This document shows positions 1 through 64,000 of a stretch of DNA of 64,000 bases, one piece after another. The stretch's first letter is position 1; each line of letters opens with the position of its first letter. Location of the stretch: positions 1-64,000 of the forward strand of contig WGLN01000017.1 of NCBI GenBank assembly GCA_016125555.1. The letters are read 5' to 3'. A model generated the notes under the pieces. The model was given only the letters and a program-made list of their open reading frames with translations, made no database searches and was not told the origin of the DNA. The DNA is from Porphyrobacter sp. (GTDB lineage Bacteria; Pseudomonadota; Alphaproteobacteria; Sphingomonadales; Sphingomonadaceae). The position numbers and the translations under genes were made by a program.

Positions 1-28
1 GACCAACGGCCAGCGAAAGGACAAACTC

Positions 29-259
29 ATGGCCAGGTCCAAACCGAGCGCGCGGAACGCGCTCAAGAAGCTGCGCGAGCAGCGCGAAGAACTCGATGCA
101 CAGGAGGCCAGGCTCCGTGATGAAGCAGCCGGCGAACTGGGTAAGGTTCTACTCGAATGCGGAGCCGAGACGATCGAACCGGCGCAACTGAAGCAGCTCA
201 TCCGCGCATCGGTCACCATCGGGATCGACGATGCTCTCAAGCGTCTCTCCCCCGCCTGA
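29..259 (+). CDS. Small charged protein, DUF6437-like
   Basis: This 76-residue protein has no signal peptide or membrane segment. Its N-terminal half is rich in Lys, Arg and Glu and would form a helix or short coiled coil (ALKKLREQREELDAQEARL); the C-terminal half is a compact helical stretch. It resembles the small DUF6437 proteins I associate with sphingomonad plasmids, but that is recollection of a family pattern, not a search. An AAAGGA ribosome binding site lies just before the ATG. It is the only plus-strand gene in the left backbone block. Function unknown. Confidence 0.6.
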   Translation: MARSKPSARNALKKLREQREELDAQEARLRDEAAGELGKVLLECGAETIEPAQLKQLIRASVTIGIDDALKRLSPA

Positions 260-375
260 CTCTTCAACCGCGGCGGGGCGTGGGCTCGATGCCCCGCCCC
301 GCCGTTCACGCCAGCGAGCACAAAAACGGCCCCGATGGCGCGGACCATCGGAGCCTTGTTGTTTGCAGGGGGCAC

Positions 376-765
376 TCAGTCCTCATCGATGTCAGGCGCA
401 CCTTCATTGTTCGACGTCCGGCCCTTGGTGAGGAAGTCCACCTTGTCGGCGATGATCTCGCAGCCGTAGCGCTTGGTGCCATCCTGGTCTTCCCACTGCG
501 TATAGTGGATGCGCCCCTCAACCGTCACGAGCTGGCCCTTGGTGCAGTACTTGGCGACGTTCTGGCCGAGACCGTTGAAGCAGGTCACGCGGTGGAATTC
601 GCTGTCCTTGGCGGTGTAGCCGTTTTCGTCCTTGTAGGTCTTGCCGTCCTTGCGGGCGGGACGGTCGGTGACGACCGAGATCGAGGCGATGTTGGTGCCG
701 CCTTGGGTCGTGCGGGTGTCGGGATCGCGGGCGATGCGGCCAACGAGGATTACGAGATTGGTCAT
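376..765 (-). CDS. ssb: Single-stranded DNA-binding protein (element-borne)
   Basis: This 129-residue protein begins MTNLVILVGRIARDPDTR, the opening strand of the bacterial SSB OB-fold, and keeps the features of that fold (FHRVTCFN, GQLVTVEGRIHYTQW). It coats single-stranded DNA during replication, transfer or repair of the element. The C-terminal tail ends DIDED rather than the canonical DDIPF-type tip that recruits partner proteins, as is common for SSBs of mobile elements. Start chosen at 765 because an AGGAGAAAG site precedes it; a longer frame upstream lacks one. It is the last gene of a minus-strand series of backbone genes. Confidence 0.9.
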   Translation of the reverse strand: MTNLVILVGRIARDPDTRTTQGGTNIASISVVTDRPARKDGKTYKDENGYTAKDSEFHRVTCFNGLGQNVAKYCTKGQLVTVEGRIHYTQWEDQDGTKRYGCEIIADKVDFLTKGRTSNNEGAPDIDED

Positions 766-1062
766 GGTCTTTCTCCTGATCGAGCATTCCGGGTCCATCC
801 CGGCTGCAAACCCGACTAGGAAGCGGCCACGGCGAAGCGCACCGAAGGGAAACCTCGATCTGGTTCGGGTGGTGCGGGCAGCCGGGCGCAGCCCGGCAAC
901 TCGGCCGGACCTGATCGGGGTTGCGCGTCTCGACGGGGATGCTTCAGGAAAGGTTTGCTTATAGGCCGGGTTGGTCCCGAGTGCCTTGCACAGGCCAAGC
1001 CATGACTTTTCGCATTAACGGGCTGCGACGTGCCCCTGACCTTGCCCGCCTCGAAGGCTACA
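766..1062. other. Intergenic stretch without a convincing gene
   Basis: About 300 bp between ssb and the DUF6915-like gene. Several overlapping open frames exist but have atypical composition and no ribosome binding site. I see no clear terminator, repeat or operator. Confidence 0.5.
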
Positions 1063-1491
1063 TCATATCTCGACAACGAAAGCTCCTCCCGAAGCGGGCG
1101 AAAGACCACCTGAAAACGCACTACCAGCACCAGTCTCCACAGTACCAAGCGGCATAGGCTCGTCCAAACGATGACCCCGCAACATCCAGTCTTGGGGCAT
1201 GATTAGGCGCCCCCAATCCGCAAAGGAAGGAATCGTACCCAAGTCCTCGCGGACGTGCTGCTCGCCTACAGGGCGAACGGGCACGACACGGCTGTCGGCG
1301 TTGACGATAGTAGCCCCGAACAGCGTCTCGAGCATGAAGATGCCTTTGGCATGGTGCCGGAGGGCCCGGTGCCGCGGATCAGCAAAGATCGCCTTCGATT
1401 GGTCAAACCATTGGTGGAGCGGCAGGTAATCTTCTACCACCCCTCCCCATTTCCGGACCGACGATAGGGCGTGATAATAGCAATGAGCCAT
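1063..1491 (-). CDS. DUF6915-like protein
   Basis: A 142-residue soluble protein starting MAHCYYHALSSVRKWGG. The His/Tyr/Trp-rich start, the segment HQWFDQSKAIFADPRHRALRHHAKGIF and the following RPVGEQHVREDLGTIPSFADW match the small DUF6915 proteins I recall from alphaproteobacterial plasmids. The clustered histidines could bind metal, but that is a guess. The start at 1491 has an AGGAG site and lies 10 bp after the DUF6878-like gene, so the two are probably co-transcribed. Function unknown. Confidence 0.7.
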   Translation of the reverse strand: MAHCYYHALSSVRKWGGVVEDYLPLHQWFDQSKAIFADPRHRALRHHAKGIFMLETLFGATIVNADSRVVPVRPVGEQHVREDLGTIPSFADWGRLIMPQDWMLRGHRLDEPMPLGTVETGAGSAFSGGLSPASGGAFVVEI

Positions 1492-1501
1492 CGCACTTCT
1501 C

Positions 1502-1939
1502 CTAGAGATCAGTCGAATGGTCGTCGGTCGCCGTGTAACGCAGCTGGCAGTCCAGAACGAAACTCGGCGTAGCCACGTCGATGACCAGTTCGCCGCAGGC
1601 ACCATCATTGATTTCCCATCCGGGATGATGGCGTTCGAGAGCAAGGTAAGTCAGTTGCTCGAGGGCGGAATTGAGGCTCTGGTCGTCGCCTTCTCCAGCA
1701 CAGGCGATCGTCACTTCGGGACACGGAACACTCGCCCCGCCGGCGTCAGAGAAGACGCATTCTTCGACCGCACCGCTGTCGCCGCACCCATCGAAACGGA
1801 TTTCTACGCGGGCAATTTCGGCATTGCGCAGCGGGGCAATGATAGCTGCCTTGAGCCGTTGGATTTCACTTTGTGCCTGCGCCGCGCGTTCGGCTTGGCG
1901 GACAGCAAAGTCCGCCATGATTGCCTGAAAATCAGTCAT
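1502..1939 (-). CDS. DUF6878-like protein
   Basis: A 145-residue soluble protein starting MTDFQAIMADFAVRQAERAA. An N-terminal helix is followed by an alpha/beta region with IRFDGCGDSGAVEE and, near the end, HHPGWEINDGACGELVIDV, which are hallmarks I associate with the DUF6878 family of plasmid and island proteins. No catalytic motif is evident. An AGGAG site precedes the ATG at 1939. It is transcribed with the DUF6915-like gene just downstream. A 9-base element shared with two other backbone leaders lies 63 bp upstream (2002-2010). Confidence 0.7.
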   Translation of the reverse strand: MTDFQAIMADFAVRQAERAAQAQSEIQRLKAAIIAPLRNAEIARVEIRFDGCGDSGAVEECVFSDAGGASVPCPEVTIACAGEGDDQSLNSALEQLTYLALERHHPGWEINDGACGELVIDVATPSFVLDCQLRYTATDDHSTDL

Positions 1940-2001
1940 GAAATTTCTCCTGGAATGTGCGGGCAAGCACCAATCGTCTTGCCCACGATAACAGGCGATC
2001 T

Positions 2002-2010
2002 CTTTCCTCT
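2002..2010 (-). promoter_or_regulatory. Shared leader element AGAGGAAAG (copy 1)
   Basis: AGAGGAAAG on the minus strand, 63 bp upstream of the DUF6878-like start. The same 9-mer occurs upstream of the ParB-like gene (6903-6911) and the helicase gene (33726-33734). Role unknown; it may be a transcript-start or leader element. Confidence 0.3.
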
Positions 2011-2056
2011 AACGGCCTGCGCCAGCGCCGATGGCGCTGGCGCGATGCCGGACGCA

Positions 2057-3010
2057 TCAGTCGGCATCCTGAGCCGCGCGCTTAGGAGAAGTTCCAAGCG
2101 GACCGCGGCGATCGACGACGGTAATCCGTCGGGATTTGGCTTCGATGACGAGGCGCTCCAGGACCCCGTTTCCGGGAAAGGCCACGACATAACGGGGGTC
2201 GAGCGAGAGCATACGCTCGTTACGCTTGAAGCCTGCGCGCGCGCCCAGGCGCATGTCGAGGGAGAAGCTGATTTGCGGGATGTTGCGTCGTTCCGCCCAT
2301 GAAGATGCCAGACGGTCAACGCCCTTGGTATCACCGCCGTGGACAAGAACCATGTCAGGGACCCGGTCGTGAACCTTGTCCAGAGTAGCCCAGACGTTGT
2401 TGGCGAAGGTGAGCGCGTCCTGCTCGTTGGGATGGCGTGTGCGGCCACCGGCAAAGATCACCGGCGTACCTTCTGGCATGGCGGCGCGGCGCTTGGCTTC
2501 GGACCGGGCTCGGACGAACTCGCGGCCCTCGACAAGCGCGGACGTCAGCATGGCGCTGTGATTGAAGCGCGAACTCGACACGGGCTTCCACGAGGAGCCG
2601 AATTCGTTGAGATAGAGGGCAGCGGCCACTTCGCGCATCTCTTCGAGAGCGATCATGGCCCCTTCGGCACACTGCGCACGCTCAACCTGGGTCTCGAGTT
2701 CATGGGTGTGAATTTCGGATCCATCGGCAGTGGCCAGGAGCGCTCGGACTTCGTCGGTTGCGCGGTCAACTGCGGTCGATTTGCGGGTCGCGGAACGGTG
2801 GAAGATGTTGACGAACCCCCAGCCGAGGTCCTCGGCATCGGCCTCCAGCGCAGTCCCAGAAACCATCGCAAATAGATCGGACCAGACCGCTTCGAGAGTC
2901 TGGACGACCGCATCGTGGACCGGAAAATCATTGGTGGAAACTGGGGCAGGACCAATCGAAAAACCGGAAAGATCGAGGCCGGCAAGTTGGTCAGAAAATG
3001 ATGAGTGCAT
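2057..3010 (-). CDS. DUF2493 / SLOG-superfamily protein
   Basis: A 317-residue protein. The N-terminal two thirds are helical and unrecognised. The C-terminal part (from about residue 185, GTPVIFAGGRTRHPNEQDAL) is the DUF2493 domain, a Rossmann-like SLOG relative of YpsA: a glycine-rich first strand, then VLVHGGDTKGVDRLASSWAERRNI and RNERMLSLDPRYVVAFPGNG. SLOG domains bind or cleave nucleotide-derived ligands; the ligand here is unknown. Such proteins are frequent on plasmids and some SLOG proteins take part in defence. Start taken at 3010 (MHSSFSDQL). It lies alone between gaps of about 300 bp and 117 bp in the minus-strand backbone series. Confidence 0.8.
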   Translation of the reverse strand: MHSSFSDQLAGLDLSGFSIGPAPVSTNDFPVHDAVVQTLEAVWSDLFAMVSGTALEADAEDLGWGFVNIFHRSATRKSTAVDRATDEVRALLATADGSEIHTHELETQVERAQCAEGAMIALEEMREVAAALYLNEFGSSWKPVSSSRFNHSAMLTSALVEGREFVRARSEAKRRAAMPEGTPVIFAGGRTRHPNEQDALTFANNVWATLDKVHDRVPDMVLVHGGDTKGVDRLASSWAERRNIPQISFSLDMRLGARAGFKRNERMLSLDPRYVVAFPGNGVLERLVIEAKSRRITVVDRRGPLGTSPKRAAQDAD

Positions 3011-3311
3011 GGGTATTGTCCTCCTGACTGGCGTGAGGCTGACGCACCCGCTCATGGCTGCGCCAGCGAGAGCCCGTCAGGGCCAGCTTGAGGCAGTCTC
3101 CGCACCCGACAGGGGAAACCCGCTTGGGCAGGCTGGCGCGGGCAGGCCAACGGCCCACAGGGCCGGGCCAACTCGGGCCTGCGCAAGCCGGGTTGCGGAT
3201 GACTGGCGGCTGGCCCAGGGCCTTTCTCGCATGGCTTCAGACCATGAGTGCATATGCAGGCTTCGTCAGTCAGGACAGGCACATCTGTACGCTCACGAGT
3301 GAGCGGCGCAT
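3011..3311. other. GC-rich intergenic leader region
   Basis: About 300 bp upstream of the DUF2493 gene. It is rich in GGCC/GGGCC inverted repeats (around 3150-3175) and would fold strongly as RNA. No open frame with a ribosome binding site was seen. It presumably holds the promoter and leader of the DUF2493 gene. Confidence 0.4.
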
Positions 3312-3734
3312 TCAGGCCACCCGTTTTGCGTAGACGCCCTCACCGTTCGACAAGTGACCGAGGCAGACGTAGTCGCCGAACAACACTTCAAAGCGCGAGG
3401 CGATCTGGGACAGCCAGCGTTGTGCTCTGGGCGATCTGGCCGTGCGCCAATCGGCATCCCAATAGGCGCCATCGTCACGCTCGACGATCCACACCGCAAC
3501 CAGGCCGGCGTAAACCGACACGCCGAAATCCGCATAGGCATTGCGCATGATGATGCGGTCTTCACGCCCTCGCCAACCGTCGTGGGCGATCAGGGAAGGG
3601 AATGCCTCGCCTGCGCGCTCGCGCAGTTCTTCGCGGAGCCACTCATATTCGAAGTCCCAGTCGTCATCGTTTTCGATTTCGAGCACGGTGAAGGCCACGA
3701 TGGCCCCGCTGGGGTAACTGACCGATCGGCCCAT
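3312..3734 (-). CDS. Acidic conserved hypothetical protein
   Basis: A 140-residue soluble protein starting MGRSVSYPSGAIVAFTVLE. It is strongly acidic and aromatic in its first third (ENDDDWDFEYEWLREELRERAGE), followed by WRGREDRIIMRNAYADFGVSVYAGLVAVWI. I do not recognise a named domain. It starts 11 bp after the ardC stop codon with a GGAGG site, so it is almost certainly translated from the ardC transcript. Acidic small proteins next to antirestriction genes are sometimes DNA mimics, but nothing here proves that. Confidence 0.7.
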   Translation of the reverse strand: MGRSVSYPSGAIVAFTVLEIENDDDWDFEYEWLREELRERAGEAFPSLIAHDGWRGREDRIIMRNAYADFGVSVYAGLVAVWIVERDDGAYWDADWRTARSPRAQRWLSQIASRFEVLFGDYVCLGHLSNGEGVYAKRVA

Positions 3735-3745
3735 GACACCCTCCT

Positions 3746-4687
3746 TCAGGCGGCCAACGCAGCGTCGGCAGACGCTTCGTCGTCGTCATCGGCAGAGATC
3801 CGTCCTCCGAGTCTGAGCAAAAGCCTTGATGCTTCCTCCGCCTTTGCGGCAGCGGTGAGAATGGCACGGTCATCCTGCTTCAGGAGCTTGAGCCAGTGCT
3901 CGATATAGCTCGCATGGCTATCCAAGTGTGTGACTGGCAGACCGAGTTCAGCGCCAAGCATAGCGCTCGAAAGTTCGGCAATAAGTTCCTCGGCAGCGTA
4001 AGCTGCAGAACCAAATCGATTCTTGAGATTGCGGTCGAGGCGGCTGGCATGGCCGGTCCAATGCGACAGCTCGTGCGCGAGCGTCGCGTAATAGTGGTCG
4101 AAGCCCGAGAAGAGATGCGCGGGCGGCATTGTCACCCGGTCAGCCACTGGCTCATAATAGGCTTCGTCGCCCTGATGCCGCAGCACGGCCGGAATACCGG
4201 CAAAGAATGAGTCGAGTTCAGCCTGACGGCCCTCGGGTTCCACCACATCAAGCGTCGCGGCGGGATGGAAGTGTTCCGGAAGACCTTCGACCTGATCAGC
4301 ATTGAAAACCGGATAGGCCTTCAAAACGCGACGACTTTCGTCGGTTTTTTCGCCGGTGTCGGGTGCTTCGACTTCCTTGGTGTAGCTCTTGTAGAAGATG
4401 GCGATGGTGGATTTTTCACCCTTGCGCACCTGTGCGCCCAGTTCTTTGGCCTGATTGTAGGTCATCCAGAACGGCGAGGCGTAACCGCACATGTCGGCAA
4501 CCATCCAGAGCCAGAATACATTCATGCCGCGATAAGGGATGCCGCACGCCCGCAATGGGCGCGAGACTGGCACACCGCGCCATGGCTTGATCCACGGCTT
4601 CGTGCCGGCCTCGAGGCGGGCGATAATTTCCTCGGTAATACGGGTAGCAGGCGACACTCCGCCGCTTTGTCCCTTGCGATAGGCCAT
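3746..4687 (-). CDS. ardC: ArdC-family antirestriction protein with zincin domain
   Basis: A 313-residue protein with the ArdC layout. The N-terminal DUF1738 region (ITEEIIARLEAGTKPWIKPW, then PYRGMNVFWLW and YASPFWMTYNQAKELGAQVRKGEK) binds single-stranded DNA in family members. The C-terminal metallopeptidase-like domain carries the zinc motif HELSHWTGH around residue 208. ArdC proteins protect incoming single-stranded element DNA from host restriction during conjugation. Start at 4687 has an AGGAG site. A co-transcribed acidic protein follows immediately, and the ParB-like gene lies upstream on the same strand. Confidence 0.9.
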   Translation of the reverse strand: MAYRKGQSGGVSPATRITEEIIARLEAGTKPWIKPWRGVPVSRPLRACGIPYRGMNVFWLWMVADMCGYASPFWMTYNQAKELGAQVRKGEKSTIAIFYKSYTKEVEAPDTGEKTDESRRVLKAYPVFNADQVEGLPEHFHPAATLDVVEPEGRQAELDSFFAGIPAVLRHQGDEAYYEPVADRVTMPPAHLFSGFDHYYATLAHELSHWTGHASRLDRNLKNRFGSAAYAAEELIAELSSAMLGAELGLPVTHLDSHASYIEHWLKLLKQDDRAILTAAAKAEEASRLLLRLGGRISADDDDEASADAALAA

Positions 4688-4775
4688 TTTGAATCTCCTG
4701 AAATGGCCTGACGACAGTTCCGTCGGTCAGTGCCGGAGATCCCGGAGCCCCCTCCGCTCTCATTCCATGAAGGAA

Positions 4776-4805
4776 GCGGCCCTCCGGCATGTACCGGAGG
4801 ACCGC
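4776..4805 (-). terminator. Strong hairpin after the ParB-like gene
   Basis: Inverted repeat GCGGCCCTCCGG / CCGGAGGACCGC around a 6-base loop, about 40 bp past the parB stop codon and 90 bp before ardC. The stem is nearly perfect (one wobble). The downstream tract on the minus strand is pyrimidine-rich but not a clean T-run, so it could be a weak terminator or a processing/stability structure in a shared transcript. Confidence 0.4.
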
Positions 4806-4842
4806 TTCACGGTGGCGAGCAGCCGTTCCTGTCAGGATGAGG

Positions 4843-6831
4843 TCAGGCGGCCAGCTCGCTCGGGAGCTGATTGTCGTCGTTGGCGACGAAATCCGCGTCG
4901 GGACTTTGCGCTTCGTTATCGGCAGGAATTTCCGGCAGGTCGGCAAAGCGCATGACCTCGGGCACCCAGGCGAGGGCCCTTTCCCGAACTTCGACCTCGG
5001 TGATGTAGGTCCCCGCGAAGACGCGCTCGGCGCTCATCGCGAGATCGCCCTTTTTCACCGATGCGAAGCGCGAGGACAGTTCCAGGCCGCCGACATCGGT
5101 GAGCGCATCAAGGATGACCTGCTTCGAGACGCGGTCGAAGTAATTTGCCGCGGTCGGACGCCACCATTGCGCCATATCGATGCCGGTCGCGCTGCCCAGA
5201 TGATCCTGGAACGCGATTTGGCGTTCGCCTGCCATGTTGAGGCTCGCCTCGAGCGTGCGAGCGACGACAAAGCCGAGCCATGCTGCGCGACTTTCATCAG
5301 CGAGTGCCCGAAAAATCTTGAAGCGCGACGAAGCGTCATCGCCAGATCGCCAACTCTCATCGAGACCCGAGCGCAGGTCCGCAAGGGATGCGCTTGCCGG
5401 TGCATCCTTCGCTTCGAACCCGACAATCGGACCCGCGGGGACGCCGCCACGCAGGGTCGTGGCCGCGCGTGACCGCCAGTCGTGGGTGTCGGCATCCGCG
5501 AGGGTGAAGACCATGATGTCGAGCGAAAGGCCGGGATCCGATGCCACGTGGAGCGCGAGCACGTCACGACGTTGCATCGCAAGTTCGTCGACCAGACGCT
5601 TGGAAAGCGCTGCACGGCGTTTGCCATCACTGGCGACACTCGCAACGACTTCGACGACATCTTCGTCACCAACGACTTCGATGTCGCGCTCGCCGTAGAA
5701 CACCGGCTGGAGAACCGGTGTGCCGTCGCGCGAGAGAACGAGGATCATTCCGGCATCGGCCTTCATTTCGGGTGCCAGCTCCGGGGGCTTTGCCCGAATG
5801 TCCTGGCATTCGCGCTCGATCGCTTCGATCGTCGCCTCGGCCGCAGCAATTGCTTCTTCGGCGCTGTCTTCGTCCTCAAGAATGGCCGCATGCTCGTCGT
5901 ACGAGGCATCGAGCTCATCAAGGCGGGCCAGTTCGGCGTCAGTCAACGGAGCCGGCTCGGCTGGAAGTCGAATGAGGCCTTCGACGAGATCGTGACTGGC
6001 ATAGGCGTCAAGCGTCGGCTTGACCCAGGCAAGACCCTGCTCTGCTGCGAGCGCCTTGGCGCGCTTTTCCATCTCCTCCGCGGCGAGCGTTTCGAGAAGC
6101 GCGACATCGACCCAGGACTCGCTGTCATCGTCGTCGAAGAGTTCGCGTTCGATCCGGCCACCTGCAGCGATATAGGCTTCACGACCGACAAGACGGGCCC
6201 GAGCATCGCTGCCGCGAACCGTGCCGGAGAGCACCATGCGCCGGATACTGTCGGCGCTGGGCGCATAATAGCCCGAAGACGCTTGTTCATAGACGCGAGC
6301 CTGAATTACTTGATCGGAGGTCGCGCCGAAAGCTTTGGCGAGATCGAGAGTGATTTCACCGGATGCCAGAGCATCGAAGACGACAGGCGCGAGGGTCGCG
6401 AGACGCAGCCGGCCTTCGACGAAGCGGACCGTCAGTCCGAACCTGCGCGCGACATCTTCCGTCGAGGCACCAGCATCAATAAGGGTAGCGAACGCCTGGG
6501 CTTCGTCGGCGGGGTTCATCGCGAGGCGATGGAAGTTCTCGGCCAAGCTCGTTTCGACCGCGGTTTCCGCATCGTCCTCAAGGACGAGACAGGTAACCTC
6601 GTAGCCCTTCGGCAGAACTTTCTCTTCGGCAAGCGCCAGCAAGGCGCACCGGCGGCGCTCTCCGGCTTCAACCTCGAATTTTCCACGAGCAGCAGGACGA
6701 ACGATGAGGTTCTGCAACAGCCCGTGGGCTGCAATGCTCGCCTTCAATTCGGCATCTGCAGCTGGGTCGCTATGACGTCGCACATTGCGGGGAGACTGGA
6801 CCAACTTGGTCAGCGGGATCGACTTGATCAT
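4843..6831 (-). CDS. Large ParB/RepB/Spo0J-family protein
   Basis: A 662-residue protein. The N-terminal ParB nuclease-like domain is clear (IPLTKLVQSPRNVRRHSDP, GLLQNLIVRP, EAGERRRCALLALAEE, SLAENFHRLAMNPADEAQAF), followed by the KorB/HTH-like segment (GASTEDVARRFGLTVRFVEGRLRLATLAP). Classical ParB proteins are near 300 residues; the extra 350 here are acidic, with a Glu-rich coiled-coil stretch (residues about 330-400), as in the long ParB-like proteins of sphingomonad plasmids. No ParA gene is nearby, so a partition role is uncertain and a transcription or mobilisation role is possible. Start at 6831 follows an AGGAGT site; the upstream frame extension has none. Confidence 0.85.
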   Translation of the reverse strand: MIKSIPLTKLVQSPRNVRRHSDPAADAELKASIAAHGLLQNLIVRPAARGKFEVEAGERRRCALLALAEEKVLPKGYEVTCLVLEDDAETAVETSLAENFHRLAMNPADEAQAFATLIDAGASTEDVARRFGLTVRFVEGRLRLATLAPVVFDALASGEITLDLAKAFGATSDQVIQARVYEQASSGYYAPSADSIRRMVLSGTVRGSDARARLVGREAYIAAGGRIERELFDDDDSESWVDVALLETLAAEEMEKRAKALAAEQGLAWVKPTLDAYASHDLVEGLIRLPAEPAPLTDAELARLDELDASYDEHAAILEDEDSAEEAIAAAEATIEAIERECQDIRAKPPELAPEMKADAGMILVLSRDGTPVLQPVFYGERDIEVVGDEDVVEVVASVASDGKRRAALSKRLVDELAMQRRDVLALHVASDPGLSLDIMVFTLADADTHDWRSRAATTLRGGVPAGPIVGFEAKDAPASASLADLRSGLDESWRSGDDASSRFKIFRALADESRAAWLGFVVARTLEASLNMAGERQIAFQDHLGSATGIDMAQWWRPTAANYFDRVSKQVILDALTDVGGLELSSRFASVKKGDLAMSAERVFAGTYITEVEVRERALAWVPEVMRFADLPEIPADNEAQSPDADFVANDDNQLPSELAA

Positions 6832-6902
6832 GGGGCATACTCCTGATTGTGAACCCAGCATCGACCTTCGACGCTCATTCGGCTCAAACAGAAGCAAGCC
6901 CC

Positions 6903-6911
6903 CTTTCCTCT
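6903..6911 (-). promoter_or_regulatory. Shared leader element AGAGGAAAG (copy 2)
   Basis: AGAGGAAAG followed by GGGGCTTG on the minus strand, 72 bp upstream of the ParB-like start. The extended match to the helicase leader copy (33726-33734, followed by CGGGCTTG) is 16 of 17 bases. Confidence 0.3.
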
Positions 6912-6985
6912 CAATGACTGCCGGTGGGCCGATAGAAGACAGGCAGATTCTGGTTTCCGACAGGTATGAAGCGGACATTCGAACT

Positions 6986-7013
6986 GGTGTCACAACCGTT
7001 CGGTTGTGACACC
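6986..7013. repeat. 28-bp perfect palindrome related to IS1182-type ends
   Basis: Arms GGTGTCACAACCG and CGGTTGTGACACC around a central TT. The arm also forms the left boundary of both IS1182-type copies (around 8880 and 15320), and its core TCACAACCGTTCG occurs at the right end of the second copy. It lies between the isochorismatase-like gene and the ParB-like promoter region. It could be an unoccupied insertion target, a junction of two element tips, or an operator/centromere-like site. Confidence 0.6.
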
Positions 7014-7030
7014 TCGACCAACTTAAGAAT

Positions 7031-7603
7031 CTACGGAGACGGCTCAAGGAGTTGCTGCACTTTCGCTAAAATCTTGCCGTCAGTGGCACCGGCAAGATCA
7101 AGACCGCCGGTGGCGACAAGTGCGACGATGGAGGTGATGACTCCTCCCGCTTCCTCAATCTGACGAATCGCCGCCTCTTCGGTTCGCCGCGACAACCCGG
7201 CGCAAACATCGATGACCACGTGCACCGGCCAACCCCGTTCGCATGCGTCCAGCGCGGTCGCAAGAACGGCACCTTCAGTGACGATGCCCGCAATCAACAG
7301 CACGCCACTCGCGCACGACGCGGCCCACGTGGCCGTCTTCTCGTGATCCAGTGCGCTGAAGCTCCGCCGCGTGTGGATCGCATCCAAATTCATCAGGGTC
7401 GCTAACTCGGAAATGAGAGGAGGCCGGCTGGCAGGACCAGCCGGTATCGTCGAGGCCACGGATGGTAAATCAAGCGTTTGGGCGATCTCGAACAGCACGC
7501 CAGCGCTGCGCCGTAATTCCCATGGCGGCTGAGTACGTACGGTTTCGACAAGTCCCTCTTGAAGATCGACGAAAAGGATGTGAGCGCTGCGCAATAAGCT
7601 CAT
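7031..7603 (-). CDS. Isochorismatase-like hydrolase lacking the usual catalytic Cys
   Basis: A 190-residue protein with the cysteine-hydrolase fold: an N-terminal strand ending in the conserved Asp (HILFVDLQEGL, D13), the central TRRSFSAL segment, and LLIAGIVTEGAVLATALDACERGW. In canonical family members the last motif carries the nucleophilic Cys; here that position (residue 112) is Ala, and the usual catalytic Lys appears to be Arg. The protein may therefore be non-catalytic or use different chemistry (PhzD-type family members also lack the Cys). It overlaps the flavin reductase gene by 4 bp (ATGA), so the two are translationally coupled, probably under the adjacent PadR regulator. Confidence 0.8.
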   Translation of the reverse strand: MSLLRSAHILFVDLQEGLVETVRTQPPWELRRSAGVLFEIAQTLDLPSVASTIPAGPASRPPLISELATLMNLDAIHTRRSFSALDHEKTATWAASCASGVLLIAGIVTEGAVLATALDACERGWPVHVVIDVCAGLSRRTEEAAIRQIEEAGGVITSIVALVATGGLDLAGATDGKILAKVQQLLEPSP

Positions 7604-8244
7604 TGTTCCGATCTCCGCGCGCTGGGAAAATACCCTTCGTCCGCCAGATCAAGCCGATTTGTGATACGGGCGTAAGCAGTGCCAGCGAGGCGTCCGACTG
7701 CAGCCAGCTTGTCAAAATCGACGCGAGCATCCTTGTCGATAATGTCGTCCTCGACCGCGATATGGACTACCTGTCCGATAAACAGTCGCGATGAGCCGAC
7801 TTCAATCATTTGCAGCGTTCGACATTCGAAGGCGGCGGGCGCACCCGCGACCCGGGGGGGTGCTACTTGGCGCGACGCTGCCGGTGACATGCCGGTCAAT
7901 GTAAATTCGGAGGTGTCGGCGGCCACAGGTCGCGCACTCGCAGCCATCGCCGCAGCTTGCGTCTCGTTGACCACATTGACGACGAATTCGCCAGTCCCGC
8001 CTTGGTCTACCGGCATCAGATTGGCGCCGGTGTCTTTCCAACTCCCGTCCGGTTTGCGGCCTGTCACCGCGATCGAAATGGCTAAAGGATCGTGGCTGGC
8101 GATGCTGAAATAGGAAAACGGTGCAAGATTGGGTTCGTCTTTGGCCGACAGGCTTGACACCCAAGCGATCGGACGCGGGACGATAAGGCCGGTCATTAGC
8201 TTATACCGATGGCTGACCGGCAGATCATTAGGAGATACTTCCAT
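7600..8244 (-). CDS. Flavin reductase-like domain protein
   Basis: A 214-residue FMN-binding split-barrel protein (MTGLIVPRPIAWVSSLSAKDEPNLAPFSYFSIASHDP, then GEFVVNVVNE and SRLFIGQVVHI). Members reduce free FMN/FAD with NAD(P)H or act as flavoproteins on small molecules. It is the first gene of a two-gene operon with the isochorismatase-like protein and is divergent from a padR gene 54 bp away, a common arrangement for PadR-controlled detoxification genes. The substrate cannot be read from sequence. Confidence 0.85.
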   Translation of the reverse strand: MEVSPNDLPVSHRYKLMTGLIVPRPIAWVSSLSAKDEPNLAPFSYFSIASHDPLAISIAVTGRKPDGSWKDTGANLMPVDQGGTGEFVVNVVNETQAAAMAASARPVAADTSEFTLTGMSPAASRQVAPPRVAGAPAAFECRTLQMIEVGSSRLFIGQVVHIAVEDDIIDKDARVDFDKLAAVGRLAGTAYARITNRLDLADEGYFPSARRSEQ

Positions 8245-8274
8245 GGTTCAACCTGCTACGTTGCCAAAATTTCA

Positions 8275-8285
8275 ACTAGTCTAGT
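8275..8285. promoter_or_regulatory. Candidate PadR operator ACTAG-T-CTAGT
   Basis: An 11-bp inverted repeat in the 54-bp divergent region between padR and the flavin reductase gene, 13 bp before the padR start. Position and symmetry suit an autoregulatory site; there is no second copy to confirm it. Confidence 0.4.
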
Positions 8286-8298
8286 GTGGACCATCAGC

Positions 8299-8853
8299 AT
8301 GAGCAAGGGGCTACCCGACATATCTCCAGGCGGCGCTATCGTTCTAGGCCTCTTGCTGGACGGGCATGGAGCGCGCTCAGGCTATGATATTCAGAAACAA
8401 GCGGCCGCGAGCGTCGCGCATTTTTGGCCTGTGACGAAGGCTCACGTCTACGCCGAACTACCGAAACTTGAGGCCTCGGGCATGGTCACCAGTAAAGCTG
8501 TGACTCAGACAAAGTCACCAAACAAGAAGCTTTATGACGTCACGCATAACGGCAAAGCCGCCCTTCGCGAATGGCTTGCTAATGTCGATCTAGGCGAACC
8601 CAAGTTACGTCATCCACTCCTGCTTTGCATCTTTTTTGCGGCCGATATGGAACGCTCAGCGCTTATCAGTGCGATTGATACTCACCAAGCACGAACGGAA
8701 GCTACACTGGATCGATACAGACAATTGTATGGCAGGGAACCTGCTATGGATCAGGGGCAACAGCGTGGACGACGCCTCGTGTTGTTACACGGGGTGCGCC
8801 GCCTTGAGGCAGACTTGTCGTGGCTCGGCGATGTTCGAGCGGAAATGAGTTAG
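8299..8853 (+). CDS. PadR-family transcriptional regulator
   Basis: A 184-residue regulator. Residues about 10-85 form the PadR winged helix (GGAIVLGLLLDGHGARSGYDIQKQAA, HVYAELPKLEASGMVTSKAV, KKLYDVTHNGKAALREWL); the C-terminal half is the helical dimerisation domain of the longer, Vir-like PadR type (ATLDRYRQLYG, RRLVLLHGVRRLEADLSWL). It likely represses itself and the divergent flavin reductase/isochorismatase-like operon and is released by an aromatic or similar ligand. The start at 8299 (MSKGLPD) is where family similarity begins; the longer frame has no support. Confidence 0.85.
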   Translation: MSKGLPDISPGGAIVLGLLLDGHGARSGYDIQKQAAASVAHFWPVTKAHVYAELPKLEASGMVTSKAVTQTKSPNKKLYDVTHNGKAALREWLANVDLGEPKLRHPLLLCIFFAADMERSALISAIDTHQARTEATLDRYRQLYGREPAMDQGQQRGRRLVLLHGVRRLEADLSWLGDVRAEMS

Positions 8854-8881
8854 CGCGATCGTGGAAGTACGGTTCCGCGTG

Positions 8882-9847
8882 TCACAACCGGTCGTGGCTG
8901 TTGAAAAAGGCTGACGAGCGGCGGCTCGCTCGTTGAGTTCCCGGTGTAGGTGAATCGGGAGAACCGCAGTGATGGGCGAGCTGGGCGTTGTCGGCGGACA
9001 CGGCGCAAGGCGTGGCGTGTTGGACGCCACGTTGCCGCGCGACCACCTCTTGCGCAGGGTGGACCGGCTACTGGACATGGGCGAGCTTCGCGCCGCGCTC
9101 GCCCATCATTACAGCCCGCGCGGGCGGCCATCGATCGACCCGGAACTGTTGATCCGCATGACGTTGATCGGTCGCATTTACGCCATCCCGTCCGAGCCCC
9201 GACTGTGCGAGGAGGTTCGCTACAACCTCGCCTATCACTGGTTCTGTCGCCTGCCGCTCGGAGCGACCGTGCCGCACCATTCGACATTCAGCTAGAACCG
9301 GCATGGCCGTTTCCGCGATGCCGGCGTGTTCCGGCTGCTTTTCGAGAACACCGTCCGGCGCTGCGTCGCGGCTGGGCTGGTCGGGGCGAAGGACGCAGCT
9401 ATCGACGCGTCGTTCATCGCCGCGGATGCGAGTTGGCAGCGCAAGCTGCGCGATGGCGACCTCGACCAGGCCGGGACGTCTCGCCCGGTGCGGGAGTGGC
9501 TTGCCGATCAGGCGCTCAGCCCTGCGCCGGACAGCGGCCCGCGACGGGGCACGCCAGCCGAACTGTCGCGGACCGACCCGGCCGCGGCATGGTCAGCGCG
9601 CACCGCGCGCGGCCGCTTCGGCTATGCGTTCAACCTGCTGATGGACGCGCCTTCCGGAGCCGCGCTCGAGGTCGCGGCAACCCCCGCGCGCCATGCTTCG
9701 GAGGTCGACGCCGGCCGCGACATGCTGGCGCGTGCCGCTGAGCGGTTCGGCTATCGGCCAAAGCGGGTGACGGCCGATACTGCTTACGGCAGCGCCGCTT
9801 TCCTTGCCTTCATTCACGACCAAGGGGCGACGCCGCACATCCCCGTG
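8882..9847 (+). mobile_element. IS1182-type element, copy A: 5' fragment
   Basis: The left tip TCACAACCGGTCGTGGCTG followed by TTGAAAAAGG matches the left tip of copy B (15324). The transposase frame continues to about 9847, where an IS5-type element begins. Beyond that element the sequence is the 3' end of a LysR gene, not the rest of the transposase, so the 3' part of this copy has been lost. Because the IS5-type target repeat CTAG is intact on both sides, the deletion must have preceded that insertion. Confidence 0.8.
8972..9847 (+). pseudogene. IS1182-family transposase, truncated and with an amber codon
   Basis: Clear similarity along its length to the intact transposase at 15413 (LPRDHLLRRVDRLLD, GRPSIDPELLIRMTLIGRIYAI, YNLAYHWFCRLPLG, VPHHSTFS). 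The frame has an in-frame TAG at 9293-9295 where copy B has AAG (Lys, in STFSKNRHG), then continues in the same frame (NRHGRFRDAGVFRLLFE ... DTAYGSAAFLAFIHDQGATPHIPVL) until the truncation point. Both lesions make it non-functional. Confidence 0.85.
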
Positions 9848-9867
9848 CTAGGGTCAGGACTCGTTGA

Positions 9868-10257
9868 TCATAGCCAGAAGATGACGGTGGCAGCGAGAGC
9901 AACGGCAGAGAAGAATGCCGTGGGGCAGCGATCATAGCGGGTGGCAACACGCCTCCAGTCCTTGAGGCGGCCGAACATGATCTCGATGCGGCTGCGACGC
10001 CGGTAGCGACGCTTGTCATACCTGATGGGCTCGTTGCGTGATCGCCGGCCCGGAATGCAGGGCTGAATGCCCTTGGCCTGAAGAGCGTCGCGGAACCAGT
10101 CAGCGTCATAGCCGCGGTCGCCGAGCAGCCACTGCGCCTTTGGCAGGTCATCCAGCAGCGCTGCCGCGCCGGTGTAGTCGCTGACCTGGCCGGCGGTCAT
10201 GAAGAAGCTCAACGGGCGGCCGTTCGCGTCGGCAACGGCATGGAGCTTGGTGTTCAT
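9868..10257 (-). CDS. IS5-family transposase, frame B (DDE domain)
   Basis: The C-terminal part of a DDE transposase: MNTKLHAVADANGRPLSFFMTAGQ, then GDRGYDADWFRDALQAKGIQP and the final RSRIEIMFGRLKDWRRVATRYDR. It is not an independent gene: the preceding residues (KGDLGRLIGRTKGG) lie in the same frame upstream of 10257 and are reached by a -1 shift from frame A within the A-rich run near 10298. The fused product would be about 250 residues. Confidence 0.85.
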   Translation of the reverse strand: MNTKLHAVADANGRPLSFFMTAGQVSDYTGAAALLDDLPKAQWLLGDRGYDADWFRDALQAKGIQPCIPGRRSRNEPIRYDKRRYRRRSRIEIMFGRLKDWRRVATRYDRCPTAFFSAVALAATVIFWL

Positions 10258-10277
10258 GCCGCCTTTGGTCCGACCAA

Positions 10278-10625
10278 TCAGGCGGCCGAGATCCCCTTTT
10301 TAACCCGCAGGCTTGATGCCGTGCGGTGCGCCTTCAGGTAGGTCGCGTCGATCATCACGGTCTTGGGCTCCGCATCGGCCGCCGCCAGCCCCTCCATCAT
10401 GCGCGTAAATACGCCTCGCTCGCCCCAGCGCTTCCACCGGTTATACAGCGTCTTGTGAGGACCATACGCGCTTGGCGCGTCTCGCCAGCGCAGCCCGTTG
10501 CGGTTGACGAAGACGATGCCGCTCAGCACCCGCCGGTCATCGACACGCGGCTTGCCGTGGCTCTTCGGAAAGAACGGCCGCAGCCGCTCAATTTGTTCGT
10601 CCGTCAACCAAAACAGGTCGCGCAT
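10278..10625 (-). CDS. IS5-family transposase, frame A
   Basis: The N-terminal part of the transposase (MRDLFWLTDEQIERLRPFFPKS, DDRRVLSGIVFVNRNGLRWRDAP, YGPHKTLYNRWKRWGERGVF, then VMIDATYLKAHRTASS), including the first catalytic Asp in VMIDATYLK. It terminates just after a TTAAAAAGGGG run that is a plausible -1 ribosomal slippery site into frame B, the usual expression strategy of this IS group. Confidence 0.85.
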   Translation of the reverse strand: MRDLFWLTDEQIERLRPFFPKSHGKPRVDDRRVLSGIVFVNRNGLRWRDAPSAYGPHKTLYNRWKRWGERGVFTRMMEGLAAADAEPKTVMIDATYLKAHRTASSLRVKKGISAA

Positions 10626-10684
10626 CCCAGTCTCCTCACGGAGCCTGAAGCAGATGACGACGCTCACATCAATGGGTCCTGACC

Positions 10685-11587
10685 CTAGCTACATTTAGGC
10701 GGGTTTAACCGCCACTCAAGGCTCTTCAGACCCGCCGCAACCGCCTCGATCACAAGTCTGAGGCGCGAGACGTGGCGGGTGTCGCGGTGGACGCCCAGCC
10801 AGATGCCGCGCACTAGCCGATCACCCGCCACAGGAACCTCCAACAAACCCTGCGTGCCATGGCCGAGGTAGCACGGCAGAAACGCCAGTCCATAGCCCGC
10901 GACCGCAGCCTGAAACTGCGCGTCGCGGCTATTCGCCCGGAGCGCCACCCGCGCGCGGGGAGCGAGGTCGGCCAGTCGCTTCGCCTCGGGCAGGAGCGCG
11001 AGATCGTCTTGGAGTGCGACGATCGCATGCCCGGCCGCTCCCGCGCCGAAGTCGGGGGCTCCGTGGGCCTCCAGGTAGGCGGGCGCCGCGTAGAGCGCGA
11101 ATGCCATGTCGCCGACGCGGCGGACTACCGCCTCATGCTGCTCAAAAGCAGCGAGCCTGAGAGCGATGTCCGCCTCCCGCCGCGAAAGCGAAAGAGCGCG
11201 CGTATCCGTAATCAGCTCGATCGACAGCTCGGGTTGGCGATCGAGCAGCGGCTTCAGCAGCGGCACGAGCACGCGGGCGCCGAAGGTCTCGACGGTGGTG
11301 ATTCGCACCTCGCCCGAGATTCTGGTGTCCTCACCGGTAATGGCCCGCTCGACCGACAGCGCCTCGGCCTCCATTCGCTCGACGTTGGCCATCACCCGCT
11401 CGCCCGCGGGGGTCAGAACGAAACCGGTGGGCGTCTTCTGGAGAAGCCGCGCTCCCGCACGAGCGTGGAGCACCTCCAAGCGCCGGCCCATGGTGGTCTG
11501 CGTGACCTTCAGCGCGCGGGCGGCGGCGGACAGGTTTCCGTGCCGCGCAATCGCGAGGAAGCTGCGAAGATCGTCCCAGTCCAGCAT
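10685..11587 (-). CDS. LysR-family regulator of the adjacent quinone-type operon
   Basis: A 300-residue LysR protein. The N-terminal helix-turn-helix (MLDWDDLRSFLAIARHGNLSAAARALKVTQTTMGRRLEVLHARAGARLLQKT) is followed by the two-lobed ligand domain (ISGEVRITTVETFGARVLVPLL, ADIALRLAAFEQHEAVVRRVGDMAFALYAAPAYL, DAQFQAAVAGYGLAFLPCYLG). It is divergent from a SnoaL-like gene. A 17-bp motif in its promoter is repeated before the DoxX gene, so it probably controls both units. Its stop TAG lies within the CTAG target repeat of the IS5-type element, so insertion left the protein unchanged, although the last few residues may derive from an older deletion junction. Confidence 0.9.
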   Translation of the reverse strand: MLDWDDLRSFLAIARHGNLSAAARALKVTQTTMGRRLEVLHARAGARLLQKTPTGFVLTPAGERVMANVERMEAEALSVERAITGEDTRISGEVRITTVETFGARVLVPLLKPLLDRQPELSIELITDTRALSLSRREADIALRLAAFEQHEAVVRRVGDMAFALYAAPAYLEAHGAPDFGAGAAGHAIVALQDDLALLPEAKRLADLAPRARVALRANSRDAQFQAAVAGYGLAFLPCYLGHGTQGLLEVPVAGDRLVRGIWLGVHRDTRHVSRLRLVIEAVAAGLKSLEWRLNPPKCS

Positions 11588-11612
11588 GGCACCTCCTGCG
11601 CCTCGTCCTATG

Positions 11613-11629
11613 CGTTTTCGCATAACCGG
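11613..11629 (+). promoter_or_regulatory. Candidate LysR box CGTTTTCGCATAACCGG (copy 1)
   Basis: It lies in the divergent lysR / SnoaL-like promoter region and contains the inverted repeat TATGCG-TTTT-CGCATA (11610-11625), fitting a LysR T-N11-A type site. A 15-of-17 match lies upstream of the DoxX operon at 12346-12362 in the same orientation. Confidence 0.55.
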
Positions 11630-11718
11630 TCGACGCCTTTCTCCGATCCCAGAGTGATCGCAAGCGCCCTAACTCCCGATTGACGCCCGCCTGGGCGCCG
11701 AAACAGAGGAGAACTGTG

Positions 11719-12258
11719 ATGAAAACCTTGTTCGCCGCCTTCGCTGCAGTCGCACTGCTGACCGGCGCTGCGGTCGCCCAAACAACCGACCAGCGAACGC
11801 TCGAAAACTATCGCACCGCCGAGCGAATCGCCAACCAGCACCTGAAGACCTTCGATACGCTCGACTTCGACGTCTTCTCGAACCAGGACTGGGGACGGCT
11901 GAAGGAGAGCCATGCACAGAACGTCACCGTCCACTGGCCGGACGGCCACGCCACCCATGGCATCGACAAGCATATCGACGACCTCAAGTATATGTTCACC
12001 TACGCGCCTGACACGCGGATCAAGGTCCATCCGGTCAAGGTCGCTCAGGGCGACTGGACAGCGGTCGTCGGCGTCATGGAGGGCACCTTCACCCGGCCGA
12101 TGACCATGCCGGACGGCAAGGTGATCCAGCCGAACGGTAAGGCGTTCAAGATCCCAATGGCGACCGTGAGTCATTGGAACAAGGAAGGCACCATGTCGGA
12201 GGAGTATCTCTTCTGGGACAACCAGACCTACATGGCCCAGCTCGGCATCGCCGGCTGA
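11719..12258 (+). CDS. Exported SnoaL-like (NTF2-fold) protein
   Basis: A 179-residue protein with a Sec signal peptide (MKTLFAAFAAVALLTGAAVAQ, cleavage after AVA or AQ) and a mature SnoaL/ester-cyclase-like cone fold: RTAERIANQHLKTFDTLDFD, then WGRLKESHAQNVTVHWPDGHATHGIDKHIDDLKYMF and AVVGVMEGTFTRPM. NTF2-fold proteins of this type bind or isomerise small hydrophobic molecules; here the site would be periplasmic. A GAGGAG ribosome binding site precedes it. It is the first gene divergent from lysR and ends before a strong terminator, so it forms its own transcript next to the DoxX operon. Confidence 0.8.
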   Translation: MKTLFAAFAAVALLTGAAVAQTTDQRTLENYRTAERIANQHLKTFDTLDFDVFSNQDWGRLKESHAQNVTVHWPDGHATHGIDKHIDDLKYMFTYAPDTRIKVHPVKVAQGDWTAVVGVMEGTFTRPMTMPDGKVIQPNGKAFKIPMATVSHWNKEGTMSEEYLFWDNQTYMAQLGIAG

Positions 12259-12284
12259 TCTGCCCTCCCAGCAGCGCCTCCGCA

Positions 12285-12311
12285 GCCCCGCCGGCGAGGA
12301 GCCGGCGGGGC
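12285..12311 (+). terminator. Intrinsic-type terminator after the SnoaL-like gene
   Basis: A perfect 11-bp stem GCCCCGCCGGC / GCCGGCGGGGC with a 5-base loop, 26 bp past the stop codon. The following tract (TTCGTGCATTT) is only moderately T-rich. It separates the SnoaL-like gene from the second copy of the LysR-type motif and the DoxX operon. Confidence 0.65.
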
Positions 12312-12345
12312 TTCGTGCATTTCGGCATCTGCACGCCTGCCCCCA

Positions 12346-12362
12346 CGTTTTTGCATAGCCGG
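12346..12362 (+). promoter_or_regulatory. Candidate LysR box CGTTTTTGCATAGCCGG (copy 2)
   Basis: It matches copy 1 (11613-11629) at 15 of 17 positions and lies about 100 bp upstream of the DoxX gene, just after a terminator. This suggests that the same LysR protein activates the five-gene DoxX operon. Confidence 0.55.
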
Positions 12363-12460
12363 AACGCGCAACCTTAGAATGGTGAACGAGGGATCAAGGG
12401 GCCATCTCGGCGTCGCGGCTCCGCAAGAGCCGCCCCAAAGCGAGAGAAAGGAGCTTCACC

Positions 12461-12892
12461 ATGATCGACAATCGTCTCGCGCCCTACGGCGCCTTCGCAC
12501 TCCGCGCCGCTTCCGGGGCGCTGTTCCTCGCCCATGCAGGGCTCAAGCTGTTCGTGTTCACGCCGGCCGGCACAGCTCAGTTCTTCGAGAGCGTCGGCGT
12601 CCCCGGCCCAGTCGCCTATCTCACCATTCTCGCCGAGGTGATCGGGGGCACAGCCCTTCTGCTCGGCGTCTACACCCGGCAGGCGGCCGCCGTGCTCATC
12701 GCCGTGCTTCTAGGCGCGATCTTCAGCGTCCACCTCGGCAACGGCTTCTTCTTCAACGCGTCGAACGGCGGGTGGGAGTATCCGGCGTTCTGGATCGTGG
12801 CGCTCGCCGCACAGATGCTGATCGGCGAAGGCGCGTTCGCGCTGAAGCCCACCGCGGCATTGGACACCCGCACCGCCGCGGTGGCGGTCTAA
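12461..12892 (+). CDS. DoxX-family membrane protein
   Basis: A 143-residue integral membrane protein with four hydrophobic segments (about residues 8-30, 48-66, 72-92, 105-125). It shows DoxX features: LFLAHAGLKLFVFTPAGTAQFFESVGVPGPVAYLTILAEVIGGTALLLG. DoxX proteins are small quinone-linked or redox-linked membrane proteins; CatD and MhqP in Bacillus are family members induced by catechols and quinones. A GGAG site precedes it. It leads an operon with FMN reductase, dioxygenase, esterase and a small membrane protein. Confidence 0.85.
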   Translation: MIDNRLAPYGAFALRAASGALFLAHAGLKLFVFTPAGTAQFFESVGVPGPVAYLTILAEVIGGTALLLGVYTRQAAAVLIAVLLGAIFSVHLGNGFFFNASNGGWEYPAFWIVALAAQMLIGEGAFALKPTAALDTRTAAVAV

Positions 12893-12916
12893 CTGGAACG
12901 GGAAAGGAGAACCGCC

Positions 12917-13504
12917 ATGGCTCAGCCCTTCGACATCGCCGTGATCCTGGGTAGCCTGCGTGCCGAGGGCTTGAGCCGCCGCACGGCCCAGGCTCTGGCC
13001 CGGGCCGCTCCGGCCTCGCTCACGCTCCACCCGCTCGCGATTGGCGACCTGCCGCTTTACAATCCAGACTTCGAGGAAGCGGGGCGCTCGGTCCCCGCCT
13101 GGGAGGCGTTCCGCGCGGGGCTTCGCGCCGCCGATGGCGTGCTGTTCGTGACACCCGAGTACAACCGCTCGGTTCCGGCCGCGCTCAAGAACGCGATCGA
13201 CGTGGGATCGCGGCCCTACGGACGGAGCGCTTGGGCCGGCAAGCCGTCCGGCATCGTCTCGATGTCGCCGGGCGCGATGGGTGGGTTCGGGGCCAACCAC
13301 CATCTTCGCCAAAGCCTCGTGTTCCTCGACATGCCCGTCCTGCAGCAGCCAGAAGCCTATATTGGCGGTGCAGGCGAGTTGTTCGGGCCTCGAGGCGAAG
13401 TCCACGACGAAGCGATTGCAGCCTTGCTGTCCGGTTTTATGGAAGCGTTCGCGCGCTGGGTCGGGCTGCATGTCGACGGCTCCGCCGACGCCAAGGCCGC
13501 TTGA
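12917..13504 (+). CDS. NAD(P)H-dependent FMN reductase, ChrR/YieF type
   Basis: A 195-residue flavodoxin-fold protein. The FMN phosphate loop is ILGSLRAEGLSRRTAQAL, and the family signature TPEYNRSVPAALKNAIDVGSRP lies near residue 80. Enzymes of this group reduce quinones, chromate or azo compounds by two-electron transfer, limiting semiquinone formation. It starts 24 bp after the DoxX gene with an AAGGAG site and is followed 11 bp later by a dioxygenase, which points to reduction of a quinone to a hydroquinone before ring cleavage. Confidence 0.85.
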   Translation: MAQPFDIAVILGSLRAEGLSRRTAQALARAAPASLTLHPLAIGDLPLYNPDFEEAGRSVPAWEAFRAGLRAADGVLFVTPEYNRSVPAALKNAIDVGSRPYGRSAWAGKPSGIVSMSPGAMGGFGANHHLRQSLVFLDMPVLQQPEAYIGGAGELFGPRGEVHDEAIAALLSGFMEAFARWVGLHVDGSADAKAA

Positions 13505-13515
13505 GGAGGATGACC

Positions 13516-14310
13516 ATGCTTCCCACCCTGTTCGTGAGCCACGGCGCGCCGACATTGCCGCTGACCGACGCGCCCGCCAAGCGTTTCCTTCAGGAGCTGC
13601 CCTCGCTGCTCCCGGAAAAGCCCCGGGCCGTGCTGATGATCTCGGCGCATTGGGAAACCGCGGAGCCGGCGGTCAACATCGTCGCGGTCAATGATACGAT
13701 CCACGACTTCGGCGGCTTCGCCCGCGAGCTATTCGAGATCCGCTACCCGGCTCCCGGCTCCGCCGCGCTGGCTGAGCGGGTGAGCGACCTCCTCGCGGCC
13801 ACGGGTATGCCGTGCGGCGTCGACCGGCGCCGCGGGCTGGATCACGGCGCCTGGATCCCGCTCATGCTCATGTACCCGGACGCTGAAGCCCCCGTCGTCC
13901 AGCTATCCGTGCAGAGCAGACTCGGCCCGGCCCATCATTTGGCGCTCGGCCGCGCGCTCGAGGCGCTCCGCGCCGAGGGCGTGCTCGTGGTCGGCTCGGG
14001 CTCGTTCACGCACGACCTGTCGGAGTTCCGGCGCTACCGCGAGGTGATCGGCGAGCCGGAGCCCGCATGGGTCGCCGACTTCGCCACATGGTTCGACGCT
14101 GCCCTTGCCGAAGGGCGGACGGCGGACCTCCTCGCCTATCGCCGCCTTGCGCCCCATGCCGCGAAGAACCACCCGACCGAGGAGCACCTGCTGCCCCTTT
14201 ATGTCGCGCTCGGCGCCGCTGGCGCGGGCGCTTCCGTCGAGCGGCTGCACGCGAGCACCACGCACGGCGTGCTGCGAATGGACGTCTACGCGTTTGGAGG
14301 CTGGTCGTGA
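13516..14310 (+). CDS. LigB/DODA-type extradiol ring-opening dioxygenase
   Basis: A 264-residue cytosolic enzyme of the class III extradiol (LigB) superfamily, closest in look to 4,5-DOPA dioxygenase (YgiD). Likely metal and active-site histidines are in FVSHGAPTL (H9), MISAHWET, GLDHGAWIPLML and GSFTHDL; the C-terminal STTHGVLRMDVYAF is also typical. It would cleave a catechol or hydroquinone-type ring. Start at 13516 is preferred over an ATG 6 bp earlier because the GAGGAGG site ends at 13509. The next gene overlaps its stop codon. Confidence 0.85.
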   Translation: MLPTLFVSHGAPTLPLTDAPAKRFLQELPSLLPEKPRAVLMISAHWETAEPAVNIVAVNDTIHDFGGFARELFEIRYPAPGSAALAERVSDLLAATGMPCGVDRRRGLDHGAWIPLMLMYPDAEAPVVQLSVQSRLGPAHHLALGRALEALRAEGVLVVGSGSFTHDLSEFRRYREVIGEPEPAWVADFATWFDAALAEGRTADLLAYRRLAPHAAKNHPTEEHLLPLYVALGAAGAGASVERLHASTTHGVLRMDVYAFGGWS

Positions 14311-14975
14311 CCGCCACGCTAGAGCTAGACCATAACATCCGAATTGCCCCCAACGGCGGTCGCTCACAAGGGCTAGCTGTCCTGCTTCATGGGGTCGGAT
14401 CATCGGCCATGGCTATGGTGTCGCTCGGCCGCGCGATTACTGACAAAGTGCCTGGCATTGCGGTAGTGGCGCTTGACGGTCCCGACCCGTTTGATCTCGG
14501 GCCGCAAGGACGCCAGTGGTTCAGCGTCGCGGGCGTGACGGAGGCGAACAGGCCTGCACGGGTGGCGTCCGCGCTGCCCGGTTTGCGGGCGATGATCGCG
14601 CGAGAGCAGGAGCGGGTCGGTTTGCCTGCCGAGCGCACCGCCCTTATCGGCTTTAGCCAGGGAGCGATCATGGCGCTGCACCTTGCGGGCGAGACGCGTC
14701 CACCAGCGGTGATCGTCAGCCTCGCGGGTCGGCTCGCGGCACCGTTGCCACTACGCAATGGACCGAAGCCGGCCATTTTACTCAGCCACGGCTCGGCAGA
14801 CGCCGTGATCGCTCCGGAGGAGCTTGAATGCGCGGCGGTTGAACTGCAAAGAATCGGCTGCGTCGTCGAGACACGGATCGTGCCTGGTCACGGGCACGCG
14901 GTCCACGCTGCGCAGATACGGGCCGCCGTCGACAAGGTGTCTGGCATCCTGCAAGCTAGAAAGCGGGCGGCATGA
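14307..14975 (+). CDS. Alpha/beta hydrolase, carboxylesterase/phospholipase type
   Basis: A 222-residue hydrolase starting at GTG 14307, overlapping the dioxygenase stop by 4 bp. The fold markers are VLLHGVGSS (oxyanion region), the nucleophile elbow IGFSQGAIMALHL, SHGSADAVI with the acid, and GHGHAVHA with the catalytic His. It resembles the carboxylesterase 2 / YpfH / MhqD family. In Bacillus the MhqD esterase is co-regulated with ring-cleaving dioxygenases in quinone detoxification, and the placement here suggests a parallel role. Substrate unknown. Confidence 0.85.
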   Translation: MTATLELDHNIRIAPNGGRSQGLAVLLHGVGSSAMAMVSLGRAITDKVPGIAVVALDGPDPFDLGPQGRQWFSVAGVTEANRPARVASALPGLRAMIAREQERVGLPAERTALIGFSQGAIMALHLAGETRPPAVIVSLAGRLAAPLPLRNGPKPAILLSHGSADAVIAPEELECAAVELQRIGCVVETRIVPGHGHAVHAAQIRAAVDKVSGILQARKRAA

Positions 14976-15346
14976 GTCCCGTGTCACCCTTCCTGGCGCA
15001 CCCTAAGGTGCGCCAGATCCTGCTCGCCTGGATCGCGGCATGGCCGACCCTCACGCTGATCCTGTTCGTACTCCGTCCCGTTACCGAAGGCTGGTCGTTA
15101 CCATTGCGAGCACTGGCCAGTTCCACCGGCATGGTGCTGACAATGAATCTCGTCAGCCTTCCCCTCGTACGGCTACTCATCAGACGCTGGCGCGAATTTG
15201 TTCAGTCGCCGCACACCGGTCGTGCCGCCTGTAACCTACTCCGATTATCAGCGCCCGCTAGCTGCCAGCAGCCCCTTGTTGCGCGTTCAGCTGTTCATCA
15301 TTGCAAGCCGCTACATGAAGGTGTCACAACCGAACGAGACTGTTGA
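14972..15346 (+). CDS. Small membrane protein (DUF2798-like), 3' end altered by IS insertion
   Basis: It starts at an ATGA overlap with the esterase gene. The first 75 residues hold two membrane segments (ILLAWIAAWPTLTLILFVL and GMVLTMNLVSLPLVRLLI) and resemble DUF2798 proteins, which are normally about 75-80 residues. The remaining 50 residues are low-complexity, and the last eight are read from the left tip of the IS1182-type element, so the C-terminus is probably not original. No function is known beyond a link to this operon. Confidence 0.55.
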   Translation: MSPVSPFLAHPKVRQILLAWIAAWPTLTLILFVLRPVTEGWSLPLRALASSTGMVLTMNLVSLPLVRLLIRRWREFVQSPHTGRAACNLLRLSAPASCQQPLVARSAVHHCKPLHEGVTTERDC

Positions 15347-16837
15347 AAAACTAGCGCTTGCGGCGGTTGGGGCCGGGTAATTCACTCGGTCGAGGCGTCG
15401 GGGGTGCGGAGCATGATGGGTCGGCAGGTGGCACAAGTGTCGCTGTTTTACGGTTTTCGGCTCGACGATCATGTGCCCGACGACCACCTTTTGCGTCGGA
15501 TCGACGGACTGCTCGACTTTGGCTTCGTGCGCGAAGCGTTGGCCGATAGTTATAGCGCCGCCGGGCGGCCGTCGATCGACCCCGAGCTGATGCTGCGGAT
15601 GCTTCTGATCGGTTATCTGTTCGGCATCCGGTCCGAGCGTCGGCTGTGCCAGGAAGTGCATCTCAACCTTGCGTATCGCTGGTTCTGTCGCCTCGATCTC
15701 GGCGACGCGGTTCCCGACCACTCGACCTTTTCCAAGAACCGCCATGGCCGCTTCCGCGCGTGCGATCTGTATCGCCTGCTGTTCGAGCAGGTGGTCGCCC
15801 GATGCGCCGCGGTCGGATTGGTGACGGGCCGCGAGCTTGCCGTGGATGGCAGCACGATCATGGCGGACGCGAGTTGGGAGAAGAAGCTGCCCGGGGCGAC
15901 CGCCGCCGATGAGCTACGCGCGCGCGACGTGGTGTCGCGCCCGGTGGCTGAGTATCTGGCTGCGCTCGATGCGGCGCTGCCGCCCGAGCGGGACGAGCAC
16001 GCGACTGTCGAGCCGACCCAGGTCTCGCCGACCGACCCGCAGGCGGCTTTGACGCGCAAACACGGTCCGGCGCGCTATGCCTATGCGATCAACCCGCTGC
16101 TCGATCTCGATACCGACTGCATTCTCGACATCGAAGCCACGCCCGCGCGCTTCTCAGCAGAGGTCGCGGCAGCCCGAACCCTCATCACCCGAGCCAAGGC
16201 GACGCTCGGCATCGCACCCGTCCAGCTTGCGGCCGACAAAGCCTATGGCAACGGTCCGTTGCTCGGGTGGCTGATCAACGAGGGCATCACGCCGCATGTG
16301 CCAGTGATCGACCGAACACGACAGCGCAACGACTTCTTCACCCGCGACGCCTTCCGGTACGATCGCGACGCCAACGTCTATCACTGCCCGAACGACAAGC
16401 GCCTGACGTACCGGGGCACCGCGCAGGCAAGCCAGGTCCGCGCTTATCGCAGCCGTCCCGCCGACTGCGCCGCGTGCGCGCTCAAGCCGCAGTGCACCAC
16501 CGCCAGGCAGCGCGCCGTTACGCGCCTCGTCACCGAAGATGCACGCGATCAGGTCCGCGCCCTCAGCGGCACCGAAGCCTCGACCCGCGCGCGACAGCGA
16601 CGAAAGCGGATCGAGCGCGTGTTCGGGCACCTCAAACGCAACCTCAACCTCAGATCATTAAAGCTGAGAGGCCTGAACGGAGCCGCCGAAGAGTTCACGA
16701 TGGCAGCCGCGGCCTACAACCTCCAGCTGCTCGCCAGGCGGGCAGCGCCAGTGTGATCGCTACCGCCGCGCCGTCATCGCCTCGACGACCACGCCGATCT
16801 CGCAACCGACTTCTTCAACAGCCTCGAACGGTTGTGA
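15324..16837 (+). mobile_element. IS1182-type element, copy B (intact, about 1.5 kb)
   Basis: The left tip TCACAACCGAACGAGACTG followed by TTGAA and the right tip (reverse complement TCACAACCGTTCGAGGCTG, then TTGAA) form an imperfect inverted repeat of about 29 bp around one complete transposase gene. The outer flanks are also inverted: CATGAAG at 15314-15320 and CTTCATG at 16840-16846. No clear direct target repeat is visible. This pattern suggests insertion into a palindrome. Confidence 0.85.
15413..16756 (+). CDS. IS1182-family transposase
   Basis: A 447-residue DDE transposase with the N-terminal DUF772-type domain (DDHLLRRIDGLLDFGFVREAL, GRPSIDPELMLRMLLIGYLFGI, FCRLDLGDAVPDHSTFSKNRHG), catalytic Asp region (GRELAVDGSTIMADAS), second Asp (LAADKAYGNGPLLGWL), a Cys cluster (CAACALKPQC) and the C-terminal Glu region (RKRIERVFGHLKRNLNLRSLKLRGL). 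The frame is intact, in contrast to copy A at 8972. Two adjacent ATG codons (15413, 15416) are possible starts. Confidence 0.9.
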   Translation: MMGRQVAQVSLFYGFRLDDHVPDDHLLRRIDGLLDFGFVREALADSYSAAGRPSIDPELMLRMLLIGYLFGIRSERRLCQEVHLNLAYRWFCRLDLGDAVPDHSTFSKNRHGRFRACDLYRLLFEQVVARCAAVGLVTGRELAVDGSTIMADASWEKKLPGATAADELRARDVVSRPVAEYLAALDAALPPERDEHATVEPTQVSPTDPQAALTRKHGPARYAYAINPLLDLDTDCILDIEATPARFSAEVAAARTLITRAKATLGIAPVQLAADKAYGNGPLLGWLINEGITPHVPVIDRTRQRNDFFTRDAFRYDRDANVYHCPNDKRLTYRGTAQASQVRAYRSRPADCAACALKPQCTTARQRAVTRLVTEDARDQVRALSGTEASTRARQRRKRIERVFGHLKRNLNLRSLKLRGLNGAAEEFTMAAAAYNLQLLARRAAPV

Positions 16838-17184
16838 TACTTCATGAAACGGCGGCTTACGACGTATACACACCCGAAGGTGCACCGACAGCTGACCACC
16901 TTAGTTACCGCCTTTCGCCGTACGATTGGCGGTGCTGGAAACCGGACGCTGCCGGGCGAGCAGACTAACGCCACGAATAGGGCCGCTTACCGACAGTCTG
17001 CTTTTGGACCCGGGAACGCGCGTAACGGCCATTCCTATTCCGCAAGAGCAAATCGCTCTGAGCGTATGAATGCGCGTCACGGGCTCTTTTCAACCCGGCT
17101 GAGCAGCCGACCGCTTCTCCCTCGCTCGCTATTGCTAATCAATCGCATTAAACCTACAGCCTCTCCCGATCCACGGGAGGAACT
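16838..17184. other. Intergenic region upstream of the TonB-dependent receptor
   Basis: About 350 bp from the IS right end to the receptor gene. Open frames here run into the receptor gene in a wrong frame and look spurious. The last 60 bp hold a near-palindromic Fur-box-like site (17130-17150) and a GGGAGG ribosome binding site. Confidence 0.5.
17130..17150. promoter_or_regulatory. Candidate Fur-type box
   Basis: The core TGCTAATCAATCGCA (17133-17147) has 7-1-7 symmetry, and the 21-bp span matches its own reverse complement at 14 positions. It lies 35-55 bp before a TonB-dependent receptor start, as expected for an iron-responsive site. Confidence 0.4.
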
Positions 17185-19347
17185 ATGTTCGAGCTACTGC
17201 CAAATCTCCGTCTCACCGCCTCGATCGCCGCTCTCACGATTGCTGCCGCCGCCGGTCCCGTCCTGGCTCAGGACGACGGCTCCACGAGAGGAGTTGTCGA
17301 AGGGCCGGCGCCCGATGCGGGTATCGTGGTTACCGCCGCGCGCACCGAGCTTCCACCGAGTGCCCTGCCGCTGACGATTGATGTGCTCGGCGGCGAGGCG
17401 TTCGAGGATCAGGTGCTTGTCTCGGGGTCGGTCGTTGATGCGGTGTCGGCGCGCTTCCCCGCGTTCTCGCCGACGCGTGAGAAGCTCTCGGGCGCGGGCG
17501 AAAGCCTGCGCGGGCGCTCGGTGCTGTTCGCGATCAACTCGGTGCCGCAGTCGACCCCGATCCGCGACGGTTCACGCGACGGTTACACGATCGACCCGTT
17601 CTTCATCGACCGGGTCGAGGTGATCTATGGATCGAATGCACTGCAGGGCATAGGCGCGACCGGGGGCGTGGTGAACCAGGTGACCATCGGCGCGCCGGCG
17701 GAGGATGGTGTTTCTGGCCGTGCGCTGCTTATGGGCACGGCGCAGGACGGGTTCGACGGAGAGGCGCTTGGAGGCAAGATCGCCAGCTATGTCGGTTACC
17801 GCGCGGGCGACTTCGACGCCACGTTTGGCGCTGCGTTTGAGCGTCGCGGCGCATTCCTGGATGGCGACGGCAACCGGATCGGCGTCGATGGAACGCAAGG
17901 CGAGATCCAGGACAGCGATAGCTGGTCCGTGTTCGGTCGACTTGGCTACCAGCTTTCCGACACCGCGCGGGTGGAGCTGGTCGCAAACCGCTTCGAGCTT
18001 GAAGGCAACAACAATTACGTGCTGGTAAACGGCAATCGTGCGCTCGGCCTTCCGGCGACCAGCGTCCGCGGGACTACACCAGGGGATCCGCCGACTAACC
18101 GGGCAGAGCTGTTCTCACTTTCCTTCAGCGAGGGCGACCTCGCCGGCGGCGTGCTCAATCTGCAGGCGTTCTACAGCAAAACACTCGACGTGTTCGGCGG
18201 CGGCAGGTTCGCCACATTCCAGGACCTGTCGATCGATCCCACCGGAAAGCTGTTCGACCAGTCGGCGAACCGCAGCCGTAAGATCGGTGGCAAGGCGAGC
18301 TACGAGCGTGCGCTCCCCGGACTTGAAGACCTGGTGTTGACGGTCGGCGTCGACGCGCTGTTCGACCGCACCGCGCAGAGCCTGACCCAAACGGGGCGCG
18401 ACTGGGTGCCGCAGAGCGACTTTCGCAGCCTCGCCCCCTTCGCGCAGGGCAACCTGGCGCTGTTCGACGGGCTGCTGCGACTCGCCGGCGGTGCCCGCTT
18501 CGAGAACGTGCAGCTCAAGGTGCCCGACTTCACCACGCTCGCCTCCTATGGCGCGCAGCAAGTGTCCGGCGGCACCCCGAGCTTCGATCGAGTACTGTGG
18601 AACGGCGGCGTCATCGTCGAGCCGCTGACGGGCGTTCGTGCCTACGGCAGCTACGCGGAAGGTTACACGATTGCCGACGTGGGTCGCATACTTCGCGCCG
18701 TCGACAAGCCAGGAGTCGATGTCGACAACTTCCTCGCGCTCGAGCCGGTGATCTCCAACAACCGCGAAGCGGGGATCGAGGTAAAACAAGGCCCGCTTGA
18801 AGCGAGCGCGAGCTACTACTGGTCGAAGAGCGACCTGGGCTCTTTGCTGGTCGAGAACGCCGACGGCATTTTCGACGTCGCACGCCAGCCGATAGCGATC
18901 GAGGGGCTCGAACTGAGCCTCGCGACACAAACGCCAGTTCCGGGCCTGGTTCTGTCGACCGCCTACAGCCACATCGTCGGCCGAACCGACGAGGATGCCG
19001 ACGGGCTGGTGGACGAGGACCTGGACGGCGCGAACATCTCGCCCGACCGGGTGAACGTGGCGGCGGACTATCGTCGCGGACCGCTCTCGGCGCGGGTCGC
19101 GGGCCGGTTCTACCTCTCGCGCACGTTCAACAATCAACCGGCGCGCGACGACTTCAGCGGCTACGCGCTGATCGATGCGCTCGTCGGTTACGAGACTTCG
19201 ATCGGCGAGCTCTCGCTGGCAGTCAACAACCTGCTCGACGAGCAATACATTACCTACAACTCCGACACTGTGCGAACGACCGACAACGCGCGCTTCTTCG
19301 CCGGGCGTGGGCGGACGTTCGTCCTCGCCTGGCAGAAGGAGTTCTGA
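17185..19347 (+). CDS. TonB-dependent outer-membrane receptor
   Basis: A 720-residue receptor with a signal peptide (SIAALTIAAAAGPVLAQ), a plug domain (EGPAPDAGIVVTAARTELPPSALPLTIDVLGGEAFE, later IDPFFIDRVEVIYGSNALQGIGATGGVVN) and a 22-strand-type barrel ending in the aromatic C-terminus FVLAWQKEF. Such receptors import ferric siderophores, haem or other chelates with TonB energy. The following gene (1-bp overlap) is a PepSY membrane protein, a family often paired with siderophore receptors as a periplasmic or inner-membrane reductase. Together with the Fur-like box this suggests iron-chelate uptake, but the substrate is unknown. Confidence 0.9.
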   Translation: MFELLPNLRLTASIAALTIAAAAGPVLAQDDGSTRGVVEGPAPDAGIVVTAARTELPPSALPLTIDVLGGEAFEDQVLVSGSVVDAVSARFPAFSPTREKLSGAGESLRGRSVLFAINSVPQSTPIRDGSRDGYTIDPFFIDRVEVIYGSNALQGIGATGGVVNQVTIGAPAEDGVSGRALLMGTAQDGFDGEALGGKIASYVGYRAGDFDATFGAAFERRGAFLDGDGNRIGVDGTQGEIQDSDSWSVFGRLGYQLSDTARVELVANRFELEGNNNYVLVNGNRALGLPATSVRGTTPGDPPTNRAELFSLSFSEGDLAGGVLNLQAFYSKTLDVFGGGRFATFQDLSIDPTGKLFDQSANRSRKIGGKASYERALPGLEDLVLTVGVDALFDRTAQSLTQTGRDWVPQSDFRSLAPFAQGNLALFDGLLRLAGGARFENVQLKVPDFTTLASYGAQQVSGGTPSFDRVLWNGGVIVEPLTGVRAYGSYAEGYTIADVGRILRAVDKPGVDVDNFLALEPVISNNREAGIEVKQGPLEASASYYWSKSDLGSLLVENADGIFDVARQPIAIEGLELSLATQTPVPGLVLSTAYSHIVGRTDEDADGLVDEDLDGANISPDRVNVAADYRRGPLSARVAGRFYLSRTFNNQPARDDFSGYALIDALVGYETSIGELSLAVNNLLDEQYITYNSDTVRTTDNARFFAGRGRTFVLAWQKEF

Positions 19348-20459
19348 TGATCCGGATGCTCGCCTGGCTGCATCGCTGGACTGGCGGGCTTGTTGGGCTT
19401 GGCCTTGCGCTGATTGGGCTCTCGGGCGCGCTACTGATCTAGAAGGACGACTGGATCGCCCTCCCTTATGCTGACGCTGCGGCTGTGACTTCGCCCGGAA
19501 CCCTCGCGCGAACCGTCGAGGCGGCGATGGCCGAAGGCGAGCTGTCGCGGATCACCTTCGCAGGTGATTCGCTGGGGCTGCACCAGGCGCTCTATGCCGA
19601 CGGGGGCGGCGCCTACTACGGTCCGCAAGCGCAGATTGTAGCTCGTTGGCAAAGTCAGTGGGACCGGCCGGAACTGTGGCTGTTCGACTTCCACCACCAT
19701 CTCTTTGCTGGCCACACCGGAGAGACGGTCACCGGTGTGCTCGGGCTGATCGGACTGTTGTTCGTGATAAGCGGCACAATCCTGTGGTGGCGGACCCGAA
19801 AAACCTTCAAGCTGCGTGCGTGGCCGGCGCGGATGTCCCGGCCAGCGATCGTGCGCCACCACCGCGATGTCGGCATTTGCGCCGCGCCGCTGCTGCTGCT
19901 CTCGATGGCCACCGGCAGTCTGATGATTTTCGAGCCGATTGCGAAGGTTGTGTTGGCGCCGTGGGGCTCGCTCGAACCTGTCGCCGCGCCCGAACAGATG
20001 CTTGCGGACACGTCGGACGCCGGGACCGATTGGAGGGCGATCTTCGCTGCCGCGGAAGCTCGCTTCCCTCAAGCCGCACCGCGGAGGCTGCAGTTCTCAG
20101 GCAAGTCGGGAGAGCCCCTCACCTTGCGGATGCGCCAACCGTTCGAGTGGACGCCAAACGGCCGCACCTACTTGCGCTTCGATCCGACGGACGGGCGGCT
20201 GCTCTCGGTGGACGATCCCGCGACCGGCACGGCAGCGCAGGCGGTCCAAGAAAAGTTCTATCCGCTGCATGCGGCGAAAGTCGGCGGCTGGCCGTGGAAG
20301 TTGGCGATCACTGCCTCGGGGTTTGTCCTTGCGCTGCTCGGCACGCTTGCCGTGTGGAGCTTCTGGTTCAGAAGGGAAGACCTTCGGAGCAAACCGGCTC
20401 TTGCCGCCCGCCGCCCCGATCCGCGACCGCCGCGGCGATCCGCGTCTCCCGGGGACTGA
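19347..20459 (+). pseudogene. PepSY-associated membrane protein gene with an amber codon
   Basis: The reading frame starts at an ATG overlapping the receptor stop (19347), encodes the expected first membrane segment (MIRMLAWLHRWTGGLVGLGL), hits TAG at 19440-19442 (codon 32), then continues in frame for 339 codons with normal PepSY_TM features: LWLFDFHHHLFAGHTGETV, a membrane segment at LGLIGLLFVISGTILWW, the VRHHRDVGICAAPLLLL segment and a final TM helix (LAITASGFVLALLGTLAVW). No frameshift is present. It is either a one-base pseudogene or is read through by a suppressor tRNA; internal restart is also possible. Confidence 0.8.
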
Positions 20460-20771
20460 AGCGGCGGTGCTGCCGACAGCCTGACAGGGCCATCGGCGGA
20501 GAAGGCCTTGTACGACAGCAGCGGGGCCGACAGCAGACTGGCTGGTTGCAGAAATTGTCCCGGCAAAGCGACAGTCAATTCGCCGACCCGGTGATAGTCT
20601 TGCGCGGCGCTTTGTCACCATAACTGAGGTGGGTGGTGTTTCGAAGATCAGCTTCAGGCGCCGGATCAGACTTCGTGCAAGGTGCGAAGTATCAAAGACG
20701 GCAATTGCCATCAGCATTTTGCGTAGCGGATTCGGGGTGCAGGCACATGGCGCGGATCCGGATCCAGCAGA
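20460..20771. other. Intergenic stretch without a recognised gene
   Basis: About 310 bp between the PepSY pseudogene and the convergent hemerythrin gene. Open frames on both strands are low-complexity continuations of shadow frames. No clear terminator hairpin with a T-run and no insertion-sequence tips were seen. Confidence 0.45.
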
Positions 20772-21533
20772 TCAAATTACGGTATTACCTCCCGTGGCTG
20801 GCGCAGTAAAATCCCCAAGATCTCCAATCTTTAGACGTTGCTCCACAGAGCGAACTCGACGGACCGCCTCATCGAACCCGTCCTCGCCGAATTGTTCGTG
20901 TTCGATCTCCTCGAACTTTTCGGCGAGCTCTTCGAGACGTTTGGACGGCACCGTTTCCTTCCAGGCCGGAAACACGATGGTATCCTCGAAGGCGGCATGT
21001 GCTTCATACATGCGGTTCATCGATTGAAGGGCTCCGGCAAGCCGTTCGGCTTCGCCGGAGGCGACCGATCCGCCTTGAACTGTCGCCAGAATATAATCGG
21101 TGATCTCGCGCCCGCGCTGGTGTTGGGCCAGCAGTGTATCGATCAGGCCGCCCGCTTCACCACCCGACCGCTTCAGTTCGGGGAACAGAAAGCGCTCCTC
21201 GAGCTGGCGCTCGTGATAGTCTTCGCCGAAGGCGCGAAACAGGCTTGCCGCTTCGGCCAAGGCTTGCACATCGACGCTTCCCGGATCGCTGAGAAGACGG
21301 GGTGCGGTTTCGGAATAGACGATGAGGATGCGCCGGAGCACGCCATGCTCGCGCATCAAGTCCTCAACAGCCGATATGCCCTCTCCTTCTGAATGCTCGG
21401 AAGTCTTCCCTGCCGACTGGCTGGACGCCGCCTGGCTGCATGCGGAAAGACCGCTTGCTGCCAGCGTGCCGACAAGACCCGCGGCAAGCAGCCGGCGGCG
21501 CTCGATGAGCTCGGGAAGCGTGGCGTCAGTCAT
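20772..21533 (-). CDS. Exported hemerythrin-domain lipoprotein candidate
   Basis: A 253-residue protein. The N-terminus has a twin-arginine-like region, then a hydrophobic stretch and a lipobox-like LSAC (ERRRLLAAGLVGTLAASGLSAC), so it is probably anchored in the periplasm. The mature part is a four-helix hemerythrin-like domain with the iron-ligand pattern MREHGVLRRIL, HERQLEERFLFPEL, LLAQHQRGREI and HAAFEDTIVFPAW. Such domains bind O2 or NO, or sense redox, at a di-iron site. It overlaps the upstream small gene by 8 bp and is in the PadR-divergent module. Confidence 0.85.
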   Translation of the reverse strand: MTDATLPELIERRRLLAAGLVGTLAASGLSACSQAASSQSAGKTSEHSEGEGISAVEDLMREHGVLRRILIVYSETAPRLLSDPGSVDVQALAEAASLFRAFGEDYHERQLEERFLFPELKRSGGEAGGLIDTLLAQHQRGREITDYILATVQGGSVASGEAERLAGALQSMNRMYEAHAAFEDTIVFPAWKETVPSKRLEELAEKFEEIEHEQFGEDGFDEAVRRVRSVEQRLKIGDLGDFTAPATGGNTVI

Positions 21534-21747
21534 TGCTTTTCCGCCAGGCGGTCTCGTTCTTCTTCTCGTAATCGGAGAAGGCCTTTTCGAGGCCGCCGAT
21601 GACCTCGGCTGCGGTTTCGAACATCGCGCGCAGCTGCGGCTCGTCGACGCGCTCGATATCTGTCCTCAAGTGAGTGCGAAGCTCCTCGAACCGTTCGCGC
21701 ATGTTCCGCGTGTGCGTGGCTGGATCACCGGATTGCTCGTTTTTCAT
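21526..21747 (-). CDS. Small acidic helical protein
   Basis: A 73-residue protein (MKNEQSGDPATHTRNMRERFEELRTHLRTDIERV...), almost entirely charged helix with coiled-coil character and no membrane segment. A GGAGAAAG site supports the start at 21747. It is the first gene of the operon with the hemerythrin lipoprotein, whose start it overlaps, and is divergent from padR. I do not recognise a family. It could be a partner or chaperone of the hemerythrin protein. Confidence 0.65.
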   Translation of the reverse strand: MKNEQSGDPATHTRNMRERFEELRTHLRTDIERVDEPQLRAMFETAAEVIGGLEKAFSDYEKKNETAWRKSND

Positions 21748-21833
21748 GACTTTCTCCGTTATGGGTTGCCGCGAGGTTCGGGCCGACTGGCGCTCGAGCT
21801 CGACAGCTAATACGCGTCCATCCATTATGAGTT

Positions 21834-21854
21834 CCGAAATCGAAATCCGATAAC
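21834..21854. promoter_or_regulatory. Candidate PadR site in the hemerythrin/padR divergent region
   Basis: CCGAAATCGAAATCCGATAA lies 8-28 bp before the padR start. The core GAAATCGAA recurs on the minus strand just before the APC permease gene (24044-24060), suggesting a shared operator. Confidence 0.4.
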
Positions 21855-21861
21855 CAGCGTC

Positions 21862-22197
21862 ATGCCGTCCCAAATCGATCACCACGAAATATTGTCCGGG
21901 TTTATCCGGCTGCATGTCCTCCATCATGCAGCCGAGGGCGAACTCTATGGCAAATGGATGATCGAGGAACTCGCGCATCACGGCTATAATGTGAGCCCCG
22001 GCACGCTTTACCCGATGCTGCATTCGCTGGAGAAGAAGGGCTATCTTTCCTCGCGCAAGGAGCGTGATGGGCGCACCTTCCGCCGGGTCTATACCGCCAC
22101 GCCGCTGGGACGCGAGGCGCTGGGGGTCGGACGCGAGAAGCTACGCGAACTTTTTCGCGAAGTTGTGGCCGGTGAAACGCGCGAACGGTCCGATTGA
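21862..22197 (+). CDS. PadR-family regulator (short type)
   Basis: A 111-residue regulator: one winged helix (EILSGFIRLHVLHHAAEGELYGKWMIEELAHHGYNVSPGTLYPMLHSLEKKGYLSSRKE) and a short C-terminal helix for dimerisation. No strong ribosome binding site precedes the ATG. It is divergent from the hemerythrin operon and convergent with the DoxX/APC operon, 6 bp from the DoxX stop. A nonamer shared by the two promoter regions suggests it regulates both units. Confidence 0.85.
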   Translation: MPSQIDHHEILSGFIRLHVLHHAAEGELYGKWMIEELAHHGYNVSPGTLYPMLHSLEKKGYLSSRKERDGRTFRRVYTATPLGREALGVGREKLRELFREVVAGETRERSD

Positions 22198-22202
22198 TCG
22201 CC

Positions 22203-22697
22203 CTAGCGTGTGATCGATTGTGACCGGGTGCGCTGCCAGAGCCGGTTGTCGAGCGACCAGCGGCCCGATCCGGAAACCAGCATGTAGAGCGCCCCGCACA
22301 GCATCGCCCAGTCGGTCCGGATCTCGTGCGTGAAGCTGAGGAAGCCGTAGCGATCGAGATCGCGCAGGCTGAAGATCCACCATTCACGGCCCAACAGGAT
22401 CGGGATTTTCGTGGAGATGATCGCCACGAGCATGATGACGATGATCGGGACGGCTGCGAGGCGAGAGCCGAAACCGACAAGAAACAGAAGTCCTGCAAGC
22501 AGTTCAAGAACTCCGACCACCGGACCGAAAAACTCAGGCGAAGGAATGCCTATTCCCGTAAACCGACCCGCGCCGAGGATGTCGGGATAGGCGAGTTTTT
22601 GATAGCCTTCGAAAATGAACACGCCCGCGAGCGAGAGGCGAACAAAAATCGCCCATGCCGCTTCGCCGGGTGTGAGCCACCAGGAATTTCGTATCAT
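22203..22697 (-). CDS. DoxX-family membrane protein
   Basis: A 164-residue protein with four membrane segments (AAWAIFVRLSLAGVFIFEG, FFGPVVGVLELLAGLLFLVG, LAAVPIIVIMLVAIIS and a weaker C-terminal one), including the DoxX-type motif FIFEGYQKLAYPDILGAGRFTGIGIP. It is translationally coupled to the upstream APC permease gene (ATGA overlap). It is the second DoxX protein in this island and only distantly similar to the one at 12461. Confidence 0.8.
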   Translation of the reverse strand: MIRNSWWLTPGEAAWAIFVRLSLAGVFIFEGYQKLAYPDILGAGRFTGIGIPSPEFFGPVVGVLELLAGLLFLVGFGSRLAAVPIIVIMLVAIISTKIPILLGREWWIFSLRDLDRYGFLSFTHEIRTDWAMLCGALYMLVSGSGRWSLDNRLWQRTRSQSITR

Positions 22698-24010
22698 GGC
22701 ATTCTCCTGCCGGTGTTTGTCCAAATACGCGGAGCGAAGGTTTTCCAGGCCAGACCCAGAAGGATGAGGCCAAGTCCGATCATCCAGATGGTGAGCGGCA
22801 CCCAGAAGGCGAGAAACAGGCACGCGGCAAGTCCCGCGACCGCCACCCATGCCGGGTAAAGGCGCTGCTCGCGCGGCAGGCGCAGAGCAGCCAGATTGGT
22901 GATGGCGTAGTAGATGAGCACCGTGAAGGCGCTGAACGCCCAAGTGGTCTCGACGCTGCCGATCGAGGCCAGGGCCGCGATCACCACACCCACCGCAATC
23001 ACCGCCGCGCGCGGTGCCGTGCCCTGTTCGCTCAGCCGTGCGAACAGTGGCGGCAGATCGCCCTGCCGGCCCATCGCAAGAACGACACGCGAAAGGCCAA
23101 GGATAAGGTTAAGGAGGACGCCGAGCATCGCGGTTACCGCACCGATCGAAACCAGGGTGGCGAGCAGTGGTCCTTCGAAGGTGCGAGCGGCCAGTTCGAG
23201 CGGCGTGGCCTGCCCCCCAGCAGCGGCAGCGAAGCGCTCCGCTCCGACACTGCCGATGGCGACGATTGAAACCGATATGTAAAGGGCGGCCGTCAGGCCC
23301 AGCGTGACGATGATCGCGCGTGGAATGGTCCGCTGGGGCTCGATCACCTCCTCTCCGAGCGTGGCGATACGGCCATAGCCGGTATAGGCAACGAACATCA
23401 GTGCGGTGGCATAAAGAAAGCTATGTGCGCTGCCCGCGTCGATTGAAGGCAGCAGCGGCACCAAATTGCTGCCACCATCGATAGCCGCGCCGGGCAGTCC
23501 GAGACCGATGAACGAGGCAAGCGCCAGCAGTGTGACCGCAACGATAGCGGCGTTCATCCAGCTCGAACGGCGTATCCCTCCCAGAACCAGGAACGTGAAG
23601 AGAACGACGGCGCCAATGGCCAGGAGCGGCATCAGCCGCAGATCGCCGCTCACCAGCCGAAGCAGATAGGCGCCGAAACCAAGCGCGGCCGTTGCCGCCG
23701 ATGCCGTCTTGGCGCACAGGAACATCCAGCCGGCGGTAAAACCAAGCGACGGGTTGAGATAGCGATATCCATATTCATAGGTGCCGCCACTAACCGCGTG
23801 GCTCGCCGCCAACTGTGCGCTGGAGAGCGCATTGCAGGTAGCCACAAGAGCCGCGATGACGATGGCGAGGATCACCGGAGGTCCAGCAACCCCTGTCGCG
23901 ATGCCGATGCTGACGAACACCCCCGTCCCGATCATCGAGCCGAGACCCATCATGACCGCTCCGCCAAGTCCCAAGTGGCGCTGCAAGCGGCCTGCTGACT
24001 GTGGAGGCAT
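22694..24010 (-). CDS. APC-superfamily amino acid/amine permease
   Basis: A 438-residue permease with about 12 membrane segments. The N-terminal APC signature is present (HLGLGGAVMMGLGSMIGTGVFVSIGIA), as is the central GYGRIATLGEEVIEPQRTIPRAIIVTLGLTAALY. The substrate could be an amino acid, amine or related cation. Cargo operons rarely pair an APC permease with DoxX and a PadR-controlled hemerythrin protein, so the physiological link is open. Start at 24010 follows an AGGACC-type site. Confidence 0.85.
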   Translation of the reverse strand: MPPQSAGRLQRHLGLGGAVMMGLGSMIGTGVFVSIGIATGVAGPPVILAIVIAALVATCNALSSAQLAASHAVSGGTYEYGYRYLNPSLGFTAGWMFLCAKTASAATAALGFGAYLLRLVSGDLRLMPLLAIGAVVLFTFLVLGGIRRSSWMNAAIVAVTLLALASFIGLGLPGAAIDGGSNLVPLLPSIDAGSAHSFLYATALMFVAYTGYGRIATLGEEVIEPQRTIPRAIIVTLGLTAALYISVSIVAIGSVGAERFAAAAGGQATPLELAARTFEGPLLATLVSIGAVTAMLGVLLNLILGLSRVVLAMGRQGDLPPLFARLSEQGTAPRAAVIAVGVVIAALASIGSVETTWAFSAFTVLIYYAITNLAALRLPREQRLYPAWVAVAGLAACLFLAFWVPLTIWMIGLGLILLGLAWKTFAPRIWTNTGRRMP

Positions 24011-24411
24011 ATGGGTCGAAGGTCCTGACGATCAAAGCGAAAACGATATTCGATTTCGTTGGTGCCTGAAATTTCGATGCAGGACAACGTCTTTTTTCGA
24101 AACCGCACGATGATCTCGGCAGGACTCTTCCAACAAAAGGCGAGTTCGCTCACGCCTGTAAAGAGTGGCCAGCGACAGGGCAGTTTCGACAATACCGGTT
24201 TGGTTGAGCGCGCTCGTGCGGGCGAGCAGACATCAGATCGCCGAAGGTGTGAACGGAGCCAGCCGCGCGGCCACAATCTAAGAGACGCAGCACTATTCTC
24301 AGCTACCGGGATCCCTTTTTTCCGAATAGCAGGAAAGAGGCAAAGCGTCCTACACTTCTTATCGCTACGTGCCCTCTGTATGCCGAATGCATCGATGCTT
24401 CTCGATAGAAA
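24011..24411. other. Intergenic region between the APC permease and ars promoters
   Basis: About 400 bp without a convincing gene; one plus-strand frame of 118 codons has no coding character. It contains the permease promoter with a candidate PadR site (24044-24060) and, near 24389-24405, ATCGATGC / TCTCGATAGA half-sites resembling the ars operator just downstream. Confidence 0.5.
24044..24060 (-). promoter_or_regulatory. Candidate PadR site upstream of the APC permease
   Basis: On the minus strand AACGAAATCGAATATCG, 34 bp before the permease start. It shares GAAATCGAA with the site in the hemerythrin/padR divergent region (21834-21854). Confidence 0.35.
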
Positions 24412-24446
24412 TTGACGGCGTGAAAATGCATCGATAATTATCGATG
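24412..24446 (+). promoter_or_regulatory. ars promoter with ArsR operator overlapping the -10 region
   Basis: TTGACG (24412-24417), a 17-bp spacer and TAATTA (24435-24440) form a promoter. The perfect 18-bp palindrome CATCGATAATTATCGATG (24429-24446) covers the -10 box and ends 1 bp before the arsR ATG. Bound ArsR would block polymerase directly. The predicted transcription start falls at or next to the ATG at 24448, and no ribosome binding site is present, so the arsR mRNA is probably leaderless. Confidence 0.75.
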
Positions 24447-24447
24447 A

Positions 24448-24780
24448 ATGGAAGCCGCTGCCGCTCTCGATTCTCTCTCCGCCCTCGCGCATCCCACGCG
24501 CCTCGACGCGTTCCGCCGTCTTGTCCGCAGTGAGCCCGATGGGCTGTCCACCGGGCAACTCGTCGAAGCGTCGAGCCTTAGCCAAAGCACCTTTTCCAGC
24601 CACCTCGCGATCCTCGTCGGCGCAGGGCTCGTCATGCCTGAGAAGCATGGGCGGCAGATGATTCAGCGCGCGAACATCGAGGCCCTGCGCGACCTGATGC
24701 TGTTTCTCGCCAAGGATTGCTGTGAAGGCCGCGCAGAGCTTTGCGAGCCGCTCCTCGCCGAACTTTCCCCTTGCTGCTGA
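24448..24780 (+). CDS. arsR: ArsR-type arsenite-responsive repressor
   Basis: A 110-residue winged-helix repressor (LDSLSALAHPTRLDAFRRLV, GLSTGQLVEASSLSQSTFSSHLAILVGAGLVMPEKHGRQMIQRAN). The canonical ELCVCDL metal site in the DNA-binding helix is absent. Instead the C-terminus carries C91, C92 and C99, plus C109 and C110, resembling the alternative arsenite site of the Acidithiobacillus-type ArsR. It should repress the whole ars operon until As(III) binds. The start at 24448 is directly behind the operator. Confidence 0.9.
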   Translation: MEAAAALDSLSALAHPTRLDAFRRLVRSEPDGLSTGQLVEASSLSQSTFSSHLAILVGAGLVMPEKHGRQMIQRANIEALRDLMLFLAKDCCEGRAELCEPLLAELSPCC

Positions 24781-24791
24781 AGGAGCAGACA

Positions 24792-25310
24792 GTGCCTGAC
24801 CAACCTTACAATGTCCTGTTCCTGTGCACGGGCAACTCGGCCCGCTCGATCCTGGGCGAAGCGCTGATGAACAAGATGGGCGGAGGTCGCTTCCGTGCTT
24901 ACAGCGCGGGTAGCCAGCCCAAGGGCGAAGTGCATCCGATGTCGCTCGAGGTGCTCGATAGCTTCGGCTATCCCATCGATGGCTTGCGCTCAAAGAACTG
25001 GAGCGAGTTCACCAAGCCCGGCGCACCCGAGTTCGATTTCATCTTCACCGTCTGCGACGATGCCGCGGGCGAGAGCTGTCCGGTATGGCCAGGCAAGCCG
25101 CTCACCGCGCATTGGGGTGTCGAGGATCCCGCCGCAGTCGAGGGCGATGGCCAGCGGCAGGCGTTTATCCATGCGCTCAGCTATCTCAAACGCCGGATCG
25201 AACTGTTCCTGATGCTCCCGCTCCAGAGCATCGACGAAATGTCTGTGCGCAGCAAGCTGGCCGCCATCGGCCGCGATGAAGGCGCGAGCGCCAAGGCAAA
25301 GGAATCCTGA
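24792..25310 (+). CDS. arsC: Arsenate reductase, low-MW phosphatase (thioredoxin-coupled) type
   Basis: A 172-residue enzyme starting at GTG 24792 behind an AAGGAG site. The phosphatase P-loop is VLFLCTGNSARS (CX5R), and the resolving cysteines are in FTVCDDAAGESCPVWPGKP. It reduces As(V) to As(III), passing the disulfide to thioredoxin. The C-terminus is about 30 residues longer than the minimal family. The next gene's ATG follows its stop codon directly. It is one of two unrelated arsenate reductases in this operon. Confidence 0.85.
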   Translation: MPDQPYNVLFLCTGNSARSILGEALMNKMGGGRFRAYSAGSQPKGEVHPMSLEVLDSFGYPIDGLRSKNWSEFTKPGAPEFDFIFTVCDDAAGESCPVWPGKPLTAHWGVEDPAAVEGDGQRQAFIHALSYLKRRIELFLMLPLQSIDEMSVRSKLAAIGRDEGASAKAKES

Positions 25311-25739
25311 ATGACCACCGACATCGTCATCTATCACAACCCCGAATGCGGCACCTCGCGCAACACGCTGGCGATGATCCGCAATGCCGGGATAGAGCCG
25401 CATGTTATCGAATATCTGAAGACGCCACCTTCGCGCACCACGCTCGAAAGCCTGATCGACCGCGCCGGGCTCAGTCTCCGAGAGCTGCTCCGCGAAAAGG
25501 GCACGCCGTATGCCGAATTGGGGCTCGGCGATAAGAGCCTGAGCGATACAGCGCTGGTGGACGCGATGATGGAGCACCCGATCCTCATCAACAGACCAGT
25601 TGTCGTCTCCCCGCTCGGCGTTCGCCTGTGCCGTCCGTCCGAGGCGGTGCTCGACATTCTGCCAAGCCCCCAGCAGGGCGGCTTCACCAAGGAGGACGGC
25701 GAGCAGGTCGTGGACGCGGCGGGCGAGCGTATCGCCTGA
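25311..25739 (+). CDS. arsC: Arsenate reductase, glutaredoxin-coupled type
   Basis: A 142-residue thioredoxin-fold reductase with the active-site Cys in [18 protein letters not shown] (C13), the ArsC signature GTPYAELGL and the arsenate-binding Arg region [19 protein letters not shown]. It uses glutathione and glutaredoxin. It is adjacent to the phosphatase-type reductase with no gap, and the arsB start overlaps its stop by 1 bp, so all three are one transcript. Confidence 0.9.
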
Positions 25740-27025
25740 TGCTACTGGCGATCGCGATCTTCGTGGTCACCATCACGATGGTGATCTGGCAGCCGCGCGG
25801 GCTCGGCATCGGATGGAGCGCGATCGGCGGAGCGCTGCTGGCCCTTGCGACCGGCGTCATCTCGCTCGCCGACATTCCGGTGGTCTGGAATATCATTTGG
25901 AACGCCACCGGTGCATTCGTCGCGGTGATCCTGATCAGTTTGATCCTCGATCGTGCCGGGTTCTTCGAATGGACTGCGCTCCATGTGGCGCGGTGGGGGC
26001 GCGGCGATGGTCGCTGGCTGTTCGTGCTCGTGGTATTACTGGGTGCAGGCGTTGCCGCGATCTTCGCCAATGATGGCGCCGCTCTGATCCTGACCCCCAT
26101 TGTGATCGCGATGCTCCGAGCTCTGGGATACAACGCCAGGGCGACGCTGGCTTTCGTCCTGGCGGCGGGTTTCATCGCCGATACGTCGAGCCTGCCGCTG
26201 GTCGTGTCCAACCTCGTCAACATCGTGTCGGCCGACTTCTTCGATATCGGGTTCGGCGAGTATGCGCTGGTCATGGTGCCGGTCGACCTGGCCGCGATTG
26301 CCGCCACATTGGCAGCGCTGCTGCTATTCTTCCGCAAGGACATTCCCACCAACTACGACGTCGCGCAGCTCCGCGTTCCGGCAGAAGCGATCCATGACCG
26401 CGCGACCTTCCGCGCCGGCTGGGTAGTGCTGGCCCTGCTGCTGGCCGGATTCTTCGTCCTGGATCCTCTCGGCGTGCCGATCAGCGCGGTCGCTGCGGTC
26501 GGCGCGCTGGCGCTCATCGCCATCGCTGCGCGTGGCCACGTCATTCCCACAGGCGAGGTTATCCGCGAAGCGCCATGGCAGGTCGTGATCTTCTCACTCG
26601 GTATGTATCTGGTCGTCTACGGCATGAGCAATGCGGGGCTTGCCACCGCGATCGCCGGACTGCTGGAGCGCTCCGCCGCGGGCGGCCTATGGGGCGCGGC
26701 CTTCGGAACGGGACTTCTTTCCGCGGTGCTATCATCGGGCATGAACAACATGCCGACTGTCCTCGTGGGGGCGCTGTCGATCGATGCCACCAGTGCCACC
26801 GGCCCGGTCCGCGATGCGATGATCTATGCCAACGTAATCGGCTGCGACCTCGGGCCGAAGATCACCCCGATCGGGTCGCTCGCAACCTTGCTGTGGCTGC
26901 ACGTGCTGGGACAGAAGGGCGTGAAGATCGGCTGGGGCTATTATTTCCGCGTCGGGATCACGCTGACCACGCCGATCCTCCTGGTGACCCTGGCGGCCCT
27001 CGCCCTGCGATTGAGCATCGCATGA
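25739..27025 (+). CDS. arsB: Arsenite efflux pump, ArsB type
   Basis: A 428-residue integral membrane protein with about 12 hydrophobic segments. Family features include the early [21 protein letters not shown], the re-entrant region [40 protein letters not shown], and the C-terminal [15 protein letters not shown] and [20 protein letters not shown]. It exports arsenite, driven by membrane potential since no arsA ATPase gene is present. It overlaps arsC by 1 bp and ynfA by 4 bp. Confidence 0.92.
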
Positions 27026-27345
27026 AGCTTTTCCTAGTATATCCGCTCGCGGCACTTTTCGAAATCGCCGGCTGCTTCGCATTCTGGGCCTGGTGGCGGC
27101 TGGAGAAGAGCCCACTGTGGCTGCTACCCGGGATGGTGTCGCTTGCCCTTTTCGCATGGCTACTGACTCTCGTTCCGGCCGACGCCGCAGGTCGCGCCTT
27201 CGCTGCCTATGGCGGCGTCTATGTGGCCGCGTCGCTCCTGTGGCTATGGACTGTCGAAGGCACCACGCCAGACCGATGGGACTTCGTCGGCGGCGCAGTC
27301 GTGCTCGCGGGCGCTGCCATCATCCTGTTCGGCCCGCGCGGCTGA
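27022..27345 (+). CDS. YnfA/UPF0060 small membrane protein
   Basis: A 107-residue protein with four membrane segments ([78 protein letters not shown]). It is a YnfA-family relative of small multidrug exporters. Start at 27022 overlaps the arsB stop. Its place inside the ars operon suggests a help function in arsenical or stress export; this is inference. Confidence 0.85.
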
Positions 27346-27368
27346 GAATCCGAGTTCGGAGAATTTCC

Positions 27369-28118
27369 TTGTCCCGCCTGCGTCCCTTGCCCGATCCCGA
27401 CACCTTCCCGGCGCTCGACCCCGCCTTCGTCCATGCCCGCCCTGCCGAGGGCCTTGGTGCCGACCAGCCACCGCCGCGCATCCTACTGCTCTACGGCTCC
27501 CTGCGGGAGCGCTCGTATTCGCGCCTCGCGGTCGAGGAAGCTGCTCGATTGCTGCAGCTGTTCGATGCGGAGATACGCATCTTCGACCCCTCCGACCTGC
27601 CGCTGCCGGATCAGGTCGGCGGTGACGACCATCCTGCCGTTCACGAACTGCGCGAGCACGCGTTCTGGTCCGAAGGCATGGTGTGGTGCAGTCCGGAGCG
27701 CCACGGTCAGATAACCGGCATCATGAAAACCCAGATCGATCACCTGCCGCTCAGCATCGGCGGCATGCGTCCCACGCAGGGGCGGACGCTGGCGGTCATG
27801 CAGGTGTCGGCGGGCTCACAGTCGTTCAACACCGTCAATACACTGCGGCTGCTTGGGCGCTGGATGCGGATGTTCACCATCCCCAACCAGTCCAGTGTTC
27901 CGAAGGCATACGTAGAGTTCGACGAGGCGGGCCGGATGAAACCCTCCTCGCTTTATGACCGCATCGTCGATGTGATGGAGGAGCTGGTCCGGTTCACGGT
28001 GCTTCTGCGCCCCCATGCCGAACAACTGGTCGACCGCTATTCGGAACGCAAGGAGGCTGGCAAGGAGGTGAACACGGACAGAGATATATCAGCGATTGCT
28101 CTGAACGCGCGAGGATGA
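27369..28118 (+). CDS. arsH: ArsH NADPH-dependent FMN reductase / organoarsenical oxidase
   Basis: A 249-residue flavodoxin-fold protein. The FMN loop is [25 protein letters not shown], followed by [77 protein letters not shown] and a C-terminal RYSERKEAG, all typical of ArsH. Known members oxidise trivalent organoarsenicals and reduce FMN or quinones. No ATG fits the N-terminus; TTG at 27369 with an upstream GGAG is the best start. Last gene of the ars operon. Confidence 0.9.
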
Positions 28119-28216
28119 CTGGTTTCGGGAGTTAGGCGATTAACAGCGAATGGCCAGATGGAGGGCGCGAAGCTGCCGGAATCACCACAGTAGAAACCAA
28201 ACGTCGGATCTTTCGC

Positions 28217-28936
28217 TCAAGCAGAACCCACCACTCGAAACACTGCCCCTGTACCGGCGTCTCGAACCAGATCGACACCCATTCCGTCCCAGTGGTAGTC
28301 GAGGTGACGTCCCTGAGTGGGGTCGGATGCACAATCCGGGTAGAACAAGCCGGCACACATACCACCCGGATGCCGGATGCTCGGATAGACAAGACCTTCG
28401 GCCCCGCCCCCTTTGAGATCAACAGCGAGGGCTTGCGATGCAGCATAGTTGTCGGGATCTAACGCGGGATCGCCTGCCGCAAGGCTCCTGAGATCGTGAA
28501 GGTCAGCGCTTACCGAAAGGATGATCTCACGGAACTGTGAGGTCCAGCCTGGCGCTTCTACAGTGCGAGCCATGAAGCGGGCATGGTGATGGATTGTCTC
28601 GAACAGCGCAGTTTCGAATGCATCCCCCGCGTATAAGACGCCGTAGGTCCCATCGGTGAAACGACTTGGTCGGTCAGTGCTGATATGCGTGAACGGGGCC
28701 ATCAGATAGGATGCGCCGTTGCCCCCTACCCGACGGTCAGCAGGTACCAGATCGAGATTGCCGATCGTCGCCATAATGCGGGGATTGGTTTTTTGCTCGG
28801 CGGAGATCAGCAGCGGCCAATCTGCAGGGTCTGCGATGTCTTCGAACAGGTCGATCGGTGGAAAGGCACTGCGGATAATCCGTACAGCACCTTTCCACTC
28901 GACCTGGGCAACCGGAATCGCCTTGGGATCAATCAC
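28217..28936 (-). CDS. RES-domain toxin (NAD+-degrading)
   Basis: A 239-residue RES-domain protein. The fold markers are the N-terminal WKGAVRIIRSAFPP, the glycine-rich FTDGTYGVLYAGDAFETALFETIHHHARF with the conserved Tyr and Glu, and the C-terminal LVYPSIRHPGGMCAGLFYPD. RES toxins hydrolyse or phosphorylyse NAD+ and are neutralised by Xre/MbcA-type antitoxins. The GTG start at 28936 overlaps the antitoxin stop (GTGA), the normal antitoxin-first order. It probably stabilises the integrated element. Confidence 0.9.
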   Translation of the reverse strand: MIDPKAIPVAQVEWKGAVRIIRSAFPPIDLFEDIADPADWPLLISAEQKTNPRIMATIGNLDLVPADRRVGGNGASYLMAPFTHISTDRPSRFTDGTYGVLYAGDAFETALFETIHHHARFMARTVEAPGWTSQFREIILSVSADLHDLRSLAAGDPALDPDNYAASQALAVDLKGGGAEGLVYPSIRHPGGMCAGLFYPDCASDPTQGRHLDYHWDGMGVDLVRDAGTGAVFRVVGSA

Positions 28937-29346
28937 CAGGCACCACGTTCGGCATCAAGATAGCGACGCACCCGCATGATATCGGTCAGCTCGCCGCCAA
29001 GCATGACGTCGAGCGCACTCGCTCCGGCAAAGGCGGCGTTACCTGCCTTGATCCAGGCGTAGCCACGTTGGGCTTCGGAAAAGATGATCCTCAGCGCCTT
29101 GTGTATACCCATCAGGTTGGAGAGCCGCGCCGCACCATCGCGCGAGACACGGCCCGCACCCTCAGCCTTCCACCTCCGGTAGGACCGAACCGGCATGTCG
29201 AGCAGAGTCGCTGCCTGCTCGTCTGTGAGTTCCCATTTGCCGAACAGGTTCAGCACGGCGCGAAACATCGCCGATGCTTCCTCCTGAGTTATAGGATCGG
29301 GTCGGAAGGCGTGGGGGACGGTATCAACGGGTTGCAAGGCCAACAT
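28933..29346 (-). CDS. Xre/MbcA/ParS-type antitoxin
   Basis: A 137-residue protein with an N-terminal Xre-like helix-turn-helix (FRAVLNLFGKWELTDEQAATLLDMPVRSYRRWKAEG) and the C-terminal toxin-binding DUF2384 region (MGIHKALRIIFSEAQRGYAWIKAGNAAFAGASALDVMLGG). It binds and blocks the RES toxin and represses the operon. The start at 29346 has GGAG at a 7-bp spacing; an ATG 6 bp upstream is too close to that site. Confidence 0.9.
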   Translation of the reverse strand: MLALQPVDTVPHAFRPDPITQEEASAMFRAVLNLFGKWELTDEQAATLLDMPVRSYRRWKAEGAGRVSRDGAARLSNLMGIHKALRIIFSEAQRGYAWIKAGNAAFAGASALDVMLGGELTDIMRVRRYLDAERGAW

Positions 29347-29382
29347 GAGCATTCTCCATATGGCATCATATATCACTTTGGA

Positions 29383-29394
29383 TGCCAATTGGCA
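29383..29394. promoter_or_regulatory. Palindromic operator candidate for the RES/Xre operon
   Basis: A perfect 12-bp palindrome TGCCAATTGGCA 37 bp upstream of the antitoxin start. It is also bracketed by an inverted GGCATC / GATGCC pair (29362-29367, 29381-29386). Suitable for autorepression by the Xre antitoxin. Confidence 0.5.
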
Positions 29395-29407
29395 ATATAG
29401 GAGTGAC

Positions 29408-32400
29408 TCATCCGACAAGTCCCGCCAAGACCGCGACCGCGCTCGTCGTCGGGACGAAAAGTCGCGTCTGATAGCGTATGATCTCGGTGAAGCACCCATG
29501 TGCCTTGTACCAGTCGAGGCGCGACGCCGACCAACCAGCCAGTTCGAGCCGCTGCGCGCCATTGACGAGGCTGCGCTTGAGCGTAAGCGCTTCGCGGCTT
29601 TTAATTTGCATCGGCCGCCCCGTCCCGAGCACCGCATCGACGATTTGCTCTGCCGAGAAGGCATGTTCGTCTTCAAGCCCAAGCGCCTGGCATAGTTCGG
29701 GCACGCAATGGAGCGGAACTTCCCGGCCTAACAGCGAGCGTCCGTCCCGCGCCGAAATCCGGCTGACGCGAACATAGTCGGAAGGGAGTTTGTCCCACAC
29801 CGGAAGCAGCAGGCCCGTTGCAAGATGCAGTCGCTCGCGCTTGTGATTTGATGCGGCGTCATCGACCTCCACCTGCCACAGGAGGCGAAATTCGGTTGGA
29901 TCCACCGTTTCCCAGCTGCTCTCCGCGAGTTGATCGGCAGTAATGTGTCCGTGCTTTAAGGGACGAACTAGCTCGAAGCGGGCCACACGCATACCTTCGT
30001 CGGTGAGCAGACTACGCGCCGGGACAAGCAGCCCGATCCGGCCTGAGCGCGCATTACGCAGAAGTTGCTGACGCAAACCTGAAAAGCCGTAGAGCTCCTC
30101 GAGCCGTTCGAGACGCAAAGGCTTGAGCGCGCGGGCGATCTCGAGTTCCAGGAGATGCGTAGTCGCACCCGACAGCGCATCGGTGCGCAGTAGCGTATCG
30201 GTCAGCACCTCGAAATGCTCGACCGCAATGGTTTCGACCCCAATGTCGAGCGTGCCGGCCTGGCGTGCTGCATCGATCCGCGCTTCGACGAGGCCGAGAA
30301 ACTCGTCAAATATCCCGTTTTGCAGAGCAATCGGCAACGCGAGGATGCGATTGAGCCAGCGCTGGATTGTCGGCAGGTCATCGACCATCGCGCCGTCGGG
30401 CCCTTCGACCCTGAGCCCGCTCAATTCCTCAAACCGAGAAAGCGTAACAGCTTCCAACTTGCCTGCGAACAGCAGGCCGAACCAGCGGTGAAGCGCCTCC
30501 TTGGCGTATGTACTCTCGAGATTGTCGGCAGGATCGAAGAGGTTCTGCCCTCCTGTCTGGCGTTGCCCGCGGGTCAGTGCCCCGAGGCTATCGAGCCGAC
30601 GTGCAATGGTCGATATAAACCGGCGTTCGCCACGCACATCGGTGGTCACGGGGCGGAACAGAGGGGCAGATGCCTGATTGGTGCGGTTGGTACGGCCAAG
30701 CCCCTGGATTGCGGCATCGGCCCGCCAGCCCGGCTCAAGCAGGAAGTGGACCCGACGCATCTGGTTCTTTGCGGCGAGGTCGGCATGATAACTGCGGCCG
30801 GTGCCACCGGCATCGGAGAAAACGAGAATTCGCTTGGTCCCGTCCATAAAATCTCGCGTCTCGGCGACATTGGCGCGCGGAGAGCGCGACTGGAGCACCT
30901 GGCGCCCATCGCGTCCGACTATCAGGCGGCGGGTACGGCCGGTGACTTCGGCGACCTGATCGACACCGAACCGTTCGATGATCGCATCGAGCGCCGTCGC
31001 GATCGGCGGCAAGGCACAGAGCTGCTCGATCATGCGATCGCGCGCGGCAAGCGCCGAACGACAGAGAACAGGGGCACCGTTCTCATTACTCATCGGTTCG
31101 GACCGAGCATTGCCGTTCTCGTCCGTAAACACGGCCATCAACCGCACCGGAAAGCTTTTGGTGAGGTAATCGACCACGTATTCGCGGGGGGAGAGATCGA
31201 TTTCGAGTGCTTCACGTTCTGCATCGGAGAGATCAGCGAGGCGGCGGTTGAGCATGGCTTCGGCGGTCGAGACGAGTTGCACTACAACAGCGTTGCCGTC
31301 GGCAAGTGCCGCATCAATCGCAGGCAGCAGGCTCGGCAGCTTCATGGATAGAAGGAGCTGCGCGAAGAAGCGCTGCTTGGTGCCTTCAAACACCGAAAGC
31401 GCAGCCGATTTGGCACCTGAATTCAGGGTATCGCCACTTTCAGTGTCGACGATCCGGGTTGCCTCGAGTGCCTCGCGCAAATTGGCATGAATGATTGCCC
31501 AGGCATCTGCATACGCGTCATAAACCGCTACCTGGTCGGGGTTCAGGCAATGTTCGAGAATCTCGTACTCAACTCCGGCGAATGAAAGTGCCCTCGCCGC
31601 GTACAATCCGAGTGACTTCAGATCACGGGCGACCAGTTCCATTGCAGCGATGCCGCCATCGCGAATGTCTGCGACGAAGGCTTCGCGATTGGCAAAAGCC
31701 GTCTTGGGCCCCCACAGGCCAAGACGGGTGGCATAGGCGAGATTATTGACGTCGGATGCCCCGGTCGCCGAAGCGTAGAGCACGCGGGCGCGCGGCAGTA
31801 GATTCTGGATGCGAACACCGGCAATGCCCTGCTCCGATCCTTTGACCTTACCGCGTGAGCCCTCCCCGCCAGCAGCGTTGGCCATCGCATGGGCTTCGTC
31901 AAAGACGATGAGCCCGTCGAAGTCCTCCCCTGCCCATTCAAGAATCTGCTCGAGCCGGGTCGCGTCGCTGCGGCCCGAGCGTAGTGTCGGATAAGTCACG
32001 AAGAGTATGCCTTCGCGCATCCCGATCGGAACACCGAGCTTCCATTGACCAAGGGGCTGAACGTCGATGGGAAGGCCGCCGAGCGCGCTCCAATCGCGGC
32101 GGGCATCCTCGAGCAAAGCTTCGTTCTTGGAAATCCAGATGTGGCGCCGTTCACCCCTCACCCACCGGTCGAGGATGACAGATGCGACCTGTCGGCCTTT
32201 GCCTGCACCGGTTCCGTCCCCAAGAAAGTAGCCCATCCGGTAAGCACGCCCCTCAGCGCTCGCCTTCAAGGCGCAACCCTTGTCCTCGGGCTCAAACCGT
32301 CCCGGCAGATCGCGGGCATGCGCGCTTGCGGCATAGATCAGGGTCTCGGCCTGTGCAGCCGATAAGACGCCTCCGGCAATGATGCTCGAAGGAAGCTGAG

Positions 32401-33640
32401 GCACCACTTCGGGCACGGGTGCGGTTATCGAACCCATCGCGACGGATTCGACCAGAGGGGTCGGATGCGGGACCGCATCTGCAATCGAGATCCGGCTCGG
32501 TCGGTAAGGCAAATAATGCCCAATCTGGTTCTCGATCGGCGCAGGTGCTTCGAGCGGAGTAAATTCAAGCGGCAGGATCGACGGCGCCGCAACTGTTGGA
32601 TGGCCCCTAAGTGGAACCGGTTTCGTCCTGTTCGCCACCAGCCGAAGCGGCAATGCCGACTTGATGCCGATGCTGGGCTCGGCGGGCAAGCTTACCCGGT
32701 CAGGCAGCATATCGATCAGCAGATGAAGCTCGGCAAAGTTTGCCGGCTGGGCGATGATCGGACAGTGACTATCCTCAGCCTTGTCGAGAACCAGGAGCCG
32801 GGTTGAGATTGATGTGCCCTGCTTGACGAAACCGCGCTCGATCGTCGCGTTGAGGCGCAACGAGACGGGACCAGCGATCCCGGCAAGGAACTTCGGAAGC
32901 TCGAACCATTCTGGCATCACTGCGACCAGGCGGCCACCGGGCAGAAGGCGCTTCCAGGCAGAACGCAAGTGCCGGTCGCCAGTGCGGCTATCGTGGCCCC
33001 TCTCGATACCATGTGAATAGGGCGGATTCATCAGCACCACGCTCGGACCCACGTCGGGCGTGAGAAGTTCGTCGATCAGTTCCCCGTCAAATCCGGTGAC
33101 TGTCGCTTCCGGAAACACGGTGCCCAGGCATTCGCGGCGCAGCGGCGATATCTCGTTGAGAGCGAGACGCGCAGTTGCCTTTGCCGCCCATACGCCCAGC
33201 ATCCCGGTCCCGGCCGACGGCTCGAGAACCAGTTCAGCGGCAGAAATCGCGCATGCCTTTGCAGCCATCCAGGCCAGACGGGGCGGCGTTGCGAATTGTT
33301 GCCACTCGATCTGCTCATCGCTCCGGTTGGACTGGGTCGGGACCAGACCTTCAAGGCGCGTGAAAACCTCATCGGCAGCGCTGCATGGCATCGTGAGAGA
33401 TAATTCAGTCGCCTGCGTCAGGAACAGCACCTGCGCCAATTCAAGTGCGGCATGGGCATCGCGTATGGACCAGCGTCCTTCGGCGTCGCTACCGCCGAAG
33501 TGATCGGCCATTGTTGCATTCACAGTGAGCCGTGAGATTGCTTGATCTGAACCTAGCCGCGCGGCCAGCGCCCTCGCCGCTGCCAACACTTGCGGCTCGG
33601 CGGGATCGGAGAATGCGAAAGCGGTATTTGCGTGTGACAT
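29408..33640 (-). CDS. Methyltransferase-like / strawberry-notch helicase fusion
   Basis: A 1410-residue protein. Residues about 110-290 form an N6-adenine methyltransferase-like domain with SAM motif LVLEPSAGTGMLG (138-148) and catalytic NPPY (205-208). From about 420 comes a strawberry-notch (SNO) type superfamily 2 helicase: Walker A GDGTGAGKG (474-482), DEAH (581-584), then FSDAGGTGRSYHAD and GLGRTNRTNQASAP in the helicase C lobe. Such giants are carried by plasmids and phages; they may modify and unwind DNA during transfer or counter host restriction. It stands alone with its own leader (shared 9-mer at 33726-33734). No restriction partner is visible. Confidence 0.85.
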   Translation of the reverse strand: MSHANTAFAFSDPAEPQVLAAARALAARLGSDQAISRLTVNATMADHFGGSDAEGRWSIRDAHAALELAQVLFLTQATELSLTMPCSAADEVFTRLEGLVPTQSNRSDEQIEWQQFATPPRLAWMAAKACAISAAELVLEPSAGTGMLGVWAAKATARLALNEISPLRRECLGTVFPEATVTGFDGELIDELLTPDVGPSVVLMNPPYSHGIERGHDSRTGDRHLRSAWKRLLPGGRLVAVMPEWFELPKFLAGIAGPVSLRLNATIERGFVKQGTSISTRLLVLDKAEDSHCPIIAQPANFAELHLLIDMLPDRVSLPAEPSIGIKSALPLRLVANRTKPVPLRGHPTVAAPSILPLEFTPLEAPAPIENQIGHYLPYRPSRISIADAVPHPTPLVESVAMGSITAPVPEVVPQLPSSIIAGGVLSAAQAETLIYAASAHARDLPGRFEPEDKGCALKASAEGRAYRMGYFLGDGTGAGKGRQVASVILDRWVRGERRHIWISKNEALLEDARRDWSALGGLPIDVQPLGQWKLGVPIGMREGILFVTYPTLRSGRSDATRLEQILEWAGEDFDGLIVFDEAHAMANAAGGEGSRGKVKGSEQGIAGVRIQNLLPRARVLYASATGASDVNNLAYATRLGLWGPKTAFANREAFVADIRDGGIAAMELVARDLKSLGLYAARALSFAGVEYEILEHCLNPDQVAVYDAYADAWAIIHANLREALEATRIVDTESGDTLNSGAKSAALSVFEGTKQRFFAQLLLSMKLPSLLPAIDAALADGNAVVVQLVSTAEAMLNRRLADLSDAEREALEIDLSPREYVVDYLTKSFPVRLMAVFTDENGNARSEPMSNENGAPVLCRSALAARDRMIEQLCALPPIATALDAIIERFGVDQVAEVTGRTRRLIVGRDGRQVLQSRSPRANVAETRDFMDGTKRILVFSDAGGTGRSYHADLAAKNQMRRVHFLLEPGWRADAAIQGLGRTNRTNQASAPLFRPVTTDVRGERRFISTIARRLDSLGALTRGQRQTGGQNLFDPADNLESTYAKEALHRWFGLLFAGKLEAVTLSRFEELSGLRVEGPDGAMVDDLPTIQRWLNRILALPIALQNGIFDEFLGLVEARIDAARQAGTLDIGVETIAVEHFEVLTDTLLRTDALSGATTHLLELEIARALKPLRLERLEELYGFSGLRQQLLRNARSGRIGLLVPARSLLTDEGMRVARFELVRPLKHGHITADQLAESSWETVDPTEFRLLWQVEVDDAASNHKRERLHLATGLLLPVWDKLPSDYVRVSRISARDGRSLLGREVPLHCVPELCQALGLEDEHAFSAEQIVDAVLGTGRPMQIKSREALTLKRSLVNGAQRLELAGWSASRLDWYKAHGCFTEIIRYQTRLFVPTTSAVAVLAGLVG

Positions 33641-33725
33641 GGGAGACCTCCTGAAGAGGCCCTGGGTTTGTCCGGGTGTCCGTTCGGATGGATCCGCCCG
33701 GGGGCCTCACAAGGCCCCAAGCCCG

Positions 33726-33734
33726 CTTTCCTCT
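33726..33734 (-). promoter_or_regulatory. Shared leader element AGAGGAAAG (copy 3)
   Basis: AGAGGAAAGCGGGCTTG on the minus strand, 86 bp upstream of the helicase start and just past the primase stop. It matches the ParB leader copy at 16 of 17 bases. Confidence 0.3.
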
Positions 33735-33743
33735 GACCGACAT

Positions 33744-34652
33744 TCAGACCGAATTTCGGACCGAGCGCATGAGCACATCATTCCAGTCGTCGCCGGTTAG
33801 CTCCGGACGCCTGGTGACAATCAGCCGCCCTGCGCAAGCGTAGGCCTCTCGCGCACGCTCTTCAGCAAGGCGCCCGCCCGCATCATTGTCGACAAAGAGA
33901 TACAGCTGGCGCACCGATTCCGGGATTGTGGCCAGGCCGAAGCGTTCGTTTCCCAGCGTCGCCCAGCAGGGAACATTGAACATCTGCATCGCTGAGAGGG
34001 CCGTTTCGTTTCCTTCTGCGAGGCCAAGGCGTCCCCCATCCGGATACGCGAAACGCACCGCGCCTGAACCGGGGCTGCCTAACGCACGCCTGGGTTGATC
34101 GAAAGAAGCCAAGCTGGTTTTGTCGAGGTCGAGGAAGGAGCGATGCAGCGCCAAAATTCCGGCATCATTGCGCACCGCCGCGACCATTGCGGGAAGAAAC
34201 CGGACAGCACCCTTTGGCCCCAGCGGCATACGCAGGTGGAAACGCAGCTCCGGCGAAGAAATCGTGATACCTCTGGACGCGAGGTATTGCTCGGCGGGGC
34301 TGCCAGCGATGGTCGACGCCTCACGCCAGAGCCTCAGCGCATTCCGATTGGCGACTTCCTCGCGCGGTTCGGCCACGATCGGACCACTCGTGCCATCGAA
34401 CAGGTCCGCAATTCGTATTCCGAGCCCGGCCATGGCTTCTATCACCGCCTCGTTCGTGCAGCCGGCAAAGCAATGAACAAGGATTGCGCGCTTTCCGAGA
34501 GTGATGCTTAGCGAAGGGGTGCGGTCGTCGTGGGCCGGGCAGCAGCACATTCCGCGCGAACGCGACCAGGCACCGCCCAGTTGCTCGACTATCTTGCGCG
34601 CGCGGGTTTCCAGTTGCAGGCCTTGGGATTGGGGTGATCTGTGTTGGTGCAT
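33744..34652 (-). CDS. CHC2-zinc-finger / Toprim primase-like protein
   Basis: A 302-residue protein. The N-terminal zinc-finger region (MCCCPAHDDRTPSLSITLGKRAILVHCFAGC) is of the DnaG/CHC2 type; the C-terminal Toprim_3 fold has the acidic motifs GLAEGNETALSAM and LYLFVDNDAGG. It would prime DNA synthesis or process the single strand of the element after transfer. Start at 34652 (MHQHRSP) follows GGAG. It is divergent from the lytic transglycosylase, with a LexA box in the shared promoter region. Confidence 0.85.
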   Translation of the reverse strand: MHQHRSPQSQGLQLETRARKIVEQLGGAWSRSRGMCCCPAHDDRTPSLSITLGKRAILVHCFAGCTNEAVIEAMAGLGIRIADLFDGTSGPIVAEPREEVANRNALRLWREASTIAGSPAEQYLASRGITISSPELRFHLRMPLGPKGAVRFLPAMVAAVRNDAGILALHRSFLDLDKTSLASFDQPRRALGSPGSGAVRFAYPDGGRLGLAEGNETALSAMQMFNVPCWATLGNERFGLATIPESVRQLYLFVDNDAGGRLAEERAREAYACAGRLIVTRRPELTGDDWNDVLMRSVRNSV

Positions 34653-34733
34653 GGGGGCATCTCCATCGTAACGTGCCTCCACCCGCGCAGCCTCCGCTCT
34701 GCGTCGCCGACGTTTCATTTTCCTACATCGGAT

Positions 34734-34748
34734 GTTCTATATATGTTC
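34734..34748. promoter_or_regulatory. Perfect alphaproteobacterial LexA box
   Basis: GTTCTATATATGTTC fits the GTTC-N7-GTTC SOS box of alphaproteobacteria exactly. It lies in the 127-bp region between the divergent primase (starts 34652) and transglycosylase (starts 34780) genes. The central TATATAT could also serve as a -10 box, so LexA would occlude the promoter. Confidence 0.75.
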
Positions 34749-34779
34749 TTTCCCGATTCGACCAGCAAAGGATTCGGGA

Positions 34780-35439
34780 ATGAGACTGAAATGGGCAGTA
34801 GTTGCAGGGGCAACGACAGGATTTGGGTCCGTCCTCCCCGCTCACGCGCAGGACATGGAGCCCCCTCAGATGACCGTTGCCTCGGAGTTGACGACCGACG
34901 GCTTCCGCGTAGCAGAAGGGACTGATGGCTTCCTTCTCGTCGAACATGGCATTTGGAGAAAGCCTCCAACGGCCTCGTCCGAGCCGCCGGCCACCGATGC
35001 GGGTCGAACCTATCTGCCCTATCGATATCAAAAGCCCCAAGGCAGCGCGCCATCGGGATTCCGTCGGGCGAGCTACCTTCCTCATGTTTACGCTGCTGAG
35101 GCTCAATACTCGCTACCAAGCGGCCTTCTTGACGCTCTTGTATGGACGGAATCACGATATAATCCGATGGCCATCAGCAAGGCCGGGGCCGCAGGTTTGG
35201 GGCAATTGATGCCAGGGACAGCGCGGGACCTTGGCGTTTCAAATCGCTTCGATCCCAAGGCGAACATCTGGGGTGCGGCCCGATACCTACGCCAGATGCT
35301 GGACAAGTTCGGGGTAGTTCATCTGGCCCTCGCTGCCTACAACGCAGGTCCAGGTGCTGTCGAGCGCGCAGGCGGTATTCCTCGCAATGGCGAGACGCCG
35401 GCCTATGTGCGCGAAGTGCTGCGGCATTGGCGTTTTTGA
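34780..35439 (+). CDS. Lytic transglycosylase, VirB1-like
   Basis: A 219-residue exported enzyme with a signal peptide ([21 protein letters not shown]) and an SLT domain in the C-terminal half: catalytic Glu in [18 protein letters not shown], then [36 protein letters not shown] and [20 protein letters not shown]. It cuts peptidoglycan glycan strands; element-borne copies open the wall for a secretion or mating channel. Start at 34780 rather than the upstream ATG because the signal peptide begins there. A LexA box 32-46 bp upstream suggests SOS induction. Confidence 0.88.
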
Positions 35440-35451
35440 ACGGGGGGTGTT

Positions 35452-35649
35452 GTGAGCGCGGGTCGAATACGCGTCTCGGGAATTCTAACCCGCGGTAGAC
35501 GCGGGATGTTCCTGACCACGACAGACGAAGTCGTCTGGATCATCGAGAGCGAAGAACCCGAATGCGAATTCGTCGGATCAGCGGTGATTGTCGAGGGGGT
35601 TGTCGCAGGTCGAGATCGATTGCGCGCAGACTGGATTGGACCGGTCTGA
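35452..35649 (+). CDS. Small DUF5818-like protein
   Basis: A 65-residue protein starting at GTG 35452, 12 bp after the transglycosylase gene with a GGGGGGT site, so probably co-transcribed. It is a compact beta-rich protein (IRVSGILTRGRRGMFLTTTDEVVWII, AVIVEGVVAGRDRLRADWIGPV) that looks like an OB-like DUF5818 domain by pattern. Function unknown. Confidence 0.65.
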   Translation: MSAGRIRVSGILTRGRRGMFLTTTDEVVWIIESEEPECEFVGSAVIVEGVVAGRDRLRADWIGPV

Positions 35650-35664
35650 TCGAAGCCATAGTTA

Positions 35665-36918
35665 TCAGGCTGCGCGCTTCCCTGCCTTCTTGATGTCGAT
35701 CACCTTCCCGCCGCTCAGATAGTCAGCCCAGTCCTGCATCATCCGGCGCCGAGGAGCAAGGTATTCAGCGGCATTGTAAGCTCCACGCACGTCGTTTTTC
35801 TCCGAGTGCGCGAGCTGTAGTTCGACCCAATCCTCATGGTATTTCCTGATCCACATGGGCGGCTTACCGAACTCGACCAACTGCTCATTGGCCCAAGTGC
35901 TCGCCAGGCCCCGGAAGCCGTGTACGGTTTGGCGGCTGTGGTATCCGAGGCGATAGAGCGCGTAGATCATTGTGTTCTCTGAAAGCGGTTTGTTCGGGCC
36001 TTTGCCCGGGAAGAGAAACTCGCCAGGCGCTGCTGCTATCATGGATTTCGCGATGTGCGTTGCCTGCTGCGAGAGGGGTACCAAATGCTCTCGTCCCATC
36101 TTCATTCGCTCGGCTGGTATCCTCCAGACAGGTGATTTTCCGCCCAGGTCCTCAAACTCGGATTTGGCGGCGAAACGCAGTTCCTTGGTTCGAACCCAAG
36201 TCAGGAGCGCAAAGAGAACTGCCTCACGGGTTATTGCGGACCGTCGTTCGCCCTCTTCCTGGTAGGCATGCAGCTTCTCGATGAATGCGGGCAACTCGCT
36301 GAGCGGCAGCCGGCTCATATGCTTCACTCTTGGTCGCGGCTTTAGAGCCCCGCGCAAATGCGTCGTCGGATCGTTCGAGGCCAGACCACACGCGATTGCG
36401 AACTGGAAGACTTGCCCCACCCCTTGTTTCGCACGCCGGCTGATATCGAGCGCGCCTCTTGCTTCGATCTTGCGGATCATTGCCAGGACGTCAGGTGCCG
36501 TGATTTCATTCACGAGTTTCTCGCCGACGACTGGAAAGACGTCCCTTTCCATGCGCGACCAGACGCGTTCGGCGTGCGCGGCATTCAACGCGCTCTTTCG
36601 ATTTTCATGCCAGCGCTTTGCGACCTCGAAGAAGGTGGCTCCTTCCTGCGAGATCACTTCTCCCTTGGATTTCATTGGATCCTTGCCCTCGGCTAGCAAC
36701 GCCTTTGCGGCTGTGCGTTTGTCGCGCGCGGCAGCTATCCCGAGATCTGGGTAAGCGCCGAACGAGAGCAACTTCTCCTTGCCCGCGAAGCGGTACTTCA
36801 TCCGCCATAACTTTGACCCGTTCGGCTGTACGAACAGGAATAAGCCCTCCCCGTCGGCCAGCTTGTAGGCGCGCTCGCGTGGCTTGGAATTTCGGGCCTG
36901 AATCTCCGTGAGAGGCAT
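35665..36918 (-). CDS. int: P4-type tyrosine integrase of the element
   Basis: A 417-residue integrase. It has the N-terminal DUF4102 domain (LTEIQARNSKPRERAYKLADGEGLFLFVQPNGSKLW), a central SAM-like core-binding domain and the C-terminal catalytic domain with Arg in LFALLTWVRTKELRFA, HGFRGLAST (H-x-x-R box) and the nucleophile Tyr near VRGAYNAAEYLAPRR. It recombines the element with the tRNA-Met 3' end. Start at 36918 is chosen because family proteins start at this MPLTEIQ sequence; a frame extension of 58 codons upstream is not conserved in type. Confidence 0.9.
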   Translation of the reverse strand: MPLTEIQARNSKPRERAYKLADGEGLFLFVQPNGSKLWRMKYRFAGKEKLLSFGAYPDLGIAAARDKRTAAKALLAEGKDPMKSKGEVISQEGATFFEVAKRWHENRKSALNAAHAERVWSRMERDVFPVVGEKLVNEITAPDVLAMIRKIEARGALDISRRAKQGVGQVFQFAIACGLASNDPTTHLRGALKPRPRVKHMSRLPLSELPAFIEKLHAYQEEGERRSAITREAVLFALLTWVRTKELRFAAKSEFEDLGGKSPVWRIPAERMKMGREHLVPLSQQATHIAKSMIAAAPGEFLFPGKGPNKPLSENTMIYALYRLGYHSRQTVHGFRGLASTWANEQLVEFGKPPMWIRKYHEDWVELQLAHSEKNDVRGAYNAAEYLAPRRRMMQDWADYLSGGKVIDIKKAGKRAA

Positions 36919-37096
36919 TGGGGGTATCGCTCCTTTCCGATACTCCGCGAAAATACCCCCAAAATACCCCCACACCAAATCTGGCTGCATGTGGAAGACC
37001 ATGGGCGCATGCGGACGCGAATCACCCGCAACCCTCTGCTTTTCTTTCGATTTTTGGTAAAATGCGGAAGCTAGTGGAAGCTTCCGGATCAAGGAA

Positions 37097-37173
37097 TGGT
37101 AGCGGAGGAGGGACTCGAACCCCCGACACGCGGATTATGATTCCGCTGCTCTAACCGGCTGAGCTACTCCGCC
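37097..37173 (-). tRNA. tRNA-Met (anticodon CAT), elongator; attachment site
   Basis: The reverse strand folds into a full cloverleaf of 77 nt including an encoded CCA: acceptor stem GGCGGAG / CTCCGCT, D arm with GCTC...GAGC, anticodon stem GCGGA-ATCATAA-TCCGC with CAT in the loop, and T arm GGGGG-TTCGAGT-CCCTC. It matches the elongator Met tRNA pattern of alphaproteobacteria. Its 3' end faces the integrase gene 179 bp away, so it marks the right end of the inserted element. Confidence 0.95.
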
Positions 37174-37299
37174 CCATCGGGCTCCGGCGCGCTTGCGCAG
37201 CCGGATTCGCGCCCGGGCCGAACCCCGGGCGAGGCGCGCACTTAGGGTGCTGCTCGCGCCCGGTCAAGCCCTCGATCAGGCCCGCGTGCAAGGCCCGCT

Positions 37300-37830
37300 C
37301 TAGAGCCGCGCCCGGCCGCGGAAAGGACAGGTCTTCACCGCCTCCCACGGGCCGCCGCGGTAGCGGTGCAGCGCCAGCGCGGGAAAGGCGAAGCGGCCCT
37401 TGGCGATCCACGGCGCAAGCACCGGCGCGAGGCCCGCCTGCAGTTCGCGCGCCTCCGCCTTCGTCACCTTGTTCTGGATGGTGATGTGCGGGCGCGGCTC
37501 GTGGAGATCCTGGCTGGTGAGACTGCCGCGAAAATGCTCGGCGATCATCGCGCGCAGGGCGAGCAGCTGCGGCGTCTCGAGCGCGATCGCGGTGCCTTTC
37601 CCGAGGTCCATCACCCCCTTCACCGCGCCTTCGGGCGGGGCGAATTCGGCGGCGAGGCGCGGCAGATAGTCGCGCAGTTCCTCCAGGAGCGCGGGCGCAA
37701 AGGAATGGAACAGGGTGACGTGGGCATGGAGATGGTTGCGCTCGGGCGGGAAGTGGGCGCGGCGCAGGCCCTCGGCCCAGCCCTGGACATCGGGCGGCAG
37801 GACGGCGGTGAGGATGAAGGGATCGGCCAT
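37300..37830 (-). CDS. 2'-5' RNA ligase / cyclic phosphodiesterase-like protein
   Basis: A 176-residue protein of the 2H phosphoesterase superfamily with its two motifs HAHVTLFHSF and RPHITIQNKV. Bacterial members (ThpR/LigT-like) act on 2'-5' or cyclic phosphodiester bonds in RNA. Start at 37830 (MADPFIL) is where family similarity begins. First core gene to the right of the element. Confidence 0.85.
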   Translation of the reverse strand: MADPFILTAVLPPDVQGWAEGLRRAHFPPERNHLHAHVTLFHSFAPALLEELRDYLPRLAAEFAPPEGAVKGVMDLGKGTAIALETPQLLALRAMIAEHFRGSLTSQDLHEPRPHITIQNKVTKAEARELQAGLAPVLAPWIAKGRFAFPALALHRYRGGPWEAVKTCPFRGRARL

Positions 37831-37860
37831 GACTTCCTTCCGGTCGAGCCGCCCCGCCCT

Positions 37861-37882
37861 ACATCTCGCCCCGTTCCCGGCG
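37861..37882. repeat. 22-bp direct repeat of the mltG 3' end (copy 1)
   Basis: It begins ACATCTCGCCCCGTTCCC and is identical over 22 bp to 37956-37977, which encodes the last residues of MltG. Spacing is 95 bp. It looks like a small tandem duplication that left an extra copy of the gene tail downstream. Confidence 0.6.
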
Positions 37883-37953
37883 TGCCGGCATCTCCGCCGA
37901 GGACCGCCGCGCGACGACAAGGCGGCGGTTCGACCTCTCGTGCGCCGTGCCTG

Positions 37954-38919
37954 TCACATCTCGCCCCGTTCCCGGCGGATGGCATACCACTTGGCCACGT
38001 TTGCGTTGTGCTCCTCGAGCGTGTTGGAGAACCAGTGGCCGCCGGTGCCGTCGGCGACCATGAACAGCGCCGCCGTCTTGGCGGGATTGAGCACCGCAGC
38101 GATGCTTTCGCGCCCCGGATTTGTGATCGGGCCTTCGGGCAGCCCCACCTTGGTATAGGTGTTGTAGCCGTTGACCGCAGCGATCTCCGACTGCTTGATG
38201 CGGCGCCCCAGCGGCTTTCCGCGGGTGATCGGATAGATGATCGTCGGGTCGGCCTGCAGCAGCATCCCGGCCTTCAGCCGGTTGGAATAGAGCCCTGCGA
38301 CCATCCGGCGCTCTTCGGGCTTGCCGGTCTCCTTCTCGACGATCGAGGCAAGGATCAGCGCGTCGCGCATGGTGTCGACCGCGATGCCGGGGGCGCGCTT
38401 GGCCCATTCCTCGGCAAGCGCCTCGTCCATCGCCGCCTGCATCCGCGCGACCAGCTGCGCACGGCTCTGCCCGCGCTCGAAGGAATAGGTGTCGGGCAGG
38501 ATCGAGCCCTCGGGCGGGACGGGAATCTCGCCGGTCAGCAGCGGTTCGGCCATCAGCCGCTCGCGCACCAGCACCGAGGGCATGCCTTCGGGGATGGTGA
38601 CGAAGCGGCGGATCACGTCGCCTGCCTGGAAGGCGGCGAGGATGTCGCCCTGGCTCATCCCGGGCTTGAGCAGGAACTCGCCGGCCTGGATCGGTTCATC
38701 CGAACCGAACAGCCGGGCCTGCAGCACGAAGCCGGAGGCCGAGGAAATCAACCCCTCGGCCTCGAGCTTGTCGGCCACTGCGCTCACTGAGGCGCCCGCG
38801 GGGACGGTGAAGTTCGTCTCTTTCTCGACCGTGGCCGAGCCGGTCAGGTTCCAGGCGAGGACCAGCGCGGCCGCAGCAAGCGCGAGCAGGCCCAGCACAA
38901 GGAGCCGCGCCCGCGTCAC
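37954..38919 (-). CDS. mltG: Endolytic murein transglycosylase MltG
   Basis: A 321-residue inner-membrane protein with one N-terminal membrane segment (LLVLGLLALAAAALVLAWNL) and the YceG/MltG catalytic domain, with a LysM-like region (TVPAGASVSAVADKLEAEGLI), the family motif ASIVEKETGKPEERRMVAGLYSNRLKAGMLLQADPTIIY and NTYTKVGLPEGPITNPG. It terminates nascent glycan strands. It starts 4 bp after fabF, so they are co-transcribed. A 22-bp piece of its 3' end is duplicated downstream. Confidence 0.92.
   Translation of the reverse strand: MTRARLLVLGLLALAAAALVLAWNLTGSATVEKETNFTVPAGASVSAVADKLEAEGLISSASGFVLQARLFGSDEPIQAGEFLLKPGMSQGDILAAFQAGDVIRRFVTIPEGMPSVLVRERLMAEPLLTGEIPVPPEGSILPDTYSFERGQSRAQLVARMQAAMDEALAEEWAKRAPGIAVDTMRDALILASIVEKETGKPEERRMVAGLYSNRLKAGMLLQADPTIIYPITRGKPLGRRIKQSEIAAVNGYNTYTKVGLPEGPITNPGRESIAAVLNPAKTAALFMVADGTGGHWFSNTLEEHNANVAKWYAIRRERGEM
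37956..37977. repeat. 22-bp direct repeat of the mltG 3' end (copy 2, in gene)
   Basis: The in-gene copy covering the last seven codons of mltG and part of its stop. The partner is at 37861-37882. Confidence 0.6.
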
Positions 38920-38923
38920 CGGA

Positions 38924-40183
38924 TCAGTCGACCTTCTGCATGATCAGCGAGGCATTGGTGCCGCCGAAGCCGAAGGAATTGTTGAGCACCGCGCGCACTT
39001 CGCGCTTCTTCGCCTTCAGGGGCACGAGATCGATACCCTCGGTGCCCTCATCGGGATCGTGGAGGTTCAAGGTCGGCGGTACGATCTGGTCGCGCATCGC
39101 GAGGATGCAGAAGATCGCCTCGACCGCGCCCGCGCCGCCGAGGAGGTGGCCGATCGCGCTCTTGGTCGAAGACATCGACGCGCCGCCGAGGTCATCGCCG
39201 AGCACGCGCTTGACCGCGGCCAGTTCGATCGTGTCGGCCATGGTGCTGGTGCCGTGGGCGTTGACATAGTCGATGTCGCCCGGCTTCAGCCCCGCCTTCT
39301 TCATCGCCATGCGCATCGCAAGTTCCGCGCCGCGGCCCTCGGGGTGCGGGGCCGTGACGTGATAGGCATCGCCCGACAGGCCGTAGCCCGTGACCTCGGC
39401 ATAGATCTTGGCGCCGCGTGCCTTCGCACGCTCGTATTCCTCGAGCACCACCACGCCCGCGCCCTCGCCCATGACGAAACCGTCGCGGCCCTTGTCGTAG
39501 GGGCGGCTCGCCTCGGTCGGGTGATCGTTCATGCTCATGTTGAGCGCGCGCGCCTGCGCGAAGCCGGCGATTCCGAGCGGGTTGATGGTGCTTTCCGCCC
39601 CGCCCGCCAGCATCACGTCGGCATCGTCCATCGCGATCATGCGCGCGGCATCGCCGATCGAGTGCGCGCCGGTCGAGCAGGCGGTGACGACCGCGTGGTT
39701 CGGCCCCATGAAGCCGTATTTGATCTGCACCTGCCCGGTGATGAGGTTGATCAGCCGCCCGTGGACGAAGTGCGGGGAGACGCGCGAGGGGCCGCGCTCG
39801 TGAAGATTGACGCTTTCCAGTTCGATCCCCGGCAACCCGCCGATCCCGGCGCCGATCGAGCAGCCGGTGCGCTCCTTCTCGGCCTCGGTCATGTCGGTGA
39901 GGCCGGCATCCTCGAGCGCCTGTCCGGCGGCGTCGATGCCGTAGACGATGAAGGGATCGACCTGGCGCTGGACCTTGTGATCGACGCGTTTGTCCGGGTC
40001 GAAGCCCCAGGGGTGGTCCTTGGGCTTGACCTCGCAGGCGATGGTGCACTTCTGGTTCGAAGCGTCGAAGCGGGTGATCTGCCCCGCCCCGCTTTCGCCC
40101 GCCAGCAGGTTCTTCCACGTCGTCTCGACATCGCCCCCGAGCGGGGTCACGAGACCGAGCCCGGTTACAACCACACGGCGCAT
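38924..40183 (-). CDS. fabF: 3-oxoacyl-ACP synthase II
   Basis: A 419-residue condensing enzyme with the Cys-His-His triad: nucleophile in VVTACSTGAHSIGDA, then NAHGTSTMADTIE and STKSAIGHLLGGAGAVEA; the N-terminus is RRVVVTGLGLVTPLGGD. It elongates fatty acids on ACP in the cytosol. It lies in the conserved order acpP-fabF-mltG, with the acpP gene 124 bp upstream. Confidence 0.95.
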   Translation of the reverse strand: MRRVVVTGLGLVTPLGGDVETTWKNLLAGESGAGQITRFDASNQKCTIACEVKPKDHPWGFDPDKRVDHKVQRQVDPFIVYGIDAAGQALEDAGLTDMTEAEKERTGCSIGAGIGGLPGIELESVNLHERGPSRVSPHFVHGRLINLITGQVQIKYGFMGPNHAVVTACSTGAHSIGDAARMIAMDDADVMLAGGAESTINPLGIAGFAQARALNMSMNDHPTEASRPYDKGRDGFVMGEGAGVVVLEEYERAKARGAKIYAEVTGYGLSGDAYHVTAPHPEGRGAELAMRMAMKKAGLKPGDIDYVNAHGTSTMADTIELAAVKRVLGDDLGGASMSSTKSAIGHLLGGAGAVEAIFCILAMRDQIVPPTLNLHDPDEGTEGIDLVPLKAKKREVRAVLNNSFGFGGTNASLIMQKVD

Positions 40184-40307
40184 TCCAATCCCTTTCCGTC
40201 TATCTCTGCCGCCAGACGACTACAGGCCCGCAGCCCCTTCGCGAAAAGAGGGCCCGGGCCTGTCGGTCAACCCGTCCGTGCCGCGGCACGGCGGCAGCGG
40301 GGCCTGA

Positions 40308-40544
40308 TCAGCCCTTGTGCTCTTCGATATACTTGGTCGCATCGCCCACGGTGGTAATCTTCTCGGCCGCATCGTCGGGGATTTCGACGCCGAATTCCTC
40401 TTCGAAGGCCATCACCAGCTCGACGATGTCGAGGCTGTCGGCGCCCAGATCGTCAATGAAGCTGGCATCCTGGGTGACCTTGTCGGCCTCGACACCGAGA
40501 TGCTCGACGACAATCTTCGCCACCCGGTCGGCAGTATCGCTCAT
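40308..40544 (-). CDS. acpP: Acyl carrier protein
   Basis: A 78-residue acidic helical protein with the phosphopantetheine Ser in [31 protein letters not shown]. It carries acyl chains for FabF. Start at 40544 ([16 protein letters not shown]) with an AGAGGG site upstream; the longer frame is not coding. Confidence 0.95.
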
Positions 40545-40677
40545 GGTATTCCCTCTTGAAATGGGGTTTGGAAAACTCGCTTTCGCCCTAATGAACGGCG
40601 CGGGCAAGCGCAAGTGGGCTTGAGGCGCGCTGCCCACAAGGCCGGCGCGCCCGTTCGCCCCCGGGAAAGCGGAGGCT

Positions 40678-42468
40678 TTACGCGCCCTCTTTCTTCGGCG
40701 GCTCGACGACGCGCAGCGCCAGTTCGCGCAGCTGGCGCGGTTCGGGGCTGGAGGGCGCCCCCATCAGCAGGTCCTCGGCGCGCTGGTTCATCGGGAAGAG
40801 CGTGATTTCGCGCAGGTTCTTGGCCCCGCACAGCAGCATCACGATCCGGTCCACCCCCGCGGCCATGCCCCCGTGCGGCGGCGCGCCATACTGGAAGGCG
40901 CGGTACATGCCCCCAAAGCGTTCCTCGACATCCGCCTTGCTGAGGCCGACGATCTCGAAGGCCTTGACCATCGTCTCGGGCTTGTGGTTGCGGATCGAGC
41001 CCGAGGCGATCTCGTAGCCGTTGCACACGAGATCGTATTGGAAGGCCTTGATGGTGAGCGGGTCCTGCCCCTCCAGCGCCTCGATCCCGCCCTGCGGCAT
41101 CGAAAAGGGGTTGTGCGAGAAGTCGACCTTCTTCTCGTCCTCGTCATATTCGTAGAAGGGGAAGTCGACGATCCAGCAGAGTGCAAAGCGGCTTTCATCG
41201 ACAATGCCGAGTTCCTCGCCCACCCGGATGCGCGCCGCGCCCGCCAGCTTGGCGGCATCGGCGGCCTTGCCGGCAGCGAAGAATAGCCCGTCGTTCTCGC
41301 CGAGGCCGAGCTCGTCATAGAGTTCGGCCATGCGCTCCGGTCCGTGGTTCTTGGCGATGGGGCCACCGAACTCGCCACCCTTGCGGGTGACGTAGCCGAG
41401 GCCCGCGTAGCCTTCCTTCCTCGCCCAGTCGTTCATGTCGTCGAAGAACTTGCGGCTCTTCTCGTGCGTGGCGGGTGCGGGGATGGCGCGCACCACGCCG
41501 CCGCCGCCGACGATCTTCTCGAACAGGCCGAAGCCCGACTGCGTGAAGTGCGAGGAAACGTCCGAAATGATCAGCGGGTTGCGCAGGTCGGGCTTGTCCG
41601 AGCCATACTTGAGCATCGCCTCGTCATAGGGGATGCGCGGGAACTCGCCCGCCGGCGTCACCACCTTGTCGCCCGCGAAGGCGGCGAAGGTGCCCTGGAT
41701 CACCGGCTCCATCGTCTCCCACACCTCTTCCTGGGTGACGAAGCTCATCTCGAGGTCGAGCTGGTAGAACTCGCCCGGCAGCCGGTCGGCGCGCGGATCC
41801 TCGTCGCGGAAGCACGGGGCGATCTGGAAATAGCGGTCGAAGCCGGCGACCATCAGCAGCTGCTTGTATTGCTGCGGCGCTTGCGGGAGCGCGTAGAACT
41901 TGCCGGTGTGGATGCGGCTCGGCACGAGGAAGTCGCGCGCGCCTTCCGGGCTCGACGCCGTCAGGATCGGGGTCGAGAACTCGTTGAACCCCGCCGCCGC
42001 CATCCGTGCACGCATGTCGGCGATGACCGCCACGCGGGTCATGATGTTCCGGTGCAGCGTCTCGCGGCGCAGGTCGAGGAAGCGGTATTTGAGGCGGATG
42101 TCCTCAGGGTAAGGCTGCTCGTCGGCGACCGGCATGGGCAGCTCCTCGGCCGCGCTCTGCACGGTCACGCCGCGCGCGAAGACCTCGATCTCGCCGGTAG
42201 AAAGGTTCGCGTTGACCGTCTCGGGCACGCGCGCCTTGACCTCGCCCTCGATGGTGACGACGCTCTCGACCCTGAGGCCTTCCAGCACGGGCAGCGCCGG
42301 ACTGTCGCTGTCGGCGACAATCTGGGTGATGCCGTAATGGTCGCGCAGATCGATGAACAGCACGCCGCCGTGATCGCGCTTGCGGTGGATCCAGCCCGAC
42401 AGGCGGACGGTCTCGCCGACATTGGCGGAAGAAAGCTGTGCGCAAGTATGGGTGCGGTAGGGGTGCAT
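40678..42468 (-). CDS. aspS: Aspartyl-tRNA synthetase
   Basis: A 596-residue class II synthetase of the bacterial type. It has an N-terminal OB anticodon-binding domain ([32 protein letters not shown]), class II motif 2 region ([25 protein letters not shown]), the GAD insertion domain typical of bacterial enzymes, and motif 3 near the end ([15 protein letters not shown]). Divergent from rnd across 181 bp. Confidence 0.95.
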
Positions 42469-42649
42469 CTAAACTCTTGTCCTTATCGCGGGTATGACGC
42501 TAGGGCGCGCGCAGGCGCAGCGTTGGCGGGAAAGCCCGACCCGCTATCGGCGCGCTAACAGGGGAAGGCTCGCGCTTTGTCAAGCGGTGCGAGGCCTGAC
42601 CGGGATCGATCCCGAGGGCGGCACTCCGCCCCTAGCGAAGCAAGAGAAC

Positions 42650-43846
42650 ATGAAAATTCACGACCTGATCACCACCACCGAGGCGCTCTCCGATCTCTGC
42701 GCCCGCCTCGCGAAATCCGAATTCATCGCCGTCGACACCGAGTTCATGCGCGAGAACACCTATTGGCCCGAACTGTGCCTGGTGCAGATCGCCAACACCG
42801 AGGAAGCCGCCGCGATCGACCCGATGGCGGACGGCATCGATCTCACCCCGCTGCTCGACCTGCTGACCGATAACGAGGACGTCCTCAAGGTCTTCCACGC
42901 CGGCGGGCAGGATGTCGAGATCATCGTCAACATGACGGGCAAGACCCCGCATCCCATCTTCGACACCCAGATCGCGATGATGGCGATCAGCCAGTCCGAA
43001 CAGATCGGCTATGCCAACCTGGTTGAGACCTGGATGGGCCTCACCATCGACAAGGGCGCGCGCTTCACCGACTGGAGCCGCCGCCCGCTGACCGACCGGC
43101 AGATCGAATACGCGATCGGCGATGTGACGCACCTCTCGAAGATCTTCCCCAAGATCCTCAAGAAGCTGATCAAGACCGGGCGCGGCGTGTGGCTCGATGC
43201 CGAGATGGAAAAGCTCGCCGACACCGCAAACTACCTGATCGATCCGGGCAGTGCGTGGAAGCGTATCCGCCAGCCGGGCCGCAATCCGCAGGTGCTGGGC
43301 CGCATGAAGGCGCTCGCCGCCTGGCGCGAGGGCGAGGCGCAGCACAAGAACATCCCGCGCGGGCGGATCATGCGCGACGAGACGCTCGCCGACATCGCTT
43401 CGCATCCGCCCAAGGCGCAGGCCGATCTCGCCAAGGTGCGCGGGCTTTCGGCGGCGTGGAAGGACAACGACATCGGCAAGCGCCTGATGAAGGTGCTGGC
43501 CGAGGCCGAGCCGCTCCCCAAGGACGAGATGCCCGAAAAGGCCGGGCGCGGCGCGCCGCTGGGCAAGGAGGGCGCGCTGGTCGCCGACCTGCTCAAGCTG
43601 CTCCTGAAGATCCGCGCGCGCGAGATCGACGTCGCCGCACGGCTGCTGACCCGCGCCGAGGAGATGGAGGCGCTCGCCGCCGGGGTGCGCGACCTGCCGG
43701 TATTGAAGGGCTGGCGCTTCGAGGTGTTCGGCAAGGATGCGCTCGATCTCGTCGAGGGCAAGCTCGCCTTTGCGGTCGAGAAGGGGCGCCTGAAGATGAC
43801 CCATATCGACGACGTCCCCGCGCCAGGCACGCTGGCGGCGGAGTGA
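42650..43846 (+). CDS. rnd: Ribonuclease D
   Basis: A 398-residue 3'-5' exonuclease. The DEDD motifs are FIAVDTEFMRENTYWPELCLVQIA (Exo I), LKVFHAGGQDVEIIV (Exo II) and the Exo III region IEYAIGDVTHL with Tyr; an HRDC domain follows (LAAWREGEAQHKNIPRGRIMRDETLADIA). It trims tRNA precursors. Start at 42650 (MKIHDLI) behind AAGAGA. Confidence 0.93.
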   Translation: MKIHDLITTTEALSDLCARLAKSEFIAVDTEFMRENTYWPELCLVQIANTEEAAAIDPMADGIDLTPLLDLLTDNEDVLKVFHAGGQDVEIIVNMTGKTPHPIFDTQIAMMAISQSEQIGYANLVETWMGLTIDKGARFTDWSRRPLTDRQIEYAIGDVTHLSKIFPKILKKLIKTGRGVWLDAEMEKLADTANYLIDPGSAWKRIRQPGRNPQVLGRMKALAAWREGEAQHKNIPRGRIMRDETLADIASHPPKAQADLAKVRGLSAAWKDNDIGKRLMKVLAEAEPLPKDEMPEKAGRGAPLGKEGALVADLLKLLLKIRAREIDVAARLLTRAEEMEALAAGVRDLPVLKGWRFEVFGKDALDLVEGKLAFAVEKGRLKMTHIDDVPAPGTLAAE

Positions 43847-43856
43847 CGGCAGGCCG

Positions 43857-44753
43857 GTGAGCACTTACCTCCCCACCATCAAGCAGCTGCAATATCTCGT
43901 CGCGCTGCACGAGCACGGCCATTTCGGCCGCGCGGCCGATGCGAGCTTCGTGTCGCAGTCGACGCTCTCGGCGGGCATCCGCGAGCTCGAATCGCTGCTC
44001 GGGGTGACGCTGGTCGAACGTTCGCGCCGCGTCGTGCGCTTCACCGCGCTGGGCGAGCAGGTGGTGGCCAAGGCCAATCGGCTGCTGCGCGAGGCCGAGG
44101 AACTCGCCGATCTGGTGCAGGCCGCGGGCAAGCCGCTGGTGGGCGAACTCCGGATGAGCGTGATCCCCACCATCGCCCCCTTCCTGCTCCCGCGCGTGCT
44201 GCCGCGGTTGAAGCGCGAGCGACCCGAATTGAAGCTCATGCTGCGCGAGGAGACCAGCTCCGACGCGCTCGAATCGCTCCATCACGGGCGGGTCGATTGC
44301 GTGCTGCTGGCGCTGCCCTTCGACACCGGCGATGCGGCGATCGCGCATATCTCGGACGACCGCCTGTTCGTCGCCTTCCCCAAGGACGACCCCCGCGATC
44401 CCCCGGCGAGCATCCCGCCAGAGATGATCGACACCGGCCGCCTGCTGCTGCTGGAGGACGGCCACTGCCTGCGCGATCACGCGCTCGCCGCCTGCACCCG
44501 CAGCGAACTGCGCGCGAGCGCGGGGATGATCGGCACGAGCCTGCACACGCTGGTGCAGCTGGTGGACAACGACCTCGGGCTCACCATGCTGCCCGAAATG
44601 GCGCTCGATGCGGGCATTCTCGCCGGGACGGAGGTGGTCGCGCGACCCGTGGCCAGCCCCACTGCCAAGCGCGAGATCGTGCTGGCATGGCGCCGCAACT
44701 CGCCGCGCGAGGCCGATTTCCAGCTCCTCGCGGAAGAGCTGCGCGCGGAGTGA
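43857..44753 (+). CDS. oxyR: OxyR peroxide-sensing LysR regulator
   Basis: A 298-residue LysR protein with an N-terminal helix-turn-helix (TIKQLQYLVALHEHGHFGRAADASFVSQSTLSAGIRELESLLG) and the OxyR redox centre: two Cys in LLLLEDGHCLRDHALAAC, equivalent to the C199/C208 pair. Hydrogen peroxide forms the disulfide and activates catalase and peroxidase genes. GTG start at 43857, 10 bp after rnd, suggesting co-transcription. Confidence 0.93.
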   Translation: MSTYLPTIKQLQYLVALHEHGHFGRAADASFVSQSTLSAGIRELESLLGVTLVERSRRVVRFTALGEQVVAKANRLLREAEELADLVQAAGKPLVGELRMSVIPTIAPFLLPRVLPRLKRERPELKLMLREETSSDALESLHHGRVDCVLLALPFDTGDAAIAHISDDRLFVAFPKDDPRDPPASIPPEMIDTGRLLLLEDGHCLRDHALAACTRSELRASAGMIGTSLHTLVQLVDNDLGLTMLPEMALDAGILAGTEVVARPVASPTAKREIVLAWRRNSPREADFQLLAEELRAE

Positions 44754-44794
44754 AACCTTTGGATTGGCAGCGCGAATTGCGCTAGGCCCGCTCC

Positions 44795-45814
44795 ATGAGC
44801 GAATGCAGTGACAGCCCGCAACTAGCTGCCGCCGCCACGCCGCATCGCGCGGGCCTCGGCTTCATGCTGGCGATGCTTGCAGTGCTGCTGGGCGGCATCC
44901 TGCTTCTCAATGCCGGCGTGCTCGAAACATCCTATGCCGGCATCGGTTTCCTGCTCCTCATCCCCTTCGCGATCGGCGGGCTGGTGACTGGCGCTGGGCT
45001 GAGGCTTTACACCTCGGCGGGCTGCATCTTCGCGCCGTTGGTTGTTTTCGCGATCACCTTCCCGCTGGTCTATTTCGGGCTCGGGGAGGGTCTGGTGTGC
45101 ATCGCCATGGCCATGCCCTTCTGGCTGGCGGCGGGATTGGGCGGCGGGCTGGCGACCTGGCTCATCCATCGCCGGCAGCACCGCGCGGGCACGGCGGGCG
45201 AGGCAGCGCGTTTGCAGGCCGCAGCCTTCGTGGCCTTGCCCTTTGCTGTGCTGTGGGCCGAGGAGGCCGCACCGCCTGCATGGGAGGAGCGCAGCGTGGT
45301 GCGCGCGGTCGTGGTCGATGCCGATGCCGCGACGGTCTGGCCGCTGCTGGCTTCGATCCCCGACGTGCGCGGCGACGAGGGGCTGGCGACCTTCACCCAT
45401 GATGTTGTCGGCGTCCCCCGCCCTTCCGAGGCGCGGCTGGTGCGCCGAGCCGATGGGCTGGTGCGCGAAGGCCGCTGGGGCAAGGCGATCCGCTTCGAGG
45501 AGCGCGTCACCGCAATCGTGCCGGGTCGCAGGATCCGCTGGGACTTCGCCTTCCCCGACACATCGGTGCAGGACTATACCGACCGCCACATCTCGCCCGA
45601 CGGGCCGCTGCTCAAAATTGCGCGCGGCGGATACGCCCTCGAACCGCTCGGGCCGGGGCGGGTGCGCGTGACGCTTTCCACCACCTACCGGATGCGCAGC
45701 CGGCTCGATTGGTATGCCGCGTTGTGGGGTGAGATCCTGCTCGGCGATATCGAGGACAATGTCCTCGCGATCATTCGCACGCGTGCCGAAAACGCTGCGC
45801 GCAACGCCGACTAG
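44795..45814 (+). CDS. Membrane-anchored SRPBCC (START-like) protein
   Basis: A 339-residue protein. Residues about 15-155 hold four to five membrane segments (FMLAMLAVLLGGILLLNAGVL, IGFLLLIPFAIGGLVTGAGL, IFAPLVVFAITFPLVYFG and others). The C-terminal half, from ERSVVRAVVVDADAATVWPLLASIPDVRG, is an SRPBCC domain with a hydrophobic ligand pocket (RVTLSTTYRMRSRLDWYAALWGEILLGDIEDNVLAIIRTRAE). Function unknown; possibly lipid or polyketide binding at the membrane. It converges and overlaps by 4 bp with the next gene. Confidence 0.8.
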   Translation: MSECSDSPQLAAAATPHRAGLGFMLAMLAVLLGGILLLNAGVLETSYAGIGFLLLIPFAIGGLVTGAGLRLYTSAGCIFAPLVVFAITFPLVYFGLGEGLVCIAMAMPFWLAAGLGGGLATWLIHRRQHRAGTAGEAARLQAAAFVALPFAVLWAEEAAPPAWEERSVVRAVVVDADAATVWPLLASIPDVRGDEGLATFTHDVVGVPRPSEARLVRRADGLVREGRWGKAIRFEERVTAIVPGRRIRWDFAFPDTSVQDYTDRHISPDGPLLKIARGGYALEPLGPGRVRVTLSTTYRMRSRLDWYAALWGEILLGDIEDNVLAIIRTRAENAARNAD

Positions 45815-46257
45815 CGCGACGCGCGGCCGGTTTCGGGGACCACTGCGGTTTCGCGCCAGCCGCTTTCGTAATCGGCGATCGGTCCCGCGAACCCGGCGGC
45901 GATTTCGCGCGCGCATCCGGGAAGGGCGGTCCCGGGGCACGGGCCGATGGTCGAGGTGACATAGGAATCGAACTCCCGGTCGAAGTTCTTGCGCACCAGC
46001 GTGGCGGAATAGGTGGTCGAATCGGAATCCTCGAGGGTGAGGAGCACGATCTTCCACCCCTCGTCCGCATCCGTGCCAAGCGCCGCGGTCCGGCTGCCGG
46101 CGATTTCCTGACGAAGCTCGTAAGCCAGCAGCTTGCCGAGGCGCCCGGTGCCGGAATGTTCGATCGAGACTTTCGCGATCCTGTCATCCGCAGCGCCCGA
46201 AGAGCCCAGAAGGACAGCCGCAAGGCTCAGAAAAAGCGACACGATCGTGATCCGCAT
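45811..46257 (-). CDS. Exported hypothetical protein
   Basis: A 148-residue protein with a signal peptide (MRITIVSLFLSLAAVLLGSSGA) and a soluble mature part with two Cys (IGPCPGTALPGCAREI) that may form a disulfide. No family recognised. Start at 46257 is preferred over an ATG 12 bp upstream because of a GGGGGAG site before it. Convergent with the SRPBCC gene. Confidence 0.65.
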   Translation of the reverse strand: MRITIVSLFLSLAAVLLGSSGAADDRIAKVSIEHSGTGRLGKLLAYELRQEIAGSRTAALGTDADEGWKIVLLTLEDSDSTTYSATLVRKNFDREFDSYVTSTIGPCPGTALPGCAREIAAGFAGPIADYESGWRETAVVPETGRASR

Positions 46258-46403
46258 TCTCTCCCCCATCCTGCGGGATTACAATGCGATGTTAGCCTGC
46301 GCCAGACAACCCCGACTTATTTCCACATCCATCAGAGGGTAAGCAATTAACCGGACGTAAAGGCTCGCGTGCAAGGCTAGGGTTCCGCAGGGGAGAAAAC
46401 GCC

Positions 46404-46796
46404 ATGCTGATCACGCTGCCCAAGCGCCGCCCCAAGCGCGTGCGGGTGCTGTTGCACTGCGAACTCGAGACCGCGACGGGGCGCTCCCCGGCGCGGGTGC
46501 GCGACGTGTCGCACAAGGGGTTGCTGATCGAGATGACCGACCCGCCCGGCACCGGCGAGGCGATCACGGTGTCCTACGAAGCGCACCGCATGGCGGGGAC
46601 GATCATCTGGCGCAAGGGCGCTTGGATCGGCGTCAAGCTCGACGAGGCGCTGGTGCCCGCCCTGTGGGACGAACTCACCGGCAACCCGCTGCGGGTTGCC
46701 GCGCCGCGCCGGTATCGCCACGACGCGATCGAGGAGGACGAGGCGCAGGTGCCGGTGACACCGCGGCTGATCCGTCTGCGCAGGATCGGATTCTAG
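46404..46796 (+). CDS. PilZ-domain protein
   Basis: A 130-residue protein with a PilZ-like beta barrel: KRRPKRVRVLLHCELETATGRSPARVRDVSHKGLLIEMTDPPGTGEAITVSYEAHRMAGTIIWRKGAWIGVKLDE. The RxxxR start (RRPKR) and the DVSHKGLLIE segment correspond to the c-di-GMP motifs RxxxR and D/NxSxxG, the second degenerate at the Gly position spacing. Likely a c-di-GMP effector or a degenerate relative. Confidence 0.8.
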   Translation: MLITLPKRRPKRVRVLLHCELETATGRSPARVRDVSHKGLLIEMTDPPGTGEAITVSYEAHRMAGTIIWRKGAWIGVKLDEALVPALWDELTGNPLRVAAPRRYRHDAIEEDEAQVPVTPRLIRLRRIGF

Positions 46797-46807
46797 CCCC
46801 TCGCTGC

Positions 46808-47416
46808 TCAGTCCATGTGCTTGAGGCCGACCCGCAGGTAATCCCAGCCGGTGATGCAGGTCAGCACCGCGGCCGCCCACAGCGACACCAGCCCGACAAG
46901 GTGGACCCAGCTGTTCGCGATCGTCGCGCAGGCATGGCCGACCGCCTGGCACGGCGGCCCGTGCACCGCACCGCCGAGGATCAGCGCGCCCAGTGCCACC
47001 AGCTGGAAGGTCGTCTTCCACTTGGCGAGACGCGAGACCGGCACCGAAACCTGGATCCCGCCGAGAAACTCGCGCAGCCCCGACACCGCGATCTCGCGCA
47101 CCAGGATGACCAGCCCGGCGATGACGTGAATGTCCCCCACATAGGGCCCGCGTAGGTAGCCTTGCGCGGTGAGCACGAGGATCACCGCGGCGACCATGAT
47201 CTTGTCGGCGATCGGATCGAGGAAGATGCCGAGCTTGGAGACCGTCCCCTGCGCCCGCGCGAGGTAGCCGTCGAAGAAATCGGTGACCGCGATCACGCAG
47301 TAGAGCGCGAAGCCCACCAGATAGCCCATCCGCCATTCCGGCCACCACAGGAAGAAGGCCAGCAGCGGCACGGCGAAGATGCGCGAGAGCGTGAGGATGT
47401 TGGGCAGGTTGAGCAT
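46808..47416 (-). CDS. pgsA: CDP-diacylglycerol-glycerol-3-phosphate 3-phosphatidyltransferase
   Basis: A 202-residue integral membrane enzyme with the CDP-alcohol phosphotransferase motif in DFFDGYLARAQGTVSKLGIFLDPIADK (D-G-x2-A-R-x8-G-x3-D-x3-D). It makes phosphatidylglycerol phosphate. Start at 47416 (MLNLPNILTLSRI). Divergent from the MFS gene. Confidence 0.93.
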   Translation of the reverse strand: MLNLPNILTLSRIFAVPLLAFFLWWPEWRMGYLVGFALYCVIAVTDFFDGYLARAQGTVSKLGIFLDPIADKIMVAAVILVLTAQGYLRGPYVGDIHVIAGLVILVREIAVSGLREFLGGIQVSVPVSRLAKWKTTFQLVALGALILGGAVHGPPCQAVGHACATIANSWVHLVGLVSLWAAAVLTCITGWDYLRVGLKHMD

Positions 47417-47511
47417 CGTTCCGCCTCCCGCTCTAGCGCGGCAATGGCCGCGGCAAAAGCCCGCGCGGGCGCCGCGTTCCCCGCCCGGGCGCTGCGGCAA
47501 GGGTTGTGAAT

Positions 47512-48876
47512 ATGCGCCCGCGCGCTATGTCCGGCGCTTCCAAGGGGCTGCATCGGCACACGAACCGCATGACGACATCGACCAACCTCATGCGCCAGCG
47601 GCGCTTCCTGCCGCTGTTCCTGACCCAGCTCCTCAATGCGCTCAACGACAATCTCTACAAGAACGCGATGGTGCTTTTCGTGGTCTACCAGATCTACGAT
47701 TCGCCCGAGATGGAAACGCTGATCAGCGGCGTCGCCACCGCGCTGTTCGTGCTGCCCTTCGTGCTGTTCTCGGCGACCTCGGGCCAGCTTGCCGACATGC
47801 GCGACAAGACGAAGATCATCCGCTGGATCAAGTTCGCCGAGATCATCATCATGTCGATCGGCGCCACCGGTCTGCTGCTCGCTTCGCGGGGCCTGCACAT
47901 CGAGACCCTCGCCATCCCGTTGATGTTCGTCGCGCTGTTCGCGATGGGGGTGCACTCGACGTTCTTCGGCCCGATCAAATACGCCATCCTGCCGCAGCAC
48001 CTGGAAAAGGACGAGGTGCTGGCGGGCACCGGGCTGGTCGAGGCGGGCACCTATGTCGCGATCCTCGTGGGCATGATCCTGGGCGGCGTCATGCCGATCA
48101 TGGCGAGCATCCTGTCGGTGATCGTAATCGCGCTGATCGGCTACATGGTGTGCCGCTGGGTGCCGTCCGCCCCGCCCGAGACGGTCGAGCGCAAGGTCGA
48201 CTGGAACCCGGTGCGCGCATCGCGGGCGCTGGTCGCCTTCACCATGGGCAATCCCGAGCTGCGCTATTCGGTGCTGGCGATCAGCTATTTCTGGGCGATC
48301 GCGGCGATCCTGTCGGTGCAGTTCATCCCGCTCGCCAAGAACGTGCTGCTCGCCGACAAACAGGTCGCGGCGGTGATGCTGGTGGCCTTTTCGGCAGGGA
48401 TCGCAATCGGCTCGGTCTCGATCAATGCGCTGCTGAAGGGTGACATCTCGGCGCGCTATTCGGCGGCCTCGGTGCTGGCGCTGGGGGCGCTGCTGATCGT
48501 GTTCTACCTGCTGTGCCGGATCTGGAATCTCACGCCGACCGGCGACCTGTTCACGGTGGGCGAGTTCCTGTCGCAGCCGCTGGCGCTGCTGCTGCTTGCC
48601 GATCTCGTGCTGATCGCGGTGGCGGGCGGGATGTTCGTGGTGCCGCTCTACGCCTTTCTCACCACCAAGGTCGAAAAGTCCGAGGCCTCGCGCTCGGTCG
48701 CGGCGAACAACCTCATCTCCTCGGTGTTCATGGTGGTCGGCGCAGGCGTGGCCGGGGTGCTGGGCTTCTTCGGCATTCCGCTGGCCGAACAGCTGCTTTT
48801 GAGCCTCGTGCTGTGCCTGCTATCGGCAAGCCTCGCGAAGAAGCTCCACGCGCTCGAGGCGCCGCGCGCCGCCTAG
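47512..48876 (+). CDS. MFS transporter, LplT-like
   Basis: A 12-segment major facilitator protein. The conserved part begins at RRFLPLFLTQLLNALNDNLYKNAMVLFVVY, the motif of the LplT lysophospholipid flippase group. Further: FSATSGQLADMRDKTKIIRWIKFAEI and FGPIKYAILPQHLEKDEVLAGTGLVEAGTYVAI. LplT moves lysophospholipids across the inner membrane; in other genomes it is fused or adjacent to an acyltransferase, which is absent here. The start is uncertain: ATG 47512 has AAGGG at 8-bp spacing, ATG 47569 has none. Confidence 0.85.
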   Translation: MRPRAMSGASKGLHRHTNRMTTSTNLMRQRRFLPLFLTQLLNALNDNLYKNAMVLFVVYQIYDSPEMETLISGVATALFVLPFVLFSATSGQLADMRDKTKIIRWIKFAEIIIMSIGATGLLLASRGLHIETLAIPLMFVALFAMGVHSTFFGPIKYAILPQHLEKDEVLAGTGLVEAGTYVAILVGMILGGVMPIMASILSVIVIALIGYMVCRWVPSAPPETVERKVDWNPVRASRALVAFTMGNPELRYSVLAISYFWAIAAILSVQFIPLAKNVLLADKQVAAVMLVAFSAGIAIGSVSINALLKGDISARYSAASVLALGALLIVFYLLCRIWNLTPTGDLFTVGEFLSQPLALLLLADLVLIAVAGGMFVVPLYAFLTTKVEKSEASRSVAANNLISSVFMVVGAGVAGVLGFFGIPLAEQLLLSLVLCLLSASLAKKLHALEAPRAA

Positions 48877-49064
48877 AGGATGAAGACGAGGATCGCCGCG
48901 GTCGCCGCGACATAGACGCTGGCGAAGCCGCGCACGTCGGCGAGCGTCAGGCGCCACAGGTCTTCGGCGGGGATCGGGATGAGGTCGTGCTTGACGTGCG
49001 GCGGCAGGAGCCTGCGCAGCCAGTGCCGGGCGCTTTCTTCGGTGAGGACGAGGCTGCGACGCAT
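48873..49064 (-). CDS. Small tail-anchored hypothetical protein
   Basis: A 63-residue protein, soluble for about 40 residues and ending in one membrane helix (GFASVYVAATAAILVFIL) right at the C-terminus. Start at 49064 (MRRSLVLTEESARHW) has a GGGAG site; a longer frame begins at 49115 without one. Its stop overlaps the MFS gene stop by 4 bp on the opposite strand. No family recognised. Confidence 0.6.
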   Translation of the reverse strand: MRRSLVLTEESARHWLRRLLPPHVKHDLIPIPAEDLWRLTLADVRGFASVYVAATAAILVFIL

Positions 49065-49270
49065 TCTGCGATTCTCCCGTGACACGAGGCCATAGTTTAA
49101 GACTTTCTTAACCATTGGGAACCCGCGCGCAGGCTCGTGTCACAGCTTGGGACAATCTATCCGCCGCAAGAGCCGGACGGGTGTTTGCGCAAGGATGGGC
49201 GCGGCTGTAGAGGCCTCGGCGAAACGGTCGGCGCCGCGGTTGCCGGGCCGGACAGACGGGAGACGCCCAA

Positions 49271-50956
49271 GTGCCTGACGAAACGCGCAGCGCCGCCGCG
49301 CTGCTGGTCGATTGCCTCGCCGTGCAGGGCTGCGACCGGATCTTCACCGTGCCCGGCGAAAGCTTCCTCGCCGTGCTCGACGCGCTGACCGAGCGCCCCG
49401 AGATCGACGTCGTCACCTGCCGCCAGGAAGGCGGGGTCGCGTTCATGGCCTGCGCCGACGGAGCGATGAACGCCGCGGGCGAAGGCCGACCCGGCGTCGC
49501 CTTCGTGACCCGCGGTCCGGGCGCGACCAATGCCAGCATCGGCGTCCATGTCGCGCATCAGGATTCGCAGCCGATGATCCTGTTCGTCGGCGACGTGGCG
49601 CGCAGCGCGCAGGGACGCGAGGGCTTTCAGGAGGTGGATTTCGCGGCCTTCTTCGCGCCGATCTGCAAGTGGGCCGCGCGGATCGACGACCCGGCGCGCA
49701 TCCCCGAATATGTCGCACGCGCCCATGCCACAGCGATCAGCGGGCGGCCTGGCCCGGTGGTGCTCGCGCTGCCCGAGGACATGCTGGTCGAACAGGTCCC
49801 CGCCGCCATCGCCCCGCGCCCCTTCGTCACGCGCCCTGCGCAAGCCGCCTGTCCCGACGCGATGCAGGCGCTGTTCGCGCTCCTCGCGGATGCGGCGAGC
49901 CCGGTCGCGATCATCGGCGGGGCGGGCTGGAACGCCAAGGCGCGCCACCATTTCCAGCAATTCGCCGAGAAGATCGGCCTGCCGGTGGCGACCGCCTTCC
50001 GCCGCCAGGACGCGATTGCGCCGTCATCGCCCGTCTATGCCGGGAACCTCGGCTATGGTCCCAACCCCAAGCTGGTCGAGCGGGTGAAGAACGCCGACCT
50101 CGTCATCGCCGTCGGCGCGCGGCTGGGCGAGGCGACCACCGATGGTTATGCCGTGCCGAGCCTCGAACATCCCGGCCAGCGCCTCGTCCACGTGCACCCG
50201 GATCCCGAGGAATTGGGCCGCGTCTACCGCACCGATCTCGCCATGGCTTGCGCGGTCGACGACTTCGCCGAATGCGCGGCGCTGTGGGAAGATGCGGGCG
50301 TGATCCCCTTCGACGCGGGCGCCGAGGCCAATCGCGAATGGCGCGAATGGGCGACGCCGTCGTCCTCCGACGCGGCGCTCGATCTTGCCGCCTGCGTCGC
50401 GGCGATGCGCGAGGCGCTGCCCGAGGACACGATCATCTGCAACGGCGCCGGCAACTTCGCCGGGTGGTGGCACCGCTACTGGCGCTATGACGCCTATCCC
50501 GGCCAGCTCGCGCCGACCTGCGGAGCGATGGGTTACGGTGTCCCCGCCGCAGTCGCCGCGAGCTTGCGCTATCCGGAGCGCACCGTGGTGGCGGTTGCCG
50601 GCGACGGGGATTTTCTGATGAACGGGCAGGAACTCGCCACGGCCATGCAGCACGGCGCGGACCTGATCGTGGTGGTGGTCGACAACGGAGCCTACGGCAC
50701 GATCCGGATGCACCAGGAGCGCGAATATCCCGGCCGGGTTTCGGCGACGAACCTCGCCAACCCCGATTTCGCGGCGCTCGGCGCGGCTTACGGCGCATGG
50801 AGTGCGCGCGCCGAGACCACCGATGACTTCATCGCTGCGCTCGCCGAGGCGAAGGACCGCAAGGGGCTGCGCCTGATGCACCTCAAGGCCGATCTCGAAC
50901 GCATCGCCGCGAGCGGAGCGACGATCACCGGGCTGCGGGAACGCGCGAAGGACTGA
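49271..50956 (+). CDS. Thiamine diphosphate-dependent enzyme, acetolactate synthase-like
   Basis: A 561-residue ThDP enzyme. The N-terminal Pyr domain has the catalytic Glu in FTVPGESFLAVLDAL; the central FAD/nucleotide-type domain contains PVAIIGGAGWNAKARHH; the C-terminal PP domain has the ThDP motif GDGDFLMNGQELATAMQHGADLIVVVVDN (GDG to N). It is shorter than typical IlvB and lacks a small-subunit gene next door, so it is more likely a decarboxylase or carboligase of unknown substrate than biosynthetic acetolactate synthase. GTG start at 49271 behind GGGAG. Confidence 0.88.
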   Translation: MPDETRSAAALLVDCLAVQGCDRIFTVPGESFLAVLDALTERPEIDVVTCRQEGGVAFMACADGAMNAAGEGRPGVAFVTRGPGATNASIGVHVAHQDSQPMILFVGDVARSAQGREGFQEVDFAAFFAPICKWAARIDDPARIPEYVARAHATAISGRPGPVVLALPEDMLVEQVPAAIAPRPFVTRPAQAACPDAMQALFALLADAASPVAIIGGAGWNAKARHHFQQFAEKIGLPVATAFRRQDAIAPSSPVYAGNLGYGPNPKLVERVKNADLVIAVGARLGEATTDGYAVPSLEHPGQRLVHVHPDPEELGRVYRTDLAMACAVDDFAECAALWEDAGVIPFDAGAEANREWREWATPSSSDAALDLAACVAAMREALPEDTIICNGAGNFAGWWHRYWRYDAYPGQLAPTCGAMGYGVPAAVAASLRYPERTVVAVAGDGDFLMNGQELATAMQHGADLIVVVVDNGAYGTIRMHQEREYPGRVSATNLANPDFAALGAAYGAWSARAETTDDFIAALAEAKDRKGLRLMHLKADLERIAASGATITGLRERAKD

Positions 50957-51025
50957 ACCCGGACGGCAGCGAGGCCGCCCCCGGGGTGGGGAGCGGCCTC
51001 GCTTGGTGGCTTGTGGCGGGGTGCG

Positions 51026-51196
51026 TCAGACGCGGTCGCCCATCGCGCCCTTCACTTCGCCCTTGGCCTTGTCGGTCTTGCCGTCGATTTCCTGCGCGCG
51101 GCCTTCGGCGCGGGTTTCCGGATCGTTCGAATGCTGCTTGGCCTCGCCGATCCCTTCCTTGACGGCACCCTTGGTTTTGTCCTTGAGTTCACCCAT
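51026..51196 (-). CDS. CsbD-like stress protein (56 aa)
   Basis: A short reading frame encoding MGELKDKTKGAVKEGIGEAK... with the repeated K-G-x-x-K-E / G-E-x-K pattern and acidic tail (GKTDKAKGEVKGAMGDRV) of CsbD-like hydrophilic proteins. These are general-stress proteins, probably disordered, of unknown mechanism. GGGAG lies upstream of the ATG at 51196. Too small to stand out by length but clearly coding in character. Confidence 0.85.
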   Translation of the reverse strand: MGELKDKTKGAVKEGIGEAKQHSNDPETRAEGRAQEIDGKTDKAKGEVKGAMGDRV

Positions 51197-51328
51197 GGTA
51201 TAATCTCCCTGGTTGAAGCCAATGGAATTATTGACTTTTCACCTCACCAACGGGTGACGGCCGGCAATCGTTCCGAAGCGCAAGCCGGCCGGTTGCTGAG
51301 CCGCGACGGAGCGTGGGTCCGCAGCGCT

Positions 51329-51751
51329 TCAGCCCTCGGCCATCGTGCGGATTATGTTCCATTCCTCCGCCGTCACCCCGCAAACCGACAGGCGCGACTG
51401 CTTGATCAGTTGCATCTCGGCGAGACGCGGCTCTGCCTTGATCGCGGCGAGCGTCACGGGCCGGGCGAGCTTCTCCTTCGGCTTCACCTTCACCGCCGCC
51501 CACTTGCCGGTCTCGTCGGTCGGATCGCTGATGCCGGCGACGCTGATCGTGCAGATGCCGACGATCTCCAGCCCCTCGCGCGAGTGATAGAAGAACGCCT
51601 CGTCCCCCACCTGCATCGCGGCGAGGTTGTTCCTCGCCTGGTAGTTGCGCACCCCGTCCCACGTGCCCTCGCCCTCTGCCACGAGGTCGTCCCAGCTGTA
51701 CTTGAACGGCTCGGACTTCATCAGCCAGTAGGCAGGTGCGGCGCGGGTCAT
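51329..51751 (-). CDS. EVE-domain protein
   Basis: A 140-residue protein that is one EVE (PUA-like) domain: YWLMKSEPFKYSWDDLVAEGEGTWDGVRNYQARNNLAAMQVGDEAFFYHSREGLEIVGICTI, then KWAAVKVKPKEKLARPVTLAAIKAEP. EVE domains read modified bases in DNA or RNA. Start at 51751 with AAAGGAG 9 bp upstream. Monocistronic. Confidence 0.9.
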   Translation of the reverse strand: MTRAAPAYWLMKSEPFKYSWDDLVAEGEGTWDGVRNYQARNNLAAMQVGDEAFFYHSREGLEIVGICTISVAGISDPTDETGKWAAVKVKPKEKLARPVTLAAIKAEPRLAEMQLIKQSRLSVCGVTAEEWNIIRTMAEG

Positions 51752-51947
51752 CGGGGCTTGCTCCTTTGGGGTCTTTCGGGTTCGCCGATGGTCGGCAGAC
51801 CCCGCGCGATAGCGTGCGCGGGGTCTGCCGCTCAAGCCCCGGAGTGTCCGAGCCCGCAAGGGAATTAACCCGATCTTCAGTGCGTCCTGCCATGATCTAC
51901 GGAACGGTGGGGAGCGAAAGGCCCGGACAGGGCACTTGTTGCCCGTC

Positions 51948-53612
51948 ATGCAGGAAACGACGGCCTTGACGCATCACGACGACGACAACCCGATGCACAC
52001 CGCCGAGCGCGACGTGGTCGCCCTCGGCATCGCCGCTGCGGCGATCCTGCTGCTGGTCGCCACTGGCGGCGCGGTGGTTCCCGGGGCGGTGCTCTCGCTG
52101 TTCGGAGAGGGCGAGGCCCCGGACCGCCTGCTGGCGAGTGCGCTGCTGCTCAACATCGCGCTGATCATCTTCGGCTGGCGGCGCTATCGCGAGCTCACTC
52201 ACGAGATCGCCGAACGCCGCCGTGCCGAGGATCACGCGCGCCTGCTCGCCGCGACCGATCCGCTCACCCACTGCCTCAATCGCCGCGCTATGATCGAGGC
52301 GACCGAGCGGCTGCGCGCCCGTGCCGCCATGCAGGGCGAGGCGCTCGCCTATTGCATGATCGACCTCGACAATTTCAAGCAGATCAACGACATGTACGGC
52401 CACGCCTGCGGCGATGCGGTGCTGGTGGCGCTGTGCGACCGGATGCGAGCGCTGCTCCCGCGCGAGGCGCGGCTGGCGCGGCTGGGCGGTGACGAGTTCG
52501 CTTTCGTGATGCCCTACGACGTCGGCCAGCAGGACCGCGTCGACGACCTCGTCATCCGCCTGTTCGCGAGCATCGCCGAGCCCTTCGCGGAGCGGGATGT
52601 GACGGTCGAACTCTCGGTCTCGATCGGGCTCGCCACCGATCACGATGCCGAAGGCGAGCCCGCCCCGGCGGATGCGCCCACGCTGATGCACCGCGCGGAC
52701 ATGGCGCTCTACCACGCTAAGAAGCAGGGCCGGAACCGCCACTTCTGGTTCGAGGCGAGCATGGAGAACGAGCTGCGGTTCCGCAACCAGCTCGAAACCG
52801 GCATCCGCCGCGGCCTCGCCGCCGGCGAATTCGTGCCCTATTACGAACAGCAGATCGACATCGACACCGGCGAACTGGTCGGATTCGAGATGCTGGCGCG
52901 CTGGCAATCGGAACAGCTCGGTCTGGTCAGCCCGGAAATCTTCATTCCGGTCGCCGAGGAAATGGGGCTGATCGCGCCGCTCTCCGAACAGCTGATGGAC
53001 CGCGCCTTCGCCGATGCCCGCGAGTGGGACGACAGGCTGACGCTTTCGATCAACATCTCGCCAGTGCAGCTGCGCGATCCGTGGTTCGCACAACAGCTGC
53101 TCAAGAAGCTGGTCGCGGCGGGGTTCCCGCCCCAGCGGCTCGAGATCGAGATCACCGAAAGCTGCCTGCACGAGAACATCGGCATGGTGCGCACGCAGAT
53201 CACCTCCTTGCGCAACCAGGGCGTGAAGGTCAGCCTCGACGACTTTGGCACCGGCTATGCGAGCCTCGAACAGCTGCGCAACCTGCCCTTCGATCGCCTC
53301 AAGATCGACCGGAGCTTCATCACCGAACTGCGCGAACCGGCGGGCCGGATGCGGCTTGTCGATGCGATCATCTCGCTGGGACGCGGGCTCGATCTCCCGC
53401 TGACCGCGGAAGGCGTCGAGAACGAGGAAATCCTCGCCGCGCTGCGCGAAATGGGCTGCCTGAAGGCGCAGGGCTATGTCTACGGCATGCCCGAAACCGC
53501 CGAGGAAGTGCGTCAGCGGCTCGCCGCCTGCGGACGGCTCGGCGTCGCGCCGCGTGCGACCGGCGGCCCGCGTCATCTCGGCGACGACCGGGCGCAGGCC
53601 GCCGCCTCCTGA
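51948..53612 (+). CDS. Membrane GGDEF-EAL protein
   Basis: A 554-residue protein with two N-terminal membrane segments (VVALGIAAAAILLLVATGGAVV and LLASALLLNIALIIFGWRRY), a GGDEF domain with an intact active site (RLGGDEFAFV) but no RxxD inhibitory site, and an EAL domain in which the name motif reads EML (GFEMLARW). The other phosphodiesterase residues are present (INISPVQLRD, EITESCL, DDFGTGYASLEQL, AEGVENEEIL). It could make and degrade c-di-GMP. Start at ATG 51948; a later in-frame ATG is possible. Confidence 0.88.
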   Translation: MQETTALTHHDDDNPMHTAERDVVALGIAAAAILLLVATGGAVVPGAVLSLFGEGEAPDRLLASALLLNIALIIFGWRRYRELTHEIAERRRAEDHARLLAATDPLTHCLNRRAMIEATERLRARAAMQGEALAYCMIDLDNFKQINDMYGHACGDAVLVALCDRMRALLPREARLARLGGDEFAFVMPYDVGQQDRVDDLVIRLFASIAEPFAERDVTVELSVSIGLATDHDAEGEPAPADAPTLMHRADMALYHAKKQGRNRHFWFEASMENELRFRNQLETGIRRGLAAGEFVPYYEQQIDIDTGELVGFEMLARWQSEQLGLVSPEIFIPVAEEMGLIAPLSEQLMDRAFADAREWDDRLTLSINISPVQLRDPWFAQQLLKKLVAAGFPPQRLEIEITESCLHENIGMVRTQITSLRNQGVKVSLDDFGTGYASLEQLRNLPFDRLKIDRSFITELREPAGRMRLVDAIISLGRGLDLPLTAEGVENEEILAALREMGCLKAQGYVYGMPETAEEVRQRLAACGRLGVAPRATGGPRHLGDDRAQAAAS

Positions 53613-53670
53613 CCGCGCGCCGCCAAGCGGCACTGGACGCGCGCGCCCCGCGGGCATAGATGCGCGAGCC

Positions 53671-54486
53671 GTGACGCAGCGTATCGCCTTCACCAAGATG
53701 CACGGGCTCGGCAACGACTTCGTCGTGATCGATGCCCGCAAGGTCGCCATCCCGGCGATGACCGGCGCCCTCGCGCGTGCACTCGCCGACCGGCGCACCG
53801 GGATCGGCTGCGACCAGCTGATCCTGCTCGAGCCGAGCGGCGCGGCGGATTTCCGGATGCGTATCTTCAACGCCGACGGCGGCGAGGTCGAGGCCTGCGG
53901 CAATGCCAGCCGGGCCGTCGCGCTGCTCCACGGTGCGCCCGCCCGGGTCGAGACCGCGGGCGGCGTGATCGCGCTCGAACCAATCGCGGGCGGCGCGCGG
54001 GTCGACATGGGCAGCCCCCGCTTCGACTGGGAGGCGATCCCGCTTGCCTATGCGATGGACACCGCGGCGATGCCGGTGGGCTGGGACGGCCTCGAAAATC
54101 CCGCGGCGGTCAATGTCGGCAATCCGCACGTGATCTTCTTCGTCGCGGATGCCGATGCGGTGGACCTTGCAAGCCTCGGCCCGGCAATCGAGCACGACCC
54201 GCTGTTCCCCGAACGCGTCAACGTCAATGTCGCGAGCCTTGCGGGGCCGGACCACCTCAAGCTGACAGTGTGGGAACGCGGCGCCGGGCTGACCCGCGCC
54301 TGCGGCACCGGCGCCTGCGCCACCGCCGTGGCAGCGATCCGCCGCAAGCTGGTCGAAAGCCCCGTGACCGTCAGCCTGCCCGGAGGAGACCTGGTGATCG
54401 CCTGGGCGCCGGGGGGCACGATCACCATGAGCGGTCCGGCGGCGGAAAGCTTCCGCGGCAGTTTCGACTGGGACCACTTCGCGTGA
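53671..54486 (+). CDS. dapF: Diaminopimelate epimerase
   Basis: A 271-residue enzyme with two catalytic Cys in EACGNASRAVA and TRACGTGACATAVAA, and the N-terminal FTKMHGLGNDFVVID. It converts LL- to meso-diaminopimelate for lysine and peptidoglycan. GTG start at 53671; its stop overlaps the mtaB start (GTGA). First of a dapF-mtaB-ftsY-yciB operon with overlapping stops and starts. Confidence 0.94.
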   Translation: MTQRIAFTKMHGLGNDFVVIDARKVAIPAMTGALARALADRRTGIGCDQLILLEPSGAADFRMRIFNADGGEVEACGNASRAVALLHGAPARVETAGGVIALEPIAGGARVDMGSPRFDWEAIPLAYAMDTAAMPVGWDGLENPAAVNVGNPHVIFFVADADAVDLASLGPAIEHDPLFPERVNVNVASLAGPDHLKLTVWERGAGLTRACGTGACATAVAAIRRKLVESPVTVSLPGGDLVIAWAPGGTITMSGPAAESFRGSFDWDHFA

Positions 54487-55658
54487 ACGCTCCCCGGATC
54501 GTGTCGCTCGGCTGCCGCATGAACATCGCCGAAAGCGAGCGGATGCGCGCGATGCTGGCGGGTTCGGGCGATCTGGTGGTGGTCAATTCCTGCGCGGTGA
54601 CGGGCGAGGCGCTGCGCCAGACCCGGCAGGCGATCCGACGCGCGCGCCGCGACCACCCGCAGGCGCGGCTGATCGTCACCGGCTGCGCGGCGGAGATCGA
54701 CCGGACGGAAATCGCCGGCATGGCGGAGGTCGACGGGCTGGTGGCGAACGCCGCCAAGCTCGACCCGCGCGCCTGGAACGTCCCCGCCGAGGCGCCCGCC
54801 CTGCCCCCGGCCCGCACCCGCGCCTTCGTCGCGGTGCAGAACGGCTGCGACCACGCCTGCACCTTCTGCGTCATCCCACAGGGACGCGGTATGAGCCGTT
54901 CGCTGGCGATCGGCGAGGTGCTGGACGCGATCGCGGCGCACCTTGCCACGAACGCGAAGGAGGTCGTCCTCACCGGCGTCGACCTGACCAGTTGGGGTCA
55001 CGACCTCCCCGGCGCGCCGCGCCTCGGCGTCCTGGTGCAGGCGATCCTCGATGCCTTCCCGGCGCTGCCCCGCCTGCGCCTCTCCTCGGTCGACGGAATC
55101 GAGATCGACCCCGCCCTGTTCGACCTGATGGCGGGCGAGGAGCGGGTGATGCCGCACCTCCACCTCTCGCTCCAGCACGGCGCGGACCTGATCCTCAAGC
55201 GCATGAAGCGCCGCCACCTCAAGCGCGATGCGATCGAACTGGTGGCGCGGCTGAAGGCGCTGCGGCCCGGAATTACCGTGGGTGCGGACCTGATCGCGGG
55301 CTTCCCCACGGAAACCGGCGCGCACCATGCCGAAAACCTCGCGATCATCGACGAACTCGGCATCGTCCATGCTCATGTCTTCCCCTTCTCCCCCCGCCCC
55401 GGCACCCCTGCCGCGCGCATGCCGCAGCTCCCGCGCGAGGTGGTGAAGGCCCGCGCCGCCGAACTTCGGGCACGCGCCGCCGAAGTCCGCGCGGCGTGGC
55501 TGAGCGGCCTTGTGGGCGCGCGCCTCACCGTGCTCGCCGAACGCGACGGCACCGGCTACGCCCCCAACTACGCCCGCGTCGCCCTGCCCCCCGGCACCCC
55601 TGCCGGGACGCTGGTTGCGGTGACGCCCACCAAACTCGAGAAAGGCCTGCTGCAATGA
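54483..55658 (+). CDS. mtaB: tRNA methylthiotransferase MtaB-like
   Basis: A 391-residue radical SAM enzyme. The N-terminal UPF0004 domain has three Cys (VSLGCRMNIAESE, VVNSCAVTGEA, IVTGCAAEI) and the radical SAM cluster is in VQNGCDHACTFCVIPQGRG; a TRAM-like C-terminus follows. MtaB adds the methylthio group of ms2t6A in tRNA. GTG start at 54483 overlaps dapF; its stop overlaps ftsY. Confidence 0.9.
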   Translation: MNAPRIVSLGCRMNIAESERMRAMLAGSGDLVVVNSCAVTGEALRQTRQAIRRARRDHPQARLIVTGCAAEIDRTEIAGMAEVDGLVANAAKLDPRAWNVPAEAPALPPARTRAFVAVQNGCDHACTFCVIPQGRGMSRSLAIGEVLDAIAAHLATNAKEVVLTGVDLTSWGHDLPGAPRLGVLVQAILDAFPALPRLRLSSVDGIEIDPALFDLMAGEERVMPHLHLSLQHGADLILKRMKRRHLKRDAIELVARLKALRPGITVGADLIAGFPTETGAHHAENLAIIDELGIVHAHVFPFSPRPGTPAARMPQLPREVVKARAAELRARAAEVRAAWLSGLVGARLTVLAERDGTGYAPNYARVALPPGTPAGTLVAVTPTKLEKGLLQ

Positions 55659-56581
55659 GCGAGACGAGCTGGACCCAGCGCCTGTTCGGCGGCTTCGCCA
55701 AGACCTCCGAACGCCTGACCGCCAACCTCGCCGGGGTGAGCGGTGGGAGCGCGAAGCTCGACAATGCGACGCTCGACGAGGTCGAGGACGCGCTCATCAT
55801 GTCCGACCTCGGCCCGGCGGCGGCGGGACGCATCCGTGCACGGCTGGCGGAAAAGCGCTTCGGGCTGGAAATCACCGCGCGCGAATTGAAGGAGGCGGTG
55901 GCAGAGGAAATCGCCGCGATCCTGCGCCCGGTCGCCAAACCGCTCGAAGTCACCGCCTTCCCGCGCCCGCAGGTGATCCTGGTGATCGGGGTCAACGGCT
56001 CCGGGAAGACCACCACCATCGCCAAGCTCGCGCACCTGTTCATGGAGGATGATTACGGCGTGCTGCTGGCCGCGGGCGACACCTTCCGCGCCGCGGCGAT
56101 CGGCCAGCTGGCGACATGGGCCGAACGCGCCGGGGTCGGCATCGTGAAAGGGCCCGAGGGCGGCGATCCGGCGGCGATCGTGTTCGACGCGGTCAAGCAG
56201 GCCACCGACACCGGCATCGACGCGCTGATCGTCGACACCGCCGGGCGCCTCCAGAACAAGAAGGAGCTGATGGAGGAGCTGGCGAAAATCCGCCGCGTCC
56301 TCGGCCGGCTCAACCCCGAAGCGCCGCACGACGTGGTTCTGGTGCTCGATGCCACCAATGGCCAGAACGCGCTGTCGCAGATCGACGTGTTCAAGGAGGT
56401 CGCGGGGGTGACCGGCCTCATCATGACCAAGCTCGACGGAACGGCGCGCGGCGGGGTGCTGGTCGCGGCGGCGGAGCAATATGGCCTGCCGATCCATGCC
56501 ATCGGGGTCGGCGAGAAGATGGAGGACCTGCGCCCCTTTGATCCCGATCTGGTCGCGCGCGTCATCGCGGGGGTGGCGTGA
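55655..56581 (+). CDS. ftsY: Signal recognition particle receptor FtsY
   Basis: A 308-residue SRP GTPase with a short N-terminal region, NG domain with G1 GVNGSGKTTTIAKLA, G2/IBD DTFRAAAIGQL, G3 DTAGRLQNKKELMEEL and G4 TKLDGTARGG. It docks ribosome-SRP complexes at the membrane. Overlaps both mtaB and yciB by a few bases. Confidence 0.95.
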   Translation: MSETSWTQRLFGGFAKTSERLTANLAGVSGGSAKLDNATLDEVEDALIMSDLGPAAAGRIRARLAEKRFGLEITARELKEAVAEEIAAILRPVAKPLEVTAFPRPQVILVIGVNGSGKTTTIAKLAHLFMEDDYGVLLAAGDTFRAAAIGQLATWAERAGVGIVKGPEGGDPAAIVFDAVKQATDTGIDALIVDTAGRLQNKKELMEELAKIRRVLGRLNPEAPHDVVLVLDATNGQNALSQIDVFKEVAGVTGLIMTKLDGTARGGVLVAAAEQYGLPIHAIGVGEKMEDLRPFDPDLVARVIAGVA

Positions 56582-57228
56582 TGGGGAGCGAGGGCAGGAA
56601 AGCCGCCTCGAGCTGGCTCAACGTCGCGGTCGATTACGGCCCGCTGCTGGTGTTCCTCGGGGTCTATCGCATGAACGCCCCTGCCGAGCACAGCGCCGCC
56701 GGGGAGATCGGGGCGATCGTCTACGGCACCGGTGCCTTCATGGTCGCCGCGGTGGCGGCGCTGGCCTTCTCGAAATGGCGGCTGGGCAAGGTCTCGCCGA
56801 TGCTGTGGTTCTCGACCGCGCTGATCGTCGGCTTCGGCAGCCTCACCATCTTCTTCGGCGACCCGACCTTCGTTCAGCTGAAGCCGACCATCATCTACGC
56901 CTGTTTCGGCGTCGCGCTGCTCGGCGGGTTCATGATGGGCCGCGCGCTGCTCAAGGTGCTGCTCGAGGCCGCCTTCGACGGGCTATCGGACGAAGGCTGG
57001 CTCAAGCTCTCGAGGAACTGGGGCGTCTTCTTCCTGTTCCTCGCCGTGCTCAACGAGGTGCTGCGCGCCCAGCTCGATTTCGAGGGCTGGCTGTGGGCCA
57101 AGCTGTGGGTGTTCCTGCCGCTGACCTTCCTGTTCACCTTCAGCCAGATCCCGATGCTGCTGAAGCACGGCCTCAGCTTCGAGGACCGCGACGAGCCGCT
57201 CAAGAACGAGCCGCCGACGGGTGGCTGA
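56581..57228 (+). CDS. yciB: Septation protein A / inner membrane-spanning protein YciB
   Basis: A 215-residue protein with five to six membrane segments and the IspZ/YciB pattern: WLNVAVDYGPLLVFLGVYRM, FSTALIVGFGSLTIFFGDPTFVQLKPTIIYACFG, GWLKLSRNWGVFFLFLAVLNEVLRAQ and FLFTFSQIPMLLKHGL. It affects envelope integrity and division. Start ATG 56581 overlaps the ftsY stop. Confidence 0.92.
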   Translation: MGSEGRKAASSWLNVAVDYGPLLVFLGVYRMNAPAEHSAAGEIGAIVYGTGAFMVAAVAALAFSKWRLGKVSPMLWFSTALIVGFGSLTIFFGDPTFVQLKPTIIYACFGVALLGGFMMGRALLKVLLEAAFDGLSDEGWLKLSRNWGVFFLFLAVLNEVLRAQLDFEGWLWAKLWVFLPLTFLFTFSQIPMLLKHGLSFEDRDEPLKNEPPTGG

Positions 57229-57242
57229 GATGGAGAAGGAAC

Positions 57243-57638
57243 TTGGAAAACACGCTCCTTGAGCTTCTCATTATCACGGGCATATTTTTGGCGCTCGCAA
57301 TCCCGGCCTACCTAATCTTCGGGGAGATCGAGAGCGGACCATCAGAGCCTCCAGTTCCACTCTCTCGTCTTCAATCTGTCATGGCCTTGCAAGGGACAAA
57401 GGCGTGGAGCGTTACGATCGTGCGACGAAGCGGCTACATCCACGACGCTTGGACTTACACTGGCACGGCATTAGGCGCGTTGCAGACCGCTCAGCAGAAA
57501 ATGCGCCAAGCTAAATTGGAAGACTTCGCTATTCGCGCCAACACGCCTCATCGCTTCGAAGTAACAGCCTATTTCGAATCCGCGGGGCGGAGACGAACGG
57601 GGAAATACATCGGAGGGTTCGTAATCGCAGCAGCGTAA
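57243..57638 (+). CDS. Membrane-anchored orphan protein of lower GC
   Basis: A 131-residue protein starting at TTG 57243 behind GGAGAAGGA, with one N-terminal membrane helix (LLELLIITGIFLALAIPAYLIFG) and a soluble beta-rich domain (AWSVTIVRRSGYIHDAWTYTGTALGALQTAQQKMRQ, HRFEVTAYFESAGRRRTGKYIGG). Its codons are markedly more AT-rich than its neighbours, suggesting a recent gain. It follows yciB by 14 bp and converges with kup. No family recognised. Confidence 0.65.
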   Translation: MENTLLELLIITGIFLALAIPAYLIFGEIESGPSEPPVPLSRLQSVMALQGTKAWSVTIVRRSGYIHDAWTYTGTALGALQTAQQKMRQAKLEDFAIRANTPHRFEVTAYFESAGRRRTGKYIGGFVIAAA

Positions 57639-57646
57639 GCGTTGTT

Positions 57647-59584
57647 CTAAATATCCACCTGGCTCCCCAGTTCCACCACGCGGTTCGTCGGCAGCTTGAA
57701 GAAGTCCATCGCGCTCGAGGAATTGCGCAGCAGCCACGCGAAGATCTTCTCGCGCCAGATCGGCATGGCCGGCTTCTGGCTTGGCAGCAGGGTCTGGCGC
57801 GACAGGAAGAAGCTGGTCTGCATCATGTCGAAGGCCCCGCCGCAGCGCTCCATCGTCTTGAGCCCCTGCGGCACGTCGGTGTCCTCCATGAAGCCGAAAT
57901 GCAGCACCGCGCGGTAGAAGCCGTCGCCGAGGTCGGTCATCGCGCAGCGCGTCGACGGGTCGACATAGGGTTCGTCGGTGATGTCGATGGTGAGGATGAT
58001 CACCCGCTCGTGCAGCACCTTGTTGTGCTTGATGTTGTGCAGCAGCGCCGACGGCACGCCGGCGGTACTCGAGGCCATGAAGATCGCCGTCCCCGGCACG
58101 CGCACCGCCGAATTCTTGGCCGACTTGGCGAAGATCTCCAGCGGCAGCGCGCTTTCGCTCATGCGGTCGCGCATCAGCTTGCGGCCGCGCGCCCAGGTGG
58201 TGAGCATCGTGAAGATGATGAAGCCGATCGCCAGCGGCACCCACCCGCCCGAAGGCACCTTGATGAGGTTGGCGCCGAAATAGGCGATGTCGACGATCAG
58301 GAACACCAGCACCAGCGGCAGCGCCTTCCACCACGGCCAGCGCCACAGCGCGAACAGCACCGCCGCCAGCAGCAGCGTGTCGATGAACATCGCGCCCGTC
58401 ACCGCGATGCCATAGGCCGCGGCGAGGTTGCTCGACGACTGGAAGAACAGCACCAGCAGGATCACCATGGTCATCAGCGCCCAGTTGATCGCCGGGATAT
58501 AGATCTGCCCCGCGGCAGTGGCGCTGGTGTGCTCGATATTCATGCGCGGGATGAAACCGAGCTGGATCGCCTGCTGGGTGAGGCTGAACGCGCCCGAGAT
58601 CACCGCCTGGCTGGCGATGATCGTGGCGAGCAGCGCGAGGATGATCACCGGCACGCGCACCATGTCGGGGATCATCAGGAAGAAGGGGTCCTTGATCAGC
58701 GCCGCGGTGGCCTCGGGCGAGGTCTGCGACAGCACCAGCGCGCCCTGCCCCATGTAGTTGAGCATCAGCGCCGGGAACACGAAGGTCAGCCACGACAGGC
58801 CGATCGGCTTCCTTCCGAAATGGCCCATGTCGGCATAAAGCGCCTCGGCCCCGGTCACCGCCAGCACCACGCTGCCGAGCGAGATGAAGGCAAGATAGCC
58901 GTCGGTGAAGAAGAAGTTGAGCGCGTTGAGCGGGTTGATCGTCTCGATGATGATCGCCGGATTGGCGGAAAGATGCATCACGCCAAGGGTCGCGAGCATC
59001 GCGAAATAGCACAGCATGATCGGCCCGAAGAGCTTGCCGACCCGCTCGGTCCCGCGCGATTGCAGCGCGAACAGGCATACCAGGATGGCGATGGCGGTCG
59101 GCACGATCCAGGCGTGGAAGCCGGGGACGATGTATTGCAGCCCCTCGGTCGCGGACAGCACCGAGATCGCCGGGGTGATCATGCTGTCCCCGTAGAACAG
59201 CGACGTCGCGAACACGCCGAGCAGGATCAGCGGCGCGGTCCATTTGCGATTGTCGGAGGCGCGGCGGATCAGCGCGAGGAGCGCGAGGCTGCCGCCCTCG
59301 CCGCGGTTGTCGGCGCGGATGATGGTGAGGACGTATTTGACCGTCACCACCATCATCATCGACCAGAACACGAGGCTCAGCACCCCGTGGATATGCGCCG
59401 GGTCGGGGGCGATGCCGGGCGCGCCGTGGTGCGAGGCGAAGGTTTCGCGGAAGGCGTAGAGCGGGCTCGTGCCGATGTCGCCGAACACCACGCCGACCGC
59501 GCCGATCGCGAGTGCCGCGGTCGAGGCGCGGTGCGCGGGGGCGTGGGTCATGTCCGGCTGGCCGGGGGTTGCGGTGTCGTTCAT
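57647..59584 (-). CDS. kup: KUP-family potassium transporter
   Basis: A 645-residue membrane protein with about 12 segments and KUP signatures: [23 protein letters not shown]-type region [21 protein letters not shown], and the long cytosolic tail ending [25 protein letters not shown]. It imports K+ (or Cs+) with protons. Monocistronic and convergent with the orphan gene at 57243. Confidence 0.94.
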
Positions 59585-59722
59585 TTCAAGCGGATTTCCC
59601 GTGCATGCGGTACTGCCCCCAGCCGAATTCGGTGTGCCGGAGCGACTCCGGCGGGTGAGGCGGGGCGCCTAGCACCCCCTCTTCGCGCCCGCAACACGGC
59701 AGGTCTGAGGGACAAGAAAGCG

Positions 59723-60370
59723 TCACTGTCCCTGCAGCATCGGCGCGCGCGCGATCATGTCGTCGAGCCGGGCGACCTCGGCCTCCAGCCCCTCGCGCCA
59801 TGGTGCGTCTTTCGGGGTGTGGGCAAGCAGACCCGCCCAGACGGTGCGTGCGGCGCGCACCTCGCCGCTCTGCAGATAGGCCGAGCCGAGGAAATACTCG
59901 GCCCCGGGGTGTTCCGGGTCGATGGCGCGGGCGCGGACGAAGGCCTGCACCGCCGCCGGGGTGACCATCCCGTCGGCATGGCCGACCAGCGCGAGCCCGA
60001 GCGCGAGCCAGCCTTCCTGGTCGTTCGGGTTCTCCGCCAGACCACGGCGCAGCAGCCCGGCGGCATCGGCGAAGCGGCCGCGCCGCGCGAAGGCATCGGA
60101 GGTGAGCAGATAGTCGGGCGGCGGCGTGGTGTGTTCGAACAGCGCCTTGCGCCCCTCGACCATCGCCTCGCCCTGCCGCGTCGCCGGCGCTTCGCCCGCC
60201 TTGGGCGCGGAAGGCAGACCGGGCGAGCCCTGCCAGGCATAGCCCGCCAGGCCGAACACCAGCACGGCGCCGAACAGCGTCAGCCCCTCGCGCGGGACGC
60301 GCAGCAGGAAGGCCGCCAGCGCGAAGGCGGCGAAGGCGAGAGAGAAAATCGCCAGCCAACCGTCGATCAT
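59723..60370 (-). CDS. ccmI: Cytochrome c maturation protein CcmI-like (TPR)
   Basis: A 215-residue protein with two N-terminal membrane segments (LAIFSLAFAAFALAAFLL, LTLFGAVLVFGLAGYAW) and tetratricopeptide repeats from about residue 90 (RRGRFADAAGLLRRGLAENPNDQEGWLALGLALVGHADG, RARAIDPEHPGAEYFLGSAYLQSGEVRAARTVWAGLLA). It acts as the apocytochrome c chaperone. Shorter than typical CcmI. It overlaps ccmH by 4 bp as the last gene of the ccm operon. Confidence 0.85.
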   Translation of the reverse strand: MIDGWLAIFSLAFAAFALAAFLLRVPREGLTLFGAVLVFGLAGYAWQGSPGLPSAPKAGEAPATRQGEAMVEGRKALFEHTTPPPDYLLTSDAFARRGRFADAAGLLRRGLAENPNDQEGWLALGLALVGHADGMVTPAAVQAFVRARAIDPEHPGAEYFLGSAYLQSGEVRAARTVWAGLLAHTPKDAPWREGLEAEVARLDDMIARAPMLQGQ

Positions 60371-60813
60371 GCCGTCTCTCCCGCATCGTCATCTGCGTCG
60401 CTCCGGCGCCGGCCGAGCCGCCGCAGCAGCACCGCGGCAACGATCAGGATCACCAGCGCGGGGACCGCGAAGAGCGGCCAGGTCGTCGCGCTGACCTCGG
60501 GCTCGTAGCTGACATAGTCGCCATAGCGCGCGATCAGCCAGCGGCGGATCTGTTCGGGGCTTTCGCCTGCGAGGATGCGGGTGCGCACCTGGTGGCGCAT
60601 GTCGCCGGCCATCGCCGCGTCGCTGTCGGCGATGCTCTGCGACTGGCACTTGAGGCAGCGCAGCGTGTGCATCAGCGCCGATGCCTCGGCCTCGAGCCTG
60701 GGGTCCTCGAGCTGGGTATAGGCATAGGGTGCAGGCGGCATGGAATCCTGTGCGGCGAGCGGCGCCAGCGCTGCGAGCAGCGCGACACAGAGCGCAAGTG
60801 CAGCGCGGATCAT
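60367..60813 (-). CDS. ccmH: Cytochrome c maturation protein CcmH
   Basis: A 148-residue periplasmic thiol protein with signal peptide (MIRAALALCVALLAALAPLAAQ), the redox motif LRCLKCQSQSIADSDA and a C-terminal membrane anchor (PLFAVPALVILIVAAVLLRRL). It reduces apocytochrome c haem-binding cysteines. It overlaps ccmG by 4 bp. Confidence 0.93.
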   Translation of the reverse strand: MIRAALALCVALLAALAPLAAQDSMPPAPYAYTQLEDPRLEAEASALMHTLRCLKCQSQSIADSDAAMAGDMRHQVRTRILAGESPEQIRRWLIARYGDYVSYEPEVSATTWPLFAVPALVILIVAAVLLRRLGRRRSDADDDAGETA

Positions 60814-61340
60814 CGGGCCTTCTCCAGTTCGGCCATCAGCTTGGGCACATCGCTTTCGCGGATGTCGCCGATGTGCTGATAGCGGATGATCCCCTTGGAA
60901 TCGATGACGAAGGTCTCGGGCACGCCCGAGGAGCCGATCGCCAGCTGCACCTCGGAGATCGGGTCGCTGCCCACGCGGCTATAGGGATTGCCGTAGCGCG
61001 CGAGGAAATCGGCGACATCCTCGGGCCGGTCGCGGATCGCGATGCCGACGATCTCGACGCCCTTCTGCCGCAGCTCCTCGAGCTGCGGGGCCTCGGCGAT
61101 GCAGGGCAGGCACCAGCTCGCCCAGACGTTGAGCAACCGCGGCTGTCCGCCGACGAGATCCGCCTTGGCCGCGCCCGGCAGCCCGCCGAACGCGGGCTTG
61201 AGCGCGAAATCGGGGAGCGGCTGGCCGATCATCGTGCTTTCGACGAACTCGTCCTTCGGCTGGGTCAACATGAAGGCGGCCAGCCCTGCGAAGAAGGCGA
61301 ACAGGGCGAGCGGCACCCACAGGAACAGGCGATTGCGCAT
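60810..61340 (-). CDS. ccmG: Thiol:disulfide oxidoreductase CcmG/DsbE
   Basis: A 176-residue protein anchored by an N-terminal membrane helix (LFLWVPLALFAFFAGLAAFML) with a periplasmic thioredoxin domain and active site WASWCLPCIAEAPQLEEL; the cis-Pro region is SSGVPETFVIDSKGIIRYQHIG. It keeps CcmH reduced. Confidence 0.93.
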   Translation of the reverse strand: MRNRLFLWVPLALFAFFAGLAAFMLTQPKDEFVESTMIGQPLPDFALKPAFGGLPGAAKADLVGGQPRLLNVWASWCLPCIAEAPQLEELRQKGVEIVGIAIRDRPEDVADFLARYGNPYSRVGSDPISEVQLAIGSSGVPETFVIDSKGIIRYQHIGDIRESDVPKLMAELEKAR

Positions 61341-61347
61341 CGCGGGC

Positions 61348-63330
61348 CTACTCTGCGGGGACCGGTTGTGCGCCCAGCGCCTCGAGGTCGGCGCGACGTT
61401 CGGCGCCCTTTTGCGCGGCCATGCGGCGCCTCAGGTCGACCCGCACCCGCCCGGCAATCGCCAGCACGCCGCCCAGCGCGACGAGCATCCCGCCCAGCCA
61501 GATGAAGGTCACGAAAGGCTTCCACCACAGCCGCACTTGCCAGCGCCCGTCCTCGGTCTGGTTGCCGATCACCGCATAAAGCTGGCCGTTCCAGCGGGTC
61601 AGCAGCGCGCTCTCGCTGGTCGATTGCGGGGGCGACCAGAAGGTGCGCGCCTGCGGGGTGAGGATCACCGGCGGGCCGCCGTCCTCGCTCACTGACAGGG
61701 TCGCCTCGATCGCGGTCCAGTTGGGGCCGGCCACCGGCGCCACGCTGTCGAGCGTCACCGCGAAATCGCCGACCTGCTCGGTCCCTCCGGGGGCGACGGC
61801 CGCAAGCCGTTCCTCGGTGAAGGCGCCCTCGCAGGCCATTCCGAACAGCGACACCGCGATGCCGAAATGGGCGATCACCATGCCCCATGTCGCCACCGGC
61901 ACGCGCGCCAGCCTGCGTCCGCGCAGGGGCAGCACCGCCGCCAGCGCGAGCGCCGGGGCGAGCCCGAGACCGAGCAGCGGCAGCAGCGGGAAATCGCCGA
62001 GCACCGCGATCAGCGCGATCACCGCAATCGCCACCGAGGCAAGCAGTGCCAGCTCGAACTGCAGACGGGCGGGCTTGTCCTCGCGCCAGCGCAGCAGCGG
62101 ACCGACCGCCATCACCAGCAGCATCGGGATCGCGAACATCGCCGCGGCCGGATTGAAATAGGGCGGACCGACCGAAACGCGCACGTCGAAGGCCTCGGTC
62201 AGCAGCGGGTAGAGCGTGCCGAGCAGGACGATCGCGAGGATCGCCGAGAGCATCACGTTGTTGAACACCAGCGCGCTCTCGCGGCTCACCGCGGCGAAGC
62301 GCTTGCCCTCGGCCACCGCGCCGGCGCGCAGCGCGAAGACCGTGAAGGCGCCGCCGATGTTGATGGCGAGCAGCGCGAGGATGAAGGCCCCGCGCTCCGG
62401 GTCGACCGCGAAGGCATGAACGCTGGTGAGCACACCCGAACGGACCAGGAATGTGCCGAGCATCGACATCGAGAAGGCCAGCACCCCGAGCATGATCGTC
62501 CACGTGCGCAGCGCGTCGCGCGCGGCCAGCACGCTCACCGAGTGCATCAGCGCCGTCGCTGCCAGCCACGGCATCAGCGAGGCGTTCTCGACCGGGTCCC
62601 AGAACCACCAGCCGCCCCAGCCGAGCTCGTAATAGGCCCAGTACGACCCCGCGGTGATGCCCAGTGTCAGCAACACCCAGGCGCCCAGCACCCAGGGGCG
62701 CATCACCCGTGCGAAGGACGGATTGACCTCACGCGTAAGCAGCGCGCCCATCGCCAGGCTGAAGGCGACCGACAGGCCGACATAGCCCGCATAGAGCGTG
62801 GGCGGATGGACCGCGAGGCCGATGTCCTGCAGGAGCGGATTGAGGCCGGAACCTTCGGCCGCCGGCACCGGCAGGCGCTCGAAGGGGTTGGAGGACAGCA
62901 GCAGGAAGGCATAGAAGCCGAGCGCCACGAAGCCCTGCACCGCCAGCGTCGCACCTATGGTGCGCTCGGGCAGGCGCCGCTCGAACCGGGCGAGCAGTCC
63001 GCCCGAGGCAGCCAGCACCCCGACCCACAGCAGCATCGACCCCTCGTGATTGCCCCAGGTACCGGTGACCTTGTAGATGAACGGCTTCATCGAATGCGAA
63101 TTGGCCGCGACCAGCTTCAATGACAGGTCGGTGACCGCAAAGGCCCGCAGCAGCATGAAGAAGGCGAGCACCGCCAGGCAGGCCTGCACGATCGCCGCCG
63201 GGCGGGTATAGATCGCCAGCGGATGCGCCGCATCGGCGGGTGCGCGCAGTCCCGCAAAGCCGGAAACCATTTGCAGCACCGCCAGCGCGGCGGCGAGCCA
63301 CAGGGCGGCAAGTCCGATTTCGGCAGTCAT
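61348..63330 (-). CDS. ccmF: Cytochrome c haem lyase subunit CcmF
   Basis: A 660-residue membrane protein with about 15 segments. The WWD haem-handling region is WGGWWFWDPVENASLMPWLAATALMHS, preceded by NSHSMKPFIYKVTGTWGNHEGSMLLWV. It ligates haem from CcmE to apocytochrome c. It starts 28 bp after ccmE and is followed by ccmG after 7 bp. Confidence 0.95.
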   Translation of the reverse strand: MTAEIGLAALWLAAALAVLQMVSGFAGLRAPADAAHPLAIYTRPAAIVQACLAVLAFFMLLRAFAVTDLSLKLVAANSHSMKPFIYKVTGTWGNHEGSMLLWVGVLAASGGLLARFERRLPERTIGATLAVQGFVALGFYAFLLLSSNPFERLPVPAAEGSGLNPLLQDIGLAVHPPTLYAGYVGLSVAFSLAMGALLTREVNPSFARVMRPWVLGAWVLLTLGITAGSYWAYYELGWGGWWFWDPVENASLMPWLAATALMHSVSVLAARDALRTWTIMLGVLAFSMSMLGTFLVRSGVLTSVHAFAVDPERGAFILALLAINIGGAFTVFALRAGAVAEGKRFAAVSRESALVFNNVMLSAILAIVLLGTLYPLLTEAFDVRVSVGPPYFNPAAAMFAIPMLLVMAVGPLLRWREDKPARLQFELALLASVAIAVIALIAVLGDFPLLPLLGLGLAPALALAAVLPLRGRRLARVPVATWGMVIAHFGIAVSLFGMACEGAFTEERLAAVAPGGTEQVGDFAVTLDSVAPVAGPNWTAIEATLSVSEDGGPPVILTPQARTFWSPPQSTSESALLTRWNGQLYAVIGNQTEDGRWQVRLWWKPFVTFIWLGGMLVALGGVLAIAGRVRVDLRRRMAAQKGAERRADLEALGAQPVPAE

Positions 63331-63358
63331 CGCTCGGTTCCCAGCTGTCCCACGCCCC

Positions 63359-63820
63359 TCACTTGAGCCCGACCGTCGTGTCGGCGGCCATCTTGGCGGC
63401 CTTCTCGGTGCCCATGCCTTCCATCTCGCGCGGGACGTAATTCTCGTCGTGCTTGGCGAGCAGGTTGGTGGCGATGAACACCCCGTCAGGGCTGAGGCTG
63501 CCCTCGGCGACCACGCCCGAACCCTCGACGAAGAGGTCGGGCAGGATGCCGCTGTAACGGACCGGGATCGCGTCGGCGGAATTGCCGGTGACCATGAAAT
63601 TGACCGTTACCCCGTCACGTTCGGTGACGATCGAGCCGGGCTTGACCATTCCGCCGAGCCGCACCGCCTGGCCCACCGCCGGAGGGGTCGCCGCCATCTG
63701 CTCGGGCAGATAGAAATAGTTCGCCTGGTTGCGCAGCGCCCACGCCGCCAGCAGCCCCGCCCCGATGATCGCCGCAACCGCGATCACCACCAGCACGAGA
63801 CGTTGATGCTTGGCCTTCAT
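63359..63820 (-). CDS. ccmE: Haem chaperone CcmE
   Basis: A 153-residue protein with an N-terminal membrane anchor (RLVLVVIAVAAIIGAGLLAAWAL) and the periplasmic OB fold (AVRLGGMVKPGSIV, VRYSGILPDLFVEGSGVVAEGSL). The covalent haem-binding His is in LLAKHDENYVP. Start at 63820. Confidence 0.94.
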   Translation of the reverse strand: MKAKHQRLVLVVIAVAAIIGAGLLAAWALRNQANYFYLPEQMAATPPAVGQAVRLGGMVKPGSIVTERDGVTVNFMVTGNSADAIPVRYSGILPDLFVEGSGVVAEGSLSPDGVFIATNLLAKHDENYVPREMEGMGTEKAAKMAADTTVGLK

Positions 63821-63833
63821 TCGCCGCTTCCTC

Positions 63834-63977
63834 TCAGCGCCGCCGCGTCGCGTCGCGCTTCGCCTCCGCGCGCACCATTGCGCGCCACGCCCAGATGCAC
63901 AACATCGCGAGCGCCACCAGCCCCACCGCATAGGCGAAGGCCACGAAATCCCATTGCGAAAGATCCTCGCGCATCAT
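63834..63977 (-). CDS. ccmD: Haem exporter accessory protein CcmD (47 aa)
   Basis: A short gene, MMREDLSQWDFVAFAYAVGL..., with one membrane helix (FAYAVGLVALAMLCIWAW) and a basic tail (AEAKRDATRRR), as for CcmD. It lies between ccmC and ccmE, and its ATG overlaps the ccmC stop codon. CcmD helps release holo-CcmE from CcmABC. Confidence 0.88.
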   Translation of the reverse strand: MMREDLSQWDFVAFAYAVGLVALAMLCIWAWRAMVRAEAKRDATRRR

Positions 63978-64000
63978 GCCTGCTCCATCGCCGGGGTCTG
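63974..64000 (-). CDS. ccmC: CcmC haem exporter, C-terminal fragment at window edge
   Basis: Only the last eight residues (QTPAMEQA) and the stop codon are in view, on the minus strand, in frame to the edge. Identity is inferred from position directly upstream of ccmD and ccmE. Confidence 0.6.
   Translation of the reverse strand, partial: QTPAMEQA

What the first reader, a model, noticed from the sequence alone, without database searches (positions are those of the whole stretch)
10685..15346. A LysR-controlled operon that gathers the parts of the Firmicute quinone-detoxification regulons
The set DoxX, ChrR-like FMN reductase, LigB-type dioxygenase and MhqD-like esterase occurs in one tight transcript (24-bp and 11-bp gaps, then two overlaps). 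In Bacillus the MhqR and CatR regulons (mhqNOP, mhqED, azoR2, catDE) use the same functional set of DoxX, flavin reductase, ring-cleaving dioxygenase and esterase, but with VOC-type dioxygenases and a MarR-family sensor. Here a LysR sensor, a LigB-fold dioxygenase and an exported SnoaL-like protein replace or extend it. I infer a convergent quinone/catechol electrophile defence on a mobile element.
Basis: partly seen in the sequence, partly recalled or inferred. Interest (0 to 1): 0.7.

Follow-up and report, generated by a model that had tools for sequence, protein, structure and literature searches.

The report
Likely quinone-detoxification gene cluster under LysR
A small bacterial gene cluster between mobile elements carries a sensor, a membrane protein and three enzymes that together probably disarm toxic quinone or catechol compounds, and a likely control site of its sensor can be recognised in related clusters elsewhere.

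Summary
The observation mostly holds. A divergent LysR gene faces an exported-looking SnoaL gene; after a strong hairpin comes a tight run: DoxX, ChrR/YieF-type FMN reductase, LigB/DODA-type dioxygenase, carboxylesterase and a doubtful small ORF ending inside an IS1182 element. That makes at least two units, not one operon.

It is more than chance. Within 1.5 kb of 116 related dioxygenase genes, DoxX occurs in 37 and LysR in 36; at 2.7-4.5 kb, in 0 and 3. Reductase and esterase are rare additions (0 and 1 of 116). A Blastomonas plasmid holds the same five families in another order, its reductase broken. A perfect dyad, TATGCGTTTTCGCATA, lies between lysR and snoaL; matches of 12/16 or more sit in 8 of 8 gaps of loci in the window's LysR clade, and in 0 of 26 other gaps.

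The quinone/catechol reading is supported by partner genes and by E. coli YhaJ, a LysR regulator that mediates hydroquinone induction of DoxX (yqjF) and LigB (ygiD) promoters (PMC5031710). That regulon is the closest parallel; the window LysR is not YhaJ. New variant of a known kind; ligand and activity untested.

The parts
10685..11587 (-). LysR-type regulator (ORF open to 11623; likely start 11587)
   Evidence: PF00126 and PF03466 above cut-off; in a 9-row LysR clade with 100/100 support
11609..11624 (.). Candidate operator site 1, perfect dyad TATGCG-TTTT-CGCATA in the lysR/snoaL gap
   Evidence: only match at 2 or fewer mismatches in the 3.07-Mb genome; matches of 12/16 or more in 8 of 8 gaps of clade members and 0 of 26 other gaps
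11719..12258 (+). SnoaL-like protein with an N-terminal signal-like stretch (signal seen by eye)
   Evidence: PF07366 54.3 bits; a 52% relative lies in the LigB cluster of L036
12284..12312 (+). 12-pair GC-rich hairpin between snoaL and doxX (possible terminator, no T run)
   Evidence: not listed by the terminator scan
12342..12362 (.). Candidate operator site 2, weaker (11 of 16), about 100 bp before doxX
   Evidence: similar stretch CACATTTTTGCATAGCCGG in the LysR-DoxX gap of L016
12461..12892 (+). DoxX-family membrane protein
   Evidence: PF07681 65.8 bits
12917..13504 (+). NAD(P)H-dependent FMN reductase family protein of ChrR/YieF type
   Evidence: PF03358 133 bits; nearest solved chains 3u7r, chromate reductases, YieF
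13516..14310 (+). LigB-type extradiol dioxygenase of the DOPA-dioxygenase (DODA/YgiD) group
   Evidence: PF02900 126 bits; NF007914 180 bits, under its cut-off 233; nearest solved chains 8in2, 29ky, 9j2l, 2pw6
14307..14975 (+). Alpha/beta-hydrolase esterase of the phospholipase/carboxylesterase family (GTG start)
   Evidence: PF02230 87.9 bits; GFSQG, HGxAD and GH segments align with 4fhz
14972..15346 (+). Small membrane-like ORF whose 3' end lies in the IS1182 terminal repeat; doubtful member
   Evidence: DUF2798 at E 0.21 only; no match in 95 other genomes; no tblastn hit in 118 loci
9852..10684 (-). IS5-like element (named by eye, transposase not scanned) with CTAG on both sides, abutting the lysR stop codon
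   Evidence: inverted repeat 9847-9868/10668-10689; CTAG read by eye
15321..16840 (+). IS1182-family element, transposase 15404-16756
   Evidence: NF033551 401 bits, cut-off 270; terminal inverted repeats 83% complementary

Best explanation
A LysR-controlled quinone/quinol (hydroquinone, catechol) detoxification cluster. Inferred mechanism: a quinone, quinol or derivative binds the LysR regulator, which sits at the dyad between lysR and snoaL and at a weaker site before doxX, and turns on both units. The FMN reductase reduces quinones by two electrons to quinols; the DODA-type dioxygenase opens the quinol or catechol ring; the esterase hydrolyses a lactone or ester form of the product; DoxX works at the membrane with this redox chemistry; the SnoaL protein handles a related compound outside the cytoplasm. 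Shown here: gene families, order, recurrence of the LysR-DoxX-LigB core, and a dyad that goes with one LysR clade. Inferred: the ligand, binding, the transcripts, every reaction and any protective effect.
For: Families and order. Recurrence: DoxX in 37 and LysR in 36 of 116 dioxygenase loci within 1.5 kb, against 0 and 3 at 2.7-4.5 kb. Quinone-linked partners: a protein 53-67% like a glutathionyl-hydroquinone reductase in 4 of 118 loci, next to LigB in 2 of them; FMN_red directly upstream in 3 of 105, GST in 2; Flavodoxin_2 directly downstream in 1 of 37, an AzoR-like protein in L036 (by eye); a pirin in L017. Blastomonas pBSY18_2: LigB, esterase, DoxX, LysR and an FMN_red fragment in a row, with the identical 16-mer before LigB. 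Operator test 8 of 8 against 0 of 26. E. coli YhaJ is needed for hydroquinone induction of yqjF (DoxX) and ygiD (LigB) (PMC5031710). P. fluorescens In5 co-induces an alpha/beta hydrolase, azoreductases, pirins, LigB, YqjG and DoxX against Rhizoctonia (PMC5557065 passages).
Against: No expression or activity data exist for this cluster. The window LysR is 25% identical to YhaJ and the dyad is not the YhaJ box. Most of the 118 loci lack DoxX and LysR near LigB. The FMN reductase probe found nothing within 1.5 kb in 116 loci, esterase and SnoaL one each; the five families together were seen only in the window and, with a broken reductase, in one plasmid. Upstream neighbours also include unrelated families, such as DAHP synthase in 4 and O-methyltransferase in 3 of 105. 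The nearest locus, L016 (76%), has no reductase, esterase or SnoaL hit in its 12.8 kb. Loci were chosen by similarity to the window enzyme and are not independent.
Confidence: 0.68

Rival explanations
1. A catabolic or biotransformation cluster for one specific phenolic (DOPA, a flavonoid, a lignin or nitroaromatic product) rather than a general stress defence.
For: YgiD cleaves L-DOPA in vitro (stated in PMC5031710); LysR regulators commonly govern aromatic degradation (same paper).
Against: None of the cluster's seven genes is a semialdehyde dehydrogenase, hydratase, aldolase or importer; the rest of the window was not searched for them. Partners elsewhere include several redox enzymes.
Confidence: 0.18
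2. Catecholate handling for iron: opening or recycling catechol siderophores, with the FMN reductase as ferric reductase, the esterase cutting a siderophore backbone and the nearby TonB receptor importing it.
For: A TonB receptor related to siderophore receptors lies at 17185-19347; B. subtilis CatE acts in bacillibactin recycling (PMC6798810 passage).
Against: The receptor is separated from the cluster by an IS1182 element; the esterase is of the PF02230 family. TonB receptors near the relatives were not tallied.
Confidence: 0.07
3. Chance assembly of unrelated genes by insertion sequences.
For: IS elements on both sides; reductase, esterase and SnoaL rarely accompany the core elsewhere.
Against: Overlapping genes, recurring LysR and DoxX, five families together on a second replicon, a clade-specific dyad at matching places.
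Confidence: 0.04

Closest known systems
E. coli YhaJ regulon (yqjF, yhaK, yhhW, ygiD, ybiJ, yceP), with yqjG beside yqjF
   Same: LysR regulator; DoxX (YqjF) and LigB/DODA (YgiD) targets; hydroquinone as inducer, catechol for yqjF (PMC5031710); glutathionyl-hydroquinone reductase gene next to the DoxX gene
   Different: Targets scattered on the chromosome; YhaJ 25% identical to the window LysR; a different box (T-N11-A, TCA-N7-TGA); pirins rather than FMN reductase and esterase among its targets
Firmicute MhqR / YodB-CatR / QsrR quinone regulons
   Same: Ring-cleaving dioxygenase beside a phospholipase/carboxylesterase (mhqED), and quinone reductases (PMC6798810 passages); DoxX members are recalled, that paper's text has no 'DoxX'
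   Different: MarR-family sensors; MhqE described as LinE-like, not LigB
Rhizobiaceae plasmid clusters LysR, DoxX, VOC protein, glutathione transferase, esterase (L083, L084, L089)
   Same: LysR, DoxX, a possible ring-cleavage enzyme, a quinone-linked reductase and an esterase in one run (families tested on L083 only)
   Different: VOC fold in place of LigB, glutathionyl-hydroquinone-reductase-like protein in place of FMN reductase; lysR codirectional
Blastomonas sp. RAC04 plasmid pBSY18_2 cluster (L082)
   Same: LigB, esterase, DoxX, a LysR of the window's clade, a broken FMN_red fragment and the identical 16-mer
   Different: Gene order; lysR codirectional at the end of the run; a FUSC-family gene upstream; no SnoaL match within 4.2 kb

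Membership tests
E. coli YhaJ regulon | Regulator is YhaJ or an ortholog | tested here: not met
   25% identity over 250 columns, E 0.001; not placed in the window's LysR clade, though YhaJ's long branch makes its place unsure
E. coli YhaJ regulon | Genes controlled include DoxX and LigB/DODA proteins | tested here: met
   Both families present next to the regulator: PF07681, PF02900; DoxX 51% identical to YqjF over 41 aa. Control itself not tested
E. coli YhaJ regulon | YhaJ box T-N11-A with TCA-N7-TGA | tested here: not met
   The window dyad is TATGCG-N4-CGCATA, with no T-N11-A in it (by eye; box as described)
E. coli YhaJ regulon | Induction by hydroquinone | not testable with these tools
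   needs expression data
Firmicute MhqR/CatR-type quinone regulons | MarR-family sensor | tested here: not met
   LysR family
Firmicute MhqR/CatR-type quinone regulons | LinE-like or catechol-type dioxygenase (VOC fold, recalled) | tested here: not met
   LigB, PF02900; no VOC/glyoxalase hit
Firmicute MhqR/CatR-type quinone regulons | Phospholipase/carboxylesterase beside the dioxygenase | tested here: met
   PF02230, 4-bp overlap; not compared with MhqD itself
DODA/YgiD extradiol dioxygenase | LigB domain and DODA-like sequence | tested here: met
   PF02900; the four solved matches are three named 4,5-DOPA dioxygenase extradiol and YgiD; SHG, SAHWET, LDHGAW and TH segments align with 8in2
DODA/YgiD extradiol dioxygenase | NCBI equivalog cut-off for 4,5-DOPA-extradiol-dioxygenase (NF007914) | tested here: not met
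   180.3 bits against 233
ChrR/YieF-type FMN reductase | FMN_red fold with ChrR/YieF among the nearest solved relatives | tested here: met
ChrR/YieF-type FMN reductase | NAD(P)H:quinone or chromate reductase activity | not testable with these tools
   needs an enzyme assay

The most novel reading that the evidence does not exclude
DoxX plus a DODA-type dioxygenase is a portable quinol-detoxification core that has been put under unrelated LysR lineages (the window clade and a Rhizobiales clade share one dioxygenase clade but not one LysR clade), and in some lineages has gained an esterase that completes a two-step ring opening and lactone/ester hydrolysis, reached separately in the window group, in a Pseudomonas plasmid and, with another dioxygenase fold, in Rhizobiaceae and Firmicutes.
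Probability: 0.3. Interest if true: 0.6.

Novelty: new variant of a known kind. Interest (0 to 1): 0.45.

Why it matters
To my knowledge (recalled) DoxX proteins and bacterial DODA enzymes have no settled role. A cluster that puts both with a likely quinone reductase and an esterase beside one regulator, with a candidate operator that can be recognised across genomes, gives a direct way to test whether their common job is to disarm quinones and catechols. If true, it would also show that Proteobacteria and Firmicutes reached a similar enzyme set with different sensors and different dioxygenase folds.

Tried and rejected
Rejected: one operon including SnoaL (202-bp gap and hairpin). Rejected: YhaJ orthology. 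Rejected: chance IS assembly. Rejected: the LysR T-N11-A rule as support for the dyad (it does not fit). Small last ORF as a DUF2798 protein: E 0.21 only. The consensus CGTTTTYGCATARCCGG, built from both window sites, is no independent evidence: 11 of 100 shuffles had at least 2 matches at up to 3 mismatches.

Limits of the operator test. The 16-mer was taken from the window and the eight clade loci come from the LysR tree; six of their gaps had been read by eye before. The L082 gap (FUSC to LigB) was set by hand after one search had shown its site. Six loci with gaps over 900 bp were dropped (L196, L043, L156, L218, L221, L046), and other loci with LysR on the dioxygenase's strand were not scored. 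Of the 26 other gaps 25 have their LysR in the tree; L024's was too short. Two others reached 11 of 16 (L023, empirical p 0.009; L208, 0.12); among clade loci L033 had p 0.029. In 122 loci (1.17 Mb, window not included) the dyad core had 5 matches at 1 or fewer mismatches against 1.8 in base shuffles, and 29 at 2 mismatches against 31.2: there is no excess at 2 mismatches, so position carries the evidence. Of the 5, 3 lie in clade gaps and 2, both in L019, do not.

Other weak points. In the LigB tree the nine window-clade loci are not one clade; holding them together was not rejected (p-AU 0.34, quick tree). Crude gene calling was unreliable and was replaced by tblastn placement. The neighbour tally covers 105 upstream and 37 downstream ORFs of 118 loci because the rest had none that passed the rule. 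The Blastomonas locus was picked when other searches had already shown DoxX, LysR and esterase there; the Rhizobiaceae regions were picked for their esterase match. Not run: structure prediction, fold searches.

Literature searches: in their listings I recognised no description of a LysR-DoxX-LigB-esterase cluster. Papers: PMC5031710 parts 1-4 of 5; PMC5557065, PMC6798810 and PMC8719888 passages only; all others listings only.

Full report
What is there. The window holds a LysR regulator on the minus strand (10685-11587; the ORF is open to 11623). Facing it on the plus strand are SnoaL (11719-12258), DoxX (12461-12892), an FMN reductase (12917-13504), a LigB dioxygenase (13516-14310), an esterase (14307-14975) and a small membrane-like ORF (14972-15346). 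Pfam assigns the first six above their cut-offs. SnoaL is set apart from doxX by 202 bp and a 12-pair hairpin, so there are probably at least two transcription units besides lysR. The last ORF ends inside the IS1182 terminal repeat and has no known family.

Nearest characterised proteins. The reductase is closest to chain 3u7r, then the chromate reductases and YieF. The dioxygenase matches four solved sequences, three named 4,5-DOPA dioxygenase extradiol and E. coli YgiD; it scores 180 bits on the NCBI DOPA-dioxygenase model, whose cut-off is 233. The esterase is of the phospholipase/carboxylesterase family, nearest 4fhz, with the GFSQG, HGxAD and GH segments aligned. SnoaL has one weak solved relative, IdmH, E 0.0026.

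Surroundings. An IS5-like element (named by eye) abuts the lysR stop codon, and an IS1182 element follows the cluster. Upstream lie ArdC-like and ParB-like genes, an isochorismatase, a flavin reductase and a PadR regulator. The contig is 158,745 bp and the window also has a tRNA-Met gene, so whether the replicon is plasmid or chromosome is open. Of 60 same-genus genomes 3 have any match to the dioxygenase, at 44% identity or less. This fits acquisition rather than descent within the genus.

Recurrence. A scan of genome contigs with the dioxygenase gave 36 loci, and 80 stretches were taken from whole genomes around the best matches of two searches. With two plasmid loci this makes 118. Within 2.5 kb, centre to centre, LysR is found in 39, DoxX in 38, a glutathionyl-hydroquinone-reductase-like protein in 4, esterase in 3, and SnoaL and FMN reductase in 1 each. 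In the 116 non-plasmid loci, within 1.5 kb of the gene, DoxX is in 37, LysR in 36, the hydroquinone-reductase-like protein in 4, esterase in 1, SnoaL in 1 and FMN reductase in 0; at 2.7-4.5 kb, DoxX is in 0, LysR in 3 and FMN reductase in 1. Of 29 esterase-anchored loci, one (G134) has LigB and LysR nearby and none has DoxX. So LysR-DoxX-LigB is a recurring core present in about a third of these loci, while reductase and esterase are rare additions.

Immediate neighbours by Pfam. Upstream of LigB: DoxX in 34 of 105, FMN_red in 3, GST in 2, Flavin_Reduct in 2, but also DAHP synthase in 4, O-methyltransferase in 3 and DUF2336 in 3. Downstream: Abhydrolase_2 in 3 of 37, pseudouridine synthase in 2, Flavodoxin_2 in 1. 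L017 has a pirin in the slot and Sphingopyxis L043 an FMN_red. L036 has LysR, LigB, an AzoR-like, a YceI-like and a SnoaL protein in a row; the AzoR and YceI names are by eye. The closest locus, Sphingomonas sp. YR710 (L016), has LysR 76%, DoxX 73% and LigB 76%, with 61 bp between DoxX and LigB.

Plasmid parallels. Blastomonas sp. RAC04 pBSY18_2 has LigB, esterase, DoxX and LysR in a row, then a broken FMN-reductase fragment, with a FUSC-family gene upstream. Rhizobium sp. SL42 and two Agrobacterium plasmids are annotated with LysR, DoxX, a VOC protein, a glutathione transferase and a hydrolase in the same order. On SL42 I tested these: the transferase matches YqjG and glutathionyl-hydroquinone reductase structures, the hydrolase is PF02230, and the VOC protein is a glyoxalase-fold match. 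A P. kurunegalensis plasmid has LysR, an F420-type oxidoreductase, LigB and a PF02230 esterase.

Operator. The lysR-snoaL gap holds a perfect dyad, TATGCG-TTTT-CGCATA (11609-11624), the only match at 2 or fewer mismatches in the 3.07-Mb genome. The dyad core is exact in 2 of 226 loci: the window's own copy and the Blastomonas plasmid, where it lies between FUSC and LigB with the same 16 letters on the other strand. The tree of 48 LysR proteins puts the window in a clade of nine with 100/100 support: with it L016, L186, L082, L031, L033, L036, L146 and L147. In these eight the best gap match to the 16-mer is 12 to 16 of 16 (mean 13.25); for seven, 0 of 1000 random stretches of their own locus were as good, for L033 the share was 0.029. 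In 26 gaps of other loci the best is 7 to 11 (mean 9.27). A weaker site precedes doxX and has a close counterpart in L016. The limits of this test are told in Tried and rejected.

Regulator exchange. In the dioxygenase tree (115 rows) the window clade's nine loci and the nine loci kept from the Rhizobiales-type LysR clade (twelve in the LysR tree) fall in one supported set of 32 (SH-aLRT 96), yet their LysR clades are separated, the window clade by a stem of 2.62 changes per column. The same module seems to stand under different LysR lineages. The P. kurunegalensis dioxygenase lies outside that set, so its pairing with an esterase looks separate.

Known parallels. In E. coli K-12, YhaJ, a LysR regulator, is needed for induction of yqjF (DoxX) by DNT, hydroquinone, catechol and others, and for hydroquinone induction of ygiD (LigB), yhaK, yhhW and ybiJ; it binds these promoters, and the authors propose quinol degradation as its role (PMC5031710). 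yqjG, glutathionyl-hydroquinone reductase, is next to yqjF, and yhaJ and yhaK lie close by. The window LysR is 25% identical to YhaJ and its dyad differs, so it may work like that regulon but is not shown to be a member. In P. fluorescens In5, confrontation with Rhizoctonia raised an alpha/beta hydrolase (239.5-fold), azoreductases (142- and 10.1-fold), a pirin (43.4), LigB (39.4), YqjG (23.5) and DoxX (5.9) (PMC5557065 passages). In S. aureus, mhqRED pairs a MarR repressor with a dioxygenase and a phospholipase/carboxylesterase (PMC6798810 passages); that DoxX proteins belong to the Bacillus regulons is recalled.

Verdict. The quinone/catechol reading is the best supported (0.68), but the closest functional parallel is the proteobacterial YhaJ regulon. 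The cluster is a new variant of a known kind with a testable operator. No reaction, ligand or protective effect has been shown.

Noticed in passing
window 7031-8853: Divergent PadR regulator beside a flavin-reductase-like and an isochorismatase-like protein: a second small redox/detoxification-looking unit next to the cluster.
   Followed up: no
window 3746-7047: ArdC-like antirestriction protein and a large ParB-like protein, often found on mobile elements (recalled), while the same window carries a tRNA-Met at 37097-37173.
   Followed up: no
window 17185-19347: TonB-dependent receptor related to siderophore receptors just beyond the IS1182 element.
   Followed up: partly
window 8969-9847: Remnant of a second IS1182-like transposase, cut by the IS5-like element (by eye).
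   Followed up: no
L087 (Azospirillum pAB510b) and L088 (Rhizobium CB3060 plasmid): YceI-family proteins are annotated next to a glutathione transferase and an alpha/beta hydrolase in L087, and within 3 kb of a SnoaL relative with an NADH:flavin oxidoreductase nearby in L088.
   Followed up: partly
window 2057-3055: YspA/SLOG-family protein (PF10686) upstream of the ArdC-like gene.
   Followed up: no
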